Shown: positions 1 to 64,000 of the stretch, piece by piece
Layout: the number at the start of each line of letters is the position of its first letter
How positions within the stretch are numbered: the stretch's first letter is position 1
Source of the DNA: an uncultured Cohaesibacter sp.
Lineage (GTDB): Bacteria > Pseudomonadota > Alphaproteobacteria > Rhizobiales > Cohaesibacteraceae
Direction: 5' to 3'
DNA length: 64,000 bases
Assembly: GCF_963664735.1 (NCBI RefSeq)
Contig: NZ_OY761553.1
Coordinates: 2,681,303-2,745,302 of the forward strand
The notes under the pieces: generated by a model
What the model saw: the letters and a program-made list of their open reading frames with translations, nothing else
Databases searched by the model: none
What the model was told of the DNA's origin: nothing
Made by a program: the position numbers and the translations under genes

Positions 1-320
1 ATTCGCCATTTCCGGCACGCAAACAAAGCCTCTCAAAGCCTTTAGCGAAGGGATTTAAATTCCTTCATTTAGTTAATAACAAGAATATTGCACACAAATC
101 ACGCAATTTATCAAAATAATAATTTCAAAATCTGCCAACATTTAAATTGTATCATTCTCACAAATCTGATTTTTAAAGCGAATTGGAACAAAATATCTTA
201 TTTTATAATAGGTCAGCAAACCTGACATATTTCCTCTTCATCAAGAAAAACACTTGTGCTATTATTATAGACAAGATCGGAACATACATTCCGTAACTTC
301 CGCTTTATGAGGAACAAAAA
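1..320. other. AT-rich intergenic region upstream of a small ORF
   Basis: No credible coding frame is seen here. The stretch from about 60 to 290 is very AT-rich with several A and T runs, as expected for promoter DNA. The only function I can infer is to carry the promoter of the small ORF starting at 321; I cannot assign -35/-10 hexamers with confidence. The left edge may hold the end of an upstream gene outside the window. Confidence 0.5.
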
Positions 321-494
321 ATGAGATATCTGACGCAAGACGAAATTAGCCACGCTCTAGCGCGCGGACATTCTGAGCGCTCGAAGCAATTTCATTTCGT
401 GCTGTCTCGCCTGTTTGGCGCGAATACGGCCACCTCAGGAAGACGCACAACAAGAGCGCGCACAGCCGTTAAGACACGGGTCGCATCGGTCTAG
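321..494 (+). CDS. Small basic hypothetical protein (57 aa)
   Basis: An ATG ORF of 57 residues starts MRYLTQDEISHALARGHSER and ends in an arginine- and threonine-rich tail. A GAGG ribosome-binding sequence lies about 8 bases upstream, and a strong terminator follows within 40 bases, so it looks like a monocistronic expressed unit. The first half is predicted helical, with His, Arg and Phe residues; the C-terminal third is strongly basic (RRTTRARTAVKTR), so binding to nucleic acid or membrane is possible. I do not recognise a family. There are no cysteines, no signal peptide and no membrane segment. Alternatively the transcript could act as a small RNA with a terminator hairpin. Confidence 0.6.
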   Translation: MRYLTQDEISHALARGHSERSKQFHFVLSRLFGANTATSGRRTTRARTAVKTRVASV

Positions 495-530
495 AAAACT
501 GACGTTTTCTATCCTTGTTGTTGAATAGAT

Positions 531-566
531 AAAAGGGAAGCTGAACGCGATGTCAGCTTCCCTTTT
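531..566. terminator. Bidirectional Rho-independent terminator
   Basis: A perfect 14-bp inverted repeat (531-544 and 553-566) with an 8-base loop is flanked by A and T runs on both sides. It can stop transcription of the small ORF on the plus strand and of the gntK-distal end of the galactonate operon on the minus strand. Confidence 0.9.
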
Positions 567-603
567 GCTTTGCTCACCCACCTCATGAACAAGCTTGCCA
601 CTC

Positions 604-1104
604 TCACAAGAGCGGCTTCAATTTTTCCATAACATCACTGACCATTGCCTGAGGATCGTTAGCGATATCAATCCGAATAACGTCCTCTTCTCCATCCGGC
701 ACTTCCAGCGCGGCGATTTGACTCTCGATCAGCTTGACCGGCATGAAGTGGCTTTGGCGCTCGGCCATGCGAGCTCTTACGAGGTCTTCGGCACCATCAA
801 GAAAAATGAAGCGCAGATTTTGGGCTGCCTGGCGGAAAAGATCTCGATAGGCCTTGCGCAGGGCAGAGCAACTCAGCACACGAGTTTCCCCTCTTGCGTC
901 CCAGTGAGACATTGCGGCGGCAAGCGTCTCCAGCCAGGGCTTGCGGTCTTCGTCTGTCAGCGGAATGCCCGCAGCCATCTTCTTGACATTGTCCTGCGAA
1001 TGATAGGCATCCCCTTCTTCAAAGGGAACTCCGAGACGATCCGCCAGAAGCTTTCCAAGCGTTGATTTTCCACTCCCAGAAATCCCCATGACTACAATAA
1101 TCAT
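604..1104 (-). CDS. gntK: Gluconokinase
   Basis: ATP-dependent kinase that converts D-gluconate to 6-phosphogluconate in the cytosol. The 166-residue product matches the usual length of the small GntK/IdnK family. The Walker A motif GISGSGKST is at residues 7-15, followed by the family segment EEGDAYHSQDNVKKM, where substrate-binding residues lie. The frame is open further upstream (to 1206), but the ATG at 1104 has a GAGG site 8 bases before it and places the P-loop at the normal distance. It is the last gene of the galactonate/gluconate operon, directly after gnd, so gluconate phosphorylation and 6-phosphogluconate oxidation are co-expressed. Family assignment is firm. Confidence 0.95.
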   Translation of the reverse strand: MIIVVMGISGSGKSTLGKLLADRLGVPFEEGDAYHSQDNVKKMAAGIPLTDEDRKPWLETLAAAMSHWDARGETRVLSCSALRKAYRDLFRQAAQNLRFIFLDGAEDLVRARMAERQSHFMPVKLIESQIAALEVPDGEEDVIRIDIANDPQAMVSDVMEKLKPLL

Positions 1105-1202
1105 TTGCCCGGCCTCGTCGTATCTTGTCGAAGAAAAGCGCGGCGACTTATGTCGCTCCGCTTCATGCTTGCGATTGGTTTCCTGCCACAGGACATCCCT
1201 GA

Positions 1203-2603
1203 TCAACCCTCAGGATTTGCTTCCCAATTGAAATGGAAATGGCCTTCCCTGTCCGTTCTCTCGAAGGTATGCGCACCGAAATAGTCGCGCTGCCCCTGTA
1301 TGAGGTTGGCCCCCAGACACTCGCTTCGTCGCCCGTCGAGCCACCCCAAAACCGTATAGAAAGCGGGAACAGGAGTGCCCGTTGCTGCGGCGGCCATGAC
1401 AACTGTGCGCAAGGCTGTCTCTGCCTTTTTGAGGGTTTCTTGCGCAAAGGAGCTCATCAGCATGTCGCTATCGGCAGGCATCGCAGCGATTGGGTCAAGC
1501 ATCGCGGAACGGATGATACAGCCAGCGCGCCAGCCGCGAGCTACGGCCGCCAGATCTGTGTTCCAGCCATTGACGCGCGATGCTGTTGCAATCAGCTCCA
1601 GCCCCTGAATATAGGTCGCAAGCATTGTGGCCGGAATCGCCCTGCCGATTTGTTTTGCAAGCGCATCGCCCTCGATGGCCCCTGCCTTTACCAGATGCTT
1701 GGTGCCATCAAGGCGTTCCCGCCCAGATATGGCACGAGCCAGAAAAGCTGCCGCAATCGTTGGCACGGCAACACCATATTCAAGCCCGGCTTCAGTAGTC
1801 CAGCGGCCCGTGCCTTTATGCCCCGCCACATCGCGGATGATCTTCAAAATAGGCAGCCCTGTTTCCGGATCTTCTGTTCCGGCGATGCTGGCCGAGATTT
1901 CCATGAGGTAAGATGCGGCAGGGCCCTTGTTCCATTCGGTAAAGAGGGCGGCGATCTTATTGTGATCGCAACCGGCAGGGCCCGAAAGCAGCAGATAGGC
2001 TTCAGCCAAAATCTGCATCTGGGCATATTCGATGCCGTTGTGAACCATCTTGACAAAGTGCCCCGCCCCACCCGGACCATGTGCCGCGTAACAGGCCTCG
2101 CCACTGGCTGTCTTGGCCGCAATGGCAGAAAAAGGCGCATCAATATGGGCAAGCGCGGCTTTGTCGCCGCCAGCCATCAAGGCCGGACCAAAGCGAGCAC
2201 CGGTTTCTCCACCAGAGACGCCAAGACCGATAAAGATCAGTTCCTTTTCGCTCATGCTTTGGGCGCGGCGCTCTGTATCGTGATAATAGGAGTTGCCACC
2301 ATCAATGACGATATCACCGCTTGCAAGCAATGGAGACAGTTTCTCTATCATTGCGTCAACCGGATCACCGGCCTTGATCATCAACAAGATCCTGGCCGGT
2401 TTTTTGAGGGCCGCAACAAGGCCCTCGAGAGTATCGAACAAGGCAACCGCAGGCTCCAAGGCAGACCGAGCCTGAGCCAGAGCTTCGGGGAAGCCATCAT
2501 AGGCGGCGACCTTATAGCCATGATCTACGAAATTGAGCGCCAGATTACGCCCCATTACACCAAGCCCGATGATGGCTATGTCTGCCAGAGTTTGCGATTG
2601 CAT
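1203..2603 (-). CDS. gnd: 6-phosphogluconate dehydrogenase, decarboxylating
   Basis: Oxidises 6-phosphogluconate to ribulose 5-phosphate plus CO2 with NAD(P)+, the oxidative pentose phosphate step. The 466-residue product has the Rossmann motif GLGVMG at residues 13-18, the family motif IDGGNSYYHDT, the stretch GVSGGETGARFGP, and the active-site segment GPGGAGHFVKMVHNGIEYAQ with the catalytic lysine. The C-terminus ends in the usual HTFER...FHFNW tail. An ATG two codons upstream (2609) abuts the AGGAG sequence, so the ATG at 2603 with 6-7 bases of spacing is preferred. It lies 12 bases after dgoK and upstream of gntK in the same operon. Confidence 0.97.
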   Translation of the reverse strand: MQSQTLADIAIIGLGVMGRNLALNFVDHGYKVAAYDGFPEALAQARSALEPAVALFDTLEGLVAALKKPARILLMIKAGDPVDAMIEKLSPLLASGDIVIDGGNSYYHDTERRAQSMSEKELIFIGLGVSGGETGARFGPALMAGGDKAALAHIDAPFSAIAAKTASGEACYAAHGPGGAGHFVKMVHNGIEYAQMQILAEAYLLLSGPAGCDHNKIAALFTEWNKGPAASYLMEISASIAGTEDPETGLPILKIIRDVAGHKGTGRWTTEAGLEYGVAVPTIAAAFLARAISGRERLDGTKHLVKAGAIEGDALAKQIGRAIPATMLATYIQGLELIATASRVNGWNTDLAAVARGWRAGCIIRSAMLDPIAAMPADSDMLMSSFAQETLKKAETALRTVVMAAAATGTPVPAFYTVLGWLDGRRSECLGANLIQGQRDYFGAHTFERTDREGHFHFNWEANPEG

Positions 2604-2615
2604 AGTCATCTCCTG

Positions 2616-3536
2616 CTAGCTGTTTGTGGTATGTTGGCGAGCGAGCGACAAAACGCCAGCAAGCGAAGCATCTTTTGAGGAAATATGGCGGCTCTTCAGC
2701 CCCGAATGATCCAGAGCGATGCGATATGGCGTCGCAAGCCGCTCAGCGCAAACAAGCAGGATCTCCCTGTCCTCACAGGCATAGATCGCACGCATCGCCT
2801 CAAGCTCGGAGCCGATCAGCATGCCGGACAGGAAGCTTGCGGTTTGGGCCTCTTCAAGATCACCATAGAGCACGCGAGCACGGGCCTTGAAGAGATGATT
2901 GAGCAAACCGCCCTCGCCCTTGATCTGCTCCAGCCCCTTTTCAAAACCGCTTTCATCAAACTCGGCATCCGGATCGGCCATAAGCCCCAGAATGGAATGC
3001 TTGGTCATCACCTCATAGACTTCGCCGGTCATGGAGGTGTTAAAGCGCGTGAAGACCCCGTCTTGAACTTCGCACCATTTGCTGTGTGTTCCGGGAAGGC
3101 AGACGAGCCCACTTTGAAGACCAAGGCTCGCCAGAGCACCGAAAATCTGCACTTCCTCGCCGCGAATAACATCAGCCTCCTGCGGAAGGCCCGACTGGCG
3201 CACACCGGGAATGATGTAGGTATCGGCCATGTCTTCAACCGCCACGATATCGCGAACGAGATCAATTTCCTTCATCGGCAACGGCGGTTGAGGAGCACGC
3301 TGCCAACCCTGAGGCGCACCAACCATACCAGCCAGATAAACCGGCACGGTTTCCTCACTTCCCGCACGCCAACCGTCGAGCTGAGCTTTCGCATAGGCGG
3401 CAAATTCACTGCGCTGAAGCGCACGCATACCTTTGCCTTCCTTGATTTCTGAAAGAATGGTTCCGGTTTCAGCCTCCAGCAACCAAGCCCTGAAAGACGA
3501 GGTCCCCCAATCAACAATGATCAGCTTTTTAGTCAT
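2616..3536 (-). CDS. dgoK: 2-dehydro-3-deoxygalactonokinase (first copy)
   Basis: Phosphorylates 2-keto-3-deoxy-D-galactonate (KDGal) to KDPGal with ATP in the DeLey-Doudoroff galactonate pathway. The 306-residue product begins with the ASKHA phosphate-binding loop VDWGTSSFRAW and carries the conserved motif LPGTHSKW near the middle, both typical of DgoK. The start overlaps the dgoA stop in an ATGA arrangement (3533-3536), which indicates translational coupling. A second DgoK lies at 17525-18469. The order dgoD-dgoA-dgoK with a TRAP importer supports galactonate as the substrate. Confidence 0.95.
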   Translation of the reverse strand: MTKKLIIVDWGTSSFRAWLLEAETGTILSEIKEGKGMRALQRSEFAAYAKAQLDGWRAGSEETVPVYLAGMVGAPQGWQRAPQPPLPMKEIDLVRDIVAVEDMADTYIIPGVRQSGLPQEADVIRGEEVQIFGALASLGLQSGLVCLPGTHSKWCEVQDGVFTRFNTSMTGEVYEVMTKHSILGLMADPDAEFDESGFEKGLEQIKGEGGLLNHLFKARARVLYGDLEEAQTASFLSGMLIGSELEAMRAIYACEDREILLVCAERLATPYRIALDHSGLKSRHISSKDASLAGVLSLARQHTTNS

Positions 3537-4186
3537 TTTGTCTTGGCCTCCAAAGCCTTCCATTGGCCAACCAGCGCTCTCGCCGCGCTGCGCACATCCT
3601 CGTCAGACCGGCCCACTTTCCAAAGATCCGAACCGATACCGAAGCCAACCGCACCTGCAGAGACATACTCTTCAAATTCGGCAGGGCCAACACCACCCAC
3701 AGCGGTTACCCGCATGTCAGGAGGCAAAACCACCTTGATATCCTTGATATATTGCCCCCCGAGGCGCGCTGCAGGGAAGACCTTGAGCACCGTTGCACCC
3801 GAACGGGTTGCCAAGAGAGCTTCCGTCGGCGTCATGCAACCGATGCAAGACGGCATCCCCAACGCGTTTGCCTTCTTGATGACATCCGGATCGGTATTCG
3901 GTGTCACAATGAAGCGCGCACCGACATCATAAACAGACTGCACATTTTCAGGGCTCAACACCGTTCCGGCGCCAATCATCACCCCTTCAGGAGCAGCCTC
4001 AACCATTTCCGTGATGGCATCCTTCGCATCCGCAGATGTCAAAGGAACCTCAATCAGGGTAAAGCCTTCCTCGACAAGTATGCCGAGGAGAGTTTTGGCA
4101 CGCTCAGCCGGAACACCGCGCAAGATGGCCACCAGAGGCATCTTGGCAAACGCCGTTTCGAATTGATCTTTAAAGGTGCTTACCAT
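3533..4186 (-). CDS. dgoA: 2-dehydro-3-deoxy-6-phosphogalactonate aldolase (first copy)
   Basis: Class I aldolase that splits KDPGal into pyruvate and glyceraldehyde 3-phosphate. The 217-residue protein has the KDPG/KDPGal aldolase pattern: LVAILRGVP near the N-terminus, the glutamate motif [23 protein letters not shown], and the Schiff-base lysine in [12 protein letters not shown], followed by the phosphate-binding AVGGV. The start overlaps the dgoD stop by 7 bases and the stop overlaps dgoK by 4, so the three dgo genes are tightly coupled. The family also contains KDPG aldolase (eda), but the neighbours favour KDPGal. Confidence 0.95.
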
Positions 4187-5328
4187 TCTGCAATGCTCCC
4201 GTCTTCATGACGCCAGATAGGATTATGCCAATTGTGCCCTTCCTTGGAGCGCTCAATGACAAAGTCTTCGTTAATTTCTACACCAAGCCCCGGACCGCTC
4301 AGCAGAGGCAAATAGCCATCCTTGATCTGCAACGGCGTGGTATCAACGAGATAGTCGAGCACATCATTGCCGACATTGTAATGGATGCCCATGGACTGCT
4401 CCTGAATGAAAGCATTGTAGGAGACGAAATCCAGATGCAGGGAAGCGGCCAGAGTGCACGGGCCAAGCGGACAATGAGGCGCAATGGCAACATCATAGGC
4501 TTCGGCCATGGCTGCCACCTTGAAGACTTCCGTAATGCCGCCGCAGTGGCTGAGGTCTGGCTGCAGAATATCGACCATGCGCTGTTCAAGAATGTCGCGG
4601 TAGCCATAGCGGCTGAAAATACGCTCGCCACTGGCGATCGGATAGCCAAGGCCCCCGCCAATTTCCTTGAGACAGGAAAGGTGCTCGGAAAGGACAGGCT
4701 CTTCAACAAACATGGGGTGGTATTGTTCCAGCTCGCGCATCAAGGCTTTTGCCATGGGGCGGTGAACACGGCCGTGAAAATCGATGGCGATGCCGACATC
4801 CGGCCCAACGGCCTGACGCGCTTCAGCAACGCGCGCAACTGCGTCATCAATCTTGGCGTGGCTATCGACAAAGGCCATTTCCGGTGTGCCGTTCATCTTG
4901 AAGGCAGTAAAGCCACTGGCCACCACTTGCTTGGCCTGCCGACCGACATCGTCAGGGCGATCTCCCCCGATCCAGCAATACATGCGCATTTTGTCGCGCA
5001 CCTTGCCTCCGAGCAGCTCGTGGATAGGCACGCCAAGCGCCTTGCCCTTGATATCCCAGAGGGCCTGATCAATGCCGGCAATAGCAGACATGAGGATCGG
5101 GCCACCACGGTAGAAGCTGGTTCTGTATAATGTTTGCCAGATGTCCTGAATGTGGCGAGGATCGCGGCCAATCAAAATTTCAGAAAATTCTTCGACGGCG
5201 GCTTGCACCGTTCTGGCTCGCCCTTCAATGACAGGCTCGCCCCACCCTGAAATCCCTTCGTCTGTCTCGATTTTCAAAAACAGCCAACGCGGGGGGATCA
5301 TATAGGTTTTTAGTTTTGTAATTTTCAT
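4180..5328 (-). CDS. dgoD: D-galactonate dehydratase
   Basis: Enolase-superfamily (mandelate racemase subgroup) enzyme that dehydrates D-galactonate to 2-keto-3-deoxygalactonate. The 382 residues equal the length of the E. coli enzyme and resemble it along the whole chain, from [15 protein letters not shown] to [11 protein letters not shown]. Metal ligands and catalytic residues are visible: AIDFHGRV (Asp, His), FVEEPV (Glu), ASGERIF (Glu) and IAPHCPLG (His). The ATG at 5328 has a GGA sequence about 8 bases upstream and gives the family length; a second ATG lies three codons earlier (5337). It follows the TRAP permease gene by about 95 bases and is first of the coupled dgoDAK set. Confidence 0.97.
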
Positions 5329-5424
5329 TTGAAGCATCCAGTTCTAACGTCTGTCAGGCAATTCGCAGCCGGTTCCGGCGGCAGCCCCTTGATGAGCTGT
5401 CGCCGGATTGTTCTTGGACCCTGT

Positions 5425-6750
5425 TTAGACCATCCACATGACGAGCCCCGGGAAGGCGAGCATGATCGCCAAGACTGCCAGCTGCATGAGGATGAACGGC
5501 CATAGGGAAGCAAAGATATCACCCAAGCTGATTTCAGGCGGGGCCACGCCTTTGAGATAAAAGGCAGCAGGTCCGAATGGCGGGCTCAGGAAGGATACCT
5601 GCATATTAACCGCGAACAGCACGCCGAACCAGATAGGATCATACCCTAGTTGTGTAATAATCGGCACGAAGATCGGCAGGGTCAGCATCGCAATGCCGAT
5701 CCAGTCAAGGAACAGGCCTAGAACCAGCAAGATGAGCATCATAACCAGAATGATGACAACTGGAGCCGCATCAAGTCCGAGTATTGTGCTCGATACGAAG
5801 CGGTTACCGCCCATGAGGTTATAGACACCAACCAGAGTGGCGGCACCAACGCCAATCCATACGATCATGCCGCAGGTCGTTAGCGTCTGCATCACGCTCT
5901 GATGGATCAGTTTGAAGTTAAGCTCACGACGGACAGCTGTGGATGCCAGCACACCGAACACGCCCATCGCGGCTGCTTCAGTAACCGAGGCAATACCGGC
6001 ATAGATCGTACCCAGAACCATGAAGGCAATCGCGGCTGGCAGCAGGATCGATTTGATCGCCTGCTTGCGGGCAACCTTGCGCTCTTCTGGTGGCATGGGA
6101 GGCATGGCAGGAGCAAGAGCCGGATTGATCAGGCAACGTCCGAGGACATAGGCCATGTACAGACCGGCCAGCATGATGCCCGGAATAATGGCAGCCACAA
6201 ACAGATCGGCAATTGAGACCGAAGCTATCAGGCCATAGATGATGAGCACGATCGATGGCGGGATCATTGTCCCGAGCGATCCGCCGCCGCACACAACGCC
6301 AATGGCGATCTTGCGATCATAGCCCAGACGCAGCATCTGTGGCAGAGCCAGAATGCCCAGCAGAACAATTTCGCCGCCGATGATGCCCGACATCGCGGCC
6401 AGAAAGACCGAAACAATCAGCGTTTGAACAGCAACACCACCGGGAAGACGCCCTGCGAGCACCCTCATGCCCGAGAATAGATCCTTGGCTATTCCCGACC
6501 TATCCAGCAAGGACGCCATGAAGACGAACATGGGCACCGCGACAAGGGAATATTCGGTAATGAAACCGTAAACACGGCTGATAACCAGCGGAATGGCATT
6601 GGGTCCAAACCAGCCGACGGTGAAAACAAGCGCAACCAGTCCGGTTACGAAGGCAAGAGGAAGCCCTGTCAGCAACAGCAGAAAAATACTGCCCACGAGC
6701 ACATATGTGCCCCATTCAATGCCCAGAGCCTGAAGACCAAGTCCACCCAT
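5425..6750 (-). CDS. TRAP transporter large permease DctM (galactonate locus)
   Basis: Inner-membrane large subunit of a TRAP transporter, which uses an ion gradient and the periplasmic binding protein to import an organic acid. The 441 residues are almost entirely hydrophobic helices (about 12), with the family feature of long glycine-rich segments such as GGGSLGTMIPPSIVLIIYG. The frame runs upstream to 6915, but the ATG at 6750 has AGGAG 8 bases upstream and begins with the usual DctM N-terminus. It starts 2 bases after the dctQ stop. The substrate is inferred from dgoD-A-K directly downstream: D-galactonate or a related aldonate. Confidence 0.93.
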   Translation of the reverse strand: MGGLGLQALGIEWGTYVLVGSIFLLLLTGLPLAFVTGLVALVFTVGWFGPNAIPLVISRVYGFITEYSLVAVPMFVFMASLLDRSGIAKDLFSGMRVLAGRLPGGVAVQTLIVSVFLAAMSGIIGGEIVLLGILALPQMLRLGYDRKIAIGVVCGGGSLGTMIPPSIVLIIYGLIASVSIADLFVAAIIPGIMLAGLYMAYVLGRCLINPALAPAMPPMPPEERKVARKQAIKSILLPAAIAFMVLGTIYAGIASVTEAAAMGVFGVLASTAVRRELNFKLIHQSVMQTLTTCGMIVWIGVGAATLVGVYNLMGGNRFVSSTILGLDAAPVVIILVMMLILLVLGLFLDWIGIAMLTLPIFVPIITQLGYDPIWFGVLFAVNMQVSFLSPPFGPAAFYLKGVAPPEISLGDIFASLWPFILMQLAVLAIMLAFPGLVMWMV

Positions 6751-6752
6751 CT

Positions 6753-7376
6753 TTAGCTCTCCTCGCTCGTATCGTTGGTTCTCAGCGCCTGAATGGCCTT
6801 GAAAACATGCAGTATGGATTGCACGGTCATAATGGCGAGCGCGAAGAGGATAATGCCCTTGGTAAGAGCCGGGAATGGCGGGTTCCAGCTGGTGCCGGAT
6901 CTTTCCAGCTGCCACGCTCCGGTTGGATTATGGGAAGCGCGCCAGAAAAGGACGAATGCGGCATAGGACATTGCAATCGCAAAGAGAAAGGTAATGACAC
7001 TGTTGAACAGGTCGAGTTTTTTGCGGGTTGCTTTTGAGACCGTATCGTAAATGATGCGAACCCGAATGTGCTTGTCGCGTGCCAGCGCGACGGGGCCACC
7101 TATGGCGAAAATGATTGCGATCATGAAGACGGTGGTTTCGTGCACCCACGATGTGGGGCTATCGAAAACATATCGGCTGATGACTTCTGTGACGCTGATG
7201 GCCATGGCCAGAAAGACGAGCCAGGCCAAGCCCTTGCCGCACCAATCGATCGCGGCGTCAAGTGGCGTGCGGATTTCACCGTCCACGCCCGGACCACCGG
7301 ATTCGGCTGCAGCGAGCTGGTTGGATTCATTTGACATGAGAGAAACTTTCGCAGGATCGGCCATGCGGCGAATCAT
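6753..7376 (-). CDS. TRAP transporter small permease DctQ (galactonate locus)
   Basis: Small integral-membrane subunit of the TRAP transporter, pairing with DctM. About 207 residues with four predicted membrane helices; the family signature is visible as VISRYVFDSPTSWVHETTVF followed by the conserved region ALARDKHIRV. The N-terminus is about 40 residues longer than in many DctQ proteins. ATGs at 7376, 7364 and 7337 all lack a good ribosome-binding site, so the exact start is unresolved. It lies between dctP and dctM, with an inverted repeat in the dctP-dctQ gap. Confidence 0.88.
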   Translation of the reverse strand: MIRRMADPAKVSLMSNESNQLAAAESGGPGVDGEIRTPLDAAIDWCGKGLAWLVFLAMAISVTEVISRYVFDSPTSWVHETTVFMIAIIFAIGGPVALARDKHIRVRIIYDTVSKATRKKLDLFNSVITFLFAIAMSYAAFVLFWRASHNPTGAWQLERSGTSWNPPFPALTKGIILFALAIMTVQSILHVFKAIQALRTNDTSEES

Positions 7377-7416
7377 TGCAAAGACGCGCCGAACGTGACT
7401 TCAAATGTCAGAAGGT

Positions 7417-7446
7417 TTCCAGCGGAACAGCATGGTCCCGCTGGAA
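7417..7446 (-). other. Intercistronic hairpin between dctP and dctQ
   Basis: A 9-bp inverted repeat (7417-7425 with 7438-7446, 12-base loop) sits just after the dctP stop. It has no T run after it on the minus strand, so it fits an mRNA-stabilising or attenuating element rather than a terminator. The same arrangement is present in the other three TRAP operons of this window. Confidence 0.65.
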
Positions 7447-7453
7447 TGGACGA

Positions 7454-8488
7454 TTACATGAGGTTCCGCTGTGTCAGGAAGGTTACGACGGAGTCGTAGA
7501 CTTTTTGGGTCAGAGCATTTTTCTTGGCCCATACGCCCCATTCTTCCTTGGCGATATTGCGGAATTTCTTGCGTTCTGCCGGAGCCATATCGATGATTTC
7601 GATGTTTGGATCCTTGCGAGCTTCTTCGACGGCCTTCAGATCGCGTGCTTTCAGCTTGAAGACGAGATCATAAGCCAGATCATCGGTCGCAGTTTCAAGA
7701 ACGGTCTTGATGTCTTCTGGAAGACCATCCCAGATCTCTTTGTTGATTGACACAGCAACCATTGGCAGCGAGTGGAAACCTGGATAGTTCGGATAGCGGG
7801 CGAACTGATGCAGGCCCTGAGCCTGGTTGGTTGAGAAGACGGTATAGTCAGCGGCGTCGATCACGCCTTTTTCAAGGCCGGTGTAAACTTCAGAACCGGG
7901 CAGGTTCACCGGTGAAGCACCGGCTTTCGAGAAGATCTCATAGACCATGCCTTCAGGAGCACGGACCTTCAGGCCTTTCAGATCAGCAACCGTACGTATC
8001 GGCTTTTTGGTTACAAATGCTTCCAAACCCGTTGCAGCAGCTCCGATCAGGTGAACATTGTAAGGCTCTACCAGTTCGTTATAGAGCTGCTCGCCACCGC
8101 CATATTTCATATATTCGAGGAATTCCAGCGGATCGCCCCAAGCGCCAACGAGGTTGCCGAGCATGGAGAAAGCCGGATCAAGGCCAGAGAAGTAGCTCGG
8201 GTCAGTCAGGTGGCCCTGAAGAATGCCTGAGCGGACTGCGTCAAGGGTCTGGTTGTGCGGGACAACTGCGCCGGTTGGCAGGATTTCGATTTTGACACGA
8301 CCATCGGTCATGACTTCAATATTGTGAGCCCAGTTTTTCTTGATTTCGAATTGTGGTTCACCAGTATTTTCTGATGTCTGGAATGTCCATTCATAGTCAG
8401 CAGCCAATGCGGCCTGATGTGCCATGGCCAATCCAAGCGCAGCTCCGATCAACCCTCCAGTCGCACGAAACAGTTTTGATTTTAACAT
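7454..8488 (-). CDS. TRAP transporter solute-binding protein DctP (galactonate locus)
   Basis: Periplasmic binding protein of 344 residues. A signal peptide is clear: basic start MLKSKLFRATGG, a hydrophobic core, and a likely cleavage site after AALA (about residue 29). The mature part has DctP-family features such as the NLPGSEVYTGLEKGVIDAADYT region around residue 190-215, where the ligand carboxylate is bound. An AAGGAGG ribosome-binding site precedes the ATG. It directly follows the GntR gene in the same orientation and heads the transporter genes. Galactonate or a similar aldonic acid is the inferred ligand. Confidence 0.93.
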   Translation of the reverse strand: MLKSKLFRATGGLIGAALGLAMAHQAALAADYEWTFQTSENTGEPQFEIKKNWAHNIEVMTDGRVKIEILPTGAVVPHNQTLDAVRSGILQGHLTDPSYFSGLDPAFSMLGNLVGAWGDPLEFLEYMKYGGGEQLYNELVEPYNVHLIGAAATGLEAFVTKKPIRTVADLKGLKVRAPEGMVYEIFSKAGASPVNLPGSEVYTGLEKGVIDAADYTVFSTNQAQGLHQFARYPNYPGFHSLPMVAVSINKEIWDGLPEDIKTVLETATDDLAYDLVFKLKARDLKAVEEARKDPNIEIIDMAPAERKKFRNIAKEEWGVWAKKNALTQKVYDSVVTFLTQRNLM

Positions 8489-8509
8489 ATGAGTCCTCCT
8501 TGCTCATGA

Positions 8510-8527
8510 GCCGGCCTCCAAACCGGC
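8510..8527 (-). other. Short hairpin between GntR gene and dctP
   Basis: A 5-bp GC-rich inverted repeat (8510-8514 with 8523-8527, 8-base loop) lies in the 89-base gap between the GntR regulator and dctP. It may be a processing or attenuation site inside the leader; evidence is only the repeat itself. Confidence 0.35.
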
Positions 8528-8577
8528 AATTTTGGGAAGTCTGCAAAGCAGTTTTTCCAGAGCCTCCCCACCAAATC

Positions 8578-9360
8578 CTATGTCTTGGTCTCCCTCTCCC
8601 CCGCCGTAGTTTCAAAGCCCAAGTCGTAACCCGTCTGGCTCAGAATGCGCTCTGCGGCTTTATAAGCAGCATCTGCATCACGCATCCGGATGCTCTCCAT
8701 CAATCGGCGATGGCGCTCCAGACTCTCACGCAGCTCTTCAGCGGTTTCGTTACTGGTTTTGATGACCAGCAAGATTGCGGGACGCAAGACATGTAAAATC
8801 TGTGCCCAAACCAAATTATGCGTCGCCAGATAGATCGCTTCGTGAAAAGCGATATCGGCTTTCGAGAAATTCGCCCTCTCACCAAGCTGAGCCCGCCGTT
8901 CCCAGTTGGCCTCCATGACATTGAAGGCCTCCTCCATGGCGAACAGGTCTTTTGCGGTTGCCCGCTTTGCGGCAAGTGATGCGATCAGCGGCTCCGTGGT
9001 ACAGCGAAATTCAAAGACATCACGCAGCACACCCAGATTAGGCGCAGCATAGTCGGCGACCCATTGGCTGACTTGCGAGTCCAGAAAGTTCCATTCCCGA
9101 AACTCTTGCACCGTCGTCCCTCGCCCGGCACAACGTTCCACTACGCCCAGCGTCTCCAGCATTTGCAGAGCAGAGCGAACCGATGCCCGACTGATCTGAT
9201 GGGTCGCAGCAAGCTCTGTCTCTGGAGGCAGCGTATCTCCCGGAACCAGCGTTCCCTCAAAAACCAGCCGCGCCAGTTGATCTGCAAGCTTGTTGCCGAT
9301 CGCCTTAGAACCGGCAGATTTCGAGTTCTCTGCTGTATCGTTCATTTCATTTCTCATCAT
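8578..9360 (-). CDS. GntR family (FadR/FCD) regulator of the galactonate operon
   Basis: Transcriptional regulator of 260 residues: an N-terminal winged helix-turn-helix (about residues 20-85, with LPPETELAATHQISRASVRSALQML as recognition region) and a helical FCD ligand-binding domain whose metal-binding histidines can be seen in segments such as DIAFHEAIY and LERHRRLM. It is the first gene of the operon running through dctPQM, dgoDAK, gnd and gntK, so autoregulation by a sugar acid or its keto-deoxy product is likely. A perfect inverted repeat just upstream (9381-9417) is a candidate operator. The start is uncertain; ATGs at 9360, 9357 and 9345 are possible. Confidence 0.9.
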   Translation of the reverse strand: MMRNEMNDTAENSKSAGSKAIGNKLADQLARLVFEGTLVPGDTLPPETELAATHQISRASVRSALQMLETLGVVERCAGRGTTVQEFREWNFLDSQVSQWVADYAAPNLGVLRDVFEFRCTTEPLIASLAAKRATAKDLFAMEEAFNVMEANWERRAQLGERANFSKADIAFHEAIYLATHNLVWAQILHVLRPAILLVIKTSNETAEELRESLERHRRLMESIRMRDADAAYKAAERILSQTGYDLGFETTAGERETKT

Positions 9361-9633
9361 TTGTCCGATTAAGCTATTTTAATTGTCTGACATTTGCAAT
9401 CAGAAAAGCAGACAATTGAACTTTGGTATATTTTGCACAACACTTTGCCGGCAAAATAGCCGCTTTAGGATCTTTGCGAAACGGAAATACCGAGATGTTC
9501 GGCTAAATATGAAGAACTTGTCGCCAAAGGAGCCGCTGGCTGGAGGTATGACGAGAGCCGATCTGACAGAGCGACTCACGAGCCGATGACGAAACAGGGC
9601 ACGAGCGTTTCAAAGGCACCTTTCAAAAAAATA
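9361..9633. other. Intergenic region between the IclR-led operon end and the GntR gene
   Basis: About 270 bases without a credible gene; a 68-codon plus-strand frame inside it has no family features. It should hold the promoter of the minus-strand GntR/galactonate operon. Apart from the inverted repeat at 9381-9417 and the terminator beginning at 9634, I see nothing defined in it. Confidence 0.5.
9381..9417. promoter_or_regulatory. Candidate GntR operator
   Basis: Perfect 9-bp arms AATTGTCTG and CAGACAATT (9381-9389, 9409-9417) are separated by 19 bases, 20 bases upstream of the GntR start. The left arm extends into TTGTCTGACAT, which resembles the TTGT-N3-ACAA half-palindromes bound by FadR-type regulators. 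Binding by the adjacent GntR protein is inferred. Confidence 0.45.
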
Positions 9634-9659
9634 AGGCATAGCGCGGTAACGCTATGCCT
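9634..9659 (-). terminator. Rho-independent terminator of the IclR-led operon
   Basis: A 10-bp perfect stem (9634-9643 with 9650-9659, 6-base loop) is followed on the minus strand by a T-rich tract (9621-9633). It lies 40 bases after the stop of the fuconate dehydratase gene and ends the ten-gene operon that begins at 19287. Confidence 0.9.
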
Positions 9660-9698
9660 GTGGCGTAATCTCTTAATGTTGCCTGATGTTGCTTGGCT

Positions 9699-11006
9699 TC
9701 AAGCCTGAGACCATTCCGGCCCATCAGGGAAGGAGAAGCGGTCCTGTGACTCGGCTTTCAGCGTTGCACCGTAACCGGGAAGCGTGCCCGGATAGTAACG
9801 TCCGCGCTTTACATGGATCGGTTCTTCGAAATTCTCATGCAAGTGATCGACATATTCCAGCACGCGATTTTCCAGATTGCCAGTAACTGCAATATAATCA
9901 AACAAAACGATATTGAGGGAATATTGGCACAGGCCAACACCGCCACCATGCGGGCAAACCGGAATGCCGAACTTGGCTGCCATGAGAACCACAGCCAGCA
10001 CTTCGTTGACACCGCCCAAACGAGCTGGATCCAGCTGGCAGAAATCAAAGGCTTTGGCCTGGAAGAATTGCTTGAACATGACGCGGTTATGCGCATGCTC
10101 GCCAGTTGCCACACCGATGGAACCGATCCGATCCTTGATGGTCTTATGGCCGAGGATATCATCCGGGCTGGTTGGTTCTTCAATCCAGAGCGGATCAAAC
10201 TCGGCGAGACGGCGCATATTGGCAACGGCTTCCTCGACACCCCAGATCTGGTTGGCGTCCATCATCAGATGACGGTCCCAACCCAGCTCTTCCCTGAGGA
10301 TACGCGCGCGCTGAACATCCTGCTCGATGTCGGCACCGACCTTTTGCTTGAGGTGGTTCCAACCGCCCTCAACAGCTTCACGAGCCAGACGGCGCATTTT
10401 TTCTTCGGAATAGCCAAGCCAGCCAGCTGCCGTTGAATAGGCAGGAAAGCCCTTTTCATGCATCTCTGCTTCACGCTCTTTTTTACCGGCCTCTTTGCGC
10501 TTGAGCAGCATCATGGCTTCATAAGGAGTGATCGCATCTTCGATATAGGTGAAGTCGACACAGCGAACCAGTTCCTCAGGGGTCATGTCGGCAAGCAATT
10601 TCCAAACCGGCTTGCCTTCCAATTTGGCCCACAAATCCCAAAGGGCATTGACGACGGCCGCAGTTGCCAGATGAACCAAACCCTTTTCAGGGCCAAGCCA
10701 GCGCAATTGGCTGTCGCCCGCGACCAGATGATGCCAAAAGGTGCCGAAATCAGCTGTGATTTCCTCGATTTCCTTGCCGATGACAAAGTTTCTGGCCAGC
10801 GTTTCAGCCGCAGCAACAACAAGATTGTTGCCCCGCCCGTTGGTGAATGTCAGCCCGTGACCGGTAACGCCCTTCGGACTGTCAGTCTTCAGAATGACAT
10901 AGGTCGTCGAATAATCAGGCGCCTCATTCATTGCATCAGAGCCATCGAGATTGCGGGAAGTTGGGAACCGAATGTCTTTGACTTCGACATCTATAATCTT
11001 GACCAT
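9699..11006 (-). CDS. fucD: L-fuconate dehydratase-like enolase superfamily enzyme
   Basis: Predicted to remove water from a six-carbon aldonate (L-fuconate, or relatives such as L-galactonate or D-arabinonate) to give a 2-keto-3-deoxy acid. The 435-residue sequence resembles the Xanthomonas FucD from VRFPTSRNLDGSDAMN at the N-terminus to the C-terminal FPDGPEW. Catalytic features: the Lys pair in LKQKVG, metal ligands in MMDANQIW, WIEEPTSPDD and TGEHAHNR, and the PHGGGVGL loop. An AGGGAG site precedes the ATG. It is the last gene of the IclR operon, after the KDPGal aldolase. The exact substrate is not decided by sequence; dgoK and dgoA in the same operon point to a product handled as KDGal or an analogue. 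Confidence 0.9.
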   Translation of the reverse strand: MVKIIDVEVKDIRFPTSRNLDGSDAMNEAPDYSTTYVILKTDSPKGVTGHGLTFTNGRGNNLVVAAAETLARNFVIGKEIEEITADFGTFWHHLVAGDSQLRWLGPEKGLVHLATAAVVNALWDLWAKLEGKPVWKLLADMTPEELVRCVDFTYIEDAITPYEAMMLLKRKEAGKKEREAEMHEKGFPAYSTAAGWLGYSEEKMRRLAREAVEGGWNHLKQKVGADIEQDVQRARILREELGWDRHLMMDANQIWGVEEAVANMRRLAEFDPLWIEEPTSPDDILGHKTIKDRIGSIGVATGEHAHNRVMFKQFFQAKAFDFCQLDPARLGGVNEVLAVVLMAAKFGIPVCPHGGGVGLCQYSLNIVLFDYIAVTGNLENRVLEYVDHLHENFEEPIHVKRGRYYPGTLPGYGATLKAESQDRFSFPDGPEWSQA

Positions 11007-11058
11007 GTTTAGTCTCCCTAGATATCAGAATTTCGAATTTGAACCAGCGCTTTAGCGG

Positions 11059-11682
11059 CTACTTCAGTGCTGCAAATGCGTCCACGAAAGAGGCAGCATT
11101 GGCGGCAACCTCGTTTGTTGACATGCCTGCCTTAAAGAGCGCACTGCCCAGGCCAAACCCAGCAGCCCCGGCGGCCATGTAGTCCTTCATGTTATGAGGC
11201 GTTATCCCACCAACCGGGAGGATACGGGTCGATTTTGGGAGAACCGCCAACATGGCTTTCATGACCGCAGGGGCTGCGCTTTCTGCAGGGAACAGTTTGA
11301 GCGCATCGGCGCCAGCATCGAGAGCCGCGAAGGCTTCGGTTGGCGTCGCGATGCCGGGGACACAATAAAGGCCGCGCGATTTCGCGTGGGAAATGACTTC
11401 GGTGTTGCAATGAGGCATGACGATCAGTTTGCCGCCCGCATCAACAACCCCGTCAACAGCTTCGGTGCTCAGCACAGTCCCTGCGCCAATCAGGGCTCGT
11501 CGCCCGAAATTCTCTTGCAGAATGGAGATGCTCTCAAATGGACGAGGAGAATTGAGCGGAACTTCAATAATGCTGAAACCGGCATCAACGAGAGCCTGCC
11601 CCATTCCCAAAGCATCTTCAGGGGTCAAGCCACGCAATATGGCCACCAGCGGGCATTGCCCGACAAACTTGTCAAAGTCCAT
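11059..11682 (-). CDS. dgoA: 2-dehydro-3-deoxy-6-phosphogalactonate aldolase (second copy)
   Basis: A 207-residue class I aldolase of the KDPG/KDPGal family, clearly divergent from the copy at 3533-4186. Motifs: [39 protein letters not shown], and the Schiff-base lysine in ALKLFPAESAAP, then PVGGITPHN and GLGSALFK. The PLNSP motif is typical of DgoA rather than Eda. It sits between the TRAP permease and the fuconate dehydratase-like gene. With dgoK at 17525 it forms a complete kinase-aldolase pair for this operon. Confidence 0.93.
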   Translation of the reverse strand: MDFDKFVGQCPLVAILRGLTPEDALGMGQALVDAGFSIIEVPLNSPRPFESISILQENFGRRALIGAGTVLSTEAVDGVVDAGGKLIVMPHCNTEVISHAKSRGLYCVPGIATPTEAFAALDAGADALKLFPAESAAPAVMKAMLAVLPKSTRILPVGGITPHNMKDYMAAGAAGFGLGSALFKAGMSTNEVAANAASFVDAFAALK

Positions 11683-11720
11683 GGATCACGCTTTCAAAAA
11701 ATAAGGGGAGGGAAAAGAGA

Positions 11721-11740
11721 CCCACTCCCGTAAGAGTGGG
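11721..11740 (-). other. Intercistronic hairpin between dctM and the aldolase gene
   Basis: A 7-bp GC-rich inverted repeat (11721-11727 with 11734-11740, 6-base loop) is followed on the minus strand by a weak T-rich stretch. It may act as a partial terminator or a stabiliser between the transport and enzyme genes. Confidence 0.5.
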
Positions 11741-11748
11741 CCGAGGGG

Positions 11749-13032
11749 CTAGTGACCGAACAAGCTGAAAATGCCGATCGATACAGGGGGGACATATGTG
11801 ATGATCATGAGGAGAATGATCATGATACACACGAAGGGAATGATGCCCTTAACCACTGTGCCCAATTGTGCGTTGCCAACCCTGGCCGCCACAAACAGGT
11901 TGATACCCAAAGGTGGCGTAATGAAACCAATTGCCAGGTTCACAACCATAATAATGCCGAAGTGGATCGGATCGACACCCATATGAGTAGCTACCGGGAA
12001 TAGAATTGGCGAAAGCACAAGAATTGCAGGTGTCGTATCCATGACGCAGCCGACGAACAGCAACAGAACGTTGATGATCAACAGAATGATGATCGGATTG
12101 TCGGAAATCGTCGTCATCAGATCGGCAACCTGTACCGGGATCTGCTCAATGGTCAGGATTTTCGCAAAGGCCGTTGCACAGCCCAGAATGACCATTGTCG
12201 TACCGGTTGTAGAGCAGGAACGAGCCACGGTTTTCAGCAAATGCTTGAAGCTGATCTCGCGATAGAAAACCAGTCCGCAAAGCAAAGCATAAACAGCGGC
12301 GACAGACGCAGCCTCGGTTGGTGTGAAAATACCAGCGTAGATACCGCCAAGAATAATGACCGGGTTCAGAAGCGCCCATTTGGCTTCCCAGACGAGCTTC
12401 AAGGCTTTTGAACCGTTAAACTTCTCGTCGATACCCGCAATTCCTTCTTTCTTTGCGTAATAGTAGCTCCATGCCATCAAACCAAAACCGATCAGGAAAC
12501 CAGGAACGATACCGGCCATGAACATGTTGGAGATGGAGGTGCCCGTCGCAACCCCGAAGATAACCATCGGGATGGAAGGAGGAATAATCACACCGATCGA
12601 TCCCGCGGTTGCGACGAGAGCGAGGGTAAAGGATTTTGAATAGCCTTTTTCCAACATGGTCGGAATAACCATGGAGCCAACAGCGGCAACCGTTGCCGGG
12701 CCTGAGCCAGAGACGGCAGCAAAGAACATGCAAACTGCAACCGTAACAATGGCAAGCCCACCAGTCACACGACCGAAAAAGATGTTGGCAACGTCAAGAA
12801 TGCGCCGGGATACACCACCGGCTCCCATCAGGTCACCTGCGAGAATGAACAGGGGAATTGCCATGATCGGGAAGCTGTCTGTGCCAGCAATCAACTGCTG
12901 AGAGATGTAGTTTGGCGACAGAGCTTCGGCCACCAGCGCTGCGGCAGCGGATGCAAGACCAATGGCGATACCAACCGGCACATTGAGAATGAGAAACAGG
13001 ACAAGACTGCAAAAGAGAACTGTAGCGACCAT
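11749..13032 (-). CDS. TRAP transporter large permease DctM (IclR operon)
   Basis: A 427-residue membrane protein of normal DctM length, with about 12 hydrophobic helices and the family blocks PIMAIPLFILAGDLMGAGG, FFAAVSGSGPATVAAVGS and IIPPSIPMVIFGVATG. A TTGAGGAG ribosome-binding site precedes the ATG at 13032. It starts 3 bases after the dctQ stop. With DctP and DctQ it should import the sugar acid metabolised by the enzymes in the same operon. The substrate is not visible in the permease itself. Confidence 0.95.
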   Translation of the reverse strand: MVATVLFCSLVLFLILNVPVGIAIGLASAAAALVAEALSPNYISQQLIAGTDSFPIMAIPLFILAGDLMGAGGVSRRILDVANIFFGRVTGGLAIVTVAVCMFFAAVSGSGPATVAAVGSMVIPTMLEKGYSKSFTLALVATAGSIGVIIPPSIPMVIFGVATGTSISNMFMAGIVPGFLIGFGLMAWSYYYAKKEGIAGIDEKFNGSKALKLVWEAKWALLNPVIILGGIYAGIFTPTEAASVAAVYALLCGLVFYREISFKHLLKTVARSCSTTGTTMVILGCATAFAKILTIEQIPVQVADLMTTISDNPIIILLIINVLLLFVGCVMDTTPAILVLSPILFPVATHMGVDPIHFGIIMVVNLAIGFITPPLGINLFVAARVGNAQLGTVVKGIIPFVCIMIILLMIITYVPPVSIGIFSLFGH

Positions 13033-13035
13033 GTC

Positions 13036-13530
13036 TTAGAACTCCTCAATATTGGCTTTATCAGGATTGCGCAAACGCCAGATAATCGTTTGTACCTGTC
13101 GAATGGCAGTGAGGAAGAACCCGACACCGGGCGCTGCATAAATCATCCATAGAGGAATAGCCAAAGCAGTCGAACGCTGGTCAAGCATCATTTGCTTGAG
13201 CACGAGCGTATAGGTCGTTTTGACGATAAACAGGGCAAAGGCGAGAAAAAGCAGATCGCCTAAAATAACCACCCAACGTTGCCAGGATTGAGGGAATAGT
13301 CCGAGCGCAGCGTCAATCTTGATATGCTTCATTTCACGTGCGCTGTAGCTGATCATTAGATAGATGAGCCAGATGAAGACATAGCGCGCCAGTTCTTCGG
13401 ACCAGGACAGAGACGCCCCCATCGCATACCGCATGAAAACCTGAACTGCGATAAGTGCAGTCATGAACAGCAGGAGAAAGACGCTGATTGAAATTTCAAA
13501 GTATTTGTCCAAAAAGCGTAGAATAGTCAT
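13036..13530 (-). CDS. TRAP transporter small permease DctQ (IclR operon)
   Basis: Small membrane subunit of 164 residues with four predicted helices and the DctQ signature QVFMRYAMGASLSWSEELAR followed by SAREMKHIKIDA. It has a normal length and a clear AAAGGGA site upstream of the ATG. Its stop is 3 bases from the dctM start. It lies between dctP and dctM with a strong hairpin in the dctP-dctQ gap. Confidence 0.94.
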   Translation of the reverse strand: MTILRFLDKYFEISISVFLLLFMTALIAVQVFMRYAMGASLSWSEELARYVFIWLIYLMISYSAREMKHIKIDAALGLFPQSWQRWVVILGDLLFLAFALFIVKTTYTLVLKQMMLDQRSTALAIPLWMIYAAPGVGFFLTAIRQVQTIIWRLRNPDKANIEEF

Positions 13531-13640
13531 CTACTTGGTCCCTTTCGAGTACCGAATTCAATGGCCGCAGGATAGCGTTGTAAGAAAGATCTTTGTCGTC
13601 CATGGCCCTGCATTCGTCGGCATGGCCCCAACGCACATAT

Positions 13641-13663
13641 GAGGACTGGCAAAACCAGTCCTC
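13641..13663 (-). other. Intercistronic hairpin between dctP and dctQ (IclR operon)
   Basis: A perfect 9-bp stem (13641-13649 with 13655-13663) and 5-base loop sits 18 bases after the dctP stop. There is no T run after it, which fits a stabiliser of the dctP transcript more than a full terminator. Confidence 0.75.
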
Positions 13664-13681
13664 ACTAATCGCGGCTGATGA

Positions 13682-14659
13682 TTATTTTTTCAGCAGAGCA
13701 TCCATATATTCTGGATGATCCATTTTCGACTTAACAAGATCGTAGATCTTGGCGTCGACGATGACTTTCTGCCACATTGCTTTCTGATCCGGGGTCAGTT
13801 CGGTAACGGTTACACCGTCTTCTTTGATTCTGACGAGGATTTCTTTTTCCAGTTCCTGAGAACGTTTACGCTGGAAAGCGGTGGTTTCTTTTGCAGCTTC
13901 AACGATAACGTCTTGCTGTTCTTTGCTCAGAGAGTTGAATTTATCCAGGTTCATGAACACGATGTATGGGGTGTAAACATGCTGGGTCAGAGAAACGTTG
14001 CTCTGAACTTCCTGGAAGCGGTTGCCGTCGATGATACCCAGTGGGTTTTCCTGGCCGTCAACGGTGCCCTGCTGCAGAGCGGTGAACAGTTCGGAGAATG
14101 CCATCGGGGTTGGGTTGGCACCAAGAGCGCGCCATGCAGCAAGATGCACGTCGTTTTCCATGGTGCGGATTTTCATGCCAGCCAAGTCAGCAGGCTCAGC
14201 AACAGCCTTTTTGGAGTTGGTGAAGTTACGGAAGCCGTTTTCCCAGAATGCCAGACCTTTCAGACCTTTTTTCTCAAGACCTTTCAGGATAGCCTGACCG
14301 GTTTCACCGTCCAGCTTTGCATAAGCGTCTTCGTTGCTGAGGAACAGGAACGGAGCGTCAAAGGCATACAGATCCGGGAAGAGGGTAGCCAAAGGTGACG
14401 TGGAGCTAACACCGATATCGATATCACCAAAGATGGTGCTTTCGGTGATAACGCGGTCGTTACCGAGCTGGTTATCCGGGAAGTGTTTCACTTCCAGAGA
14501 ACCGTTGGTTTTCTCTTCCACAATGCGTTTGAATTCTACACCAGCATCTTTACCCGAAACGGATGTGACGTTGGAGAAACGCAGGGTTTCAGCAACGGCT
14601 GGTGAAACGATTGTGCCAACAGCCAATACAGCTGCAAGTGTTAGAGCTTTAAAGGACAT
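13682..14659 (-). CDS. TRAP transporter solute-binding protein DctP (IclR operon)
   Basis: Periplasmic binding protein of 325 residues. The signal peptide MSFKALTLAAVLAVGTIVSPAVA is followed by a mature protein starting ETLRFSNVTS. DctP-family blocks are visible: FENGFRNFTNSKK-type segment near residue 140 and ALQQGTVDGQENPLGIID near residue 190, which contains the loop close to the ligand. The AGGAGG site upstream is strong. It belongs to the operon with dgoK, dgoA and fuconate dehydratase, so the ligand is probably a hexonate or uronate-derived acid. Confidence 0.95.
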   Translation of the reverse strand: MSFKALTLAAVLAVGTIVSPAVAETLRFSNVTSVSGKDAGVEFKRIVEEKTNGSLEVKHFPDNQLGNDRVITESTIFGDIDIGVSSTSPLATLFPDLYAFDAPFLFLSNEDAYAKLDGETGQAILKGLEKKGLKGLAFWENGFRNFTNSKKAVAEPADLAGMKIRTMENDVHLAAWRALGANPTPMAFSELFTALQQGTVDGQENPLGIIDGNRFQEVQSNVSLTQHVYTPYIVFMNLDKFNSLSKEQQDVIVEAAKETTAFQRKRSQELEKEILVRIKEDGVTVTELTPDQKAMWQKVIVDAKIYDLVKSKMDHPEYMDALLKK

Positions 14660-14721
14660 TTCTTCCTCCTGTTGTAAATGTCTCTAAGTTTAGTTCAAGG
14701 GTATACAAATTGTTGTTTGGT

Positions 14722-15678
14722 TTATAGTTGGACCAAACCCCAATGAATGCTTTCGCCTTTAGCGAAACGAACTGCTTCTTCTGCAACTTTACGTTTCAGT
14801 TCCAGAGCAGAATCTTCGGAATACCAAGCCATGTGTGGAGTAACCAGGCAGTTCTCCAAGGCACGCAGCGGGCTATCTGCCGGCAGAGGCTCTTTTTCTG
14901 TTGTGTCCAGAGCTGCGCCAGCAACCTTGCCCGACTTCAGGGCTTCAGCAAGAGCGTCTTCATCAATCAAACCACCGCGAGCAGTGTTGACAACATAAGT
15001 GCCTTCTTTCATGCGGCTGATCGCATCCTTGCCGATCATGTGGTAGTTCTCGTCAGTAACCGGGCAGAACAGTGCAAAAACGTCAGCGCTTTCGATGACT
15101 TCATCAAGCGTTGCGGCTTTGATATATCCGGTGCCGTCTGCATCAGATGGCGTGTAGAACTTATCGTAGCCGATGATATTGAAGCCCAGCTCATGCATTT
15201 TGGCAGCATAGAGACGACCAATGCGGCCAAGCCCTACAACACCAACCGTGATTTCACAGAAGCGACGGATCGGGGACGCAATTGTGAAGTCCCACACACC
15301 GTCATGAACAGCCTTGTTCATCTTCGGTATTTTGCGAATGATCGTCAGGCTCAGGGAAATTGCATGGTCAGATACTTCATGCATGCCATAGTCAGGCACG
15401 TTGCAAACCTGAACACCAGCTTCCTTGGCGGCAGCTAGATCAACATTGTTAACACCAACGCCGTAACGAATAATCTGTTTCAGATCAGGCAAAGCATCGA
15501 ATACCCGTTTGGTGAAAGGGGCATACTGGTTCAATGCAATATTGTAACCCTTGATCTGGTTAATCAGGTCGTCTTCGGTTTTGCAATCCAGCATGTCAAA
15601 TTCCATACCAGCCTTGGCAAAGACTTCCCGCTCCATATTCTGATCAGCATGATCAAGATCGGTAATGACGATTTTCAT
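14722..15678 (-). CDS. D-isomer-specific 2-hydroxyacid dehydrogenase
   Basis: NAD(P)-dependent oxidoreductase of 318 residues that interconverts a 2-hydroxy acid and a 2-keto acid. The nucleotide-binding motif GVVGLGRIG is near residue 150. The catalytic triad of the family is visible: Arg in VVNTARGGLID, Glu in the following helix, and His in TPHMAWYSEDS. The HMAWYSE segment is the CtBP-like version of this motif. A GAAGGAG site precedes the ATG at 15678. It follows the SDR gene by 16 bases. Its substrate in the operon is unknown; a keto-deoxy acid or hydroxypyruvate-type intermediate is possible. Confidence 0.92.
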   Translation of the reverse strand: MKIVITDLDHADQNMEREVFAKAGMEFDMLDCKTEDDLINQIKGYNIALNQYAPFTKRVFDALPDLKQIIRYGVGVNNVDLAAAKEAGVQVCNVPDYGMHEVSDHAISLSLTIIRKIPKMNKAVHDGVWDFTIASPIRRFCEITVGVVGLGRIGRLYAAKMHELGFNIIGYDKFYTPSDADGTGYIKAATLDEVIESADVFALFCPVTDENYHMIGKDAISRMKEGTYVVNTARGGLIDEDALAEALKSGKVAGAALDTTEKEPLPADSPLRALENCLVTPHMAWYSEDSALELKRKVAEEAVRFAKGESIHWGLVQL

Positions 15679-15694
15679 TCTTGAACTCCTTCGG

Positions 15695-16453
15695 TTAACG
15701 GCCCAAATAGCCGCCATCTACCGGTAGTGTGACACCGTGCACATAGTCCGACGCCGAGGAAGCAAGGAACACCAGGGGACCTTTCATATCCTCGCCATTA
15801 CCCCAGCGTTTGGCCGGAATACGTGCGGTGATTTCTGCGTTTCGGCCTTCGTCGGCCAGAAGAGCGGTGTTCATGTCGGTTGCCATGTAGCCAGGGGCCA
15901 AGGCGTTGACATTGATGCCTTTGCTTGCCCACTCGTTGGCCAGAGCCTTGGTCATCTGCATGACGCCACCTTTGGAAGCGGCATAGGCAGGAACGGTGTA
16001 ACCACCAAAGAAGGACAACAGGGAAGCTATGTTGATGATCTTGCCTTTGCCTTTTGGCAGCATCACGTTGGCTGCGCGCTGGCAAAGATCGAACACGGCA
16101 TTGAGATTGACTTCCAGCACCCAGTTCCAGTCTTCAAGCGGGAACTGTTCGGAAGGGTGGCGGCTCTGAACGCCAGCGCAGTTGACCAGAATATCAAGGT
16201 CACCGCCGAGCATTTCCACGGCCTTGTCGAAGCCTTCAGCGCGCGCCTTTGCATCGGACAGATCCATGGCGAGCCCGTGGCATTTTGCACCATCCTTGTT
16301 CAGCGTGGCGGCCACTTCAGCTGCCTTGTTGCTTGAACCGACAATCAAAACTTCTGCGCCTGCTTCCAATAGCCCTTCAGCCATGCCCAAGCCAAGACCG
16401 CGCGTACCGCCGGTTACGATGGCTTTCTTTCCGGAAAGATCCAGTTTGTACAT
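15695..16453 (-). CDS. SDR family dehydrogenase, KduD-like
   Basis: Short-chain dehydrogenase of 252 residues, resembling 2-dehydro-3-deoxy-D-gluconate 5-dehydrogenase (KduD). It has the cofactor motif TGGTRGLGLG near residue 15, NCAGV, and the catalytic Ser-Tyr-Lys set in IASLLSF...YAASKGG. The C-terminal LPVDGGYLGR is typical. A GGAAGGA site precedes the ATG at 16453. In this operon it could oxidise a 2-keto-3-deoxy acid at C5 or C4, as in L-fuconate or anhydrogalactose pathways, or reduce such an intermediate. The assignment to a specific step is inference. Confidence 0.92.
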   Translation of the reverse strand: MYKLDLSGKKAIVTGGTRGLGLGMAEGLLEAGAEVLIVGSSNKAAEVAATLNKDGAKCHGLAMDLSDAKARAEGFDKAVEMLGGDLDILVNCAGVQSRHPSEQFPLEDWNWVLEVNLNAVFDLCQRAANVMLPKGKGKIINIASLLSFFGGYTVPAYAASKGGVMQMTKALANEWASKGINVNALAPGYMATDMNTALLADEGRNAEITARIPAKRWGNGEDMKGPLVFLASSASDYVHGVTLPVDGGYLGR

Positions 16454-16468
16454 ATTTCTTCCTTCCAA

Positions 16469-17488
16469 TCAGGCTTGGCAATCAACGAGGACTTTGATGG
16501 TGCGCACAGATGGATCTGCAACCATGTCAAAAATCTTGTCGCTCTCGGTCAGCGGGATAACCTGAGAGATAACCTTCTCGAGGTCTTCAGCCATTTTTGA
16601 CAGGAGTGGCACGGAATCGGCGAATTCACGCATGGTGTAAACGCGGCTACCAACGATGGTCTGTTCCTTGAAGTTGATGTCCATCAGGTTAACCGCGTGT
16701 GGAGCCTTGTGAACGCCGGTCATGCAGATCATGCCGCCGATGCGAGCCAGCTTGGAAACTTCAAGAGCTGCGCTTTCTGCGCCAGAGCATTCAAACACGA
16801 TGTCGGCGCCGACATTGTCGGTTTCCGCGTTGACATGATCGATGAGGTTGGTGTCGCGCACATTGACCGCATCAAAGCCGAACTCCTTGCAAAGAGCCAG
16901 ACGGCCTTCATCAACGTCGGAAATCACGATCTGTGCAGCACCGGAATGCTTGAGAAGAATGGCGGTTAGAATGCCAATCGGGCCAGCACCCATGACAACG
17001 CAGCGATCAAGCGGCTTGAACTTTGCCTGATGAAGAGCGCGAACAACCACAGCAAGTGGTTCAGCCAAAGCGGCCAGTTTGTCGGAAACACCTTCAGGAA
17101 CCTTGACGAGCACGTCTTCGTTAACCCAGAGCTGATTGGCCATGGCACCGTCAAAGTCGATGCCGATGAGACGCAGCGTCTGACAAACGTGCGGAGTTCC
17201 ATTCTTACATGGATAGCATTCACCGCATGAGATCAGCGGATAGGCGGTGACGTGATCACCCGGCACGAACTTGCTGCCAGCAGGCGCTTCTTCGACGATA
17301 CCGACAAATTCATGCCCAAGAATAAGAGGAGCTTTTGCGCGCGGGTGCTTGCCTGCGAAAATACCGATATCGCTGCCGCACAGACCGCAGTAAAGCATCT
17401 TTACCTTGACGGCACCTTCGCGCGCTTCCGGTTCAGGAACTTCCCTAACTTCCACCTTATTGGGCCCTGCATATACAAGTGCTTTCAT
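16469..17488 (-). CDS. Zinc-dependent medium-chain alcohol dehydrogenase
   Basis: A 339-residue MDR protein that oxidises a polyol or sugar acid hydroxyl with NAD(P)+. The catalytic zinc ligands are in CGLCGSD and GHEFVG. The structural zinc lobe appears in a reduced or variant form, CGECYPCKNGTPHVC, still with four cysteines. The cofactor motif GAGPIG is near residue 170. The ATG at 17488 (MKALVYAGP) has GAAGGG upstream; a GTG five codons earlier is possible. Similar proteins act on L-threonine, sorbitol, galactitol phosphate or L-galactonate/L-idonate. The operon context suggests oxidation of a hexonate. Confidence 0.92.
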   Translation of the reverse strand: MKALVYAGPNKVEVREVPEPEAREGAVKVKMLYCGLCGSDIGIFAGKHPRAKAPLILGHEFVGIVEEAPAGSKFVPGDHVTAYPLISCGECYPCKNGTPHVCQTLRLIGIDFDGAMANQLWVNEDVLVKVPEGVSDKLAALAEPLAVVVRALHQAKFKPLDRCVVMGAGPIGILTAILLKHSGAAQIVISDVDEGRLALCKEFGFDAVNVRDTNLIDHVNAETDNVGADIVFECSGAESAALEVSKLARIGGMICMTGVHKAPHAVNLMDINFKEQTIVGSRVYTMREFADSVPLLSKMAEDLEKVISQVIPLTESDKIFDMVADPSVRTIKVLVDCQA

Positions 17489-17524
17489 TTTATTGCCCTT
17501 CACTGTTATTTTAGATCAGATATC

Positions 17525-18469
17525 TTAGATAAGTTCGCACTCTTTGGCGAAATTCCAGAGACCGATGTAAGCTGTATTGTCAAACTGCGCCGTGCATTCC
17601 AGACCAAAGCTGGCAAGAGCCTCTTTGTATAGGTCACACAGCGCTCCGTCTCCGATCATGATAAGCGGTAGTGATGCATCATCCTGAAGATCACGGGTTG
17701 CCGCAGTCAGCTCATTGCCGATCAGCAAGCCGGACAGATAGTTTTTAAGGGCGGCCTTGGGCAGACGCTCCGTAAGCCCCATGGTGCGCGTTGCGAAAAT
17801 CTGATGCGTCAAATCGCCGGCTTTGCCGCTTTTGGCAACGCTCAATCCCAGTTCAAACGCATTGGCAGCCTCTTCCTTGGACGCCTTCTCTTCAGGCATC
17901 AGGCGCCCCAGAATCGAGTGATCACAGAGCACAGCAAAGATTTCACCGGTCATATAGGTAGAAAACTGCTCAAGCGTTCCGTTGTTCATCGTCACCCATT
18001 TGGAATGGGTGCCTGGCAGCAGAATGCGGGAAGCCTGCCACCAATCGGGATGGTCAACCAGTGCGCCCGCGATCTGGATCTCTTCACCGCGGATCACGTC
18101 TGGAGCCCTGTCCGGCTCATCGAGCAAAACACCTGGAACTATATAGAGAGTGCCGCCATCAGGCAGAGTTGCCTGACCTGAATTCTTGGCCAGATCACCA
18201 AGGTTCGCCGGGCAGCGCACATAAGGAGCTTCGGACCAGCCTTGAGCAGAACCGACCATTCCGCCCGTTACGACAGGAACATCCGGATATTGTTTGCGCC
18301 AATCACCGCAAATGCTTTCAAATGCAGCTTCATATCCTTTGATGCCACCGGGTTCGGGCAAATGCTGGATACCAAAAGGGCTATGCCGTTGATCAAGAAC
18401 CTTGCCATCTTCCAGCAAGTAGGCACGCAGGCTCGACGTGCCCCAATCAAGAGCGATCAAGAGACTCAT
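17525..18469 (-). CDS. dgoK: 2-dehydro-3-deoxygalactonokinase (second copy)
   Basis: ASKHA-fold kinase of 314 residues with the phosphate-binding loop ALDWGTSSLRAYLLEDG at the N-terminus and the motif LLPGTHSKWVTMNNG near residue 160, as in DgoK. It is clearly diverged from the copy at 2616-3536. The start overlaps the IclR stop as ATGA (18466-18469). It probably phosphorylates KDGal or a stereoisomer made by the operon's dehydratase, giving the substrate of the aldolase at 11059-11682. Confidence 0.94.
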   Translation of the reverse strand: MSLLIALDWGTSSLRAYLLEDGKVLDQRHSPFGIQHLPEPGGIKGYEAAFESICGDWRKQYPDVPVVTGGMVGSAQGWSEAPYVRCPANLGDLAKNSGQATLPDGGTLYIVPGVLLDEPDRAPDVIRGEEIQIAGALVDHPDWWQASRILLPGTHSKWVTMNNGTLEQFSTYMTGEIFAVLCDHSILGRLMPEEKASKEEAANAFELGLSVAKSGKAGDLTHQIFATRTMGLTERLPKAALKNYLSGLLIGNELTAATRDLQDDASLPLIMIGDGALCDLYKEALASFGLECTAQFDNTAYIGLWNFAKECELI

Positions 18470-19287
18470 TGTTTATTACTCCCACCGAGTTCCCGAGAAA
18501 TTTTCTGTGCACATCTCACGATCACCGGCCCCATGAGGTTGATGCGTTCATGGGGCATGAAATTCAATGTGCTGGAAATGGAAATGGCTGCAACAGCTCT
18601 GTCATCTTGAGCGAAGACGGGGGCTGCAACGCAGCGAATACCAATCTCGTTCTCTTCGTCGTCAAAGGTAAATCCTCGTTCCTTGCAAACATGAAGATCC
18701 GCCGCGAAGTCTTCGTAGCTCTTGAGAGCTGCGCCATAATTCTGGTCGCGCGTCAAATGCAGAGCCATTTTGTAACAGGTTCGCCATTCAGCTTCAGACA
18801 GGGTCATCAGGATAGCTTTGCCCAAACCTGTAAATGCGATTGGCACAGTCAGGCCAATGCGGGATCGCATCTGAAATCCGCGGCTACCGTTGATCTTGTC
18901 GAGATAAATTACGGTTCCGTCGTCGGTCAAGGCTCCAAGATGAATGGTATCAAGCACTTGGGCTGACAAGGCTTCCAGAAAGGGACGGGCAATTCCCGCA
19001 AGAGGACGCTGCTCACGCGCTCTTTCGCCCAGATCAACGAGGCGAGCGCCTAGAAAATAGCCTTTTTCCGGAATATGGTAGAGATAGCCTTCAGCCACGA
19101 GATTGTGGATCATACGCGTTACAGTGCTGCGCGGAACCTGTAAGGTTTCCGACAGAGCCTTTACGCTCGACATCCCGCGGCCAATCAGCTCCAGGATGGA
19201 CAATCCTCTCAACAGTGTCTGTGTTCCAGCCATAAGAGTTCGTTTTCCGAACTCGCCATTATCGGCCGGACCTCCCGAATGTGCCAT
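18466..19287 (-). CDS. IclR family transcriptional regulator
   Basis: Regulator of 273 residues with an N-terminal winged helix-turn-helix (about residues 20-85; LSETLQVPRSTVTRMIHNLV) and a C-terminal GAF-like effector domain of about 180 residues. The motif MSRIGL-type segment appears as QMRSRIGLTVPIAFTGLGKA. An AGGAGGA site directly precedes the ATG. It is the first gene of the ten-gene minus-strand operon and is translationally coupled to dgoK. Effectors of related proteins (KdgR) are keto-deoxy acids, so a KDG or KDGal-type inducer is inferred. It probably also acts on the divergent kdgK unit. Confidence 0.93.
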   Translation of the reverse strand: MAHSGGPADNGEFGKRTLMAGTQTLLRGLSILELIGRGMSSVKALSETLQVPRSTVTRMIHNLVAEGYLYHIPEKGYFLGARLVDLGERAREQRPLAGIARPFLEALSAQVLDTIHLGALTDDGTVIYLDKINGSRGFQMRSRIGLTVPIAFTGLGKAILMTLSEAEWRTCYKMALHLTRDQNYGAALKSYEDFAADLHVCKERGFTFDDEENEIGIRCVAAPVFAQDDRAVAAISISSTLNFMPHERINLMGPVIVRCAQKISRELGGSNKQ

Positions 19288-20334
19288 ATTTTCCTCCTGA
19301 GGGCGATCCTATGAAGAGAAAATTGCCACGTCAAATATTAAATCTAACATTCAGTATCTGGTACACCAGTTGCAGCAATTATCTGCGCACATCTACTTAT
19401 ATTTTTGACAATTCCTATCCAAAAGGAGAGTGTTTTTAGTGGAAAATTGAAAATCTCCCCTCCCCGCCACCGCAACTTCTATTCGTATCGGTAGATTTTG
19501 CATGGTCTTTTGCAACGAGGACTCAGGAGCAAAATGCCTCATTGAGAGCGCATGAGCGCAAATTCATCGGTCAACGCATTTACCCCCGCTCGTATACGTT
19601 TAAATCCGAATGACCAAATGTCACATTATCTGCAATATTGTGCTTTCGGAGTTCTCAATCTAAGCATATTGATGCATCACGGGATGACCTGAGAGCGACG
19701 TTGAGACGCAGGTTCTTTTCGATTTGTCGAACCAAATCCGTAAGAAAAATTTACTTGCTTCTCATACCGAGCGCCCAAAGGGCAAAGTGATGATCAGGGA
19801 AGTCTTTCCTGCAAATAACCCATTGCTTCTAATAGCAAATTAGTCGAGTTTTTATGAGAATGAAACGGCTGTCATCCATTTTGAACCAAAGCGTTCAGCG
19901 CCGTATCACACCATCGTTCTGCGACAATTCAGCACAGATAAAATGGTGCAATGATTCTCGTCCGGAGAGACTTTTTGTGTCCATGAAAATGCCGCAAGTC
20001 TTCCTGAGGACGCGACCACAAAAGACAAGTTCCTCCGTACAGAGGTCGCTTTGGCCGACCCATTCAGGCCCCGGTTGCAGCAAGTTAGTCAAGACTAACA
20101 TTATTTCCGTCATTTCCATCGTTAAACACAGGATCGATAGAGACAGGCAAGCGCTATCGCGCATTTCATTCTGGCCCCTCTGGTTGGGTCGCATTGTTGG
20201 CCTCAAGACCCTTGTGATTATGCCGCCCCTGCGGGGCACCCCTTTGCCAAGTATCAAACAGACTTTCTGGCATCCATGAGACCCGGTATCAAATACCGGC
20301 AGGAGATCAGGAAAGCAGATCAAGGAGAAAACGC
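19288..20334. other. 1-kb region without a recognisable gene between divergent iclR and kdgK
   Basis: Two overlapping frames of about 140 codons occur here (19854-20279 plus, 19895-20323 minus), but neither has family features, a good start or normal amino-acid composition. A plus-strand stretch in another frame near 19980-20090 reads somewhat like protein but is broken by stops, so a decayed gene is possible. Small palindromes are present: CTGGT-AC-ACCAG at 19358-19369, CGTATACG at 19591-19598 and the 17-bp element at 20283-20299. The region must contain promoters for both divergent operons; an unannotated small RNA cannot be excluded. Confidence 0.5.
20283..20299. promoter_or_regulatory. 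Palindrome upstream of kdgK, candidate operator
   Basis: CCGGTAT-CAA-ATACCGG is a perfect 7-bp inverted repeat with a 3-base spacer, 35 bases before the kdgK start. Its core GGTAT...ATACC recurs at 23111-23127 beside the GntR gene. It could be an operator or a leader hairpin. Confidence 0.45.
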
Positions 20335-21300
20335 ATGACTGAGCTGATTAAAATCGCGTCTATTGGCGAATGCATGATCGAGCTGGCCCCTGTAAAGGGT
20401 GTCGCAGGGTTCCCTGAAGGAACCAAGTTCTTTCGTCAGGCTTTTGCTGGTGACACCTTCAATACCGCAACCTATCTGGCCCGCCAGTTCGCGCCCAAAG
20501 CTGAAGTCTCTTATATCACGGGTCTGGGCGCTGATATGCAAAGCGAAAGCATGCGGCAGAAATTCGCCAGTGAAGGCATCAAAGTCGACCATATCACCCT
20601 GGTCGAAGGCAAAAACCCCGGCCTTTACATGATCGAAAATGATGAAACCGGTGAACGTTACTTCCAATATTGGCGCAATGATGCAGCAGCCAAACTGATG
20701 TTTGGCGGTTGGTCGGTCGAAAAAATCGCCGATCTGCTCAAAGAATTTAATCTTGTCTATTTCTCCGGCATCACTCTTGCCATTCTGGACGACGCACAGC
20801 GGGACAATCTGCTTGCGGCTCTCGGCTCCTTGAGGGGGAAAGTGAAAGTCGCATTTGACCCTAACTTCCGTCCAGCCCTATGGCCAGACCGCGACAAATG
20901 CCGTGCTGTTTTCAGCAAAGCTGCAAGCGTTACCGACTATGCGTTGGTAGGCTGTGAAGACCACGCCGCCCTTTGGGAAGACAGCGACGCCGACAAAATC
21001 GCCCAAGCATGGCGCGGCTGGGGTGCAGGCGAAGCGATCATTAAAGGCGGTGATAACAGCTGCGTCATCGTAAATGCTGACGGACGCATCGAAGTTGCCC
21101 CACCGGCAAAATTGAAGCCGGTTGATACCACTGGAGCAGGGGATTCCTTCGCTGCTGGCTATATCGGTATGCGCATTCAGGACAAAAGCGTTGACGAAGC
21201 CGCTAGAATGGCGCACGCCATCGCTGCCAAGGTCATCATGCATCCGGGTGGTGCGATCGACGCTGCGGTTTGGAGCCCGGTCGAGGAAGGCCAATACTGA
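20335..21300 (+). CDS. kdgK: 2-dehydro-3-deoxygluconokinase
   Basis: PfkB-family kinase of 321 residues that phosphorylates 2-keto-3-deoxygluconate to KDPG. The N-terminal GECMIEL and AGDTFNTATYLAR motifs match KDG kinases, and the C-terminal PfkB signature DTTGAGDSFAAGY contains the catalytic Asp. An AAGGAG site is 8 bases upstream. It is transcribed away from the IclR operon and followed by a hydratase-like gene. It can take KDG from the uxu locus at 56-62 kb and perhaps keto-deoxy acids from the IclR operon. No eda gene is seen in the window; a KDPGal aldolase could in part replace it. Confidence 0.95.
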   Translation: MTELIKIASIGECMIELAPVKGVAGFPEGTKFFRQAFAGDTFNTATYLARQFAPKAEVSYITGLGADMQSESMRQKFASEGIKVDHITLVEGKNPGLYMIENDETGERYFQYWRNDAAAKLMFGGWSVEKIADLLKEFNLVYFSGITLAILDDAQRDNLLAALGSLRGKVKVAFDPNFRPALWPDRDKCRAVFSKAASVTDYALVGCEDHAALWEDSDADKIAQAWRGWGAGEAIIKGGDNSCVIVNADGRIEVAPPAKLKPVDTTGAGDSFAAGYIGMRIQDKSVDEAARMAHAIAAKVIMHPGGAIDAAVWSPVEEGQY

Positions 21301-21410
21301 TCCGACCTTTCTGTTTCACACACCAATCTGGAACAAACCAATTTCCCAAAACTGCGATCGGACATTGGCTGATCGCAGTCTCACTTCACAAAGCTACATA
21401 GGATGACATC

Positions 21411-22190
21411 ATGTCCGCTTTCGTACGCACAGAAATTACGCCTCTTGAAACTGTAACCCTTACTGCCGATCAAATGCCTGCAACTCTGGCTGAAGCCTAT
21501 GATCGCGTCAAAGCAGTCATTGCAAAGGATGCGGGCTATTGCGCAGCATGGAAAGTCGGAGGCTCCACCCCTCCTGCACAAAAGGCAATGGGTATCGACG
21601 AAATCTTTTTTGCTCCGATGCATGAAAAGGAAATCGTTGCGGCTGACAAACTGGTTCCAGGCTTCAAGACCCTCAGCATCAATGCTGAAGGCGAAGTTGC
21701 CTTGCGTGTTTCACCAAAGGCTGACGCCTACATCGCAAAGGGCATGGATGCTGTCGCCAAGGCTCCTATTGCAGATCTGTTTGATGCATGGTGCGTCAGT
21801 GCGGAAATGCCTTCAGGCTCTTTGACCAATGGTGGCGATTTTGGCGTTCCCGCTATTGTGCTCGACCGTTGCGGCTCTGGCTGCCTCGTGCTGGGTCCGG
21901 AACATGCCTTCACCGCGGAGACCAAGTGGAATGGCGAAGTCATGAAGACCGAGCAGAACGGCACAGTCATTGCTGAGGGCACCACGTCCGATCTGGTTGG
22001 CGCCCCTGACGAAGTGGCTCGTGATTTTCTGGTCGTTGCTCTGAAATATGGCTTTGCACCGAAAGCCGGTCAGTGGATTTCTACCGGCGGCATCATTCCT
22101 TGCAAAGCTCTGGAAGAAAATGCCGACATCAAAATCTATTATGATGGCAAGCCCGAGTTGACCTTCAAAACCGGTTACGACGCAGCCTAA
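21411..22190 (+). CDS. 2-keto-4-pentenoate hydratase family protein
   Basis: A 259-residue protein with the pattern of the MhpD/FAH-related hydratase-decarboxylase family: AAWKVGGSTPPAQKAMGIDE, a central domain with an acidic patch, and a C-terminal VARDFLVVALKYGFAPKAGQWISTGG segment where the family has its 'kpGD-ISTG' motif. Related enzymes hydrate or cleave 2-keto acids with a metal ion. The AGGA site is 7 bases upstream. It follows kdgK by 110 bases on the same strand, so a role on a keto-deoxy or keto-enol sugar-acid intermediate is inferred. No such step is known to me for this combination. Confidence 0.8.
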   Translation: MSAFVRTEITPLETVTLTADQMPATLAEAYDRVKAVIAKDAGYCAAWKVGGSTPPAQKAMGIDEIFFAPMHEKEIVAADKLVPGFKTLSINAEGEVALRVSPKADAYIAKGMDAVAKAPIADLFDAWCVSAEMPSGSLTNGGDFGVPAIVLDRCGSGCLVLGPEHAFTAETKWNGEVMKTEQNGTVIAEGTTSDLVGAPDEVARDFLVVALKYGFAPKAGQWISTGGIIPCKALEENADIKIYYDGKPELTFKTGYDAA

Positions 22191-22209
22191 TCTGCGCCAA
22201 CAAGCTCCA

Positions 22210-22237
22210 GCCAGTGGTTAACTCGATAGCCACTGGC
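22210..22237 (+). terminator. Terminator of the kdgK unit
   Basis: An 8-bp stem (22210-22217 with 22230-22237, 12-base loop) is followed by GACTTTTCCC, 20 bases after the hydratase-like gene. The T run is modest, so strength is uncertain. Confidence 0.6.
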
Positions 22238-22310
22238 GACTTTTCCCTTGGTGAAACAAGTCTGGCCCGAGCAGTAGGTCCATAAGCCAGCGTTCCATAA
22301 ACGCTGCAAA

Positions 22311-22326
22311 GGAGCCGTAGGGCTCC
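22311..22326 (-). terminator. Weak terminator hairpin after the GntR gene
   Basis: GGAGCC and GGCTCC (22311-22316, 22321-22326) form a 6-bp stem with a tetraloop, followed on the minus strand by TTTGC. It lies 57 bases past the GntR stop between convergent units. Confidence 0.45.
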
Positions 22327-22382
22327 CTTATTCATTTACGGACAAAATAGTCTCCAGGAAAGTAACACTCCGAGAAACAGTT

Positions 22383-23135
22383 CTATTTCTTGGACTGCGC
22401 AATATCAGGGATATCGGGGCTGAAAGTGCGATGATAGCGCCCAATATGGAAGTCGAGAATACTGATGGCTTCTTCGATCCGCCCCTCGCGCAGTACCTCT
22501 ATCATTTCACCATGTTCCTCGAAGGACTTGGTGGTCTGAACCCGATCCTTACCCAGATAGGTTCTGATAGCGGACACTTTCGCTTCAATCAGTCGATAGC
22601 TTTCTGAGAGATACTGATTATCGCACAGCTCAAACAGAGCCCTGTGATATTGCAAATCCAGATCCAGATAATGAGAGCGCTTGTCAGCTTTCTTGGCCTG
22701 TTCCATTTTGTGCCAGATACTGGCCAATTCGGCGACGAGTCCTTCCCGATTTCGCCGGAAAGCCAGCCTCAGCGCAGCAGTTTCCAAAATAAACCGATAT
22801 TCGGAAAAGCGCTCCAGATCCGTTCCACTGAGCGTGAAAACAAAGGTTCCCTTCTGCGGAAAGACCTCGACCAACCCCTCCACCTTCATCTGTGCCAACG
22901 CATGGCGAATAGGGGTCTTGCTAATATTCAGGCGATCAGCAAGTTTTTGCTCCGATAAGGCTTCACCGAGAGCAAACTCGCCCTCGCTTATGGCTGCTCT
23001 AAGCTTTTCCGTCGCAATATCGGATAGGGACGGCGGCCGTTCAATTTCTTCCAATTTGTTCCACTCAACAGCAAGAGTCTTACGAAATAATGCATTTCGA
23101 TTCAGGACATTGGTATCAAGTATACCACACATCAC
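22383..23135 (-). CDS. GntR family (FCD) transcriptional regulator
   Basis: Regulator with a winged helix-turn-helix (LSEQKLADRLNISKTPIRHALAQM) and a C-terminal FCD helical domain (DLQYHRALFELCDN, HGEMIEVLREG, HIGRYHR), where three histidines are spaced for metal binding. As drawn from the first ATG it has 250 residues, but a palindrome overlaps its first codons and a TTG at 23054 with a GTGGAA sequence upstream would start just before the DNA-binding domain. It follows the AroE-like gene on the same strand. Likely targets are that gene and perhaps kdgK, since both promoter regions share a GGTAT...ATACC element. Confidence 0.88.
   Translation of the reverse strand: MMCGILDTNVLNRNALFRKTLAVEWNKLEEIERPPSLSDIATEKLRAAISEGEFALGEALSEQKLADRLNISKTPIRHALAQMKVEGLVEVFPQKGTFVFTLSGTDLERFSEYRFILETAALRLAFRRNREGLVAELASIWHKMEQAKKADKRSHYLDLDLQYHRALFELCDNQYLSESYRLIEAKVSAIRTYLGKDRVQTTKSFEEHGEMIEVLREGRIEEAISILDFHIGRYHRTFSPDIPDIAQSKK
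23111..23127. promoter_or_regulatory. Candidate GntR autoregulatory operator
   Basis: TGGTAT-CAAGT-ATACCA forms 6-bp arms with a 5-base spacer and overlaps the first annotated codons of the GntR gene. The GGTAT/ATACC arms match those of the palindrome at 20283-20299. GGTATA-like half-sites are known for FCD regulators such as NanR. Confidence 0.4.
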
Positions 23136-23247
23136 CAGGATTCAAGCCCCAGAAATACTGAAGACTGCGTAAATATTTTTATCAACCAAAAGTTTTGCAT
23201 CAATATCTTGTCTGGCAAATGCCAATATATTCATGAAGCACAATTTG

Positions 23248-24096
23248 TTATTTCTGTTCTCTTTTTGCAGCAGAACGTGAAAATTCAGCAGCCATTTCGA
23301 TCAATGCTCTATCGGGCCGAATGCCTGTATATAGCTCGAACTGTTCTACCGCCTGCAATACTATAATCTCAGCACCGGATATACAGGTCTTGCCGAGCTT
23401 GGTCGCGGCCCGCATCAGGGGTGTTTCAGCGGGCATAGCCACCACATCAAGCACATATTCGCAAGCTTCGATTATGTCTTGCTCAAAGGCAAGCATGTCA
23501 GCCTCTGGCCCCTTCATACCCATCGGGGTTGCATTGATAATGAGGGGCGCGCTTAGCCCTTGCGAGGCTTCAGCCCAGCTATAGCCATAGAGTTCGGCCA
23601 AAGCGCGGCCCGTTGTCTCATTGCGCGCAATGATCGTTCCCTTTTCATGGCCACTGTTGCGCAATGCCGCAGCGACGGCCTTGGCCATGCCGCCCGAGCC
23701 ACGCAGAAGAAAAGGCATAGCAGGGTCTATCTTGGCTTCAGCCAGAAGATCAAAGATGGCAATATAGTCGGTATTGTAACCTGTCAGCTTTCCCTCATCG
23801 TTCACGATGGTATTGACGCTATCGATCGCTGCCGCAGAGCTCTCCATAGCGTCCAACAGCGGAATAACCGCCTCTTTGAATGGCATGGAAATGGCGCAGC
23901 CACGGATACCCAATGACCGAACTCCTGCGATAGCGGAGGCGAGATCTGTCGTCGAGAAGGCCTTGTAGACGAAATCGAGCCCAAGCTCTTCATACATCTT
24001 GTTATGAAAGCGCGTGCCAAATGGGCTCGGTCGGGCAGAAAGAGACATGCAAAGACGTGTTTGAGGGCCAATAAGCGGTTTCTCGTTCTTTGCCAT
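23248..24096 (-). CDS. Shikimate dehydrogenase-like protein (AroE superfamily)
   Basis: A 282-residue NAD(P)-dependent oxidoreductase. The substrate-domain motif LSARPSPFGTRFHN occupies the position of SxSPxxHN. The catalytic Lys is in ISMPFKEAV, the Asp in GYNTDYIA, and VNTIV and INATPMGM are typical. The dinucleotide loop RGSGGMAKAV replaces GAGGA(S)RA, so cofactor preference may differ. It is not the closest match to biosynthetic AroE and probably acts on shikimate, quinate or an analogue in catabolism. It lies 112 bases upstream of the GntR gene on the same strand. A second AroE-type gene is at 39014-39892. Confidence 0.88.
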   Translation of the reverse strand: MAKNEKPLIGPQTRLCMSLSARPSPFGTRFHNKMYEELGLDFVYKAFSTTDLASAIAGVRSLGIRGCAISMPFKEAVIPLLDAMESSAAAIDSVNTIVNDEGKLTGYNTDYIAIFDLLAEAKIDPAMPFLLRGSGGMAKAVAAALRNSGHEKGTIIARNETTGRALAELYGYSWAEASQGLSAPLIINATPMGMKGPEADMLAFEQDIIEACEYVLDVVAMPAETPLMRAATKLGKTCISGAEIIVLQAVEQFELYTGIRPDRALIEMAAEFSRSAAKREQK

Positions 24097-24347
24097 GGGA
24101 AAGCCTTTCTCATCATAGAGGCGAGTTTGTTCATATCTGCAACGAAGAGACTATATTGCGCTTTTCGCAGATCAGACAAGGGCTTCCATGGCACGAGAAA
24201 ATTCGCGGATACAAAAGCCACGGCCAAAGGCTTGAGCCGATTTCCCATGCGTTCCCGTGCGTGAAGATTATTGAGACAGGGTTGTGCAGCGGAATGCCTC
24301 GAAACAGCGGCGAGGCGCGCAACAGCTTGCGCACCTCTTCATCGCAA

Positions 24348-25874
24348 TCACGAAGATTGAACCGGCTTTTTCTTGGGCTTGCGCAGCAATAGGAGCAGCG
24401 GAATGGAAACCAGACTAAGCACCGACATCAGCCAGAAATCATCGATATAACTGAGGATGGCCGATTGCTGGGTTACAAGGCTGTTCACACTGTAAATCGT
24501 GCTGGCAGCACCGGTTAGCAAGCCGGGCACATGCGCATGGACCGCATCCGATGTTTGCGTAATGCGCGTGGCCAGCTCGGCATGGTTCACCTGCATCATG
24601 TTCGTTAGCACAGCCGTCACGAGGGAAACCCCGATCCCCTGCCCCATATTTCGAACAAGAGCATACATCGATGTGCCATCACCGCGCAGCTTGGGCGACA
24701 AAGTCATGAAGGCCATTGTGGACAGCGGAACGAAGATAAAGCCCATGCCAAAGCCTTGAAGGGCACCGGTCACAATGATGAGCCAGGAATCCATCTGAAG
24801 GTTGAAGCCGGTCATCATCCAGAGCGAACCAGTCATGACCAGGGCACCAAACACCATGAGAACACGCGCGTCGACCCGATGGCTGACGCGCCCCACAATC
24901 ATCATGGATACCATGGAGGCCACCCCTCTTGGCGCCATCAATTCGCCCGAAGACATGACGGGATATCCAAGATAGTTCTGCAACAGCGGCGGCAACAGGG
25001 CAAGACCAGAGAATAGCGACAAGCCAATCAGGAACATGACCAGCGATGCAAGAGCAAAGTTGGTATCCTTGAAGATACGGAGATCAACAAAGGGATTTTT
25101 AGCCGTGATCGAATGGACCAGATAGACCCACAGCCCAGAGATAACCAGGCCCAACTCAATCCATGTCTCAATGCTCTCAAACCAGTTGTTGTCCGATCCA
25201 CGGTCCAGCATCAGCTGCAGTGATCCAACGCCAATTGCCAGCATGGCAAAGCCAAAGAAATCGAAGCTGCGTTTTCTGACGTCGGAATTCGGCATATAGA
25301 TCATCAACATGACGATGCAAAGGATGCCCACCGGTACGTTGACCAGAAAGACCCAGCGCCAGTTAACGCTTTCGGTCAACCAACCGCCCAACGTCGGGCC
25401 AATGATGGGAGCAACCATGATGCCCATGCCATAGATAGCCATCGCCTGAGCCAGACGCTCCTTGGGGTTGATATTGAGGATCACGGTTTGGGCAAGTGGT
25501 GCAATCATGGCACCGCAAAGCCCTTGCATGATGCGGAACCCGACCATTTCGCCCAGACTTGTCGCCATGCCACACAGGGCCGAAGCGATCGTAAAGCCAG
25601 CTACCGCGAACAAAAACAGAGCCTTCTGGCCGATCCTGTCACTAAGCCAACCGGTGATAGGAGTCGCAATGGCCGAGGCCACAATGTAAGAGGTCAGCAC
25701 CCAGTTGATTTCATGTTGTGCAGCTCCCAAAGAGGCCGACATATGGGGCAAAGCGACGTTTGCAATCGTCGTGTCGAGCACCTGCATGATGGTCGATAGC
25801 ATGAGGCCGAACGTCAGCAGCCCTCTATGTGCAACAACGACTGCCGGTTGGGAATCTGATACTGAATGTGACAT
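24348..25874 (-). CDS. emrB: DHA2 family MFS multidrug exporter EmrB
   Basis: A 508-residue inner-membrane proton antiporter with about 14 predicted helices, the count for the DHA2 family. Motif A is seen as GWLSDRIGQKALF and motif C as PIIGPTLGGWLTE. It works with the membrane-fusion protein encoded upstream and an outer-membrane channel from elsewhere to expel toxic compounds. It follows emrA by 58 bases, with AAGGG upstream of its ATG. The MarR regulator at the head of the operon should control it. The substrates are unknown, though aromatic acids are a reasonable guess given the neighbouring shikimate-type genes. Confidence 0.95.
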   Translation of the reverse strand: MSHSVSDSQPAVVVAHRGLLTFGLMLSTIMQVLDTTIANVALPHMSASLGAAQHEINWVLTSYIVASAIATPITGWLSDRIGQKALFLFAVAGFTIASALCGMATSLGEMVGFRIMQGLCGAMIAPLAQTVILNINPKERLAQAMAIYGMGIMVAPIIGPTLGGWLTESVNWRWVFLVNVPVGILCIVMLMIYMPNSDVRKRSFDFFGFAMLAIGVGSLQLMLDRGSDNNWFESIETWIELGLVISGLWVYLVHSITAKNPFVDLRIFKDTNFALASLVMFLIGLSLFSGLALLPPLLQNYLGYPVMSSGELMAPRGVASMVSMMIVGRVSHRVDARVLMVFGALVMTGSLWMMTGFNLQMDSWLIIVTGALQGFGMGFIFVPLSTMAFMTLSPKLRGDGTSMYALVRNMGQGIGVSLVTAVLTNMMQVNHAELATRITQTSDAVHAHVPGLLTGAASTIYSVNSLVTQQSAILSYIDDFWLMSVLSLVSIPLLLLLRKPKKKPVQSS

Positions 25875-25932
25875 CTGTTAACCCTTGAGCCGATCAGGCA
25901 TAGCCAAACCATGCCTGATCCATGTTTCCCGC

Positions 25933-27114
25933 TTACAGTCCCCTGAGCTTGTCGAGGGTTGACTTGCCTTTATCAACGCTCACCACAGCGCTCATGCCGG
26001 CTCGCAAGGTTGGGTCTTGTTCTTTCGTTTCCAGCTCAACTCTGACCGGAACTCGTTGAACGACCTTCACCCAGTTGCCTGTTGCATTCTGGGCGGGGAT
26101 CAAGGCAAACTCAGCCCCGGTGCCGGCACTGATGCTGTTCACTTTGCCTTCGAAACGCGTGTTCGGATAAGCATCAAAGGTCACCTCAACAGGCATGCCT
26201 ATCTGGATACCTTCGAGTTGGGTTTCCTTGAAATTGGCTTCCACCCAGGTGTGATCCGCGCCGAACAGGCTGGCCATTGAGCTGCCTGCACTGACATATT
26301 GCCCGACATTCATGTCATCAATTTTCGAAACGACGCCGTCAATGGGGGCCTTCACAACACTTTTCTTCAGATTGCGCTCAGCCAGTTCGAGTTGAGCAAG
26401 CTCGGTGCGAACCAACGGGTGATCATCGGTCGAAATGGAAGGATTGCCACCAAGTGCTGCCCTTGCATTGTCAACCTGCTTTTCTCCGGTGGTCACGGCA
26501 TTTTTTGCAGAGAGCAATGAAAGCTTGAGCTCATCAAGAGTGGAACTTGCTGCCACGCCCTTTTTCGTCAGAATTTCGCGACGATCAAAAAGCTCCTGTT
26601 GCACTTCCAGAGTATCTTTTGCCGACTTCAGCGTTGCCTGTGCGGAATGAAAGCTGACCTTGAGCTGCTCGACATCAAGACGGGCTTTGCTCAAAGCTGC
26701 CTTTGCCTCATCCACAGCGATCTGGAACGGCTCTGGATCAATAGTAAACAAGACGTCGCCTGCATGAACCCTCTGGTTTTCCTTGATGCTGACAGAGAAG
26801 ATACGGCCAGAAACATCTGCTGATATAGCAACCTTGGTTTGGTGCGCATAGGCATTGTCTGTTTCAGCAAACCGTCCACCGGTGAGCCAGACAAAAATAC
26901 CTCCGGCAAGAATAAGCAATGGAACAGAAACCATAAGAACAAGACGGCCCGCTTTGCTCTTGCGGACCTTATCTGCTTTGGCTTCAGGCTTTACTTCCGT
27001 CGCGGACGCCGGTTCCGGCGATGAAGCGCGATGTTCTTGCGCTGGAGTGGACGCATCACTTTCAATTTCCAGTTCGGTCACATTATCTGGGACCGTTGAG
27101 CTGCGAGCACTCAT
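25933..27114 (-). CDS. emrA: HlyD/EmrA family membrane fusion protein
   Basis: Periplasmic adaptor of 393 residues anchored by one N-terminal helix (about residues 57-78) after an acidic cytoplasmic leader. Next come the split biotinyl-lipoyl domain (VSGRIFSVSIKENQRVHAGD and APIDGVVSKIDDMNVGQYV) and a coiled-coil hairpin between them rich in Ala, Lys and Glu (about 125-240). A beta-barrel region with VEANFKETQLEGI follows. It connects EmrB to an outer-membrane channel. The start lies 1 base after the marR stop, with AAGGA upstream. Confidence 0.95.
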   Translation of the reverse strand: MSARSSTVPDNVTELEIESDASTPAQEHRASSPEPASATEVKPEAKADKVRKSKAGRLVLMVSVPLLILAGGIFVWLTGGRFAETDNAYAHQTKVAISADVSGRIFSVSIKENQRVHAGDVLFTIDPEPFQIAVDEAKAALSKARLDVEQLKVSFHSAQATLKSAKDTLEVQQELFDRREILTKKGVAASSTLDELKLSLLSAKNAVTTGEKQVDNARAALGGNPSISTDDHPLVRTELAQLELAERNLKKSVVKAPIDGVVSKIDDMNVGQYVSAGSSMASLFGADHTWVEANFKETQLEGIQIGMPVEVTFDAYPNTRFEGKVNSISAGTGAEFALIPAQNATGNWVKVVQRVPVRVELETKEQDPTLRAGMSAVVSVDKGKSTLDKLRGL

Positions 27115-27115
27115 T

Positions 27116-27574
27116 TCATGATTCCTTGTTGTCGGGAGACATATCTATTAATTGGTCTCTTATATTTCTTAGGCTGCTCAAAAGAATGTCCACATGGCCA
27201 TTCTCGAGATTGTCGAGCACTTGATCAAACAACTCTCGACTAATGCTCTTGGCATGGACGAAAAGATCCGCCCCTTTTTGGGTTACCGTCACGATTTTGG
27301 CTCGGCTATCGGAAGGATCCTGTACGCGCTTCACCAGTTTGCGCTTTTCGAGCCGATCCAAAATACCGCTGATCGTCATCGGATCACTATCAACGGCATG
27401 GGCCAATGTTGCTTGTGACACTCCGTCTGGATGATGGTTCAGATAACCCACAACGCGGGTTTGCTGCAGTGTCAGGCCAAACGACTTAGCCCTTTCTTCA
27501 TATCTTCTGCGGAATAGGCGCGAGACTTCGAAAAGCAGATAGCCTACATGCCGGTCGGCTTCTTCCCTTTCCAT
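27116..27574 (-). CDS. MarR family transcriptional regulator
   Basis: A 152-residue winged-helix dimer. The recognition region is GVSQATLAHAVDSDPMTISGILDRLEKRKLV followed by the wing VQDPSDSRAKIVTVT, both classical MarR features. It is the first gene of the emrAB operon, so it probably represses its own operon and responds to a phenolic or similar ligand of the pump. A perfect inverted repeat lies 22 bases upstream of the start. No cysteine pair suggesting oxidant sensing is visible. Confidence 0.94.
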   Translation of the reverse strand: MEREEADRHVGYLLFEVSRLFRRRYEERAKSFGLTLQQTRVVGYLNHHPDGVSQATLAHAVDSDPMTISGILDRLEKRKLVKRVQDPSDSRAKIVTVTQKGADLFVHAKSISRELFDQVLDNLENGHVDILLSSLRNIRDQLIDMSPDNKES

Positions 27575-27595
27575 CGTCAGCTCCCATTTGCATCG

Positions 27596-27619
27596 TTATT
27601 ATATGTGTACTTATAATAA
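27596..27619. promoter_or_regulatory. MarR operator of the emr operon
   Basis: Perfect 8-bp arms TTATTATA and TATAATAA with an 8-base spacer form a 24-bp palindrome directly in front of the MarR gene. The size and AT-richness match MarR-family operators, and the arms resemble -10 elements, so binding would block the promoter. Confidence 0.7.
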
Positions 27620-27835
27620 GCGCATATATTGTATAGTTTGTAAAAGAGTCAAGCTTTGGGAATTGCTATTTCTGCATAGCACCCCTGCCCCGAAGCCTCA
27701 TTTTTACATTTCAACACCGCCTGAAATGCTCGCGCGAGCCAGAAGGGGCTCTGTCTCCTTGCAAGGAACAGAAGGAAGTGATGCTACGCAACCCTCTGAT
27801 ATGGCTGGAAGAGGGCGCATCCCGCGCACAAAAAA
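27620..27835. other. Intergenic remainder between marR and the dehydratase gene
   Basis: No credible gene is seen; an 87-codon plus-strand frame here has no family features. The marR promoter lies at its left side and the terminator of the downstream minus-strand gene begins at its right end. Confidence 0.45.
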
Positions 27836-27863
27836 ACACCCTTCTCTTTAAGGAAAAGGGTGT
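27836..27863 (-). terminator. Rho-independent terminator of the dehydroshikimate dehydratase gene
   Basis: An 8-bp stem (27836-27843 with 27856-27863) is followed on the minus strand by a T run (27831-27836). It starts about 20 bases beyond the stop codon at 27885. Confidence 0.88.
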
Positions 27864-27884
27864 CACAAGGGCGGAGGGTAAAGT

Positions 27885-29777
27885 CTATTTCCGCGGAATG
27901 CCCGTCGGACGAGACAACCGCTTCAGAGCGGCCGTTCGATAAGCCGCATTTGGTGCACCATATTTATGGTAGTTGGCACGCCGCTCGACGATCTCAAAGA
28001 AGAAGCCATCGCCATAAGGGCGACTGTAGAGCTGCAAATATGCGCCATTTTCATCTTCATCATAGAAGAGATTTGCTTCGCTCAGCTGGGCAAGGAACCC
28101 ATCATCCAAATCGAACCGCGTAGCCAAATCGGCATAATAATTCTCAGATATTGGCAAAGGCTCGAACCCGCGCTGTTTCAATTTGGCTGCGGTTGCCAGA
28201 AGATCGTCTGTCTTGAAGGCCAAATGCTGCACCGATGATCCCGAACTGTCGGCAACGAACCGGCCAGCAAAGGTGCGGTGGGTTTGCACGCCGTTCATCG
28301 TCAGACGAAACGCGCCATCCGAGCTCTGGATCGCACGACTATGCACAAAGCCGCTCGGATCGGAGACGTCAACCAACGGCGTCTTGTCGAGAGCGAAGAT
28401 GGATTCATAAAAGAGGGTCCAGGTCTGCATATCCTCGTCATTGACGACCTGAGCAACATGATCGATGCTCGTGAGCCCAACGCCACTGGTATCAACACCC
28501 TCGCCCAAAGGCTCAAACTCGACAGACCAGACCTTGGCCAACGGGCTTGAGCGATCCAGCAGATGCAGCACAGAACCTCCAACGCCGCGCACGGCAGGAA
28601 TATTCAGCTCTCCAACAAGGCGCTTTTGCATGAACGGGCTTGCACCCAATATCTTGGCACGCTCTGCCGCGGCGGATGCATCTTCAACCAGCAAACCGAT
28701 ATCGCAAACAGACAGGCCATGCATGACATAGGCAGAGTGCGCAAACCCCTCCTTGGAGGTGTTGACGACTAGCTTGATGTCGCCCTGCTGCCATAGGGTC
28801 ACTTCTCGGGCGATATGTTTGGCGGTGGGAACGAATCCGAGAGCTGACAGCATTTCTGCAAGATTACCCGCATCTTTGTCACTGGCGGCGAATTCAACAA
28901 ATTCGACACCGCGGATCGGCTCCCGAGCTGGCATTTTCGGCACATTGAGAGCCAATTGTGGCTCGGCCTGACGCACCTTGTCCATCAGGTTGAGCAGGGA
29001 GCGCTGTCCATCGACGGCGATGGCGCGCGGTCTGCCGCTGCGGAACTGGTCATTGAGGATTTCAAGAGCAACCGGCCCTTTATAGCCAGTCGCGGCAACG
29101 GCGGACATGAAGGACAGAAGATCAAGTTCGCCTTCGCCCGGCATGGTGCGGAAATGGCGAGACCAATATTCCAGATTCATTTCGATTTTGGGTGCATCCG
29201 CCAACTGCACATGGAAAATTCGAGACCCCGGAATGGAGCGAATGGCGTTGAGAGGATTGTTCCTTGCCAGAATGTGAAAGCTGTCGAGAATGAGGCCAAC
29301 GGCCTCGTGATCGGCCATACGAACCACTTCCCATGCATCGCGATAATCAGAGATCACCCTCCCCCATGCGCGGGCCTCATAGCCGATACGCAAACCACGC
29401 TCAGCGGCCCTCTCGCCCAGCTCGCGAAAATCGTCTGCGATCTGCTCGATCCCTCCGAGCGCTTCGGGATGATCGGACGAACTGACCAAAAGCAAATCCG
29501 TTCCCAGCTGCTCCATCAGATCAAACTTGCGTTCGGCGCGATCAAAGGCACGCACTCGGGCCTGACCGGTAAAGCCTTCGAAATCCCGCATTGGCTGCAA
29601 TAGGTCGATAGTCAAGCCATGATCACGAACCATCTTGCCAACAGTCTCGGGAGACCCGTCAAAGGTAATGAAATCCTGCTCGAAAATTTCGATCCCGTTG
29701 AAACCGGCTGCTGCGATAGCCGTCAGCTTTTCGCTGAGATCTCCAGCGATAGAGACGGTTGAAATCGATGTTTTCAT
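27885..29777 (-). CDS. 3-dehydroshikimate dehydratase / HPPD-like two-domain protein
   Basis: A 630-residue fusion like QsuB/QuiC2. The N-terminal half (about 1-270) is a TIM barrel of the sugar-isomerase type with metal ligands in IGYEARAWG, LILDSFHIL and ALEILND; it should convert 3-dehydroshikimate to protocatechuate. The C-terminal half (about 290-610) resembles 4-hydroxyphenylpyruvate dioxygenase, with an iron triad pattern IDHVAQVV (His), VQHLAFKT (His) and FFEIVER (Glu), although in known relatives this half is not a proven dioxygenase. The ATG at 29777 has GGGAGG upstream. It forms a single-gene unit with its own palindrome and terminator. It links quinate/shikimate uptake genes to aromatic-ring breakdown. 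Confidence 0.9.
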   Translation of the reverse strand: MKTSISTVSIAGDLSEKLTAIAAAGFNGIEIFEQDFITFDGSPETVGKMVRDHGLTIDLLQPMRDFEGFTGQARVRAFDRAERKFDLMEQLGTDLLLVSSSDHPEALGGIEQIADDFRELGERAAERGLRIGYEARAWGRVISDYRDAWEVVRMADHEAVGLILDSFHILARNNPLNAIRSIPGSRIFHVQLADAPKIEMNLEYWSRHFRTMPGEGELDLLSFMSAVAATGYKGPVALEILNDQFRSGRPRAIAVDGQRSLLNLMDKVRQAEPQLALNVPKMPAREPIRGVEFVEFAASDKDAGNLAEMLSALGFVPTAKHIAREVTLWQQGDIKLVVNTSKEGFAHSAYVMHGLSVCDIGLLVEDASAAAERAKILGASPFMQKRLVGELNIPAVRGVGGSVLHLLDRSSPLAKVWSVEFEPLGEGVDTSGVGLTSIDHVAQVVNDEDMQTWTLFYESIFALDKTPLVDVSDPSGFVHSRAIQSSDGAFRLTMNGVQTHRTFAGRFVADSSGSSVQHLAFKTDDLLATAAKLKQRGFEPLPISENYYADLATRFDLDDGFLAQLSEANLFYDEDENGAYLQLYSRPYGDGFFFEIVERRANYHKYGAPNAAYRTAALKRLSRPTGIPRK

Positions 29778-29810
29778 GGCAGCCCTCCCAAGCCGATTCA
29801 ATTTCTTATA

Positions 29811-29830
29811 AATGTACCAAACAGTACATT
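29811..29830. promoter_or_regulatory. TetR-type palindrome upstream of the dehydratase gene
   Basis: AATGTAC-CAAACA-GTACATT is a perfect 7-bp inverted repeat with a 6-base spacer, 34 bases before the start codon. It resembles operators of TetR-type regulators and matches 14 of 20 positions of the element at 39939-39958 next to the TetR gene. Confidence 0.55.
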
Positions 29831-29890
29831 GAAACTAGCACGCCCACAGGCTGGTGCACAGTCTAAATCCACACCTCCCCCCAATGGACT

Positions 29891-29933
29891 AAAAAAAGAG
29901 TGTTCTACGCCGATCACCCAGCGCAAAACACTC
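29891..29933 (-). terminator. Terminator of the HMGL-ThDP operon
   Basis: GAGTGTT (29898-29904) pairs with AACACTC (29927-29933) across a 22-base loop that can fold further; on the minus strand it is followed by seven T (29897-29891). It lies 17 bases after the ThDP enzyme stop. Confidence 0.75.
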
Positions 29934-29949
29934 CAGTGGGTGGATTTCT

Positions 29950-31746
29950 CTAATTGGTTGCTACATGCCCGACACCGCCTTGCGGAGAGTAGATGTCGAG
30001 AATATTCCAGTGTCCCGAAGTCGGGGTCGGATTGTTGATCATGGCAACATCGAGCACCGTCGGGCGTCCGCTTGCAATGGCCGCGTCAAGGGCTGGCTTG
30101 AACTCGGCGGCAGATTTGACGCGCACCCCGTCGCAGCCATAGGCGCGGGCGATTGCGGCATAGTCTGGCAACTGATCAACCGGCTCATCCGCTTTCGGGA
30201 ACAGGGTGCCATAGTTGAGACCATAATGGGCCAACTGCAATCCTGCGATGGTGCCAAAGGCATTGTTGTTCATGACAACCCAGATGACGGGCAGCTGCAT
30301 TTCGGCAGCCGTTGCCAGTACGGACGGATTCTGACCGAAGCCGCCATCGCCCACGAGGCTGATCACGACCTTGTCGGGCGCTGCGATCTTGGCCCCGACA
30401 GCTGCCGGAGGGCCAAAGCCCATGGTGGCAAAGCCGCCCGGAATGAGAGCCGTGCCCGGCGTGCGGATGTCGAACTGCTGGGCGACACCATTCTTGTTCC
30501 AGCCGACATCGGATGTCAGGATGGCATCATCAGGCATGACATCGCGCAGATCGGCCAGAATACGCTCCGGCATCATCGGGAAGGCATCGGACTGCTGCAT
30601 TTCCTGATTGGACTTGACGAAGTCAGCGCGGAAATCCGCGATCACCTTGCGCAATTCGGGCCGGTCAATACCTTCCGGTTTCATTTCCCTTGCCACCCGG
30701 ACCAGAACCTTGAGCGCCGATTTGAGATCAGCAACGGCACCGATTTCGGTGGGATAGTTGCGGCCGATCTCCTGCGGCTCGATATCGATATGGATGAGTT
30801 TGGATGCCCCCTCGCCGATATTGAAGGTATATTCTGGATACCAGGAAGAGCAGTCAGCCTCCTTGAAGCGGGTACCAAGGCCAAGGATCCAGTCGGCATT
30901 GAGCGTCGTCTGGTTGGTCAGCGGCGTGCCCCAGAAACCGGTCATGCCCAGCACCAGCGGGTGATTGTCCGGCATGGCACCCTTGCCCATCAGGGAATAG
31001 GCAACCGGCAGATCGAGATGATCGACCAGTGCGCGCAATTCATCAAAGGCACGAGACAGCATGACACCGCCACCGGCATAGATAACCGGATGTTTGGCGC
31101 TGATCAGACGCTCGATGATCGCGCGGGCGGTTTCATCATCCAGCGAAGGCTTGATCAGGGTCTTGGTATTGGCAATCTGGCGCTGCCAGAGGGCAGGATC
31201 GATTTCGGCGGAGAAGAAATCCATCGGCACATTGACCAGAACCGGTCCGGGCTGGCCGCTTTCTGCCAATGCAAAGGCCTTTTCCATGATCTCGGGAAAC
31301 AGCTCCGGCGTATCGACGCGCCATGCCCGTTTCACGAAGGGGCGATAGATTTCATATTGTGCGCCATCGGCATGCAGATTGACTTCCTGATGGGGGTGCT
31401 TGCCGTAATAGTAACTGGGAATGTCACCGGCAATCACCACCATCGGAGTGCAGTCCAGCGCCGCATTGGCGACCCCAGTTGTCGCATTGGTCAGGCCGGG
31501 GGACAAATGAGCCAGCACCACCGACGCCTTGCCCGTCACGCGGGCATAGCCGTCAGCAGCATGCGCGCTGATCTGTTCGTGGCGAACCGTCACGAACTTG
31601 ATGTCAGAGTCGGCCAGAGCTGCGAGGACTGCAATGTTGGTATGGCCGCAAAGGCCAAAGATATGCTCGACGCCGCGTGCTTCGAGATATTTCACGAGAT
31701 GGGCGGCGATGGTCTTTTCCTTGTTGGGGACGCTATGCTCGTTCAT
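29950..31746 (-). CDS. Thiamine diphosphate-dependent enzyme, acetolactate synthase-like
   Basis: A 598-residue member of the ThDP decarboxylase/ligase superfamily. The N-terminal Pyr domain holds the cofactor-activating Glu in VRHEQISAHAADGYAR. A central FAD-like domain (about 200-340) and a C-terminal PP domain follow, with the Mg/ThDP motif GDGGFGQNPSVLATAAEMQL...MNNN. It is not a typical IlvB (no small-subunit gene nearby), Xsc or oxalyl-CoA decarboxylase by sequence. The start ATG shares a base with the upstream stop (TGATG) and has GGAG upstream; a GTG one codon earlier is possible. It follows the acylating aldehyde dehydrogenase, so it may decarboxylate a 2-keto acid to an aldehyde or cleave a C-C bond. 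The substrate is unknown. Confidence 0.9.
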   Translation of the reverse strand: MNEHSVPNKEKTIAAHLVKYLEARGVEHIFGLCGHTNIAVLAALADSDIKFVTVRHEQISAHAADGYARVTGKASVVLAHLSPGLTNATTGVANAALDCTPMVVIAGDIPSYYYGKHPHQEVNLHADGAQYEIYRPFVKRAWRVDTPELFPEIMEKAFALAESGQPGPVLVNVPMDFFSAEIDPALWQRQIANTKTLIKPSLDDETARAIIERLISAKHPVIYAGGGVMLSRAFDELRALVDHLDLPVAYSLMGKGAMPDNHPLVLGMTGFWGTPLTNQTTLNADWILGLGTRFKEADCSSWYPEYTFNIGEGASKLIHIDIEPQEIGRNYPTEIGAVADLKSALKVLVRVAREMKPEGIDRPELRKVIADFRADFVKSNQEMQQSDAFPMMPERILADLRDVMPDDAILTSDVGWNKNGVAQQFDIRTPGTALIPGGFATMGFGPPAAVGAKIAAPDKVVISLVGDGGFGQNPSVLATAAEMQLPVIWVVMNNNAFGTIAGLQLAHYGLNYGTLFPKADEPVDQLPDYAAIARAYGCDGVRVKSAAEFKPALDAAIASGRPTVLDVAMINNPTPTSGHWNILDIYSPQGGVGHVATN

Positions 31747-33152
31747 CACATGGTCTCCGTATTATAGAATTCGCCGAACAGTTCTTCATCAGAGGGGCGA
31801 TCCGCCGGAATTGGGCGAGCGACCCATGTGACATTCATGTAATGCTTGAGGGAAACATTCTCGTTGGTGATGTTGCCACCCCAGATGCCGCAGCCAAGGG
31901 AACTGGTCATCGGCATGCCATTTTCAAAGCTGCCGGCATTGGCCTTGGATTGCGGCTGACGAACCATGACGCGGCTGACCGGCGCATTCATCGCATGGGC
32001 GAGAATGCGGTCATCATCATTGGAATAGATGCCGCAGGAATGGCCCTTGCCTCCGACTTCATAAATGGCGCGGATCTTGGCCATGGCATCGTCGAAATCC
32101 TTGAATTTGTACAGCGCCATGACGACACAGAGCTTCTCGCCGGAGAATTTGTGCGCCTTGCCGATTTCTTCCTGTTCGACCATGATGAATTTGCGGTCTT
32201 GAGGGATTTCGAAACCGGCGAATTCTGCGATACGCTGGGCAGAAATCGCCACGGTTTCAACTCTGCGGGAACCATCTTCCTTCCATAGGGCTTCTTGAAT
32301 TTTTGCCTTTTCCTCGGCATTGCAAAGATAGCCGCCTTCCTTGATGAGGGCTGCTTTCATATCGTCGTAAATCTGCTCGGCAATGACCAGATTGCCATCG
32401 GCAGAACAGCCCGAACCATAGTCCGAGGTCTTGGAAATACGGCTGTTCATGGCCGCGATCTCCACATCGGCGGTCTCGTCGATCACCATGGTGGAGTTGC
32501 CCGCGCCAACGCCATAGGCCGGTTTGCCCGAGGAATAGGCCGCTTGCACCATCGGCTTGCCGCCGGTGGCAAAGGTGACGTCACATTCGGCCATCAACTC
32601 GTTGGTCATGGGAATGGAGGGCTCTTCCACACATTGGAACAGATCCGCCGGAGCGCCCAGCTTCTTGCAGGTCTCGCGCATCACGCGCACCATCTCGGCC
32701 GTGGTTTTCTTGGCGCGTGGATGGGGCGAGAAAATCACCGCATTCTTGCATTTGATGGCATAGATGCCGGTCACCGGCGGGGTCAGTTCGGGGTTGGTGG
32801 TTGGAATGAGCGAGGCGATAACACCCGCCGGTTTGGCAATCTTGGTCAATCCCTTGGCTTCATCCACCTCGATGACGCCAACGGATTTCTGACGTAACGC
32901 ATCGCGCAGCACGCCCAGAATCTTGAAACGCTTGCCAGCGCGTCCGGCGCGATCGCCGATACCGCTTTCATCCACGCCCATCTGGGCGATGCGAACGAAG
33001 GTCTTCTCGTTGCCGCAGTTCCAGCCAAGAGCCTGAGCCAGACGATCCACCTGCGCCTGATCATAATCCTTGATTTCTTCCATGGCCGCACGGGCGCGCG
33101 CGATCATTTCGGCGACCGTCTGTTTTTCCTGTTCCGTTATTTCTCGTGCCAT
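31746..33152 (-). CDS. CoA-acylating aldehyde dehydrogenase (SauS/EutE-like)
   Basis: A 468-residue aldehyde dehydrogenase of the type that makes an acyl-CoA from aldehyde, NAD(P)+ and CoA. Motifs: IPTTNPELTPPVTGIYAIKCKN, HPRAKKTT, GGKPMVQAAYSSGKPAYGVGAGN and the catalytic Cys in DYGSGCSADGN. Close families are acetaldehyde dehydrogenase of the ethanolamine type and sulfoacetaldehyde dehydrogenase SauS. No sulfite- or phosphotransacetylase-type genes are nearby, so a sulfonate role has no contextual support. AGGGAGAGG precedes the ATG. The stop is coupled to the ThDP gene. Confidence 0.92.
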   Translation of the reverse strand: MAREITEQEKQTVAEMIARARAAMEEIKDYDQAQVDRLAQALGWNCGNEKTFVRIAQMGVDESGIGDRAGRAGKRFKILGVLRDALRQKSVGVIEVDEAKGLTKIAKPAGVIASLIPTTNPELTPPVTGIYAIKCKNAVIFSPHPRAKKTTAEMVRVMRETCKKLGAPADLFQCVEEPSIPMTNELMAECDVTFATGGKPMVQAAYSSGKPAYGVGAGNSTMVIDETADVEIAAMNSRISKTSDYGSGCSADGNLVIAEQIYDDMKAALIKEGGYLCNAEEKAKIQEALWKEDGSRRVETVAISAQRIAEFAGFEIPQDRKFIMVEQEEIGKAHKFSGEKLCVVMALYKFKDFDDAMAKIRAIYEVGGKGHSCGIYSNDDDRILAHAMNAPVSRVMVRQPQSKANAGSFENGMPMTSSLGCGIWGGNITNENVSLKHYMNVTWVARPIPADRPSDEELFGEFYNTETM

Positions 33153-33187
33153 TTGTCCTCTCCCTAAAAATCAATATGCGGCAGGCT

Positions 33188-34033
33188 TCAGCCTGCCAGG
33201 CCGTTCTGCTGATCGGCAAATTGTGCGCCGCCTTCAAAGACCGTCTTGGCGGCCTCCAGACAATTGCGGGCATGCTGTTCGTGACCCAGCTTGGCCGAGC
33301 GTTCCGCATTGGGAAGCTCGATCGACAGGGGAAGGTCCGGGAACAGATAATTGATGACGGAAAAATCAATCGCGCCCTCGCCGGGATAAAGGCGGGCATC
33401 CCGCGCGATGCGGATCATTTCATCCTTGGTATAGGCGACATCGTCCGCGTCGCAGACATGCAGGAAATTGATCCATTCGCTGGGCACACGTTCCAGCGCA
33501 AAGAGCGGGCATTTGTTGAAATGCATATAGAGCGTATCCACCAGCAGCCCCTGATTGGAACATCCGGCCAGCTCTAGAATTTCGACGCATTCGTCCAGCG
33601 TGGCCAGACGCGAGAAGGCGGGGAACTCGAGATTGATCGTCAGGCCGAATGGCTCGGCGAGCGAACAGATACGGGCAAATTGCTCGACAATATAGCCGCG
33701 GTCGTTGCGCACATCGGTCCAGGCCGAACAGATGACCTGCGTTGCCCCGAGTTCGGCTCCGGCCTCAAAGGCTGGCAGGAAGCTATCCGGATCGATATCA
33801 CGGTGGATCTTGGCCAGTTCCACATCGATGCAGCGGATGCCGGTATCCTGCATAGCCTTCTTCGTGGCCGAGATGATCGCCGGATCTGTCGGGTTGATAT
33901 CCGGCTCGCCAGCAACACCGAGATGGATGAGGCGGAAGCTGGCATGGCTGAAACCTGCTCTGGCAGCAATTTCAACCTGTTCGGGCGGCGTAACGCCGGG
34001 TACTGTCAAATAGGCTAGAGAATAGTCACGCAT
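33188..34033 (-). CDS. Sugar phosphate isomerase/epimerase family TIM-barrel protein
   Basis: A 281-residue AP-endonuclease-2-fold barrel. Metal-ligand positions appear as a Glu in LTINLEFPAFS, Asp in LLVDTLYMHFNK, His in NFLHVCDADD and Glu in LSIELPNAER. Members isomerise or epimerise keto sugars, or dehydrate 3-dehydroshikimate. Its start codon shares a base with the HMGL-like stop (TGATG at 34031-34035), so they are co-translated. Within the operon it may isomerise a hydroxy-keto acid before cleavage. The substrate is not visible from the sequence. Confidence 0.88.
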   Translation of the reverse strand: MRDYSLAYLTVPGVTPPEQVEIAARAGFSHASFRLIHLGVAGEPDINPTDPAIISATKKAMQDTGIRCIDVELAKIHRDIDPDSFLPAFEAGAELGATQVICSAWTDVRNDRGYIVEQFARICSLAEPFGLTINLEFPAFSRLATLDECVEILELAGCSNQGLLVDTLYMHFNKCPLFALERVPSEWINFLHVCDADDVAYTKDEMIRIARDARLYPGEGAIDFSVINYLFPDLPLSIELPNAERSAKLGHEQHARNCLEAAKTVFEGGAQFADQQNGLAG

Positions 34034-34962
34034 CACTTGTCCTCCGAATGTTGGGCCCATGGTGGTGGTGGCATATGGGACATACGCCCCGGGAGCTTGC
34101 GCTCCAGCAGGGCTTCGGCCCGTTCAACCGGCTCCCTGAGCATCTGCCAGTTGATTCCTGTCTCGATCCCCATTTCTTCGCATACAAAAGCCACATCCTC
34201 GGTTGCGACATTGCCGGTAGCCTTGGGGATGAAAGGACATCCACCAAGGCCGCCCACCGCCGCATCAAAGATGCGTATACCGGCCTGAAGACCGGCAACG
34301 AAATTGGCGATGCCAAGGCCGCGCGTATCATGCAGATGCAGGGACAGCGCGACGTTGGCAGGCGTTTCATCCCGCAAGCGCCGGCACAACTCATAGACGG
34401 CGCGCGGGTTGGACAATCCGGCCGAGTCGGCAATATTGATTTCCTGCACACCCATGGCGGCAAAATCGCGGGCGATATCGCTGACACGATCGGGATCAAT
34501 ATGCCCCTCGAAACCGCAGCCAAGCGCGGACTGGATACCTGCCCGGACCAGGATGCCCTCACTCAGGGCCTTCTCGATGACCGGCTTTATCTTGGCGCGG
34601 CCCTCATCGACCGAGCGATTGGTATTCTTCTGCGAATGGGTCTCGGATGCCGAAACGGAAATGGAAAGATGTTTGACCCCGACGGCGAGCGCCCGCTCCA
34701 GCCCTGCGCCATTGAGCACAAGTGCTGTGTAGGTTACGCCTTCTCTGGGCTTCAAGCGCGTAAACAACTCGTCGGTATTGGCCATTTGTGGCACCCATTT
34801 GGGATGCACGAAAGAGCCGATCTGGATCCGCTTCACTCCGGCCGCTTCCAGCTGGGCCAGAAATCCAAGCTTTTCTTCCAATGAAAACAAGCGCTTTTCA
34901 TTCTGCAAGCCATCGCGCAGGAATTCGTCTTCGATCAGAACAGTTCCGTCGAACGCAAACAT
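34033..34962 (-). CDS. Hydroxymethylglutaryl-CoA lyase family protein
   Basis: A 309-residue DRE-TIM metallolyase. Catalytic features match HMG-CoA lyase: LRDGLQNE near the N-terminus (Arg, Asp), metal-binding HLHDTRGLG, and the cysteine loop DAAVGGLGGCPFIPKATGN. It would split a 3-hydroxy-3-methylacyl-CoA or related acid into acetyl-CoA (or a shorter acid) and a keto product. The ATG at 34962 has GGGAGGA upstream. It is the promoter-proximal gene of a four-gene operon and divergent from LysR. No leucine-degradation genes flank it, so a substrate other than HMG-CoA is plausible. Confidence 0.92.
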   Translation of the reverse strand: MFAFDGTVLIEDEFLRDGLQNEKRLFSLEEKLGFLAQLEAAGVKRIQIGSFVHPKWVPQMANTDELFTRLKPREGVTYTALVLNGAGLERALAVGVKHLSISVSASETHSQKNTNRSVDEGRAKIKPVIEKALSEGILVRAGIQSALGCGFEGHIDPDRVSDIARDFAAMGVQEINIADSAGLSNPRAVYELCRRLRDETPANVALSLHLHDTRGLGIANFVAGLQAGIRIFDAAVGGLGGCPFIPKATGNVATEDVAFVCEEMGIETGINWQMLREPVERAEALLERKLPGRMSHMPPPPWAQHSEDK

Positions 34963-35113
34963 GCCTTTCCTCCCGATGGGGTTTGGCCTCCCCGTTGGCA
35001 TCTGGCCAGATTCACTGGCCTTGCCTTCAATTTAACCGTTTGGATAATTAAATAAAAATATCTATTTTGCTATACCAGCAAACATGATGTTAATTTTTGC
35101 GGGAGCTTCAGCC
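34963..35113. promoter_or_regulatory. Divergent lysR/HMGL promoter region
   Basis: The 151 bases between the divergent genes contain an AT-rich core (35035-35080) with A/T runs and near-palindromic AAATA/TATTT sequences, as expected for a LysR-controlled divergent promoter. Exact T-N11-A sites cannot be fixed by eye. Confidence 0.4.
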
Positions 35114-36034
35114 ATGCTGACCCTGAGACAGATTGAAGTGATACGTGCAATCATGGTGGCCGGAACGGTCAAGGGAGCCGCCGAACTGCTCAATGTGTCG
35201 GCGCCGGGCATCAGCCGGGTGATGAAATATACCGAGGACCAGCTTGGTATCCGGCTGTTTTCGCGGATCCACGGGCGCTATTCACCGACAGAGGAAGCGC
35301 GCGACATCTTCGAGCAGGTGGCCTCGGTCTTTCAGTCGGTAGAGAATCTGCATCAGGCAATCGAGGGCCTCAAGCAGGGAGAGAACCGGCGGGTTTCCTT
35401 CGGTGCGGTGCCTTCTATTGCCCATCATGTGCTGCCCAGTGCCGTGAAGGCATTGCATGACCAGTTTCCCGGTCTGGAGCTGCATCTCAACATCATCAAG
35501 ATCGAGGAAGCCATCGACTATCTGTTGCTGCACAAGGGCGAGCTGGTGGCGATGAGCTATCGCCTTGATCATCCCGGTCTTGCGGTACAGCCACTCTATA
35601 ACGGCCAGCTCTTTGCCATTCTGCCCGCCGATCATCCTCTGGTGAAAAAGGAGCATCTGTCGGTGCATGATCTCGCCAGAGAGCGACTGGTTGGGATTGA
35701 GCCAAGCGACCCTTATGGCCAGTTGTTGCTGGATCCCTTCACTCAGGCAGGACTCGATGTTTCCTATTCGGTAGTTGCGCGCACAGGTCAAACCGTTTCG
35801 ACGCTGGTGGCGCAGGGGCTGGGCGTGGCCATCATGGACGAGCTTTCCCTTGCCGGTCCGCAGCAACATCCCAGCATCGTGGTGCGCTGTCTGGCCGAGC
35901 CGACCAATTTCAGAACCTATGCGGTGTTTGGTGCCGACAAGCCGCGCTCGATTTTCGCCGATGCCATGGTGAAATGTCTGATTGCTGAAATGAAAAAAGC
36001 CGCTGCAGAACGCAAGCGGCTTTCTCCGGTTTGA
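35114..36034 (+). CDS. LysR family transcriptional regulator
   Basis: A 306-residue LysR protein: N-terminal helix-turn-helix (TLRQIEVIRAIMVAGTVKGA...ISRVMKYTEDQLG, residues 2-60) and a periplasmic-binding-protein-like effector domain. The ATG at 35114 with GGGAG upstream starts immediately before the DNA-binding domain; the frame is open to 35084. It is divergent from the HMGL-isomerase-aldehyde dehydrogenase-ThDP operon, the usual position for its activator. The 3' end of the gene also encodes a terminator for the convergent TRAP operon. Confidence 0.93.
   Translation: MLTLRQIEVIRAIMVAGTVKGAAELLNVSAPGISRVMKYTEDQLGIRLFSRIHGRYSPTEEARDIFEQVASVFQSVENLHQAIEGLKQGENRRVSFGAVPSIAHHVLPSAVKALHDQFPGLELHLNIIKIEEAIDYLLLHKGELVAMSYRLDHPGLAVQPLYNGQLFAILPADHPLVKKEHLSVHDLARERLVGIEPSDPYGQLLLDPFTQAGLDVSYSVVARTGQTVSTLVAQGLGVAIMDELSLAGPQQHPSIVVRCLAEPTNFRTYAVFGADKPRSIFADAMVKCLIAEMKKAAAERKRLSPV
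35993..36023 (-). terminator. Terminator of the quinate/shikimate TRAP operon, inside the lysR 3' end
   Basis: A 9-bp stem (35996-36004 with 36015-36023, 10-base loop) is followed on the minus strand by T residues (35998-35993). It lies 34 bases after the dctM stop but inside the last codons of the convergent lysR gene. Confidence 0.75.
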
Positions 36035-36056
36035 TTTCGGTTGTTTGCGCCCCTTG

Positions 36057-37331
36057 TCAGAAGCCGAAGAAGCGCGGCAGGGTTATCACCGTTTCCGGTA
36101 CGAATGTGATGATAAACAGCACCACCACTTCGACAAGGAACAGCGGCAATATGGCCCGCGTTATCTTCACCATACCCACATTTGCGATTGCTTCTGCCAC
36201 GAACAGACAAAGGCCAAGAGGCGGAGTGATCAGGCCGATCATCAGGTTGAAGATCACCACGATGCCGAAATGGGTCGGGTCGACCCCAAGCGAAACGGCA
36301 ATCGGGTGAATGATCGGGACCAGCACCAGCATGGCTGCCGTACCTTCCAGAAACAGACCGACGAACAGCAACAGGAAGTTGATGGCGATCAGGAAGGTCA
36401 CCTTGCCATCCACGTTGGACAGAACCCAGTCCGTCAGCGTGTTGGGCACACGGTTATAGGTCAGTAGCCAGTTTGCGGCGCTGACGGCAGCGATGATCAC
36501 CATAATCACCGAGCTGTCTTTCATGGCGCGGGTGAAAATGCGCGGCAAGGCTCCAACCGGAATATTGCGATAAACGAAGACACCCAGAAAGAGCGCGTAG
36601 GCAACGGCGAAGGAAGCCGCTTCGGTTGGCGTTACAATGCCTATCAGAATTGAACCGACCACAAAGACAGGCATCAGCAAAGGAAGAATTCCACCCAAAA
36701 GCGCTTTGGCCGCGGAGACTTCGACAATGTCGAGATCTTGTGATCCATGGTCATTCTTGACCGTCGCCATAACATAGACGGAGAGAAAGACTGCCAGCAA
36801 GACGCCCGGCACGATACCGCCCAGAAACAGAGCTGGCACAGACACGCCCGACACGATCAAGGCATAAATAATAACAGGAATTGAGGGAGGGATAATTGGA
36901 CCAATAACCGAGGACGCTGCGGTAATGGCTGCAGCGGATGCTCGGCTATAGCCATTCTTCTCCATTTCCGGAATAAACACACGGCCAATCGCCGATGTGT
37001 CTGCAACAGCAGACCCGGACAATCCGGCAAAGATAACCGAAGCCCAGATGTTGACCAGTGCAAGCCCTGCCCGCAGCCTGCCAACCAGAACATTGGCAAA
37101 GGCGATAATGCGTCCGGTGATGCCGCTTTCATTCATCACTTCACCGGCGAGCACAAACAGGGGAATGGCGAGAAGCGGAAAGGAATTGATGCCGCGAAAC
37201 ATCTCGGTTGCAACGATGCGAATGGTGAAAGGCGCGTCATTGATCGCCATGAAGACGAGCAATGTTCCCAGAATGGTAATGGCAATTGGGAGACCGATAA
37301 CCAACCCGGCAATAAAAATAGCATAGATCAT
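36057..37331 (-). CDS. TRAP transporter large permease DctM (quinate/shikimate locus)
   Basis: A 424-residue DctM protein with about 12 hydrophobic helices and the blocks NSFPLLAIPLFVLAGEVMNESG, IFAGLSGSAVADTSAIG and IPPSIPVIIYALIVSG. Its start overlaps the dctQ stop as ATGA (37328-37331). It ends the operon that begins with a quinate/shikimate dehydrogenase-like gene, so it probably carries a hydroaromatic acid. Convergent with lysR. Confidence 0.95.
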   Translation of the reverse strand: MIYAIFIAGLVIGLPIAITILGTLLVFMAINDAPFTIRIVATEMFRGINSFPLLAIPLFVLAGEVMNESGITGRIIAFANVLVGRLRAGLALVNIWASVIFAGLSGSAVADTSAIGRVFIPEMEKNGYSRASAAAITAASSVIGPIIPPSIPVIIYALIVSGVSVPALFLGGIVPGVLLAVFLSVYVMATVKNDHGSQDLDIVEVSAAKALLGGILPLLMPVFVVGSILIGIVTPTEAASFAVAYALFLGVFVYRNIPVGALPRIFTRAMKDSSVIMVIIAAVSAANWLLTYNRVPNTLTDWVLSNVDGKVTFLIAINFLLLFVGLFLEGTAAMLVLVPIIHPIAVSLGVDPTHFGIVVIFNLMIGLITPPLGLCLFVAEAIANVGMVKITRAILPLFLVEVVVLFIITFVPETVITLPRFFGF

Positions 37332-37882
37332 GAGACGGGCTCTTTCTTGAGGGGTGGCGTTGCGGGTTTTTCCTTCAAGCGTTCGTAGAATCTCAGCGCG
37401 GCGGCGATTGCCAGCATCGCGCCTCCCAGAACGATAGCATATTGCCAGGTTCCCACTTTACCGATCCACTCCAGTGCCGGAATACCGGTGATCTGAGCCA
37501 GCCAGTCGCCGGTGGACTTCAGCCCGGAGCTCGCAACATGCCCACGCCGCATGGCAAAGGCGTGGCCAGCAAAAACCAGCGACACCCCAGTGGCACAGGT
37601 CAGCAAATCGCAGAAAGCCAAAATAAATTTCTTGGTCTTCTCCTCCACCATATCGATGAAAATGGCAAACTTGATGTGGCTGTCGGTCATATATGCGTAA
37701 GCAATACCGAACATGATGCCGTAGATTGTCAGATAGATGGGAAGTTCTTCACCCCAAGCAATGGATTTGCCGATTGTGTAGCGTCTAAGAGAATTTACAA
37801 AGATTACGAGAAATACAAGCGCCATTGAAGTTCCCGCGCCAATAGCAAAAAAGCGGCGCGCGAAACGGCTTATTTTTTCCAT
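37328..37882 (-). CDS. TRAP transporter small permease DctQ (quinate/shikimate locus)
   Basis: A 184-residue membrane protein with four predicted helices and the DctQ pattern LRRYTIGKSIAWGEELPIY followed by TDSHIKFAIFID. The ATG at 37882 has AAGGA with 9 bases of spacing; ATGs at 37912 and 37891 are less well placed. The C-terminal tail is Lys/Pro-rich. The stop overlaps dctM by 4 bases. Confidence 0.93.
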   Translation of the reverse strand: MEKISRFARRFFAIGAGTSMALVFLVIFVNSLRRYTIGKSIAWGEELPIYLTIYGIMFGIAYAYMTDSHIKFAIFIDMVEEKTKKFILAFCDLLTCATGVSLVFAGHAFAMRRGHVASSGLKSTGDWLAQITGIPALEWIGKVGTWQYAIVLGGAMLAIAAALRFYERLKEKPATPPLKKEPVS

Positions 37883-37920
37883 ATTAGGCATTCCTTGTTT
37901 TATTTGAGACAAATGACCGA

Positions 37921-37939
37921 AGGTAGGCTGAGCCTACCT
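37921..37939 (-). other. Intercistronic hairpin between dctP and dctQ (quinate/shikimate locus)
   Basis: AGGTAGG (37921-37927) and CCTACCT (37933-37939) form a tight stem 20 bases after the dctP stop, without a T run. Its position matches those of the hairpins in the other TRAP operons. Confidence 0.7.
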
Positions 37940-37959
37940 CCGGCAACATCGGAAGTCGC

Positions 37960-38970
37960 CTATTTGGATGCTTCTTCAACCGCCTTCTGGAGGCGATCAA
38001 TCCACTCGGCGTCTGAGCCGAGTTCTTTGCGAAGATAGTCTACAACAGCAGGCTGGGCTTTTGCTGCAAAAGCGGCAATTTCTTCAGCTGTTGGAGAATA
38101 GACCTGCATACCTTCTTGCTGAACCTTGTTGACGCCTTCAGCGGTTCCCCACTGCTGAATAGCGCGACCCATGGTCCCTGCAACCTTGGCAGCCTTGGCA
38201 ACAACCTGCTGCTGAGCCGGGGTCAGGGATTCATAGAATTCATCAGAGATCAGAATGAAGTCAGCACCATATACGTGACCATCGAGGGTCATGTATTTTT
38301 GCAGTTTATGCAGACCATTGTTGTAGATAACGCCAACAGGGTTTTCCTGACCATCGACCACGCCCGTTGACAGAGCGTTCGGTAGTTCGGTCCAGGCAAT
38401 CGGGGTTGGCTCGCCACCAAGACCCTTGACCATTTCCACATAAAGAGGAATAGGCTGTACGCGGAATTTCAAGCCCTTCATGTCTTCCGGCTTGCGAATT
38501 TCGCGTGTCCCGTTGGTAAAGTTACGGAAACCGGTTTCACCATAGGCAAGTGTGCGAAGTCCGGTTTGTTCAAGGCAATGTTCACCCAGAGCCTTACCGA
38601 ACTCACCATCAAGCACTGACCAGGCGATCGGGGCCGATGCAAAGGTGTAGGGAATATCCAGAACACCTGCCGCTGGGCAGATCTTGGACATTGCGCCGGA
38701 AACCAGAACAACCTGCGTGAGGTTTTCCTGGGCCTGTCCAACCAACTCGGTTTCATTCCCCAGTGATCCGGCCGGGAAAAGCTCAACCTTGAGGCTGGAT
38801 TCGCCTTCTACGATATTCTTGAAAATGTGAGCAGCTGCACCTTTTTTCGATGCAGTCCATTCATCAGGATCCACGTGAGCTAGACGGATCGTTTGTGCGC
38901 TTGCATATGATGCAAGACCGATTGTGATCGCTGCGGCCACCGCCAGCTTTCTTCCAATATTGAACGACAT
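37960..38970 (-). CDS. TRAP transporter solute-binding protein DctP (quinate/shikimate locus)
   Basis: A 336-residue periplasmic binding protein with signal peptide MSFNIGRKLAVAAAITIGLA, cleavage likely after SAQ-type site near residue 25, and mature start QTIRLAHVDPDEW. Family blocks: GETGFRNFTNGTREI near residue 150, then VDGQENPVGVIYNNGL near residue 205. AGGGAGGAG precedes the ATG. It follows the dehydrogenase gene by about 40 bases. Hydroaromatic acid (quinate or shikimate) is inferred as ligand from that neighbour. Confidence 0.94.
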   Translation of the reverse strand: MSFNIGRKLAVAAAITIGLASYASAQTIRLAHVDPDEWTASKKGAAAHIFKNIVEGESSLKVELFPAGSLGNETELVGQAQENLTQVVLVSGAMSKICPAAGVLDIPYTFASAPIAWSVLDGEFGKALGEHCLEQTGLRTLAYGETGFRNFTNGTREIRKPEDMKGLKFRVQPIPLYVEMVKGLGGEPTPIAWTELPNALSTGVVDGQENPVGVIYNNGLHKLQKYMTLDGHVYGADFILISDEFYESLTPAQQQVVAKAAKVAGTMGRAIQQWGTAEGVNKVQQEGMQVYSPTAEEIAAFAAKAQPAVVDYLRKELGSDAEWIDRLQKAVEEASK

Positions 38971-39013
38971 ATCATTCTCCTCCCTAATAAGCGTTCAGAT
39001 TTCAATGGCTTGG

Positions 39014-39892
39014 TTAAAGATCAAACGTATCGAAAGTCTCCTTCATTCGTTTGGGGTCCGCGGGCAAGCCCGTGAACAGTTCAAATGCGCGAACCGCTTG
39101 AAAAACGGCCATTCCAGACCCCGGCAATGTGCGACAGCCACAGGCTCGCGCATCTTTCAAAAGCTGGGTTTCCAGCGGGAAATAAACAATGTCGGCAACC
39201 CAAATTTTTGGGTTTAGATAGTCAACAGGCACAGCCGATCCGGGCAGTTTTGCCATTCCCATAGGTGTTGCATTCACGATACCATCTGGGCGATGGTCAG
39301 AGAAAATCTGCCCCAAATCCCCTATGGAGCGAACTGGCATATCGGGCCAAGTCTGCTTGATATGGTCAACCAATTCGTCGGCTCTTTCAAGAGACATATC
39401 ATAGATCGAGAGTTGCGTTACACCACATTGCACCAAGGCATGTGCAACCGCGACACCAGCCCCTCCGGCCCCAATCAGAACTGCATCGTCTTTCTTGACG
39501 TCTCCGAATCCTCTGCGAAAACTCTCTGCAAAGCCCCAAAGATCGGTATTGTGCCCAATGCGTTTTCCATCCTTGAAAACAACGGTGTTCACAGCACCAA
39601 CCATTTTGGCATTGGCCGAAAGCTCGTCAAGCAGCGAGATGACTTTCATTTTATAGGGGTAGGTAACATTGACCCCCGCGTAGCCTTCATTTTCTACTTT
39701 TTCCAGAATTTCTGAAAGAGACAGCTCGGAACGGCTCTCGTCATCCATATCGAGCAAATGATAGTCGCAGTGAAAACCTTGAGCTTTCGCTTCCTCCATA
39801 TGCATGGCGGGTGTGCGCGATTTACCGATACCACATCCGATGAGGCCTATATCGACATGATCTGGTTTTGCCTCTGTCTGTACAGATTGCAT
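39014..39892 (-). CDS. Quinate/shikimate dehydrogenase (QsuD-like)
   Basis: A 292-residue AroE-superfamily enzyme that oxidises quinate to 3-dehydroquinate and shikimate to 3-dehydroshikimate with NAD+. Instead of the SxSPxxHN motif of biosynthetic AroE it has GIGKSRTPAMH, as in the Corynebacterium quinate/shikimate dehydrogenase. Shared with that enzyme are NVTYPYK (catalytic Lys), AVNTVVF, GHNTDLWGF, LIGAGGAGVAVA, the VADIVYFPLETQLLKDAR region and the C-terminal RMKETFDTF. It is the first gene of an operon with TRAP P-Q-M and divergent from TetR. Supports import and catabolic oxidation of hydroaromatics. Confidence 0.93.
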   Translation of the reverse strand: MQSVQTEAKPDHVDIGLIGCGIGKSRTPAMHMEEAKAQGFHCDYHLLDMDDESRSELSLSEILEKVENEGYAGVNVTYPYKMKVISLLDELSANAKMVGAVNTVVFKDGKRIGHNTDLWGFAESFRRGFGDVKKDDAVLIGAGGAGVAVAHALVQCGVTQLSIYDMSLERADELVDHIKQTWPDMPVRSIGDLGQIFSDHRPDGIVNATPMGMAKLPGSAVPVDYLNPKIWVADIVYFPLETQLLKDARACGCRTLPGSGMAVFQAVRAFELFTGLPADPKRMKETFDTFDL

Positions 39893-39938
39893 TGTTGCAG
39901 CTCCTCCCCGTCCATCTCCCTATGTGAGACAGCACTGC

Positions 39939-40020
39939 ATTGTACCATTCGGTTAATTTTTATTTGCACTTTGTTCCAACCGGATAATTTCGTCAACCCC
40001 CTTTTAGTAGACCGCTCGGT
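39939..40020. promoter_or_regulatory. Repeated candidate TetR operators between divergent genes
   Basis: A 20-base element at 39940-39959 recurs at 39971-39990 with 16 matches of 20, spaced 31 bases (about three helical turns). Each contains [A/T]CC-N4-GG[T/A]. A third ACC-GCTC-GGT is at 40011-40020. The region separates the dehydrogenase/TRAP operon from the TetR gene, so cooperative TetR binding is plausible. Confidence 0.5.
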
Positions 40021-40086
40021 GGGTAGACTTTTCGGACATAATCGACAATAGTTAGACCCCAAATCAAGAGGTCATAGCTGAACATC

Positions 40087-40749
40087 ATGGCAGACAAAGC
40101 CGCTTCATTGCCCAAGCGCATCCGTACGTGGAAACAGGACCCCGAAGCCGTTCGGGCAGATATTTTGCGTGAAGCTGCTTCAGAATTCGCCAAACATGGC
40201 TTGGCAGGAACCAGGGTCAAGGATATCGCGGACAGAATCCAGACATCCCGGCGCATGATCTTCTATTATTTCGGCGACAAGGAAGGCCTCTATCGCACCG
40301 TGCTGGAGGAAGCATACAGGGGTATCCGCGAGGCAGAGGAAGAGCTCAATCTTGATGGGCTTCCTCCACTAGAAGCCCTTGTAAAACTTGTAGAATTCAC
40401 GTTCGATCATCACAGAAAAAATGAAGATTTCATTCGTCTGGTCATGAATGAGAATATCCTCAATGGTCAATATATGCGCCAGAGCGACTCCTTGCATATG
40501 ACCAACACGAAAGTCATCAATCAGCTTGCCAGAATATGCGAGGCCGGACAAAAAGAAGGGGTCATCAAAGAGGGAATATCGCCTCTTGAACTGCACTGGG
40601 AAATCAGCGCCCTGTCCTTTTTCAACGTCTCGAACCGGGCAACATTTTCGATCATTTTCGGCAATGATCTATTCTCTGAAGAAGGCCAGTCTGAACTCAG
40701 AAACCACATCGTCGATTGCGTCATTTCTTCGGTCAAAGCCAAATCCTGA
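40087..40749 (+). CDS. TetR/AcrR family transcriptional regulator
   Basis: A 220-residue regulator: N-terminal helix-turn-helix (ILREAASEFAKHGLAGTRVKDIADRIQTSRRMIFYYFGDKEGLY, about residues 28-72) and an all-helical ligand domain. The extended basic N-terminus (KRIRTWKQD) precedes the first helix, as in several TetR proteins of catabolic operons. It is divergent from the quinate/shikimate dehydrogenase-TRAP operon, which it probably represses. The dehydratase gene 10 kb away has a related palindrome. Confidence 0.93.
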   Translation: MADKAASLPKRIRTWKQDPEAVRADILREAASEFAKHGLAGTRVKDIADRIQTSRRMIFYYFGDKEGLYRTVLEEAYRGIREAEEELNLDGLPPLEALVKLVEFTFDHHRKNEDFIRLVMNENILNGQYMRQSDSLHMTNTKVINQLARICEAGQKEGVIKEGISPLELHWEISALSFFNVSNRATFSIIFGNDLFSEEGQSELRNHIVDCVISSVKAKS

Positions 40750-41185
40750 TCCCTTGCCAAGCGATTTGGAATCACCTCTGATGCCGAGTAAAAAGGCGCA
40801 AAAGTCCATGAACAAGCGTCTTTTTTGCCCAATTCCCACAGTGATTTTGTCAAAAACCGAGTATTTTTTTCACACCCCGCATCTCGATTTGGAGTAGGGC
40901 TCGATCTAAAATGGCCCTTATTTTGAAACTGTGAATTGGTGCGCCAGAGATCAAGCAAAATGACTGTCGTGAGAATAGTTTTACACCTCTTTACCTCTAA
41001 TCACTGCCGCTATTCATCAGCCGTTTCTATATTTGAAATAACAATAAAGTGAGAGTTGGGAAATTCGTCTTAAACCTGTAATTTTCTATATCCAACTGCA
41101 CTTTAGCGGTATATATGACGCTTTGTTCTCGCCCCGAAAATCTGCGGATGAGGGCTTGTTTTAACTGCATTTATGAGGGCATGCC
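40750..41185. other. Intergenic region between tetR and the GNAT/ATP-grasp gene
   Basis: 436 bases without a credible gene; the minus-strand frame overlapping it is an antisense of tetR. The second half (about 40980-41130) is AT-rich and probably carries the promoter of the downstream fusion gene. I see no clear terminator or operator. Confidence 0.45.
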
Positions 41186-43132
41186 ATGTCATCTCATTCC
41201 CTTTCCCAAATCCTCATTCGTCCGGCAAACATGAACGATCTGGCAAGCCTCGTTGAGCTTGAAGATCGGTGCTTCTCAACGGATCAGATTTCTCGTCGTT
41301 CTTTCTCTTCTTTCATCAAGACAGACTCGGCTCGTCTGCTTGTAGCCATCGGTGAAGAAGGCAGCCTTTATGGATATGCCTTGGTGCTGACACGTCAGAG
41401 CACCTCCATTGCCCGGCTCTATTCCATCGCGGTAAAGCCGGAAGCCCGCGGACACGGTGTCGGCTCACAGCTTTTGGGCGGCGCGGAAGCTATCGCCAAG
41501 GAGTTGGAATGCGACCGCTTGTCGCTGGAAGTGCGCGCGGACAACAAGAAGGCGATCAGCCTTTATCAACGCTATGGCTTCCTGCCGGATGAAGACTTGC
41601 CCGGCTATTATGAAGATGGCGCTGATGGCATCCGGCTTGTCCGCTTGCTCGGTCACTTGCCGCAGGGCTCGAAGCCTGCCAACCGCACGCGCTTGCCAAT
41701 CATTCTGGTTGATCACCTCAAGGATCTGGACACGCCCCCCAGTGGCTCTCTTGTTATGACTGTGCGGCAATATCTGGCGCTGGAACACGGCGTTCCGGGA
41801 CGGCGCATCATAAATCTGTCACGCTCTTATGAGCCTCTGTCTCTTGGCTATTATTGCAGCCTTCTGGCTGGCGCTCGCAAGGAACGCTGCCTGCCGGAAG
41901 CTGATGCGTTGCTTGACATCAACTGGAAGCGTATCCATCGGCAAGCTCTTTTGCGCCTTAACCAGATGCTCGATAGCATGGCAGATAAGAACTTTCCGTC
42001 ATCAATCGATATTTATTTCGGTCGCACTGCCGAGCGCCGGTTCCGCGAGGTTGGAAAAACCGCGTTTGACCTGTTCCGCTGCCCGATCATTCGCATCAAT
42101 CTTCAGACGGAGCCCAAATTCAAGATCAAGGAAATCGAAGCTGTCGCCGTGCATAAGCTCACGGATGAACAAAATCCGCGTTTTCTTTCGGCCCTCAGTG
42201 CCTTCCTCAAGGGGAGCTTGCCCAAGCCCTCAATCAGAAAATTGCCGTCCGCAGTTGTCGCCATTCTGGCCAACCCTGAGGAAGAAAGCCCCCCAAGCGA
42301 CGCCAAGGCACTTGAGGCTTTTGCAGCAGCGGCTGAAAAAGTGGATGCGCGCGCCGAGTTCATCACAGCAAAGGACTTTGGTCGTCTTCTCGAATTTGAT
42401 GCCCTCTTCATTCGCGAGACAACGGCGCTTAACCACCATACCTATCGTTTTGCCAAGCGGGCTCAGCGCGAAGGGATGCCGGTGATTGACGATCCACATT
42501 CGATCCTTTGCTGCACGAACAAGATCTATCTTGCCGAGCTGTTGAAATCGAACAAGATCCTGACGCCTCAGACCACGCTGTTTGATCGTCCGCGGCTCAA
42601 GGAGCTGGTCGACAGTTTCGAGTTTCCGGGTATCCTGAAAATCCCAGATGGCTGCTTTTCAAAGGGCGTGCATAAGGTCTCCAGTCGCGACGAACTCAAT
42701 GAGTTGAGCAAATCGCTTTTCCGAAAGACCGATCTGCTGATGATTCAGGAATTCATGCCGACCGACTTTGACTGGCGTATCGGGGTTCTGGATGGCGAAG
42801 CGCTCTATGCCTGCAAATATTACATGGTCAGTGGCAACTGGAAAATCTACGAGTATGAAAAGGATGGATCTATCCAATCCGGCGACTCTGAGACCTTGCC
42901 GATTTCCGCGGTTCCGCCAGAAGTGGTTGACGTTGCCCTTCGCGGCACGCGCCTGATCGGCAACGGCTTCTACGGCGTTGACATCAAGGAAACGCCAAAG
43001 GGGCCTTGCATCATCGAGATCAATGATAATCCGAGCGTGGATTATGGCATTGAGGATGACGTTTTGGGAGCAGACCTCTATCAGCGGCTGATGGCTGTGC
43101 TCGTTAGTCGCGTCGGTCAGAACCACTCTTGA
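41186..43132 (+). CDS. GNAT acetyltransferase / RLAN / RimK-like ATP-grasp fusion protein
   Basis: A 648-residue three-domain cytosolic protein. Residues about 8-155 are a GNAT acetyltransferase (LYSIAVKPEARGHGVGSQLL is the acetyl-CoA loop; ending with YQRYGFLPDED). Residues about 170-320 match the RimK-like ATP-grasp N-terminal (RLAN) domain (LVMTVRQYLALEHG, INLSRSYEPLSLGYYCSLL). Residues about 350-640 are an ATP-grasp ligase with FPGILKIPDGCFSKGV, LMIQEFMPTDFDWRIGVLDG and the metal-binding IIEINDNPSVDYG. Such ligases join amino acids or peptides; coupling to an acetyltransferase suggests synthesis of an N-acylated or capped peptide-like product. It stands alone between other regulons, so no pathway partner is visible. 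Confidence 0.9.
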   Translation: MSSHSLSQILIRPANMNDLASLVELEDRCFSTDQISRRSFSSFIKTDSARLLVAIGEEGSLYGYALVLTRQSTSIARLYSIAVKPEARGHGVGSQLLGGAEAIAKELECDRLSLEVRADNKKAISLYQRYGFLPDEDLPGYYEDGADGIRLVRLLGHLPQGSKPANRTRLPIILVDHLKDLDTPPSGSLVMTVRQYLALEHGVPGRRIINLSRSYEPLSLGYYCSLLAGARKERCLPEADALLDINWKRIHRQALLRLNQMLDSMADKNFPSSIDIYFGRTAERRFREVGKTAFDLFRCPIIRINLQTEPKFKIKEIEAVAVHKLTDEQNPRFLSALSAFLKGSLPKPSIRKLPSAVVAILANPEEESPPSDAKALEAFAAAAEKVDARAEFITAKDFGRLLEFDALFIRETTALNHHTYRFAKRAQREGMPVIDDPHSILCCTNKIYLAELLKSNKILTPQTTLFDRPRLKELVDSFEFPGILKIPDGCFSKGVHKVSSRDELNELSKSLFRKTDLLMIQEFMPTDFDWRIGVLDGEALYACKYYMVSGNWKIYEYEKDGSIQSGDSETLPISAVPPEVVDVALRGTRLIGNGFYGVDIKETPKGPCIIEINDNPSVDYGIEDDVLGADLYQRLMAVLVSRVGQNHS

Positions 43133-43147
43133 TGAATGCTCAATATC

Positions 43148-43173
43148 AAGGTTGGCCTTAATTGGCCAACCTT
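43148..43173. terminator. Terminator hairpin between convergent genes
   Basis: A perfect 10-bp stem (43148-43157 with 43164-43173, 6-base loop) lies 16 bases after the ATP-grasp stop and 25 bases after the end of the convergent DapA-family gene. T runs are poor on both sides, so it may need Rho or act as an end-stabiliser. Confidence 0.6.
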
Positions 43174-43197
43174 CCTCCGCTCTTGCGCGGCCCCTCT

Positions 43198-44145
43198 TCA
43201 GACGATCAGATATTTCTCGATAATTGCAGCCAGAGCTTTTTCCTCGTCTTCCGTAGGTCGGGGAAACGGTTGACGTCCAAGCCCCACGCTATTGTCCATA
43301 AGATAAAGCAACTGCTTCACCCATAAAGGTTTGGGCCCGAGCGCAAGAAGATCTGATCTCAACTCGGACAGCAGCGCCTGCCATTTACGGGCTTCGCGGT
43401 TGCTGCCATTGGCAAATGTCTGGCAAAGATTGTTAAGGGTGCGCGGCAAGATATTGCCCAGATCGGCCATGCAGCCAGTCGCTCCCTTTGAGAGAGCTTC
43501 AAAGATCAATGCCTCCGAGCCAACATAATAATCGAACTTCAGATTGTCGTCCGCAATCTCCAGATAGGACTGCATCAGGCGCGGATCTGCGCCATCATCC
43601 TTGATGCCCCGAATGTTTTCGTGCTCGGCCAGTTGTTCAACCAGAGAAGAGGACAAGGTGCGCATGGCTATCGCAGGCGCATTGTAAAGATAAATCGGTA
43701 TCGGAAGACTATCGGCCACCTTTGTGTAGTGCTGCGAGATATCAGCATCCGAGCATGTAACAAAATAGGGCGGCAAGACGGTAACGCCGTCCACCCCTAA
43801 CCCTGCAATGTCTTTACCAACCAATATGGACTGATAAGTCGAGGGCATGCCGATGTTGGCAAACACCTTCACGCGTCCGTCGGCTTCTTCGACGATCTCG
43901 GCACAAAGGCGAACCTTTTCAGCATGCGTCAGGCAAGCGAAATCGCCTTGCGTATCGCAAACCAGAAGATTGTTGCCAAATCCAATTTGTCGACGCACCT
44001 GATTTCTAACCGCAGAATAGTTGATTGTATCATCGCAGTTAAAGCAGGTGACCATGGCGACGAATGCCTCTGCCTGATTGGATCTTTGGCTCGTCTCGGG
44101 CTTCCTTTTCAGAGCCATTTTCCGGGATATACGAAGATCTTCCAT
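43198..44145 (-). CDS. Dihydrodipicolinate synthase/N-acetylneuraminate lyase family protein
   Basis: A class I aldolase-type protein of 315 residues. The Schiff-base lysine is in NIRGIKDDG and the catalytic Tyr in IYLYNAPA. The usual GTTGE loop of this family is replaced by LVCDTQGDFACL, so the carboxylate/hydroxyl recognition differs from DapA and NanA. Such enzymes release or add pyruvate. It is the last gene of the sigma-54-controlled ABC operon, after a DUF1537 kinase. It may cleave a keto acid, possibly phosphorylated, into pyruvate plus an aldehyde. The start is uncertain; an ATG at 44118 is an alternative. No homologous pathway is recognised. Confidence 0.85.
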   Translation of the reverse strand: MEDLRISRKMALKRKPETSQRSNQAEAFVAMVTCFNCDDTINYSAVRNQVRRQIGFGNNLLVCDTQGDFACLTHAEKVRLCAEIVEEADGRVKVFANIGMPSTYQSILVGKDIAGLGVDGVTVLPPYFVTCSDADISQHYTKVADSLPIPIYLYNAPAIAMRTLSSSLVEQLAEHENIRGIKDDGADPRLMQSYLEIADDNLKFDYYVGSEALIFEALSKGATGCMADLGNILPRTLNNLCQTFANGSNREARKWQALLSELRSDLLALGPKPLWVKQLLYLMDNSVGLGRQPFPRPTEDEEKALAAIIEKYLIV

Positions 44146-44159
44146 CTTTTTGGTCTTTA

Positions 44160-45452
44160 CTATGTCAAGTTACGAGCCTTAGCTTGAATGTCGAGAAGAA
44201 CGGCCTCGTTGCCAAATCCTCCAGCTTTGGAAATAAACCATTGCGTATCCACCTTCTCGGACTGGCAGGCGCCTAGGACAACGCCGGGCATTATCTCATC
44301 GGAGAGATCGATCGCGGCTACTCCAAGGGTGGAAGCAACGGCGATTGCCGTTTCCCCGCCGGTACTGAAAACCGTTTTGAAATGATATTGCTGGCACAAC
44401 GCAAGGGCTGCTTGCCCTATGAGTGAGGCTATGCGTGCGCCCTCCTCTTTTGTGACCCTTGGCGCAACGGCGCTGTTGTCCATGCGCAGCAAGATGTCCG
44501 AGGCGCTGCCCCCTTTGGCCTCGATCTGTTCGAAACAGAGCTTTGCCACATCGGCGTTTTGTGTATCCACCGGCAAAGTGATCGACACAAAGCCCCCCTT
44601 CGCCTCTGCCGCATCTGCTTGTCTGAGGGAAGGAGGGGCCAGGCTGCCCACGATCGCAAGCAACGGACCATCAAAGTGGGGGGCATCCGAAGCTTTAAAA
44701 ACCTCTTTACCTGTCTTTATTGATCCGGCCAGAGCCTTCGCAAAGCCGCCGGCTCCAACTGGTAGGCAATCTGTCTCCAGCACGGCTTCGGCAAGAGCTG
44801 ACAAATGGTTGTCGCAGGTTGCATCAGCGATAAGCAAACGCGCGCCCTTGTCAAGGTGAGAGCGAATTGTTGCCACCAGTGACGGCCGTCCAGCCTCGAT
44901 GTCTTCAATTGACAGCTTTTGGGAGGGCAGCGTGGTCTGGGCTCCGATCATGGCAGCAATTTCGGATGTCGCCAGCGGATGAAAAGGATCTTTGCCGATG
45001 TCTGTTTCATGCAAGGGCACCCCGAAAAGATAGATTTTGCCCTCAATGCAAGTCCGCCCAGTCTCTGGCATTGCGGTGCAGACGAGGGCTGCGGCCTTGC
45101 CGGTTGCTTCAAGGGCTGCCTCTATTTCTGCGCCGGGATTACCTCGCATGGTAGAGTCGATCTTTTTGTAGAAGCGTTCATATCCCTTCTGAATGCAAAA
45201 GCCGATGACGTCTTTGACTGCTCGCCTTGCCTCGTTAGGGGAAAGGAAGCGGGTTTCACTGTTGATTGAAATATTACCGTCCAACAGCTCTTGCAGGGAA
45301 AGACACTGGCGATGAAGAACAAGTTTAAGCTGTTTGCCAAGACGAGAAAAATGGACGCCGGAATCCCCTGCTCCTGTGAAATCATCTGCGATGATGGCCA
45401 GTTTATGATCCTCTTTCACGATTGCCCCCGCATTCTTTCCCGTTTCCTTCAA
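44160..45452 (-). CDS. Four-carbon acid sugar kinase family protein (DUF1537)
   Basis: A 430-residue kinase of the family that includes D-threonate/D-erythronate kinases DtnK and OtnK. N-terminal domain motifs: LAIIADDFTGAGDSG (residues 17-31) and FYKKIDSTMRGNPG (about 92-105); C-terminal nucleotide-binding motifs FSTGGETA and WFISKAGGFGNE. Known members phosphorylate acid sugars before decarboxylation or aldol cleavage. Here it is followed by a DapA-type lyase instead of the OtnC aldolase or PdxA2. It sits 24 bases after the BNR protein gene. Expected substrate: an aldonate or keto-acid derived from the imported compound. Confidence 0.9.
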   Translation of the reverse strand: MKETGKNAGAIVKEDHKLAIIADDFTGAGDSGVHFSRLGKQLKLVLHRQCLSLQELLDGNISINSETRFLSPNEARRAVKDVIGFCIQKGYERFYKKIDSTMRGNPGAEIEAALEATGKAAALVCTAMPETGRTCIEGKIYLFGVPLHETDIGKDPFHPLATSEIAAMIGAQTTLPSQKLSIEDIEAGRPSLVATIRSHLDKGARLLIADATCDNHLSALAEAVLETDCLPVGAGGFAKALAGSIKTGKEVFKASDAPHFDGPLLAIVGSLAPPSLRQADAAEAKGGFVSITLPVDTQNADVAKLCFEQIEAKGGSASDILLRMDNSAVAPRVTKEEGARIASLIGQAALALCQQYHFKTVFSTGGETAIAVASTLGVAAIDLSDEIMPGVVLGACQSEKVDTQWFISKAGGFGNEAVLLDIQAKARNLT

Positions 45453-45476
45453 TCGGCTCCCTAGAGCAAGCCACCC

Positions 45477-46550
45477 TCACACGCTTAGCGACACGTGTTT
45501 GATATAGTCGCGCAGATAGGAGTAGCTGATCTGCAACCGCCCATCGGACGTCTTTATGATTGATGGATAGGAATAATCGCCTCTAAAGGCCCCCTTCCTG
45601 TCGTGAGCGGACAACAATAGCGCATCCTCTTCGACAACGAGTTCCTCGGTCCAGCTTTTGCCAAGATCTGACGAGCTGGCGATAATGAGAGGATTGCGAG
45701 GCACGCCCCAGATGGCACTGTTTTCCGTCACTTCGCACTGGGCGAGAAAGGCTTCTTTGTCCTGCACCCAAGGTGGCACGGCACTTTCGCTCTCCCGCCC
45801 TGCCGCACTGATATGATTGTAGATGATCAACAAGCGGCCATCGTCGAGCTCGGTTGCCTGAATGGAGGAATTGTTGTTCGGCAGTGGCGTCGGTTCTGGC
45901 GCTGACCAGGTGATGCCCCCATCGTCCGAAACCGAGCGGAAGATATAATCAGCCTTGCGGCGGCGATAGAAGGCCACCTTGCAGCTGGGCAGGATATTCA
46001 TGTGAACACAGCCTTCACTGGCTGGCACCTCTGCAAGTGTCCAGCTTGCTCCGCCATCATGGGAAATCTGAACAAGAGAGCGATCATTACCAAACGCATT
46101 CTTCATGCTGGAAAACCAGATGGGCAAAAGGATCTTGCCATCAGGATTGACCACCGGCGGGTGGCGAATGAAGGTGCCTTCCCTATCGAACAAGGTTTCG
46201 ATAGGCCCCCATCTCACGCCCCCATCATCCGAGCGGCGTATACGGACAATCGCCGTTCCCTGATCAGTTTTCAGCTGAGCGGTATAAATCAGCCAGAGCT
46301 GACCGGAGGGCTGACAAAAGAGCGCCGGGTTCTGCTCCGAGCGATCCTCGTCATCGCTCATTTTGACCGCTTCGCTCCAGACACCAGCCGCCTTGTCGAA
46401 GCGGGCGAGATAGATGCTGATATCAGATGATCCCTCCATGCTTCCGCCAAACCAGGTGCACAGAAGATCGCCATTTGCCAACTCAAGTAGATTTGACGCA
46501 TGGTTGCTCAGGCATGGGGTTGGAATGGCTCTGCTTTCAACAATCTTCAT
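45477..46550 (-). CDS. Sialidase-like BNR/Asp-box repeat protein
   Basis: A 357-residue six-bladed beta-propeller of the exo-alpha-sialidase superfamily (BNR_2 type). Asp-box motifs (S-x-D-x-G-x-x-W) occur as SDDGGVRW, SHDGGASW, SDDGGITW and SSDLGKSW. The N-terminal NHASNLLELANGDLLCTWFG and the IRHPPVVNPDGKILLPIWF region are typical. There is no signal peptide after the ATG at 46550 (GTCAGGTG upstream), so it acts in the cytosol, after import. It may hydrolyse or modify a glycosidic or lactone-type bond in the ABC substrate. It lies 145 bases after the OppF-like gene. Specificity for sialic acid is not shown. Confidence 0.88.
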   Translation of the reverse strand: MKIVESRAIPTPCLSNHASNLLELANGDLLCTWFGGSMEGSSDISIYLARFDKAAGVWSEAVKMSDDEDRSEQNPALFCQPSGQLWLIYTAQLKTDQGTAIVRIRRSDDGGVRWGPIETLFDREGTFIRHPPVVNPDGKILLPIWFSSMKNAFGNDRSLVQISHDGGASWTLAEVPASEGCVHMNILPSCKVAFYRRRKADYIFRSVSDDGGITWSAPEPTPLPNNNSSIQATELDDGRLLIIYNHISAAGRESESAVPPWVQDKEAFLAQCEVTENSAIWGVPRNPLIIASSSDLGKSWTEELVVEEDALLLSAHDRKGAFRGDYSYPSIIKTSDGRLQISYSYLRDYIKHVSLSV

Positions 46551-46694
46551 GGCTACACCTGACATATTCATCAATTCCACCACGGCTAGGCGTGGCAAAA
46601 GGCACAAAGGGATCGTGGCACTGGCAAGGACGCTCAAGCCTTTGCCGGTGATGTGCTGATTTCATTTTCAAAGGGGAAGAGCCCCAAGCCGTAA

Positions 46695-47720
46695 TCAGGC
46701 CTCTTCCAATTCGTGGCTTTCTTCAAGCGCGATTTCCGCCAACCGCAAGCAGGCGACCTGATGGCCGTTGCCATGATCCTCCAGCTCTGGCACAGCCTTT
46801 GAACATGCATCGGTTGCGTAGGCACAGCGCGGGTGGAACCGACAACCGCTTGGCGGATCGATGGCGTTGGAAACATCTCCCTTGAGAATGACCCGCTGGC
46901 GTTGCCGTTCGATATCCGGATCCGCTTCCGGCACGGCAGACAGCAGCGCCTTGGTATAGGGATGCATGGGCCGACGGAAAAGCTCTGCCTTGTCCGCAAT
47001 TTCCATGATCTTGCCCAGATACATTACCGCAATTCGATCACTGATATGGCGGACCACGGCCAGATCATGGGCAATGAAGAGGTAGGTGAGATTGTACTTG
47101 TCCTGAATATCCATCAAGAGATTGATGATTTGTGCCTGAATGGATACATCCAACGCAGAAATCGGCTCGTCACAAACGATAAACTCCGGATCGCAGGCCA
47201 GCGCCCGAGCGATGCAGATTCTTTGGCGCTGTCCGCCCGAAAATTCGTGCGGATAGCGGTTTGCGACGTTGGGATTAAGTCCCACATCACGGATAAGCTG
47301 CGCGATCCGCCCCGGAATTTCCTTGTCCGGACAGATTTTATGAACCTTCATCGGTTCGGACAACGCCTCACCAATCGTCATGCGCGGGTTGAGCGTTGAG
47401 TATGGATCCTGAAAGACGATCTGGGCCCGCTTGCGCATTGTGCGCAATTCCGGTTTGGAAAGGGTGGCCAGATCGACCCCTTCAAATTCGACGCTTCCGG
47501 ACGTGGAACGATAGATTTGCAGGATCGTGTAGCCAGTCGTCGATTTGCCGCATCCGGACTCACCTACAAGCCCCAGGGTTTCGCCCTTGAATATATCGAA
47601 ACTGACGTCATCAATCGCATGGACAATCGCTTTTTCACTTCCGAAAGCGCCGATCTTGATGGGGAAATATTTGACAAGGTTCTTCACCTTGACCAATGGC
47701 TGTTTGGCTGCTTTGGTCAT
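46695..47720 (-). CDS. Peptide/oligosaccharide ABC transporter ATP-binding protein (OppF-like)
   Basis: A 341-residue ATPase of the Opp/Dpp type. Walker [10 protein letters not shown], signature FSGGQRQRI and Walker B IVCDEPISALDVS are present. The C-terminal oligopeptide/HPY extension has the cysteine-rich CRFHPRCAYATDAC motif of these proteins. Start overlaps the OppD stop by 4 bases, with GAGGGGG upstream. Together with OppD it powers the OppB-C channel. Because the downstream genes are glycan- and acid-sugar-type enzymes, the cargo is more likely an oligosaccharide or a conjugated acid than a peptide. Confidence 0.94.
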   Translation of the reverse strand: MTKAAKQPLVKVKNLVKYFPIKIGAFGSEKAIVHAIDDVSFDIFKGETLGLVGESGCGKSTTGYTILQIYRSTSGSVEFEGVDLATLSKPELRTMRKRAQIVFQDPYSTLNPRMTIGEALSEPMKVHKICPDKEIPGRIAQLIRDVGLNPNVANRYPHEFSGGQRQRICIARALACDPEFIVCDEPISALDVSIQAQIINLLMDIQDKYNLTYLFIAHDLAVVRHISDRIAVMYLGKIMEIADKAELFRRPMHPYTKALLSAVPEADPDIERQRQRVILKGDVSNAIDPPSGCRFHPRCAYATDACSKAVPELEDHGNGHQVACLRLAEIALEESHELEEA

Positions 47721-48736
47721 CGCACATCCCCCTCTTTGGTCTTTGCGCCCTCCCTGGTTATGTCAACCCAGCAGGCGATACGGTGTTTGGGATTGGCCCC
47801 TTCACCCGAAACCGGCTCAAGGTTTGGAATTTCCTTGGTGCACCGCTCCGTGCAATAGGCACAACGAGGCGCAAACGGGCAGCTTGTTGGTTCGACAAAC
47901 AGGTTTGGCGGGGCTCCGGCGATGGAGGGAAGCCGGCTACCGGCTTCGGTCTTGATGCTCGGGATCGATTTGAGCAATCCGATTGTGTAGGGATGGCGTG
48001 GTGATTTGTATATCTCATCAATCGGGGCTTCTTCCACCACGCTGCCGCCATACATCACCATGATGCGATCCACCATGCCCGCCAGCAGGCTGAGGTCATG
48101 GGTGATCCAGATGATCGACATGTTGAGCTTTTCACGCAGTTCCTTGACCAGCTCCACGATCTGGGCCTGAATGGTCACGTCGAGCGCTGTGGTCGGTTCG
48201 TCGGCAATCACCAGTTCAGGCTCGCCGAGCAGGGCCATGGCGATCATCACCCGCTGGCGCATGCCGCCCGAAAGCTGATGGGGATATTCATGCAAGCGAT
48301 GCTCGCTGTTGGAAATCCCCACCAGATCGAGATATTTGGCGGCCTGCTTCATGGCATCGGCCCGGCTCATCTTCTTGTGATAGATGATGCCTTCACAAAG
48401 CTGTGCTCCAATCTTCATGAAGGGATTGAGCGAGGTCATAGGGTCCTGAAAGATCATGCCGACCTTGGAGCCGCGCACCATGTTGATGTCGTGCGCGCTG
48501 GCCTTGGCCAGGTCCGTTCCTTCCAGCAGCACCTCTCCGTCTGTGATCTGGGCCGCTGGTGGCAGCAGTTTGATGAGGCTCATCATCGATACGCTTTTGC
48601 CGCAACCGGATTCACCGACCACTCCGAGCATTTCCCCCTTGTCGAGGGTAAAGGAAACACCGTTTACCGCGTAAAGATAGCCATTGCGCACCTTGAAGCG
48701 CGTATGCAGGTTTTTCACTTCCAAAAGTTTGGTCAA
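47717..48736 (-). CDS. Peptide/oligosaccharide ABC transporter ATP-binding protein (OppD-like)
   Basis: A 339-residue ATPase with Walker A GESGCGKS, signature LSGGMRQRV, Walker [15 protein letters not shown] and the C-terminal [14 protein letters not shown] motif. It starts with TTG at 48736, preceded by a strong GGGAGGG site, and ends in a 4-base overlap with OppF. Partner of OppF and of the permeases OppB and OppC. The family transports peptides, nickel, oligosaccharides and opines; substrate is set by the binding protein. Confidence 0.94.
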
Positions 48737-48767
48737 AGCGCCCTCCCTTTAGCTGTTCGTTGTTTCT

Positions 48768-49721
48768 CTATTTCCATTGCCGCGGGTTGAGCGCATCGTT
48801 GAGGCCGTCGCCAAGGAAACTGAAGGCGATGGTGACCAACGCAAGCACTGCGGCAGGCGCTGCGAGAATGTGCGGATAGAGCTGCCAGACGCGCAAACCA
48901 TCCGAAATCATGTTGCCCCAGCTGGGGATTGGAGGACGCACGCCAACACCGAGGAACGAGAAGGACGATTCAAACACCATGGCTTCCCCAAGGGCGGCGC
49001 TGATATAGACGATGATCGGGCCGATGGAATTTGGAATGACATATTTCCAGACGATCTTGGCCGTCGGCACACCAATGGCCTCGGCGGCCAACACATAGTT
49101 CTTGTTGCGTACCGACATGATCTGACCACGAATGATGCGGGCAGCCTTTGGCCACTTGATGAGGGCAAGCGAGCCGAACACCAGAACGAAGTCCACCAGA
49201 ATGGTATTCCGATAAAAGGCGTTGCCCGTAAGCAGGAATTGCTCATCCATCCAGTTGACCAGCCTCGGCTTCATCGAGACGTTGATGACGATCACCAGCA
49301 GCAGGGATGGCACCGACATGGTGATGTCGATGAGCCAGACGATGAAGGCATCGATCTTGCCACCGAAATAGCCCCCCAGAGAGCCCATGAAAATGCCGAT
49401 GACCAGGCTGAGCAAGGTGGTTGAAAAGGCGACGATTACGGCGGTTCTTGCGCCATAGATCACACGGCTCATGATATCGCGCCCCAGATCATCGGTGCCG
49501 AACCAATGGACCAGACTTGGTGCCTGATTGCGCGCATGCAAATCCTGCGACAGGAAGTCATAAGGCGTGATATAGGGGCCGAAAATGGCGATGAAAAACA
49601 GGAACAGCACGAGCAGCATGCCCACAACGGCCAGCTTGTTGGCCATCAACCGGTCAAACGCATCCTTGGCCAGACTGAATTGCTTTTCTTCCTGTTGCAG
49701 CTCAAGCGTATTGTCCGTCAT
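48768..49721 (-). CDS. ABC transporter permease (OppC-like)
   Basis: A 317-residue inner-membrane permease with an N-terminal cytosolic segment, the OppC-N helix (KLAVVGMLLVLFLFFIAIFG, about residues 30-50) and five further helices. The EAA-type loop contacting the ATPase is LAAEAIGVPTAKIVWKYVIPN. Its ATG is fused to the OppB stop (TAATG at 49719-49723), showing coupling. The usual length is about 300, so it is complete. Confidence 0.94.
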   Translation of the reverse strand: MTDNTLELQQEEKQFSLAKDAFDRLMANKLAVVGMLLVLFLFFIAIFGPYITPYDFLSQDLHARNQAPSLVHWFGTDDLGRDIMSRVIYGARTAVIVAFSTTLLSLVIGIFMGSLGGYFGGKIDAFIVWLIDITMSVPSLLLVIVINVSMKPRLVNWMDEQFLLTGNAFYRNTILVDFVLVFGSLALIKWPKAARIIRGQIMSVRNKNYVLAAEAIGVPTAKIVWKYVIPNSIGPIIVYISAALGEAMVFESSFSFLGVGVRPPIPSWGNMISDGLRVWQLYPHILAAPAAVLALVTIAFSFLGDGLNDALNPRQWK

Positions 49722-50677
49722 TATTCGTCTCCCGTCTTTTTGGCTGCGGCGCGGGGGTCAAGCAGCGGATAGGAAATATCAACCAGCAGGTTGGAGGCCA
49801 TGACCACCGTCGAGAAGATCAACACGATCGCGAGAATGACCGGATAGTCCGAGGTCTTGATTGCGGTTTCGGTGAGGCGGCCAAGGCCGGGAAGCCCGAA
49901 GACCTTTTCAATAAGAATGGAGTTGTTGAGCGTGGCAATCACCAGAAGGCCAATCTGGCTGACAACAGGCGTCAGCACCGGTCGCATGATGTGCTTGACC
50001 ACGACCTGATAGTTCGGAATACCCTTGGCTCGCGCGGTGCGCACATAATCCTCGCTGAGCACTTCAAGCACCCCAGCACGCGCCTGTCGAATGATCAGCG
50101 CCATCGGGTTGAGCCCCAGTACCAACAGGGGAACAATCACCTTGAAACTGAACAGGCCAGACCAGCCGTAAGGCACGTCCATATCCATGACCAGCACGAG
50201 AAAGACGATGATCAGGGGACCGGCAACAAACACCGGAATACCCCATACGATGAGCGCGAAACCCACGATCAGGTTATCCAGAAGCTTGTTCTGGTTGAGC
50301 GCGGCAATCACACCCAGAATGATGCCAACGATGGAGAGCAGGAAAATCGCGGTAAGCCCGATTTTCAGGGTTACCGGAAGCGCTGCGTTTATCATCGAGT
50401 TGACAGAGCGTCCGGAAACCAGCGAGTTGCCAAAATTTCCGTGCGCTATATTACCAAGATAATCTACGAACTGAACCAGAAACGGCCGGTTCAGTCCTGC
50501 GGCATCCCTGATGGCTTCAACCCTGTCTGGATCATAAGCAACATCGCCTGGGGCCTGCAGGAAGATAAGCTTGATCGGATCGCCAGCTCCAAAGAACACA
50601 AGAGCGTAGATCAACAGAAGAAGAATAAATACCGAGGGAATCCACTTCAGAAGTCGGAATAAGATGTAGCGTCCCAT
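49721..50677 (-). CDS. ABC transporter permease (OppB-like)
   Basis: A 318-residue permease with the OppB N-terminus (GRYILFRLLKWIPSVFILLL), six helices and the EAA loop YVRTARAKGIPNYQVVVKHIMRP. An AAGGA site precedes the ATG. It follows the solute-binding protein gene by 76 bases with an inverted repeat between them. It forms the channel with OppC. Confidence 0.94.
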   Translation of the reverse strand: MGRYILFRLLKWIPSVFILLLLIYALVFFGAGDPIKLIFLQAPGDVAYDPDRVEAIRDAAGLNRPFLVQFVDYLGNIAHGNFGNSLVSGRSVNSMINAALPVTLKIGLTAIFLLSIVGIILGVIAALNQNKLLDNLIVGFALIVWGIPVFVAGPLIIVFLVLVMDMDVPYGWSGLFSFKVIVPLLVLGLNPMALIIRQARAGVLEVLSEDYVRTARAKGIPNYQVVVKHIMRPVLTPVVSQIGLLVIATLNNSILIEKVFGLPGLGRLTETAIKTSDYPVILAIVLIFSTVVMASNLLVDISYPLLDPRAAAKKTGDE

Positions 50678-50708
50678 ATCAAGTCATCCTTGCGAATTCG
50701 GGAAAAAA

Positions 50709-50739
50709 GGACGGGAAGTGAGACCACCACGACCCGTCC
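50709..50739 (-). other. Intercistronic inverted repeat after the ABC binding-protein gene
   Basis: GGACGGG (50709-50715) and CCCGTCC (50733-50739) form a 7-bp stem with a 17-base loop, between the solute-binding protein and OppB. No T run follows. It parallels the dctP-dctQ hairpins of the TRAP operons. Confidence 0.5.
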
Positions 50740-50753
50740 AGGCTCGCCGTCCC

Positions 50754-52373
50754 TTACGGACGTTTTGCTTCGTCGATTGTTACATTCCATGGCTCGATGA
50801 CCTGCCAGTCATCGTTCTTGTCGAAATTGAGGACCCAAGGCATGGCCCATTTCGACATTACGTCGTAATAGTAAGGAATGTAGGTCCAGTCTTCGCGGAA
50901 GAGACCTTGTGCTTCCTGAGCAAGTTTGATGCGAGCTGGATCTTTCACACCCTTGACGGATGCTTCTTCGAGCAGGGCATCAATCTTGTCATTTTTGTAA
51001 CCGCCCAGTTTGTTGCGGGCGTTACCGGATTTCGAGTAAATCGAACCCATCAGGTAGGAAACTGCATCAGGAACACGTGTGCCGACATCGTCACGGAAGA
51101 TCTGAACGCTCTTCTGGTCAGGACCGGAATAGGTTTCGATTGCAGGTTTCATTTCGATACCCTGAATGCCAAGTATCTTGCGCCATTGTTCAGCGATATA
51201 CTGGGCAGCGGCTTCATGGGTCGGGGTGGAAATACCGACGAACATGATTTTTGGCAGACGGTTTGCATCCTTGTATTTGGATGCGGCCAGAGCAGCTTTG
51301 GCAGCTTCCGGATCATATGGATATTTCTTGAAATCAGGATCTACGCCGGGGACCTTGTTCAGGATCTGTGACGCAGCGGTAAACGGTCCATCAGGGAAAG
51401 CTGCGAGAGCCAGCTCTTCAGGATTGACCGACATGATCAGGGCTTTGCGAACGTTAATGTCGTCCATTGGAGGTTTCTTGGCATTGATCCAGAATTGCTG
51501 ACCTTTTGCCAGAGCCGGGCCACCAAGGAAATCGGCACCAAGGTCCTGAATGATGGTTGGCGTGATGAGCTCGGTGTGGGCATCCATTGTGCCGCGTTTG
51601 AGCATCAGCGTTGCAGTGCTGGCGTCAGCAACCGTCGTCAGGACGATTTTTTCCAGTTTCGGTTTCGGGCCGAAGAAATTCGGGTTTGGAACAAGGGTCA
51701 GGATGCCTTGGTCAAGGTCCATGGTTTCAGGCATGAACGGACCGGAAACGACGACGCCATTCTGTGGCATCCACCAGTCGGATTTTTCATTGCCATTCTC
51801 GTCCTGAGCCTGAGAGATCTTGACCGGAGCGATCAGGGCTGTTGCGATTTTCTGATCAAAGATCGGGTCAGCACTTGCAAGTTTGACGGCAACGGTTGCT
51901 TCGTCCTTGATTTCAAGCCCCGTCATATCCTTGGCTTTGCCAACCACAACATCGTTGAAGCCTTCAACCCCCCCCAGAAACAGGTTGACGCGAGCATGTT
52001 TGGTTGCCGGACGGGCGGACAGGTTCCATGTGCCAACAACATCTTCAGCTGTGATTTTTGAGCCATCAGACCAGACGGCATCCGGATTAACATGCAGGGT
52101 CCAGTTGACATAGCTGTCATCGGACTCAACACTTGAAAGAACGTAAGGGGTCAGCTTGCCGTCCTTGTCGAAATACATTGGTGCAGCCCAGCTCAAAGAT
52201 TGCCAACGCGCTGCGTGTCCTCCTCCCTGAAGGGGCGACCAGTTCTGCTGCAGAACCGGATGCGCAATATTAAGCACCTGGCCGCCTTCGGCTGATGCCG
52301 TGCCGCTTTGCAGCGGTGTCAGCCCGAGCACTGCGAGCCCGAGCAAAAGGACTTTGAAAAGATCCTTTTTCAT
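50754..52373 (-). CDS. ABC transporter substrate-binding protein, family 5
   Basis: A 539-residue periplasmic protein. Signal peptide MKKDLFKVLLLGLAVLGLTP with cleavage near the TASAEGG site (about residue 28). The mature chain has the SBP_bac_5 layout: NWTLHVNPDAVWSDGSKITAEDVVGTW, then a long C-terminal lobe ending with DWTYIPYYYDVMSKW. GAGAGGAG precedes the ATG. It is the first gene of the operon and lies about 60 bases downstream of a sigma-54 promoter. The family binds peptides and also sugars and opines; the ligand is unknown. Confidence 0.94.
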   Translation of the reverse strand: MKKDLFKVLLLGLAVLGLTPLQSGTASAEGGQVLNIAHPVLQQNWSPLQGGGHAARWQSLSWAAPMYFDKDGKLTPYVLSSVESDDSYVNWTLHVNPDAVWSDGSKITAEDVVGTWNLSARPATKHARVNLFLGGVEGFNDVVVGKAKDMTGLEIKDEATVAVKLASADPIFDQKIATALIAPVKISQAQDENGNEKSDWWMPQNGVVVSGPFMPETMDLDQGILTLVPNPNFFGPKPKLEKIVLTTVADASTATLMLKRGTMDAHTELITPTIIQDLGADFLGGPALAKGQQFWINAKKPPMDDINVRKALIMSVNPEELALAAFPDGPFTAASQILNKVPGVDPDFKKYPYDPEAAKAALAASKYKDANRLPKIMFVGISTPTHEAAAQYIAEQWRKILGIQGIEMKPAIETYSGPDQKSVQIFRDDVGTRVPDAVSYLMGSIYSKSGNARNKLGGYKNDKIDALLEEASVKGVKDPARIKLAQEAQGLFREDWTYIPYYYDVMSKWAMPWVLNFDKNDDWQVIEPWNVTIDEAKRP

Positions 52374-52442
52374 CTAGTTGTCTCCTCTCATTTCAACTTC
52401 GTATAAGCAATGGCGTTCTTGAATGCGCCTTAACGAAAAATT

Positions 52443-52458
52443 TGCAATTCGCATGCCA
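52443..52458 (-). promoter_or_regulatory. Sigma-54 (-24/-12) promoter of the ABC-BNR operon
   Basis: Read on the minus strand this is TGGCATGCGAATTGCA. It matches the consensus TGGCACG-N4-TTGCA at all fixed positions but one, with exactly 10 bases between the GG and GC doublets. The start site would be near 52432, about 60 bases before the binding-protein ATG. A sigma-54 activator gene lies divergently next to it. Confidence 0.85.
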
Positions 52459-52545
52459 CCAGCACAACTAACTGATTTATATTGATTATTTTTTCTCTAT
52501 ACGAATTTTTCCCAAATGCCCGGTGTCGAAATTTGCACTAATTGT

Positions 52546-52562
52546 TGATGCATGATGCATCA
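52546..52562. promoter_or_regulatory. Candidate upstream activating sequence for the sigma-54 activator
   Basis: TGATGCA-TGA-TGCATCA is a perfect 7-bp inverted repeat with a 3-base spacer. It lies about 115-130 bases upstream of the inferred sigma-54 start site, the usual enhancer distance, and 66 bases before the activator's own start, so it could also mediate autoregulation. Confidence 0.65.
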
Positions 52563-52628
52563 GCAGTTCGTTGCATTTTTTTGGGCGCTCCCGCATACTT
52601 CACCTCGACCAGAGGGGGAGATCAGGTC

Positions 52629-54542
52629 ATGGTAATTGCGTTTATCGCGCCTTTTGAGCAGATCCGCATCAAGGCGCAGAGCATCATCGATACATCCAAC
52701 TATCCAGCAAAAGCCTATCAGGGCGACTTGCATCAGGGGGTCAAAGCCGCTCAGCGAGCGATCGATGAAGGGGCCAAGATCATTATCAGTCGTGGAGGAA
52801 CCGCGCGCCTCATTCGCAAGGCTCTCAATGTCGAGGTCATAGAAGTCGAAGCCTCGATGCAGCGAACGCTCTCCTTCATCTATGAAGAGACCTCAGAGAC
52901 CACTCGCATCGGAATCGTGGGCTTTGCTCCCCTGATCAATCTGGTCGCACCAATCTGCACCATTTTGTCGCGTAACTACCGCTCTTTCGAACTGAGGGAG
53001 AAAGAGAGCATTCAGGAGCAAATGGACATTCTGGTGCAATGGAAACCGGATGTGGTGATTGGTGACGCTGTTGCCTTCCAGTGGGCCAAGTCCAAGGGAC
53101 TGAACGCTTATTTGATCGAATCCAGCATGGAAACCATCGTGGATGCCTTCGAGCGGGCGATGCTGGTTTATAAAAACCTCAACCGCTATTTCATGGCAGA
53201 GAAAAAGCTCGAAGCCGTGCTCGATTGCACCCGTGACGGGGCCGTTCTGGTCAACAATGATGGCAAGATTGAAGAGATTAACAAGCAGGGCTGCACGATC
53301 TTGGGCTATCCCAGAGCCACCCTTCTCGGCTCCAATATTTCAGACTTTTTCAACACGCCAGAACTCAGCAAGGCTTTCCGCAAAAAAGCCCACGCACGCA
53401 ATATTCTTGTCAGCTGGCATGACGACAAGCTGGCGCTGGACTATATCCCGGTCGCGTCCGAAAAGCTTTCCGACAATGCCTCGGTTATCCTGTTTCAGCC
53501 GGTGCAGAAAATTCAGGATACTGGCAACCTGATCCGCAAGAAGCTCAGTGAGAACGGCTTTTATGCAAAATACACCTTCAGCAATATCCTTTATCACTGT
53601 GACGAGATGAAGCGGCTGGTGGAAATGGCTCAACTCTACAGCCAGACGGCCAGCAATATCATGATTGTGGGAGAAACGGGCACAGGCAAGGAGCTGTTTG
53701 CCCAGTCCATTCATAATGCAGGCACGCTTTCCAACGGCCCATTTGTGGCCGTGAACTGCGCGGCCCTTCCAGGCAATCTGCTTGAAAGCGAATTGTTCGG
53801 CTATGCGCCCGGAGCCTTCACCGGAGCCTCGCGCTCGGGAAAAATCGGATTGTTCGAGATGGCCCATGAGGGCACTCTGTTTCTGGACGAGTTGACCGAG
53901 ATGGAGGTTTTCCTGCAAGCCAAACTGTTGCGTGCGCTGCAAACCGGCGAAATCATGAGGATCGGGGACAACAAGATCATTCCGATCAAGGTCCGCATCA
54001 TCGCGGCAACCAACAAGAATCCCATAGAGGCCATCAGCGCTGGCAAGCTGCGTGCTGACCTGTTCTACCGCCTCAATGTGCTGGATCTGAAAATCCCACC
54101 CTTGCGGGACCGCAAGGGTGATCCGGAAGTGCTGTTTGCCAAATTTCTGGAAAAGGCCTGCAAGCTACAGAACATCCCCATTCCCCCCCTGTCCAGTCGG
54201 GCTCTGAAGGAGCTGCGTAATCACAGTTGGCCGGGCAATGTGCGCGAGCTGGAAAATTGCGCAGAGAAATTCGCCACGCTGCAAAGCCTGCATGATTTCA
54301 ACACGCCGCTACTGTCATCGCAAAGCCATCATATGGGGCAAATGCATCGGGGGATTCATGATGCAAGCAACGTCTTGGAGGGAACAACCCTTGATGACAT
54401 GATCGCCGCCAAGGTCAACCAGATTTTCAAGCAGGAAAACTGCAACATATCAAAAACGGCACAGCGGCTTTCGATTGATCGCAATACCGTCAAGCGATGG
54501 CTGGGCAAGGACAGCAAGGCGCAAGGCACCTTGCCGCATTGA
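52629..54542 (+). CDS. Sigma-54-dependent transcriptional activator, PrpR type
   Basis: A 637-residue enhancer-binding protein. Residues about 1-170 match the PrpR N-terminal sensory domain ([44 protein letters not shown]). A PAS domain (about 185-300) follows, then the AAA+ domain with Walker A GETGTGKE, the sigma-54 contact GAFTGA, Walker B TLFLDEL and WPGNVREL. A Fis-type helix-turn-helix ([19 protein letters not shown]) closes the protein. The ATG at 52629 has GAGGGGGAG upstream; the frame is open to 52542, but that part overlaps the palindrome. It should activate the divergent ABC-BNR-kinase-lyase operon. Confidence 0.95.
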
Positions 54543-54564
54543 TCAAGGCTGGCCGGAGCTGGCC

Positions 54565-55743
54565 CTAAAAGGCCTTGCCGCGCGCGGAAACCGGCCAGAC
54601 AGTTTCAACCACGCCCTTGCGCACTCCAACATACCAGTCGTGAATATTGCAGGTGGGGTCGCAATGACCCGGCACAAGACGCAGTTTTTCATTGATCTTC
54701 AAAACGCCATCAGGATCGGCAATCGTGCCATGCTCGTCCGAGCATTCCAGATAGGAGACATCATCTCGGCCGTAGACGACGGGCAAGCCGCTATCCACCG
54801 ACTGAACCTTCAAGCCCGCATCGACGATGGCGCGATCAGCCTTCACATGGCTCATGACAGAGGTCAGCAGGAATAAAGCATTCTGCCATTCTCCATCGTC
54901 AATGCGCTTGCCCTCTTCGTCCAGAACCCGGCCATAGTCCGCATCCATGAAGGCGTAGGAGCCGCATTGCAATTCATTGTAAACACCTGATGCTGTTTCG
55001 AAATAGTAGGAGCCGGTGCCACCGCCCCCAACAATATCGCAAGCAAGACCAGCTTCATCCAGAAGTTTCAGGCATGCCTTGACCATCGCAATGGCAACAT
55101 CAACCTTGGCCTTGCGCTCTTGATAGGTGGACAAATGTTGCATGGAGCCCTGATAGGCCTGAAGCCCTGCGAATTTCAGCCCGTGAGCCTTGTTGATTGC
55201 CGTGGCGAGCTGCAACGCTTTCTCAGGATCGGACACGCCGCAACGCCCTGCTCCGCAGTCAATCTCAACAAGGCACTCGATTTCTGTCTCATGCTTGCGG
55301 GCGGCTCTCGACAACTCGTCGACATTATCCATATCATCGACACAGACAATGGTGCGCGCACCCAGCTTGGGCAGGCTGGCGAGCCGGTCGATCTTGTGCG
55401 GATCGCGAACCTGATTGGAGACAAGCAGATCGGAAATGCCACCACGCGCGAAAACCTCGGCCTCGGAAACCTTCTGGCAGCAAACCCCGCAGGCACCGCC
55501 AAGTTCCATTTGGAGCAATGCGATGTCGACAGATTTGTGCATCTTGCCGTGCAGGCGGTGGCGCATGCCATGAGCCTTGATATAGGCCCCCATCTTCTTG
55601 ATGTTATTTTCCAGCGCATCAAGATCAAGGATCAGACACGGGGTCTGGATTTCAGCTTCCTTCATGCCCGGGCAGGCAGGAATATCAAATCCGACCTCCA
55701 GATGCTCAAGTTCAAGATGTTCGCTATTTTCGACCGGAGACAC
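54565..55743 (-). CDS. 3-hydroxy-D-aspartate aldolase / D-threonine aldolase family protein
   Basis: A 392-residue PLP- and metal-dependent fold-III enzyme, close in sequence pattern to beta-hydroxyaspartate aldolase BhcC and D-3-hydroxyaspartate aldolases. The PLP lysine is in RLHGKMHKSVD (about residue 70), with EIDCGAGRCGV and GGGGTGSYYFE as phosphate-binding regions and a metal site in PGHCDPTCNIHDW. It would cleave a 3-hydroxy-D-amino acid to glycine plus an aldehyde. GTG start at 55743 with GAAGGA upstream. The other bhc genes (aminotransferase, dehydratase, imine reductase) are not in the window. It lies convergent with the sigma-54 activator. Confidence 0.9.
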   Translation of the reverse strand: MSPVENSEHLELEHLEVGFDIPACPGMKEAEIQTPCLILDLDALENNIKKMGAYIKAHGMRHRLHGKMHKSVDIALLQMELGGACGVCCQKVSEAEVFARGGISDLLVSNQVRDPHKIDRLASLPKLGARTIVCVDDMDNVDELSRAARKHETEIECLVEIDCGAGRCGVSDPEKALQLATAINKAHGLKFAGLQAYQGSMQHLSTYQERKAKVDVAIAMVKACLKLLDEAGLACDIVGGGGTGSYYFETASGVYNELQCGSYAFMDADYGRVLDEEGKRIDDGEWQNALFLLTSVMSHVKADRAIVDAGLKVQSVDSGLPVVYGRDDVSYLECSDEHGTIADPDGVLKINEKLRLVPGHCDPTCNIHDWYVGVRKGVVETVWPVSARGKAF

Positions 55744-55883
55744 TGTTTGGTTCCTTCTGACTGGCTGGCTGGTTTGATTTTCTTATATTTTTGTCTACAG
55801 CAACAGATCGCACAGGAACGCATGGTGTCAACAGGGGAAGTCCGTTTTTCCAGGATCTCTCCGTGACTGTGATCAAATCCCAA

Positions 55884-55915
55884 GGCAAAGAAAAGGGCCG
55901 ACATCATGCCGACCC
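55884..55915 (-). terminator. Terminator of uxuA
   Basis: A 9-bp stem with two wobble pairs (55895-55903 with 55907-55915, 3-base loop) is followed on the minus strand by TTTTCTTT (55894-55887). It lies 45 bases after the uxuA stop. Confidence 0.75.
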
Positions 55916-55959
55916 GATGGGTTTTGTACTATATTTTACAGATTTCCTGATCGATACAG

Positions 55960-57159
55960 TCAGTCATGCTGAAGGGCAGTCATTATACCGCGCAACTCGG
56001 CAAGGCCCTTCATGCGCCCGATAGCCGGATAGCCCGGCTGGGCTTTGCGCTTCTGATCATCCATGATGTCAAGCCCATGGTCAGGGCGCATGGGGATAGA
56101 CCAATCGTCGCGCCCTTCAGCCTTGCGTCTTGCTTCCTCATCCAATGCTGCCTGCATCAAGGCGACCATATCCACATGTCCGCCCAAGTGCTCGGCTTCA
56201 TAGAAGGAGCCCTTGATCGCATCGCTTTCCAAGGCAACATTGCGGAAATGGAGGAAATGCACCCGATCACCCAACCGTTTCATCATGCCGGGCAGGTCAT
56301 TGTCTGGCCGGGCGCCAAGAGAACCGGAACAAAGTGTAATCCCGTTGGCCGGAACATCAACGGCGTCCATCATGTATTTATAATCAGCCTCGGTGGACAT
56401 GATGCGCGGCAAGCCAAGCAAACCAAAAGGCGGATCATCAGGATGACAGCACAAACGCAAGCCAAGGGTTTGGGCGAGCGGAGCGACCTCCTCAAGAAAG
56501 GCGATGAAATGGGCGCGCAACTGGTCTTGGGAGATATTGTCATATTCGGCCAGGTTGGCTCTCACCTTGTCCATGGATGGCGCTTCGGCATCGCCGGGCA
56601 AACCATAGATGATTGATCCGGCCAGTAACTCACGGCCAGCCTCGTCGAGCGCTTCAAACCGGCGCCTTGCCTCTTCAATAACGTCTGCAGGAAAGTCTTC
56701 ATTTGCACCGGCTCTCTCAAGAATGAACAGGTCGAAGGCAGCAAAATCGATCAGATCAAACCGCATGCAAGTCGCCCCGGTTGGCAATCGATAGGTCAGA
56801 TCGGTTCGGGTCCAGTCCAGAACAGGCATGAAATTGTAGCAGATAACCTTGATGCCAGCGCTTGCAAGATTTTTCATGCTCTGTTTGTAATTCTCGAGAT
56901 GGGTACGCCAGTTGCCTTTTTGCTTTTTGATGTCTTCGGAAACGGGCAGGCTCTCAACCACTTCCCAAGAAAGGCCAGAGGGAGACCCATTTTTCTTTCT
57001 TGCAATGATCTCCTTGCGGGCGGTGATTTCTTCCGGGCTCCATACATCACCGGTCGGAATGTGATGCAAAGCGCTGACAACGCCTTCCACACCTGCCTGA
57101 AGCATATCCTCAATTCCTACCCGGTCTTGAGGACCAAACCATCGCCACGTCTGACGCAT
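55960..57159 (-). CDS. uxuA: D-mannonate dehydratase
   Basis: Dehydrates D-mannonate to 2-keto-3-deoxygluconate in hexuronate catabolism. The 399 residues resemble E. coli UxuA along their length: QTWRWFGPQDRVGI at the N-terminus, GVVSALHHIPTGDVW, YNFMPVLDWTRTDL, metal-ligand segments CCHPDDPPFGLLGLPRI and CSGSLGARPDNDL, HFLHFRNV and IPMRPDHGLDIMDD at the C-terminus. GGGAGACGG precedes the ATG. It is divergent from the GntR-TRAP-uxuB operon and has its own terminator. Product KDG can be used by kdgK at 20335. Confidence 0.97.
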   Translation of the reverse strand: MRQTWRWFGPQDRVGIEDMLQAGVEGVVSALHHIPTGDVWSPEEITARKEIIARKKNGSPSGLSWEVVESLPVSEDIKKQKGNWRTHLENYKQSMKNLASAGIKVICYNFMPVLDWTRTDLTYRLPTGATCMRFDLIDFAAFDLFILERAGANEDFPADVIEEARRRFEALDEAGRELLAGSIIYGLPGDAEAPSMDKVRANLAEYDNISQDQLRAHFIAFLEEVAPLAQTLGLRLCCHPDDPPFGLLGLPRIMSTEADYKYMMDAVDVPANGITLCSGSLGARPDNDLPGMMKRLGDRVHFLHFRNVALESDAIKGSFYEAEHLGGHVDMVALMQAALDEEARRKAEGRDDWSIPMRPDHGLDIMDDQKRKAQPGYPAIGRMKGLAELRGIMTALQHD

Positions 57160-57325
57160 TTGCCGTCTCCCATATTGTTTTTTGGCGCAGATGCTCAGAC
57201 ATCTGCCGGACGATGGACATAGTCCAAATCAGAGGAACAATTCCATCCAGATGCAATGCGCATATGGTCCAATCCTATGCGCCTCCTCGTCGCGTTATAT
57301 CAATAACTAGCACAGACAAATCCGG

Positions 57326-57358
57326 TTGACAAGTATGGTGGTAGACCGGTATGGTGGT
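57326..57358 (+). promoter_or_regulatory. Promoter with direct-repeat operator for the GntR-TRAP-uxuB operon
   Basis: A -35 TTGACA (57326-57331) and -10 TATGGT (57350-57355) are spaced 18 bases. The 10-base sequence GTATGGTGGT occurs twice (57333-57342 and 57349-57358), 16 bases apart, overlapping the spacer and -10. This suggests GntR binding that blocks the promoter. Confidence 0.6.
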
Positions 57359-57378
57359 TTTCAATTGGAGGATAATAC

Positions 57379-58083
57379 ATGTCGCTGTTTGAGGAGTTGG
57401 AGCAACAAAATATTGATCTGCGCTTGCCTGTCGCACCGCAGATTCATGCGATCTTGCGCCAACAGATCATTCGCAATCAACTGACGCCGGGAAGCCGTAT
57501 GTCGGAGGCAGAATGGGCTAACGCCTTTGCGGTCTCTCGCCAGCCGGTGCGGGAGGCATTCATCAAGCTGGCCAATGATGGCCTGCTCGACATTTTGCCA
57601 AATCGCGGCAGTTTTGTGAAAAAGATCTCCCCTGCGGCAGTGATGGACGCACGCTTTGTGCGCGAAGCAATCGAGGCCGACATTGTTCGGCTTGTTGCTG
57701 AAACACATGATGAAGCGTTGGATCGGGAACTATCCAACCAGATTGAGCATCAACAAAGAGCAGTAGACACGGACGACCCTGACGCCTTTATCGCACTGGA
57801 CGAATTGTTCCATCAAACCTTGGCGGAATCCGTCCGCAAGACGGGAGCCTGGGCGGTGATCCAGAGCCAGAAAGCCCAGATGGACCGGGTGCGCTACCTT
57901 AGCCTTGTTGATCACAACACCGCGAAATTGCTGGAGCAGCACCGAGCTATCGTTTCGGCGATTGCTGCCCACGATACCGCAGCAGCCGAAGCTGCCATGC
58001 GGTCCCACCTGAGGCGAATCCTGAAGGATTTGCCGCAGATTGCACAAGAAAAGCCTGAACTGTTTGAACCGGGGGACGGCTAG
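57379..58083 (+). CDS. GntR family (FCD) regulator, UxuR-like
   Basis: A 234-residue regulator with winged helix-turn-helix (LTPGSRMSEAEWANAFAVSRQPVREAFIKL) and FCD domain with metal-type histidines (DELFHQTLAES, LEQHRAIVSAI, MRSHLRR). GGAGGATA precedes the ATG. It is the first gene of the operon with TRAP P-Q-M and uxuB and divergent from uxuA. Repression relieved by fructuronate, glucuronate or a derivative is expected. Confidence 0.93.
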   Translation: MSLFEELEQQNIDLRLPVAPQIHAILRQQIIRNQLTPGSRMSEAEWANAFAVSRQPVREAFIKLANDGLLDILPNRGSFVKKISPAAVMDARFVREAIEADIVRLVAETHDEALDRELSNQIEHQQRAVDTDDPDAFIALDELFHQTLAESVRKTGAWAVIQSQKAQMDRVRYLSLVDHNTAKLLEQHRAIVSAIAAHDTAAAEAAMRSHLRRILKDLPQIAQEKPELFEPGDG

Positions 58084-58112
58084 TCCCCATCGACAATGAC
58101 TGGGAGGAACAA

Positions 58113-59093
58113 ATGTCATTTTCGGCCCTTAGCAAGACCATCTTGGCTGGCGCAATCGTCAGCCTTCTCGGCTCCACTGCCATGGCAGCAGACTACACTC
58201 TGAGCATCAATACCGCTCTTGCCACATCTGACCCGCTTTACAAGGGACTGGAAGCATTCCAGACCAATGTGAAAGACGCTTCTGATGGTCGCATCGAAGT
58301 CAAATTGTTCCCTAACTCCCAGCTCGGCCCCGATGAAGACGTTCTGGAGCAGGCCCGCGCTGGCGCCCCTGTTGCCGTGATCGTCGACGGTGGTCGCCTT
58401 GCCGTTTTCGAAAAAGAATTGGGCGTTCTGGGCGCACCGTTCCTGGCCTCTGGCTATGAAGGCATCCGCAAGGTTGTTACCTCGGACCTGTTTGAGGGAT
58501 GGGTCAAAAAGCTTCATGATACCTCCGGCCATCAGATTCTCTCCTTCAATTGGTGGCAGGGTGAACGCCATCTGCTTACCAACAAGGAAGTTAACGTTCC
58601 TGCTGATCTCAAGGGCGTTCGCATGCGCACGCCGGGTGCTCCGGTATGGACCGGCACAATTGCCGCGATGGGCGCAACACCGACACCAATGCCTTGGGGC
58701 GAAGTCTACTCGGCTCTGTCTGCCAATGTCATCGACGCCGCTGAAGCACAGTTGCCTGCAATCGTCGGCGCGAAACTCGACGAAGTCATCAAATATGTCA
58801 CCAAGACCGGCCATATCAATCTGATTACCGGTATGGTCACCTCGGCAATGTGGTTCGACAGCCTGCCTGCTGACTTGCAGAAAGTCTTGCGCGACGAAGC
58901 GCTCAAGGCTGGTGACATCGCATCTTACGGCACCCTGAAATCCTTCGAAGGCATCGAAAAGGAACTGAAGGAAAAAGGCGTTGAGGTCCGCGAAATCGAC
59001 GTCACGCCGTTCAAGGAAGCCACCGCCAAGGTGTATGACGACCTGGGCTACGGCGATCTGCGCGACAAACTCCGCGCCATGGCCGCAGAATAA
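58113..59093 (+). CDS. TRAP transporter solute-binding protein DctP (uxu locus)
   Basis: A 326-residue periplasmic protein with signal peptide MSFSALSKTILAGAIVSLLG and cleavage after the TAMAADY site (about residue 25). DctP features: NSQLGPDEDVLEQARAGA, SFNWWQGERHLLTNKEV and the GEVYSALSANVIDAAEAQLP loop. GGGAGGAA precedes the ATG. It follows the GntR gene by 30 bases. Ligand inferred from uxuA and uxuB: glucuronate or fructuronate. Confidence 0.94.
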   Translation: MSFSALSKTILAGAIVSLLGSTAMAADYTLSINTALATSDPLYKGLEAFQTNVKDASDGRIEVKLFPNSQLGPDEDVLEQARAGAPVAVIVDGGRLAVFEKELGVLGAPFLASGYEGIRKVVTSDLFEGWVKKLHDTSGHQILSFNWWQGERHLLTNKEVNVPADLKGVRMRTPGAPVWTGTIAAMGATPTPMPWGEVYSALSANVIDAAEAQLPAIVGAKLDEVIKYVTKTGHINLITGMVTSAMWFDSLPADLQKVLRDEALKAGDIASYGTLKSFEGIEKELKEKGVEVREIDVTPFKEATAKVYDDLGYGDLRDKLRAMAAE

Positions 59094-59109
59094 AGCGCAA
59101 GATTTGAAG

Positions 59110-59133
59110 ACCGCCGCCAAATTGGGCGGCGGT
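59110..59133 (+). other. Intercistronic hairpin or attenuator between dctP and dctQ (uxu locus)
   Basis: A perfect 9-bp GC-rich stem (59110-59118 with 59125-59133, 6-base loop) followed by TCTTTTCC lies 17 bases after the dctP stop. The T-rich tail makes partial termination likely, giving more binding protein than permease. Confidence 0.8.
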
Positions 59134-59270
59134 TCTTTTCCTGCTCAATATATCAAAGCGCTCCTCCGCCCCCCAATTAAGGCCCCCGAGGTTTTGCGCG
59201 TTTATGAAAATAATCCGCTCCATTCTTCCGTTCCCCGTTTTGGAGGAATGCACAAACGAACGAGGCTGTT

Positions 59271-59801
59271 ATGCCGGGGTTTCTGGGAAAAATCGAATTT
59301 GTTGTTGGTGCGGTCCTTCTGGCCGTGATTACATTTCTGGTGTTTATTGCTGCGGTCATGCGCTTCTTTGGACACCCCCTGATCTGGTCTGTGGACTTGG
59401 CGCAATTGCTGTTCATCTGGCTTTGCTTCATTGGAGCGACGCGCGCCATGCGGGAGCGCGTCCATTTGGGTGTCGACTTTCTGGTTCGCCTGTTCCCCTT
59501 TGCTGCCAGACGCCTGATCGAAACCGCACTTGCCTTCCTCTTCATCGCCTTTCTGATGGTGTTAGCCTACGAGGGCTACAAATTGACCATGCTCAACTGG
59601 CAGCGCGTGTTCGGGGATTCAGGACTTTCCTACGCTTGGGTGACGATCTCTGTTCCCGCAGGATCCATCCTGCTTTCCATTTCAATATTGTCCAATACCG
59701 TTCTCTCCTGGCGTTCCAGAGGCGAAACGGCGCGACTTGTCTTTACCCGCCCCAATAGCGCCGATGAAGCGGCCGCCCAACCACAAGCCTTGGAGGACTG
59801 A
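59271..59801 (+). CDS. TRAP transporter small permease DctQ (uxu locus)
   Basis: A 176-residue membrane protein with four helices and the DctQ pattern RFFGHPLIWSVDLAQLLFIWLCF and RERVHLGVDFLVR. A GAGG site is 5 bases before the ATG. The tail carries an Ala/Gln-rich stretch. dctM starts 3 bases after its stop. Confidence 0.93.
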   Translation: MPGFLGKIEFVVGAVLLAVITFLVFIAAVMRFFGHPLIWSVDLAQLLFIWLCFIGATRAMRERVHLGVDFLVRLFPFAARRLIETALAFLFIAFLMVLAYEGYKLTMLNWQRVFGDSGLSYAWVTISVPAGSILLSISILSNTVLSWRSRGETARLVFTRPNSADEAAAQPQALED

Positions 59802-59804
59802 CCC

Positions 59805-61085
59805 ATGGGACTGATTGCACTTATCTTTGCCATACTCATGGTGTTGGGCGCCCCGGTCGCATTTGCCATCGGTATTTCGGGGTTTGTCTTCTTTCTGACT
59901 TCTGACATCATGCCGATTTCCATAGGTGTACAGAAAATTGCGACCGTTTCACAAAGCTTCCCTCTGCTGGCCGTACCCTTCTTCGTGTTGGCTGGACATT
60001 TGATGAATGAAAGCGACATTACCGATCGCCTGTTCCGCTTTTCAAAAGCCACTTTGGGCTGGATGTCTGGCGGGCTGGCTTTGGTCTCCATTTTCCTTTC
60101 AACGCTGATGGGCGGAGTTTCCGGCTCAGCTGTGGCGGACGCTGCCATGGAAGCCCGGGTACTGGGGCCACAAATGCTCGCCAATCGCTACTCGAAGGGA
60201 TACACAGCTTCGGTCATTGCCCTCTCGTCTCTCATCACGGCAACAATTCCCCCTTCCATCGGCCTCATTCTCTATGGATATGTCGGGCAGGTTTCTATCG
60301 GGCGGCTGTTTCTGGCTGGTGTTATTCCCGGACTGCTCATGATGGCCTTCCTGATGGTGGCCGCTTTCGTTATCGCCAAGAAGCGCAATTATGTCATTGA
60401 AGCTGCGAAGAAACCGACCATCGGTGAAGTTGGCCGTGCGGCATGGGATGCCAAATGGGCGCTGTTGTTTCCGGTTCTGCTGATCATCTCCATTCGCGGC
60501 GGCATCTTCACGCCTTCGGAAGTGGGTGCCTTTGCTGTAGTCTATGCCATTGCGATCGGCACTCTGGCACATCGGGTCATGACGTTCGAAGCCATCAAAC
60601 GCGCCTTTGGCTATGCCCTGTCAGATATCGGCATGATCATGCTGATCATCCTCATGAGCGGCATGATCGGCTTTGCCATCATATTCATGCAGGTTCCCCA
60701 AAGCGTGGCCGGTTTCCTGCTCAACTCTCTAAGCGAGCCGCATCTGGTGGTCGGGGTCATTCTGCTCTTCCTGTTGATCTCGGGTCTGTTTTTCGAGAGC
60801 ACCATTCTGGTCTTACTGCTCACGCCGATCTTTGTTCCGGTGATCAAGAGCGCTGGTGTGGATCCTGTACATTTCGGCATTCTGATGATGACGATCGTCA
60901 CCTTTGGCTCCATGACACCACCGGTGGGTGTTGCGATGTTCACCGTGTGCAGTCTGCTGGATACGCCGATTGAAGACTATGTGAAGGAAAGCCTGCCTTT
61001 CATGCTGGCCATCCTGTGTCTGGTTCTGCTACTTCTGTTTGTGCCAGAGCTGGTCCTCTTCCTGCCTAACTGGGCATTCGGATAG
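59805..61085 (+). CDS. TRAP transporter large permease DctM (uxu locus)
   Basis: A 426-residue protein with about 12 helices and the DctM blocks FPLLAVPFFVLAGHLMNESD, STLMGGVSGSAVADAAMEA and TIPPSIGLILYGYVGQ. A GGAGG site precedes the ATG. It ends 143 bases before uxuB; the gap contains a hairpin and a direct repeat. Substrate inferred as a hexuronate. Confidence 0.95.
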   Translation: MGLIALIFAILMVLGAPVAFAIGISGFVFFLTSDIMPISIGVQKIATVSQSFPLLAVPFFVLAGHLMNESDITDRLFRFSKATLGWMSGGLALVSIFLSTLMGGVSGSAVADAAMEARVLGPQMLANRYSKGYTASVIALSSLITATIPPSIGLILYGYVGQVSIGRLFLAGVIPGLLMMAFLMVAAFVIAKKRNYVIEAAKKPTIGEVGRAAWDAKWALLFPVLLIISIRGGIFTPSEVGAFAVVYAIAIGTLAHRVMTFEAIKRAFGYALSDIGMIMLIILMSGMIGFAIIFMQVPQSVAGFLLNSLSEPHLVVGVILLFLLISGLFFESTILVLLLTPIFVPVIKSAGVDPVHFGILMMTIVTFGSMTPPVGVAMFTVCSLLDTPIEDYVKESLPFMLAILCLVLLLLFVPELVLFLPNWAFG

Positions 61086-61117
61086 CGATCAACACGCATT
61101 CAGAAAGAGAAAGTTGT

Positions 61118-61215
61118 GAGCCGCCGGGCCAATCAACCTGCCTGCGGCTCCTGTCTCTTAAAAACCTGTCTATTGTATTTCCTGACCCGAGCAATCAGAG
61201 CCGGGCCAATCAACC
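61118..61215 (+). repeat. Hairpin and 16-base direct repeat between dctM and uxuB
   Basis: GCCGGGCCAATCAACC occurs at 61123-61138 and again at 61200-61215, 77 bases apart. The first copy overlaps a 7-bp hairpin (GAGCCGC 61118-61124 with GCGGCTC 61144-61150). The second copy ends 13 bases before the uxuB ATG. Possible leader control of uxuB or a small duplication. Confidence 0.6.
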
Positions 61216-61228
61216 AAGAGTTACTGAT

Positions 61229-62689
61229 ATGACGTCTGAAATTTTCGATGCGGCAAAAGACACCGTCAAACGCCCCGGTTATGATCGTTCAAGGCTCAGT
61301 GTCCGCATGTGTCACATTGGCTTTGGAGCCTTCCACCGTGCCCATCAGGCGGTTTATACGGATCAGCTGATCGGCATGGAGAAAACCGATTGGGCCTATC
61401 GGGAAATCGAACTTATGGGGCCGACCGACCTCCTGTCGGGGCTTGCCGAGCGGGGCTATCTTTATACAGTGGTCGAAAATGGCGCCGAAGAGCAGGACGC
61501 CCGTATCGTTGGCTCGGTTATTGATCATCGCCACATGGCAGAAGTCGGACCGGCTGGCATCGTCGACGCCATCTCGGAGGATGCCATCGAGCTGGTATCG
61601 ATTACCGTGACCGAAAAGGGCTACACGCTGGCGGCTAATGGCGGGCTGGATTTTGAAAACCCCATGGTGAAGGCTGATCTCGCCTCCCCTGAAGCCCCCA
61701 AAACGGTCGTCGGCACACTGGTTGCAGGCCTAGCCAAGCGTAAGGCCGAGGGTAAAAAGCCATTCACTATCCTTTCCTGCGACAACCTTCCATCCAATGG
61801 ACACATGACCAAGCGTGCTGTTCTTGACTTTGCCAAGGCGGTAGATGCCGATCTTGCAGCCTGGATCGAGGCTGAGGCTCGCTTTCCCTCCACGATGGTT
61901 GACCGCATCGTTCCGGCGATGACCGAAGAAAGCCACAAGACTCTGGCCTCTTGTGTTGGCTATGCCGATCCTGCGGGGATCCTGTGTGAACCATTCCGCC
62001 AATGGGTCATCGAGGATGATTTTGTTTCCGGCCGTCCAGACTGGAACCTTGCAGGAGCAACCTTTACCAAGAATGTTCTGCCATACGAGAATATGAAGCT
62101 GCGCATGCTCAATGGCTCCCACTCTTTCCTTGCCTATCTTGGATATCTGGGCGGATACGAAACCATAGCCGATACAATGGGCGATGCCGCCTACAAGAAA
62201 GCAGCTCATGATCTGATGATGCTGGAACAGGCTCCCACGCTGGAAGCGCCTGAAGGGGTTGACCTCAGCGAGTATGCCGATGCCCTGATCGGGCGCTATT
62301 GCAATCCGAATATTCGTCATCGCACATGGCAGATCGCCATGGATGGAAGCCAGAAGCTGCCGCAGCGTGCGCTGGAGTCCATCGCCTACCACCTCAAGGC
62401 CGGAACACCTTATCCTCGCCTAGCCATGCTGGTTGCGGGGTGGATGATCTATGTGAGCGGCACAGATCTGAACGGCGAGCCAATCGACGTCAGAGATCCG
62501 TTGGCAGACAAGCTGAAAGACCTAGCGAACGGCAATGCGGTCGAGACAATCGTAACCGGTCTGATGCAACGCTCCGGCGTTTTCCCAGCGGAACTGGCCT
62601 TGAGCGCACCGCTCAAATCTGAAATCGAGAAAGCCTATAAGGCAATTCGCGAAAAAGGCGTCAAACAAGCTGTCGCCGAGTTGAGCTAG
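61229..62689 (+). CDS. uxuB: D-fructuronate reductase (mannitol dehydrogenase family)
   Basis: Reduces D-fructuronate to D-mannonate with NADH, the step before UxuA. The 486-residue product belongs to the polyol-specific long-chain dehydrogenases: HIGFGAFHRAHQAVYTD as cofactor region, LVSITVTEKGY, LSCDNLPSNG, and the active-site segment YENMKLRMLNGSHSFLAY with the catalytic Lys. Mannitol or altronate dehydrogenases are relatives, but the uxuA neighbour favours UxuB. The ribosome-binding site is weak. A strong terminator follows. Confidence 0.94.
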   Translation: MTSEIFDAAKDTVKRPGYDRSRLSVRMCHIGFGAFHRAHQAVYTDQLIGMEKTDWAYREIELMGPTDLLSGLAERGYLYTVVENGAEEQDARIVGSVIDHRHMAEVGPAGIVDAISEDAIELVSITVTEKGYTLAANGGLDFENPMVKADLASPEAPKTVVGTLVAGLAKRKAEGKKPFTILSCDNLPSNGHMTKRAVLDFAKAVDADLAAWIEAEARFPSTMVDRIVPAMTEESHKTLASCVGYADPAGILCEPFRQWVIEDDFVSGRPDWNLAGATFTKNVLPYENMKLRMLNGSHSFLAYLGYLGGYETIADTMGDAAYKKAAHDLMMLEQAPTLEAPEGVDLSEYADALIGRYCNPNIRHRTWQIAMDGSQKLPQRALESIAYHLKAGTPYPRLAMLVAGWMIYVSGTDLNGEPIDVRDPLADKLKDLANGNAVETIVTGLMQRSGVFPAELALSAPLKSEIEKAYKAIREKGVKQAVAELS

Positions 62690-62708
62690 AAGGGTGTTCC
62701 ATCTCATT

Positions 62709-62739
62709 AAAAAGGCCCGGACAAGCACCGGGCCTTTTT
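62709..62739. terminator. Bidirectional Rho-independent terminator after uxuB
   Basis: A 12-bp perfect stem (62709-62720 with 62728-62739, 7-base loop) with A and T runs at its ends serves the uxuB operon and probably also the convergent phosphatase gene. Confidence 0.92.
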
Positions 62740-62781
62740 AATAGACCATTCAGCCTTCAAAACTCTTGCGCAAGAAAACAC

Positions 62782-63384
62782 CTAGCGTCGGGGCGTTAAT
62801 TCGTGGGCCAAACCGGTCCAGTGAAAAAAGAGCGGCGTGGCATTAGGAGCCGAAGGAGCATCATCACTAAAACCGGACAGCACCATCGTCGCGCGAATAA
62901 CCCCTGCGTGGCAGACAAAAACCGGCAAGCAGTCATCGTCCACTTTGGCACAGCATTCGCTGATGGCTTTGTGGACTCTGAGTAACAGCTCTTCCCACTT
63001 ATCGCCGTCCTTGGGCTCTGCATAGCGCGATGGCAGATCCTTGACCAAGTGCCCTTCATATTCGCCCCAGTTTCTCTCTCGCAAGTCATCATGAATTTCA
63101 TAAGATCGCCCCGGAAATGCCAGTTTACAGGTATCCTGCGCTCTTGTTTTGGGGCTGACAAAAAGCACGGTCTTTTGCTCCCATGACAGATGAGAAAGCT
63201 TGGCGGCCTGCTCTCGTCCCAATTCCGACAAGGGTACATCGGTTGCTCCGGCAACAATGGCGTCTCTATTGGCCGTGGTCTGGCCATGACGGATCATGCA
63301 AAAGGTTCTTTTGGGCAACGGGGGAAAGGACATTTGAAACGCTTTCAGTGGGTTCTGGCGGCTCGAAAAAAGAGCAAGCAACAT
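62782..63384 (-). CDS. Histidine phosphatase family protein
   Basis: A phosphoglycerate-mutase-like phosphatase. The catalytic RHG motif is in FCMIRHGQTTANRD, the acid residue in LRERNWGEYEG, and the second catalytic His in VFVCHAGVIRA. These fit the cobalamin/PGM-type small phosphatases. The start is uncertain: ATG at 63384 has AAGGGG about 10 bases upstream, while ATG at 63333 would leave the normal 13 residues before RHG. It stands between the uxu terminator and a TetR gene; its substrate is unknown. Confidence 0.88.
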   Translation of the reverse strand: MLLALFSSRQNPLKAFQMSFPPLPKRTFCMIRHGQTTANRDAIVAGATDVPLSELGREQAAKLSHLSWEQKTVLFVSPKTRAQDTCKLAFPGRSYEIHDDLRERNWGEYEGHLVKDLPSRYAEPKDGDKWEELLLRVHKAISECCAKVDDDCLPVFVCHAGVIRATMVLSGFSDDAPSAPNATPLFFHWTGLAHELTPRR

Positions 63385-63559
63385 GATTTTTTGGCCCCTT
63401 GCGTAGGGTTTTAGCATCCAAAGGGGCTCGGGCGGCGGGGTTTTGGGGATGGTCTACCGCTCAACGGGATATTTGTCCAGACAGCAAGAGTTTGAGCTAC
63501 GCCAAGATCAAAATGACGCATTTTGGGGGTATTTATCAAATGGCAACGAAGAACAATGC

Positions 63560-64000
63560 CTAGATATGGGCTTGGTTTACCAGATCAATATGAGCCTTGA
63601 CGGCCAGATTCACTTCAACTGCCGAAAATCCGATATCCTGCATAAAGCCAAAACCGAACGACAATGCCAGGATTGTAACTGCGAGCTGCTCCACGTCAGC
63701 GGCCTTGGACAATTCTCCAGCGTCCTGTGCCGATTTAAGCAATTCGACATATCTGAGTTTACTGGTCTCCATAATCTTCATGAGAACAGTTTGCATGGTC
63801 TCGCTCATGCGAGACGCATCGAGCAAATCCTTATAAAGCTTGGAAAATGCCTCTCTGACCTCTAATCCGGCACTTCCTCCCAAAGAAGCCAATAATAGTG
63901 AAAGAGGTGATGAAGTTTTGATTTGACGAAGCAAATCAACCTTCATACGGTCCCATAAGCACAAGAATGCCTCTGCGCGTAAAGCATCTGCAGAGTCAAA
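63560..64000 (-). CDS. TetR family regulator, C-terminal part (cut by the window end)
   Basis: The frame stays open to position 64000 on the minus strand, so the gene starts outside the window. The visible 146 residues are helical and match TetR C-terminal ligand domains (LRQIKTSSPLSLLLASLGGSAG, LYKDLLDASRMSETMQTVL, ADVEQLAVTILALSFGFGFM). The DNA-binding part is not seen. It may regulate the neighbouring phosphatase or genes beyond the edge. Confidence 0.75.
   Translation of the reverse strand, partial: FDSADALRAEAFLCLWDRMKVDLLRQIKTSSPLSLLLASLGGSAGLEVREAFSKLYKDLLDASRMSETMQTVLMKIMETSKLRYVELLKSAQDAGELSKAADVEQLAVTILALSFGFGFMQDIGFSAVEVNLAVKAHIDLVNQAHI

Follow-up and report, generated by a model that had tools for sequence, protein, structure and literature searches.

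A Cohaesibacter operon that probably imports and degrades a rare sialic-acid-like sugar via D-threonate

Eight minus-strand genes at 43198–52373 of the 64,000-nt stretch of DNA analysed here (the window) probably form, judging by their sequences, a catabolic operon for a seven-carbon sugar acid. The operon probably imports a rare sugar of plants or algae that resembles sialic acid, and degrades it via D-threonate. We consider it evenly balanced whether this is a sigma-54/PrpR-controlled system that catabolises, in six steps, a 3-deoxy-2-ketoaldaric sugar, most likely 3-deoxy-D-lyxo-hept-2-ulosaric acid (Dha) or a short Dha glycoside. If true, this would explain a plant- or alga-linked nutrient route in rhizobia, Pantoea and other carriers of the cluster, account for a source of D-threonate, and allow one group of the ‘exo-alpha-sialidase’ annotations in such bacteria to be tested by sequence.

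Operon layout, promoter and regulator

Open reading frames and a Pfam profile search bore out the preliminary description of eight same-strand genes, in both their positions and their families. A family-5 solute-binding protein of the OppA/DppA type (50754..52373; PF00496 (SBP_bac_5), 181.8 bits), whose N-terminus by eye is a signal peptide and which is 91–97% identical across 10 congeners, is followed by an OppB-type permease (49721..50677; PF00528 (BPD_transp_1), 116.8 bits), an OppC-type permease (48768..49721; PF00528, 100.1 bits; OppC_N, 58.7 bits), and OppD-type (47717..48736) and OppF-type (46695..47720) ATPases, both with PF00005 (ABC_tran) and PF08352 (oligo_HPY). Next come a cytosolic sialidase-fold BNR_2 protein (45477..46571; PF13088, 214 bits), the proposed Dha glycosidase; a DUF1537 kinase (44160..45452; PF07005 (SBD_N), 178 bits; PF17042 (NBD_C), 65 bits), the proposed D-threonate kinase; and a DapA/NanA-fold class I lyase (43198..44145; PF00701 (DHDPS), 164 bits), the proposed 3-deoxy-2-ketoaldarate (Dha) aldolase. 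The short gaps and overlaps noted earlier hold (−4 to +76 nt), except between OppF and BNR. In that gap a search for a structured element found nothing (folding z-score −0.11), and scans for sigma-70 promoters and terminators gave no excess over shuffled sequences. Gene order is identical in 10/10 other BNR-bearing Cohaesibacter congeners, so the arrangement reflects more than chance; we infer that importer, signal-less sialidase-fold protein, DUF1537 kinase and class-I aldolase-fold lyase are probably one transcription unit.

The sole exact sigma-54 consensus match within the window, TGGCATGCGAATTGCA (52443..52458, minus strand), lies 70 nt upstream of the binding-protein start. A sigma-54 promoter is present in 15/15 intergenic regions between PrpR and binding-protein genes, 11 exact and 4 with a different last base. 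The divergent PrpR_N/PAS/sigma-54 activator (52542..54542, plus strand; PF06506, 121 bits; PF00158, 213 bits), whose placement is kept in relatives, is probably the operon's regulator.

The sialidase-fold protein, the lyase and the kinase

The called BNR start, TTG at 46637, is probably too early; homologues from 10 same-genus genomes align from residues 21–26, and one from residue 16. The start is likely Met23 (46571) or Met30 (46550), which gives an OppF–BNR gap of 123–144 nt and leaves the protein without a signal peptide, as first described. An AlphaFold2 model (pLDDT 79.6, pTM 0.82, with low-confidence stretches at 248–284 and 314–324 in model numbering) predicts the beta-propeller fold of GH33 sialidases, which were the top Foldseek matches (E = 2.6e-16, TMq 0.70, 14% identity); pseudaminidase 2w38 was among the matches. 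His46 occupies what we take to be the position of the sialidase RIP arginine, the N-terminal member of the carboxylate-binding triad. At this site, placed by sequence and not by superposition, His46-Ala47 is invariant in 60/60 BNR sequences, which suggests that recognition is not that of GH33 and counts against our preferred reading. Tyr357, conserved in 60/60 as well, may correspond to the Tyr of the sialidase catalytic Tyr/Glu pair, as its spacing in the sequence is that of the sialidase Tyr motif. We propose that the protein cleaves an ulosonic-acid (Dha) glycoside. The whole reading, under which cytosolic BNR_2 proteins with the His-Ala motif make up a new family of ulosonic-acid glycosidases, strikes us as somewhat more likely wrong than right.

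Lys182, the Schiff-base residue, and the catalytic Tyr154 are retained in the lyase, both in alignment columns with 90% or higher conservation among 54 sequences. As had been noticed, the enzyme lacks GTTGE, reading D64-T-Q-G-D instead. This carboxylate-binding motif is DTIGD in locus L046 and GTNGD, GTNGE, GTTGE or GSTGE in the other rows shown. The window lyase scores below the curated cut-offs for both nanA (76 against 382 bits) and dapA (153 against 206 bits). Its altered motif counts against our preferred reading, as does the filling of the lyase slot by different DHDPS subfamilies among loci.

The window kinase has the two domains (PF07005 and PF17042) of the DUF1537 enzyme in the D-threonate kinase pathway. 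Its top NCBIfam model is D-threonate kinase, at 242 bits below the cut-off of 450, which also counts against the preferred reading; its top PDB match is 4xfm (137.9 bits). PDB 4xfm/4xgj, which we take to be a D-threonate kinase with assayed activity, matches the kinase of the enterobacterial locus L213 over its full length (residues 1–442, 852 bits, mostly identical). The L213 kinase passes the D-threonate kinase cut-off (613.5 bits), as does its PdxA that of D-threonate-4-phosphate dehydrogenase (681.5 bits, cut-off 583); a Pantoea PdxA reaches 665 bits. Rhizobial (138 bits) and second-cluster (122 bits) kinases also fall under 450, and the corresponding PdxA proteins (303 and 293 bits) miss 583 and pass the general pdxA model only; these scores, too, speak against the preferred reading. 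Among the relatives scanned, the kinase cut-off was reached in L213 and missed in L022, L057 and L106; in L057 (Caballeronia), kinase and PdxA are fused in one protein. The window clade branches apart from the short kinases of complete clusters in the kinase tree, a further point against that reading. A profile search found no OtnC-type class II aldolase among the operon genes. Another DUF1537 gene of the same genome (L109) adjoins an OtnC-like gene, judged by eye.

Linkage of five enzymes across genomes

BNR_2, DUF1537 and DHDPS families co-occur, the neighbourhood check that the preliminary description had proposed: BNR, DHDPS, DUF1537, an iron-dependent alcohol dehydrogenase (Fe-ADH) and PdxA all stand together in 28 of 60 tabulated BNR loci. 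The table excludes L052–L055 (distant, from the class sample, 24–27% identity, no partner enzyme), L023 and L024, which share contigs with L038 and L043, and loci retrieved afterwards. In the order sample, 58 genomes had a BNR match, 11 of them Cohaesibacter; from the other 47, 34 loci were covered and 13 left out (four at 44–55% identity, nine weak). These 34 carry DHDPS in 26, kinase in 28, Fe-ADH in 22 and PdxA in 24, against 0, 0, 0 and 1 in 20 control 20-kb regions from 20 of the same genomes, chosen arbitrarily by coordinates and not by random draw. The phylum sample (32 genomes with a match; five new close and two distant loci covered) gave DHDPS, Fe-ADH and PdxA in 5/5 new loci above 50% identity and the kinase in 4/5. 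None of the four partners accompanies distant BNR relatives (24–28% identity; 2/2 covered in the phylum sample and 4/4, L052–L055, in the class sample). At four of the 60 loci BNR stands without any of its partner enzymes in the vicinity, which counts against our preferred reading. Among plasmid records, 309 had a match and 14 hand-chosen ones were covered (12 by hit, two by accession); a contig scan using the single BNR protein as query returned four loci only.

The cluster is present in Rhizobium, Sinorhizobium, Agrobacterium, Neorhizobium, Azospirillum and Caballeronia; in Pantoea the kinase is not nearby, and marine Cohaesibacter has the cluster split in two. YhcH, which we take to be a family with a sialate anomerase, is added in Pantoea (L058) and in L213, L214 and L216. 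Sinorhizobium meliloti 1021 carries the full cluster on pSymB at 153.9–165.4 kb. SMb20144 and smb20141/142 are possible members of it and serve as leads only. SMb20144 has been mentioned as an ABC gene linked to organic acids/alcohols (PMC2848018), and smb20141/142 as Dpp-like (PMC2651895).

In the window's own genome, an unlinked paralogous cluster about 1.85 Mb from the operon carries Fe-ADH (genome 882807–883922) and PdxA2 (genome 876434–877459). The only pathway enzyme it lacks is BNR, and it includes the TctA and TctC components of a tripartite carboxylate importer, which fits the free acid being the intermediate. It also encodes a 2-hydroxyacid dehydrogenase outside the proposed steps, which counts against the preferred reading. 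At L161, BNR and Opp genes adjoin a gene set of the second-cluster type. Orthologues of Fe-ADH (at least 80%) and PdxA2 (at least 82%) occur in 11/11 operon-bearing congeners, and Fe-ADH (74–76%) in 3/7 without the operon, one of which (G005) is 64% complete only. PdxA is absent from the window operon and close to the kinase in many relatives. PdxA2, which the preliminary description had paired with other DUF1537 kinases, is likely the partner here too, although encoded in the unlinked cluster.

Proposed pathway, alternatives and known systems

We infer each reaction and the substrate of the following route. Dha or a short Dha glycoside would enter through the Opp-type importer, and the cytosolic BNR_2 protein would hydrolyse the ulosonic glycosidic bond. 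Retro-aldol cleavage of free Dha by the DapA-fold aldolase would yield pyruvate and a C4 semialdehyde, OHC-CHOH-CHOH-COOH, which the second-cluster Fe-ADH would reduce to D-threonate. The DUF1537 kinase would then form 4-phospho-D-threonate, and PdxA2 would oxidise and decarboxylate it to DHAP. Worked by hand, retro-aldol cleavage and reduction turn D-lyxo C5/C6 into D-threo. The preliminary description had placed phosphorylation after hydrolysis and before aldol cleavage. The window's gene order (BNR, kinase, lyase) follows that sequence, but gene order differs between lineages, co-occurring PdxA2 would be expected to act on what the kinase makes, and we hold a lyase acting after the kinase to be very improbable. 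Since the kinase travels with PdxA and Fe-ADH in complete sets and both L213 enzymes pass the D-threonate cut-offs, the kinase would act after the aldolase.

The same five-step logic could serve a different seven-carbon 3-deoxy-2-ketoaldarate, a heptarate-derived acid or stereoisomer, with Dha one candidate. The gene set defines the skeleton (pyruvate plus a C4 acid) more tightly than it does the stereocentre that disappears at C4, and transporters are unlike between clusters (Opp, SSS, another ABC, Tct). We find this unlikely: Dha stereochemistry yields D-threonate, no heptarate dehydratase making a 3-deoxy-2-keto acid is annotated in the neighbourhoods covered, and Dha is to our knowledge the only natural C7 3-deoxy-2-ketoaldarate. 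BNR might instead act on a conjugate in which D-threonate is held by a glycosidic or ester bond, freeing it for the kinase and PdxA2, with DHDPS and Fe-ADH taking the ulosonic half; all five enzymes would be used as well, and an oligomer importer would fit. We know of no natural D-threonate conjugate, however, and the second cluster, with its carboxylate importer, pairs DHDPS with D-threonate-type enzymes without hydrolysis, so that this is improbable. We also give little chance to catabolism of a bigger ulosonic acid, of the Kdo, sialic, legionaminic or pseudaminic type, by a sialidase-like BNR and a DHDPS ulosonate lyase, with the kinase acting on something else. The GH33 and pseudaminidase fold matches and the weak nanA score speak for it, but that score is far below its cut-off, the neighbourhoods covered carry no gene annotated as a ManNAc kinase or epimerase, and the lyase products would be C5–C6 aldoses, not four-carbon acids, making D-threonate kinase and PdxA2 senseless.

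Two further points weigh against Dha or its glycoside, our preferred substrate. BNR adjoins symporters in L020, L050, L057, L058, L152, L155, L172 and L213–L216, which suits a monosaccharide and makes the need for a glycosidase less evident. Dha may have an algal source; a pectin source is not general, as this genome has one GH28 match and no PF00544 pectate lyase match, and GH28 occurs in 5/10 chosen further related genomes. In favour of Dha, it has been termed a seven-carbon analogue of sialic acid (PMC6811678). Dha and Kdo in plants are reported from RG-II only (PMC12168206).

Full-text literature searches found no described pathway with this set, in line with the preliminary description, and no paper combining dihydrodipicolinate synthase with either DUF1537 or D-threonate. 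Other matches were an R. gnavus sialic-acid paper and a rhizobial GWAS; searches on Dha returned nothing, in the text retrieved, on the bacterial fate of released Dha. PMC10971088 names DtnK and DenK, and OtnK/OtnC, OtnI and DenD clusters contain a DUF1537 kinase (PMC10580937), as does the operon, which lacks the class II aldolase OtnC. Bacteroides GH143 is a Dha hydrolase that releases Dha; the enzyme is bimodular and contains a five-fold propeller, and the account of it says nothing on what becomes of the freed Dha (PMC6811678). BNR would cleave the same bond, but is a separate, single-domain BNR_2 family.

The galactarate/glucarate pathway uses the aldolase GarL, the reductase GarR and the kinase GarK. 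The proposed route likewise runs from an aldolase yielding pyruvate and a semialdehyde acid to a reductase and a kinase, but on C7 rather than C6, with a class I DapA-type aldolase replacing GarL, Fe-ADH replacing GarR, and DUF1537 plus PdxA2 replacing glycerate kinase. Sialic acid catabolism employs a sialidase, an SSS transporter, NanA and YhcH; the likeness lies in the sialidase-fold protein and NanA-superfamily lyase, to which Pantoea-type clusters add an SSS symporter and YhcH. It differs in that BNR lacks the RIP arginine, the lyase is not NanA by model, and D-threonate-type steps stand in place of annotated ManNAc steps. D-threonate catabolism reportedly proceeds through the DUF1537 kinase DtnK and PdxA2 (Zhang et al. 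2016), the pair proposed here for the final two steps. In our route, by contrast, the aldolase and Fe-ADH would produce D-threonate midway, from a bigger sugar acid, with a sialidase-fold hydrolase and an importer upstream.

The window operon: gene order, promoter and divergence

Gene coordinates and domain profiles bore out the eight genes that the preliminary description had placed on one strand, with the families it had given them: a family-5 binding protein (SBP), OppB, OppC, OppD and OppF, a BNR protein, a DUF1537 kinase and a DapA-fold lyase (43198–52373, minus strand). The host genome is one contig of 4.94 Mb. Among 18 genus genomes, the 11 having a BNR gene keep the order SBP-OppB-OppC-OppD-OppF-BNR-kinase-lyase together with a divergent PrpR_N/PAS/sigma-54 activator. 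The sole exact match to the sigma-54 promoter consensus within the 64 kb is TGGCATGCGAATTGCA (52443–52458, minus strand), and such a promoter lies in the PrpR–SBP intergenic space of all 15 loci having both genes, its last base differing in 4. From these sequence features, the operon is best read as a single predicted sigma-54 transcription unit with its own activator. The annotated BNR start is probably too far upstream.

Among congeners, identity to the window proteins was 88–99% for the transporter, 70–87% for BNR, 55–74% for the lyase and 48–69% for the kinase, the last two (43198–45452) being far more divergent than the transporter. Kinase and lyase each have a second copy in the genome, and their rapid divergence could also mean relaxed constraint, a point against the pathway proposed below. 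On the plus strand beside the operon, a large protein with an acetyltransferase N terminus and an ATP-grasp (RimK-like) C terminus was recognized by eye (41186–43132); its gene is beside the operon in 8 of 10 other congeners and absent there in loci L046 and L047.

The lyase slot is filled by differing subfamilies among clusters, and the window lyase has an altered carboxylate motif. The BNR protein has a predicted sialidase-like propeller structure. All 60 sequences carry His46-Ala47 at the place of the RIP arginine; by this sequence test, the protein is not a member of GH33. Tyr357 is invariant, with a spacing that we take to be that of the sialidase tyrosine motif.

Linkage of BNR genes to four partner enzymes

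On Rhizobium plasmids, genes for an iron-dependent alcohol dehydrogenase (Fe-ADH), PdxA, a DUF1537 kinase and a GntR-type regulator accompany this same set of importer, lyase and BNR genes. The same five enzymes (BNR, lyase, kinase, Fe-ADH and PdxA) occur with an Opp-type or other transporter in Azospirillum, Caballeronia, Sinorhizobium, Agrobacterium, Neorhizobium and Roseateles records; in S. meliloti 1021 the cluster occupies 153.9–165.4 kb of pSymB. Of 60 tabulated BNR loci, 28 hold all five, 12 (11 of them Cohaesibacter) hold BNR, lyase and kinase only, and 4 hold BNR with none of the others. Across the 34 non-Cohaesibacter loci read in the order sample, the lyase family (DHDPS) was found in 26, the kinase in 28, Fe-ADH in 22 and PdxA in 24, against 0, 0, 0 and 1, respectively, in a control set scored alike, made up of one 20-kb region placed arbitrarily in each of 20 of these genomes. 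New BNR loci of >50% identity in the phylum sample had lyase, Fe-ADH and PdxA in 5/5 each and kinase in 4/5; the distant BNR loci read, two in that sample and four in the class sample (L052–L055), had none of the four. In Pantoea ananatis (L058) no kinase lies nearby, and another Pantoea locus (L020) has BNR with the remaining four enzymes absent nearby. The cluster kinase gene is seemingly in pieces in R. beringeri TP24 (L021, 2048–3110) and in genome G741 (L148), where OppF likewise gives two pieces.

This genome has a second, unlinked cluster (~874–884 kb). It contains no BNR gene but encodes Fe-ADH, PdxA, a DapA-fold lyase with 41% identity to the window lyase, a 355-amino-acid DUF1537 kinase, a 2-hydroxyacid dehydrogenase, TctA and TctC, together with a GntR regulator; TctB was identified by eye only. 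The dehydrogenase (D-2-hydroxyacid, PGDH-like; 11475–12434 of the cluster's locus L106, minus strand) is also kept in locus L161 of genome G641. There, PdxA, kinase, GntR, hydroxyacid dehydrogenase, lyase and Fe-ADH directly adjoin BNR and Opp genes, which ties the two Cohaesibacter clusters together. Orthologues of Fe-ADH (at least 80% identity) and PdxA (at least 82%) occur in 11/11 BNR-bearing congeners, and Fe-ADH occurs at 74–76% in 3/7 without BNR. As statistics, these counts are weakened by the common descent of the genomes and by the incompleteness of one of them. DUF1537 matches in this genome number four in all; one kinase stands beside an OtnC-like aldolase, recognized by eye (G000:C1, 1.78 Mb; L109), and another beside a further PdxA (G000:C1, 14.7 kb; L108).

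D-Threonate as a proposed intermediate and a candidate heptulosarate substrate

In an enterobacterial-type cluster (L213), the kinase scored 613.5 against a curated D-threonate kinase cut-off of 450 and matched PDB 4xfm/4xgj, presumably the Pectobacterium D-threonate kinase, from end to end with 852 bits and mostly identical residues. PdxA of this cluster scored 681.5, and that of Pantoea 665, against the D-threonate-4-phosphate dehydrogenase cut-off of 583; in Caballeronia, kinase and PdxA are fused. The window kinase fell below the kinase cut-off (242 bits), its best PDB match being the same chain (4xfm), and in the kinase tree the window kinases form a clade separate from the short kinases of complete clusters. 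The rhizobial and second-cluster proteins likewise score below the cut-offs of these specific models (138 and 122 bits for the kinases, 303 and 293 for PdxA), so that the D-threonate assignment is extended by gene context from the enterobacterial clusters.

If D-threonate is an intermediate, the two enzymes left over are explained most economically as an aldolase, which would yield pyruvate and a C4 semialdehyde acid, and a reductase (Fe-ADH), which would turn this acid into D-threonate. Such products would imply a 7-carbon 3-deoxy-2-ketoaldarate as parent, and the natural one known to us is 3-deoxy-D-lyxo-hept-2-ulosaric acid (Dha). Upon cleavage and reduction, C5 and C6 of Dha (D-lyxo: left, right) would end up as C3 and C2 of the four-carbon acid; with the Fischer projection turned, the stereochemistry worked by hand gives D-threonate. 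On this reading, the window operon would contribute the importer, the hydrolase, one lyase and one kinase, and would borrow reductase and PdxA from the second cluster. A sialidase-fold protein and a lyase of the NanA superfamily agree with an ulosonic acid, as does the YhcH protein of Pantoea-type clusters. Dha has been described as a seven-carbon sialic acid analogue that GH143 cleaves from RG-II (PMC6811678); in plants, it is reported only from RG-II (PMC12168206).

Possible pectin context and relation to known systems

Neighbouring the operon is a hexuronate catabolism region (55960–62689) encoding UxuA, GntR, TRAP DctP/DctM and a fructuronate-reductase-like (UxuB-like) protein, and in genome G008 (L112) homologues of three genes from this region border the second, BNR-less cluster. 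Both placements are compatible with pectin-type substrates. Several observations count against the proposed pathway. They include the mixed lyase subfamilies, the altered carboxylate motif of the window lyase and the separate clade of the window kinases; BNR genes located beside symporters also point to uptake of a small molecule. GH28 occurs in only 5/10 further chosen genomes, some of the ten lacking BNR, and this genome has one GH28 match and no PF00544 match. A 3-hydroxy-D-aspartate aldolase BhcC-type gene (54565–55743, minus strand; 739.7 against a curated cut-off of 690) adjoins a mannonate dehydratase gene.

In the open-access full text searched, no joint mention was found of dihydrodipicolinate synthase with DUF1537 or with D-threonate; heptulosaric acid with aldolase returned just an RG-II sugar list and an Aspergillus transcriptome study, as far as the available portions of these sources go. 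The component families are known, and a PNAS paper naming the kinase family may show part of the neighbourhood, though their combination and the proposed chemistry appear to be new.
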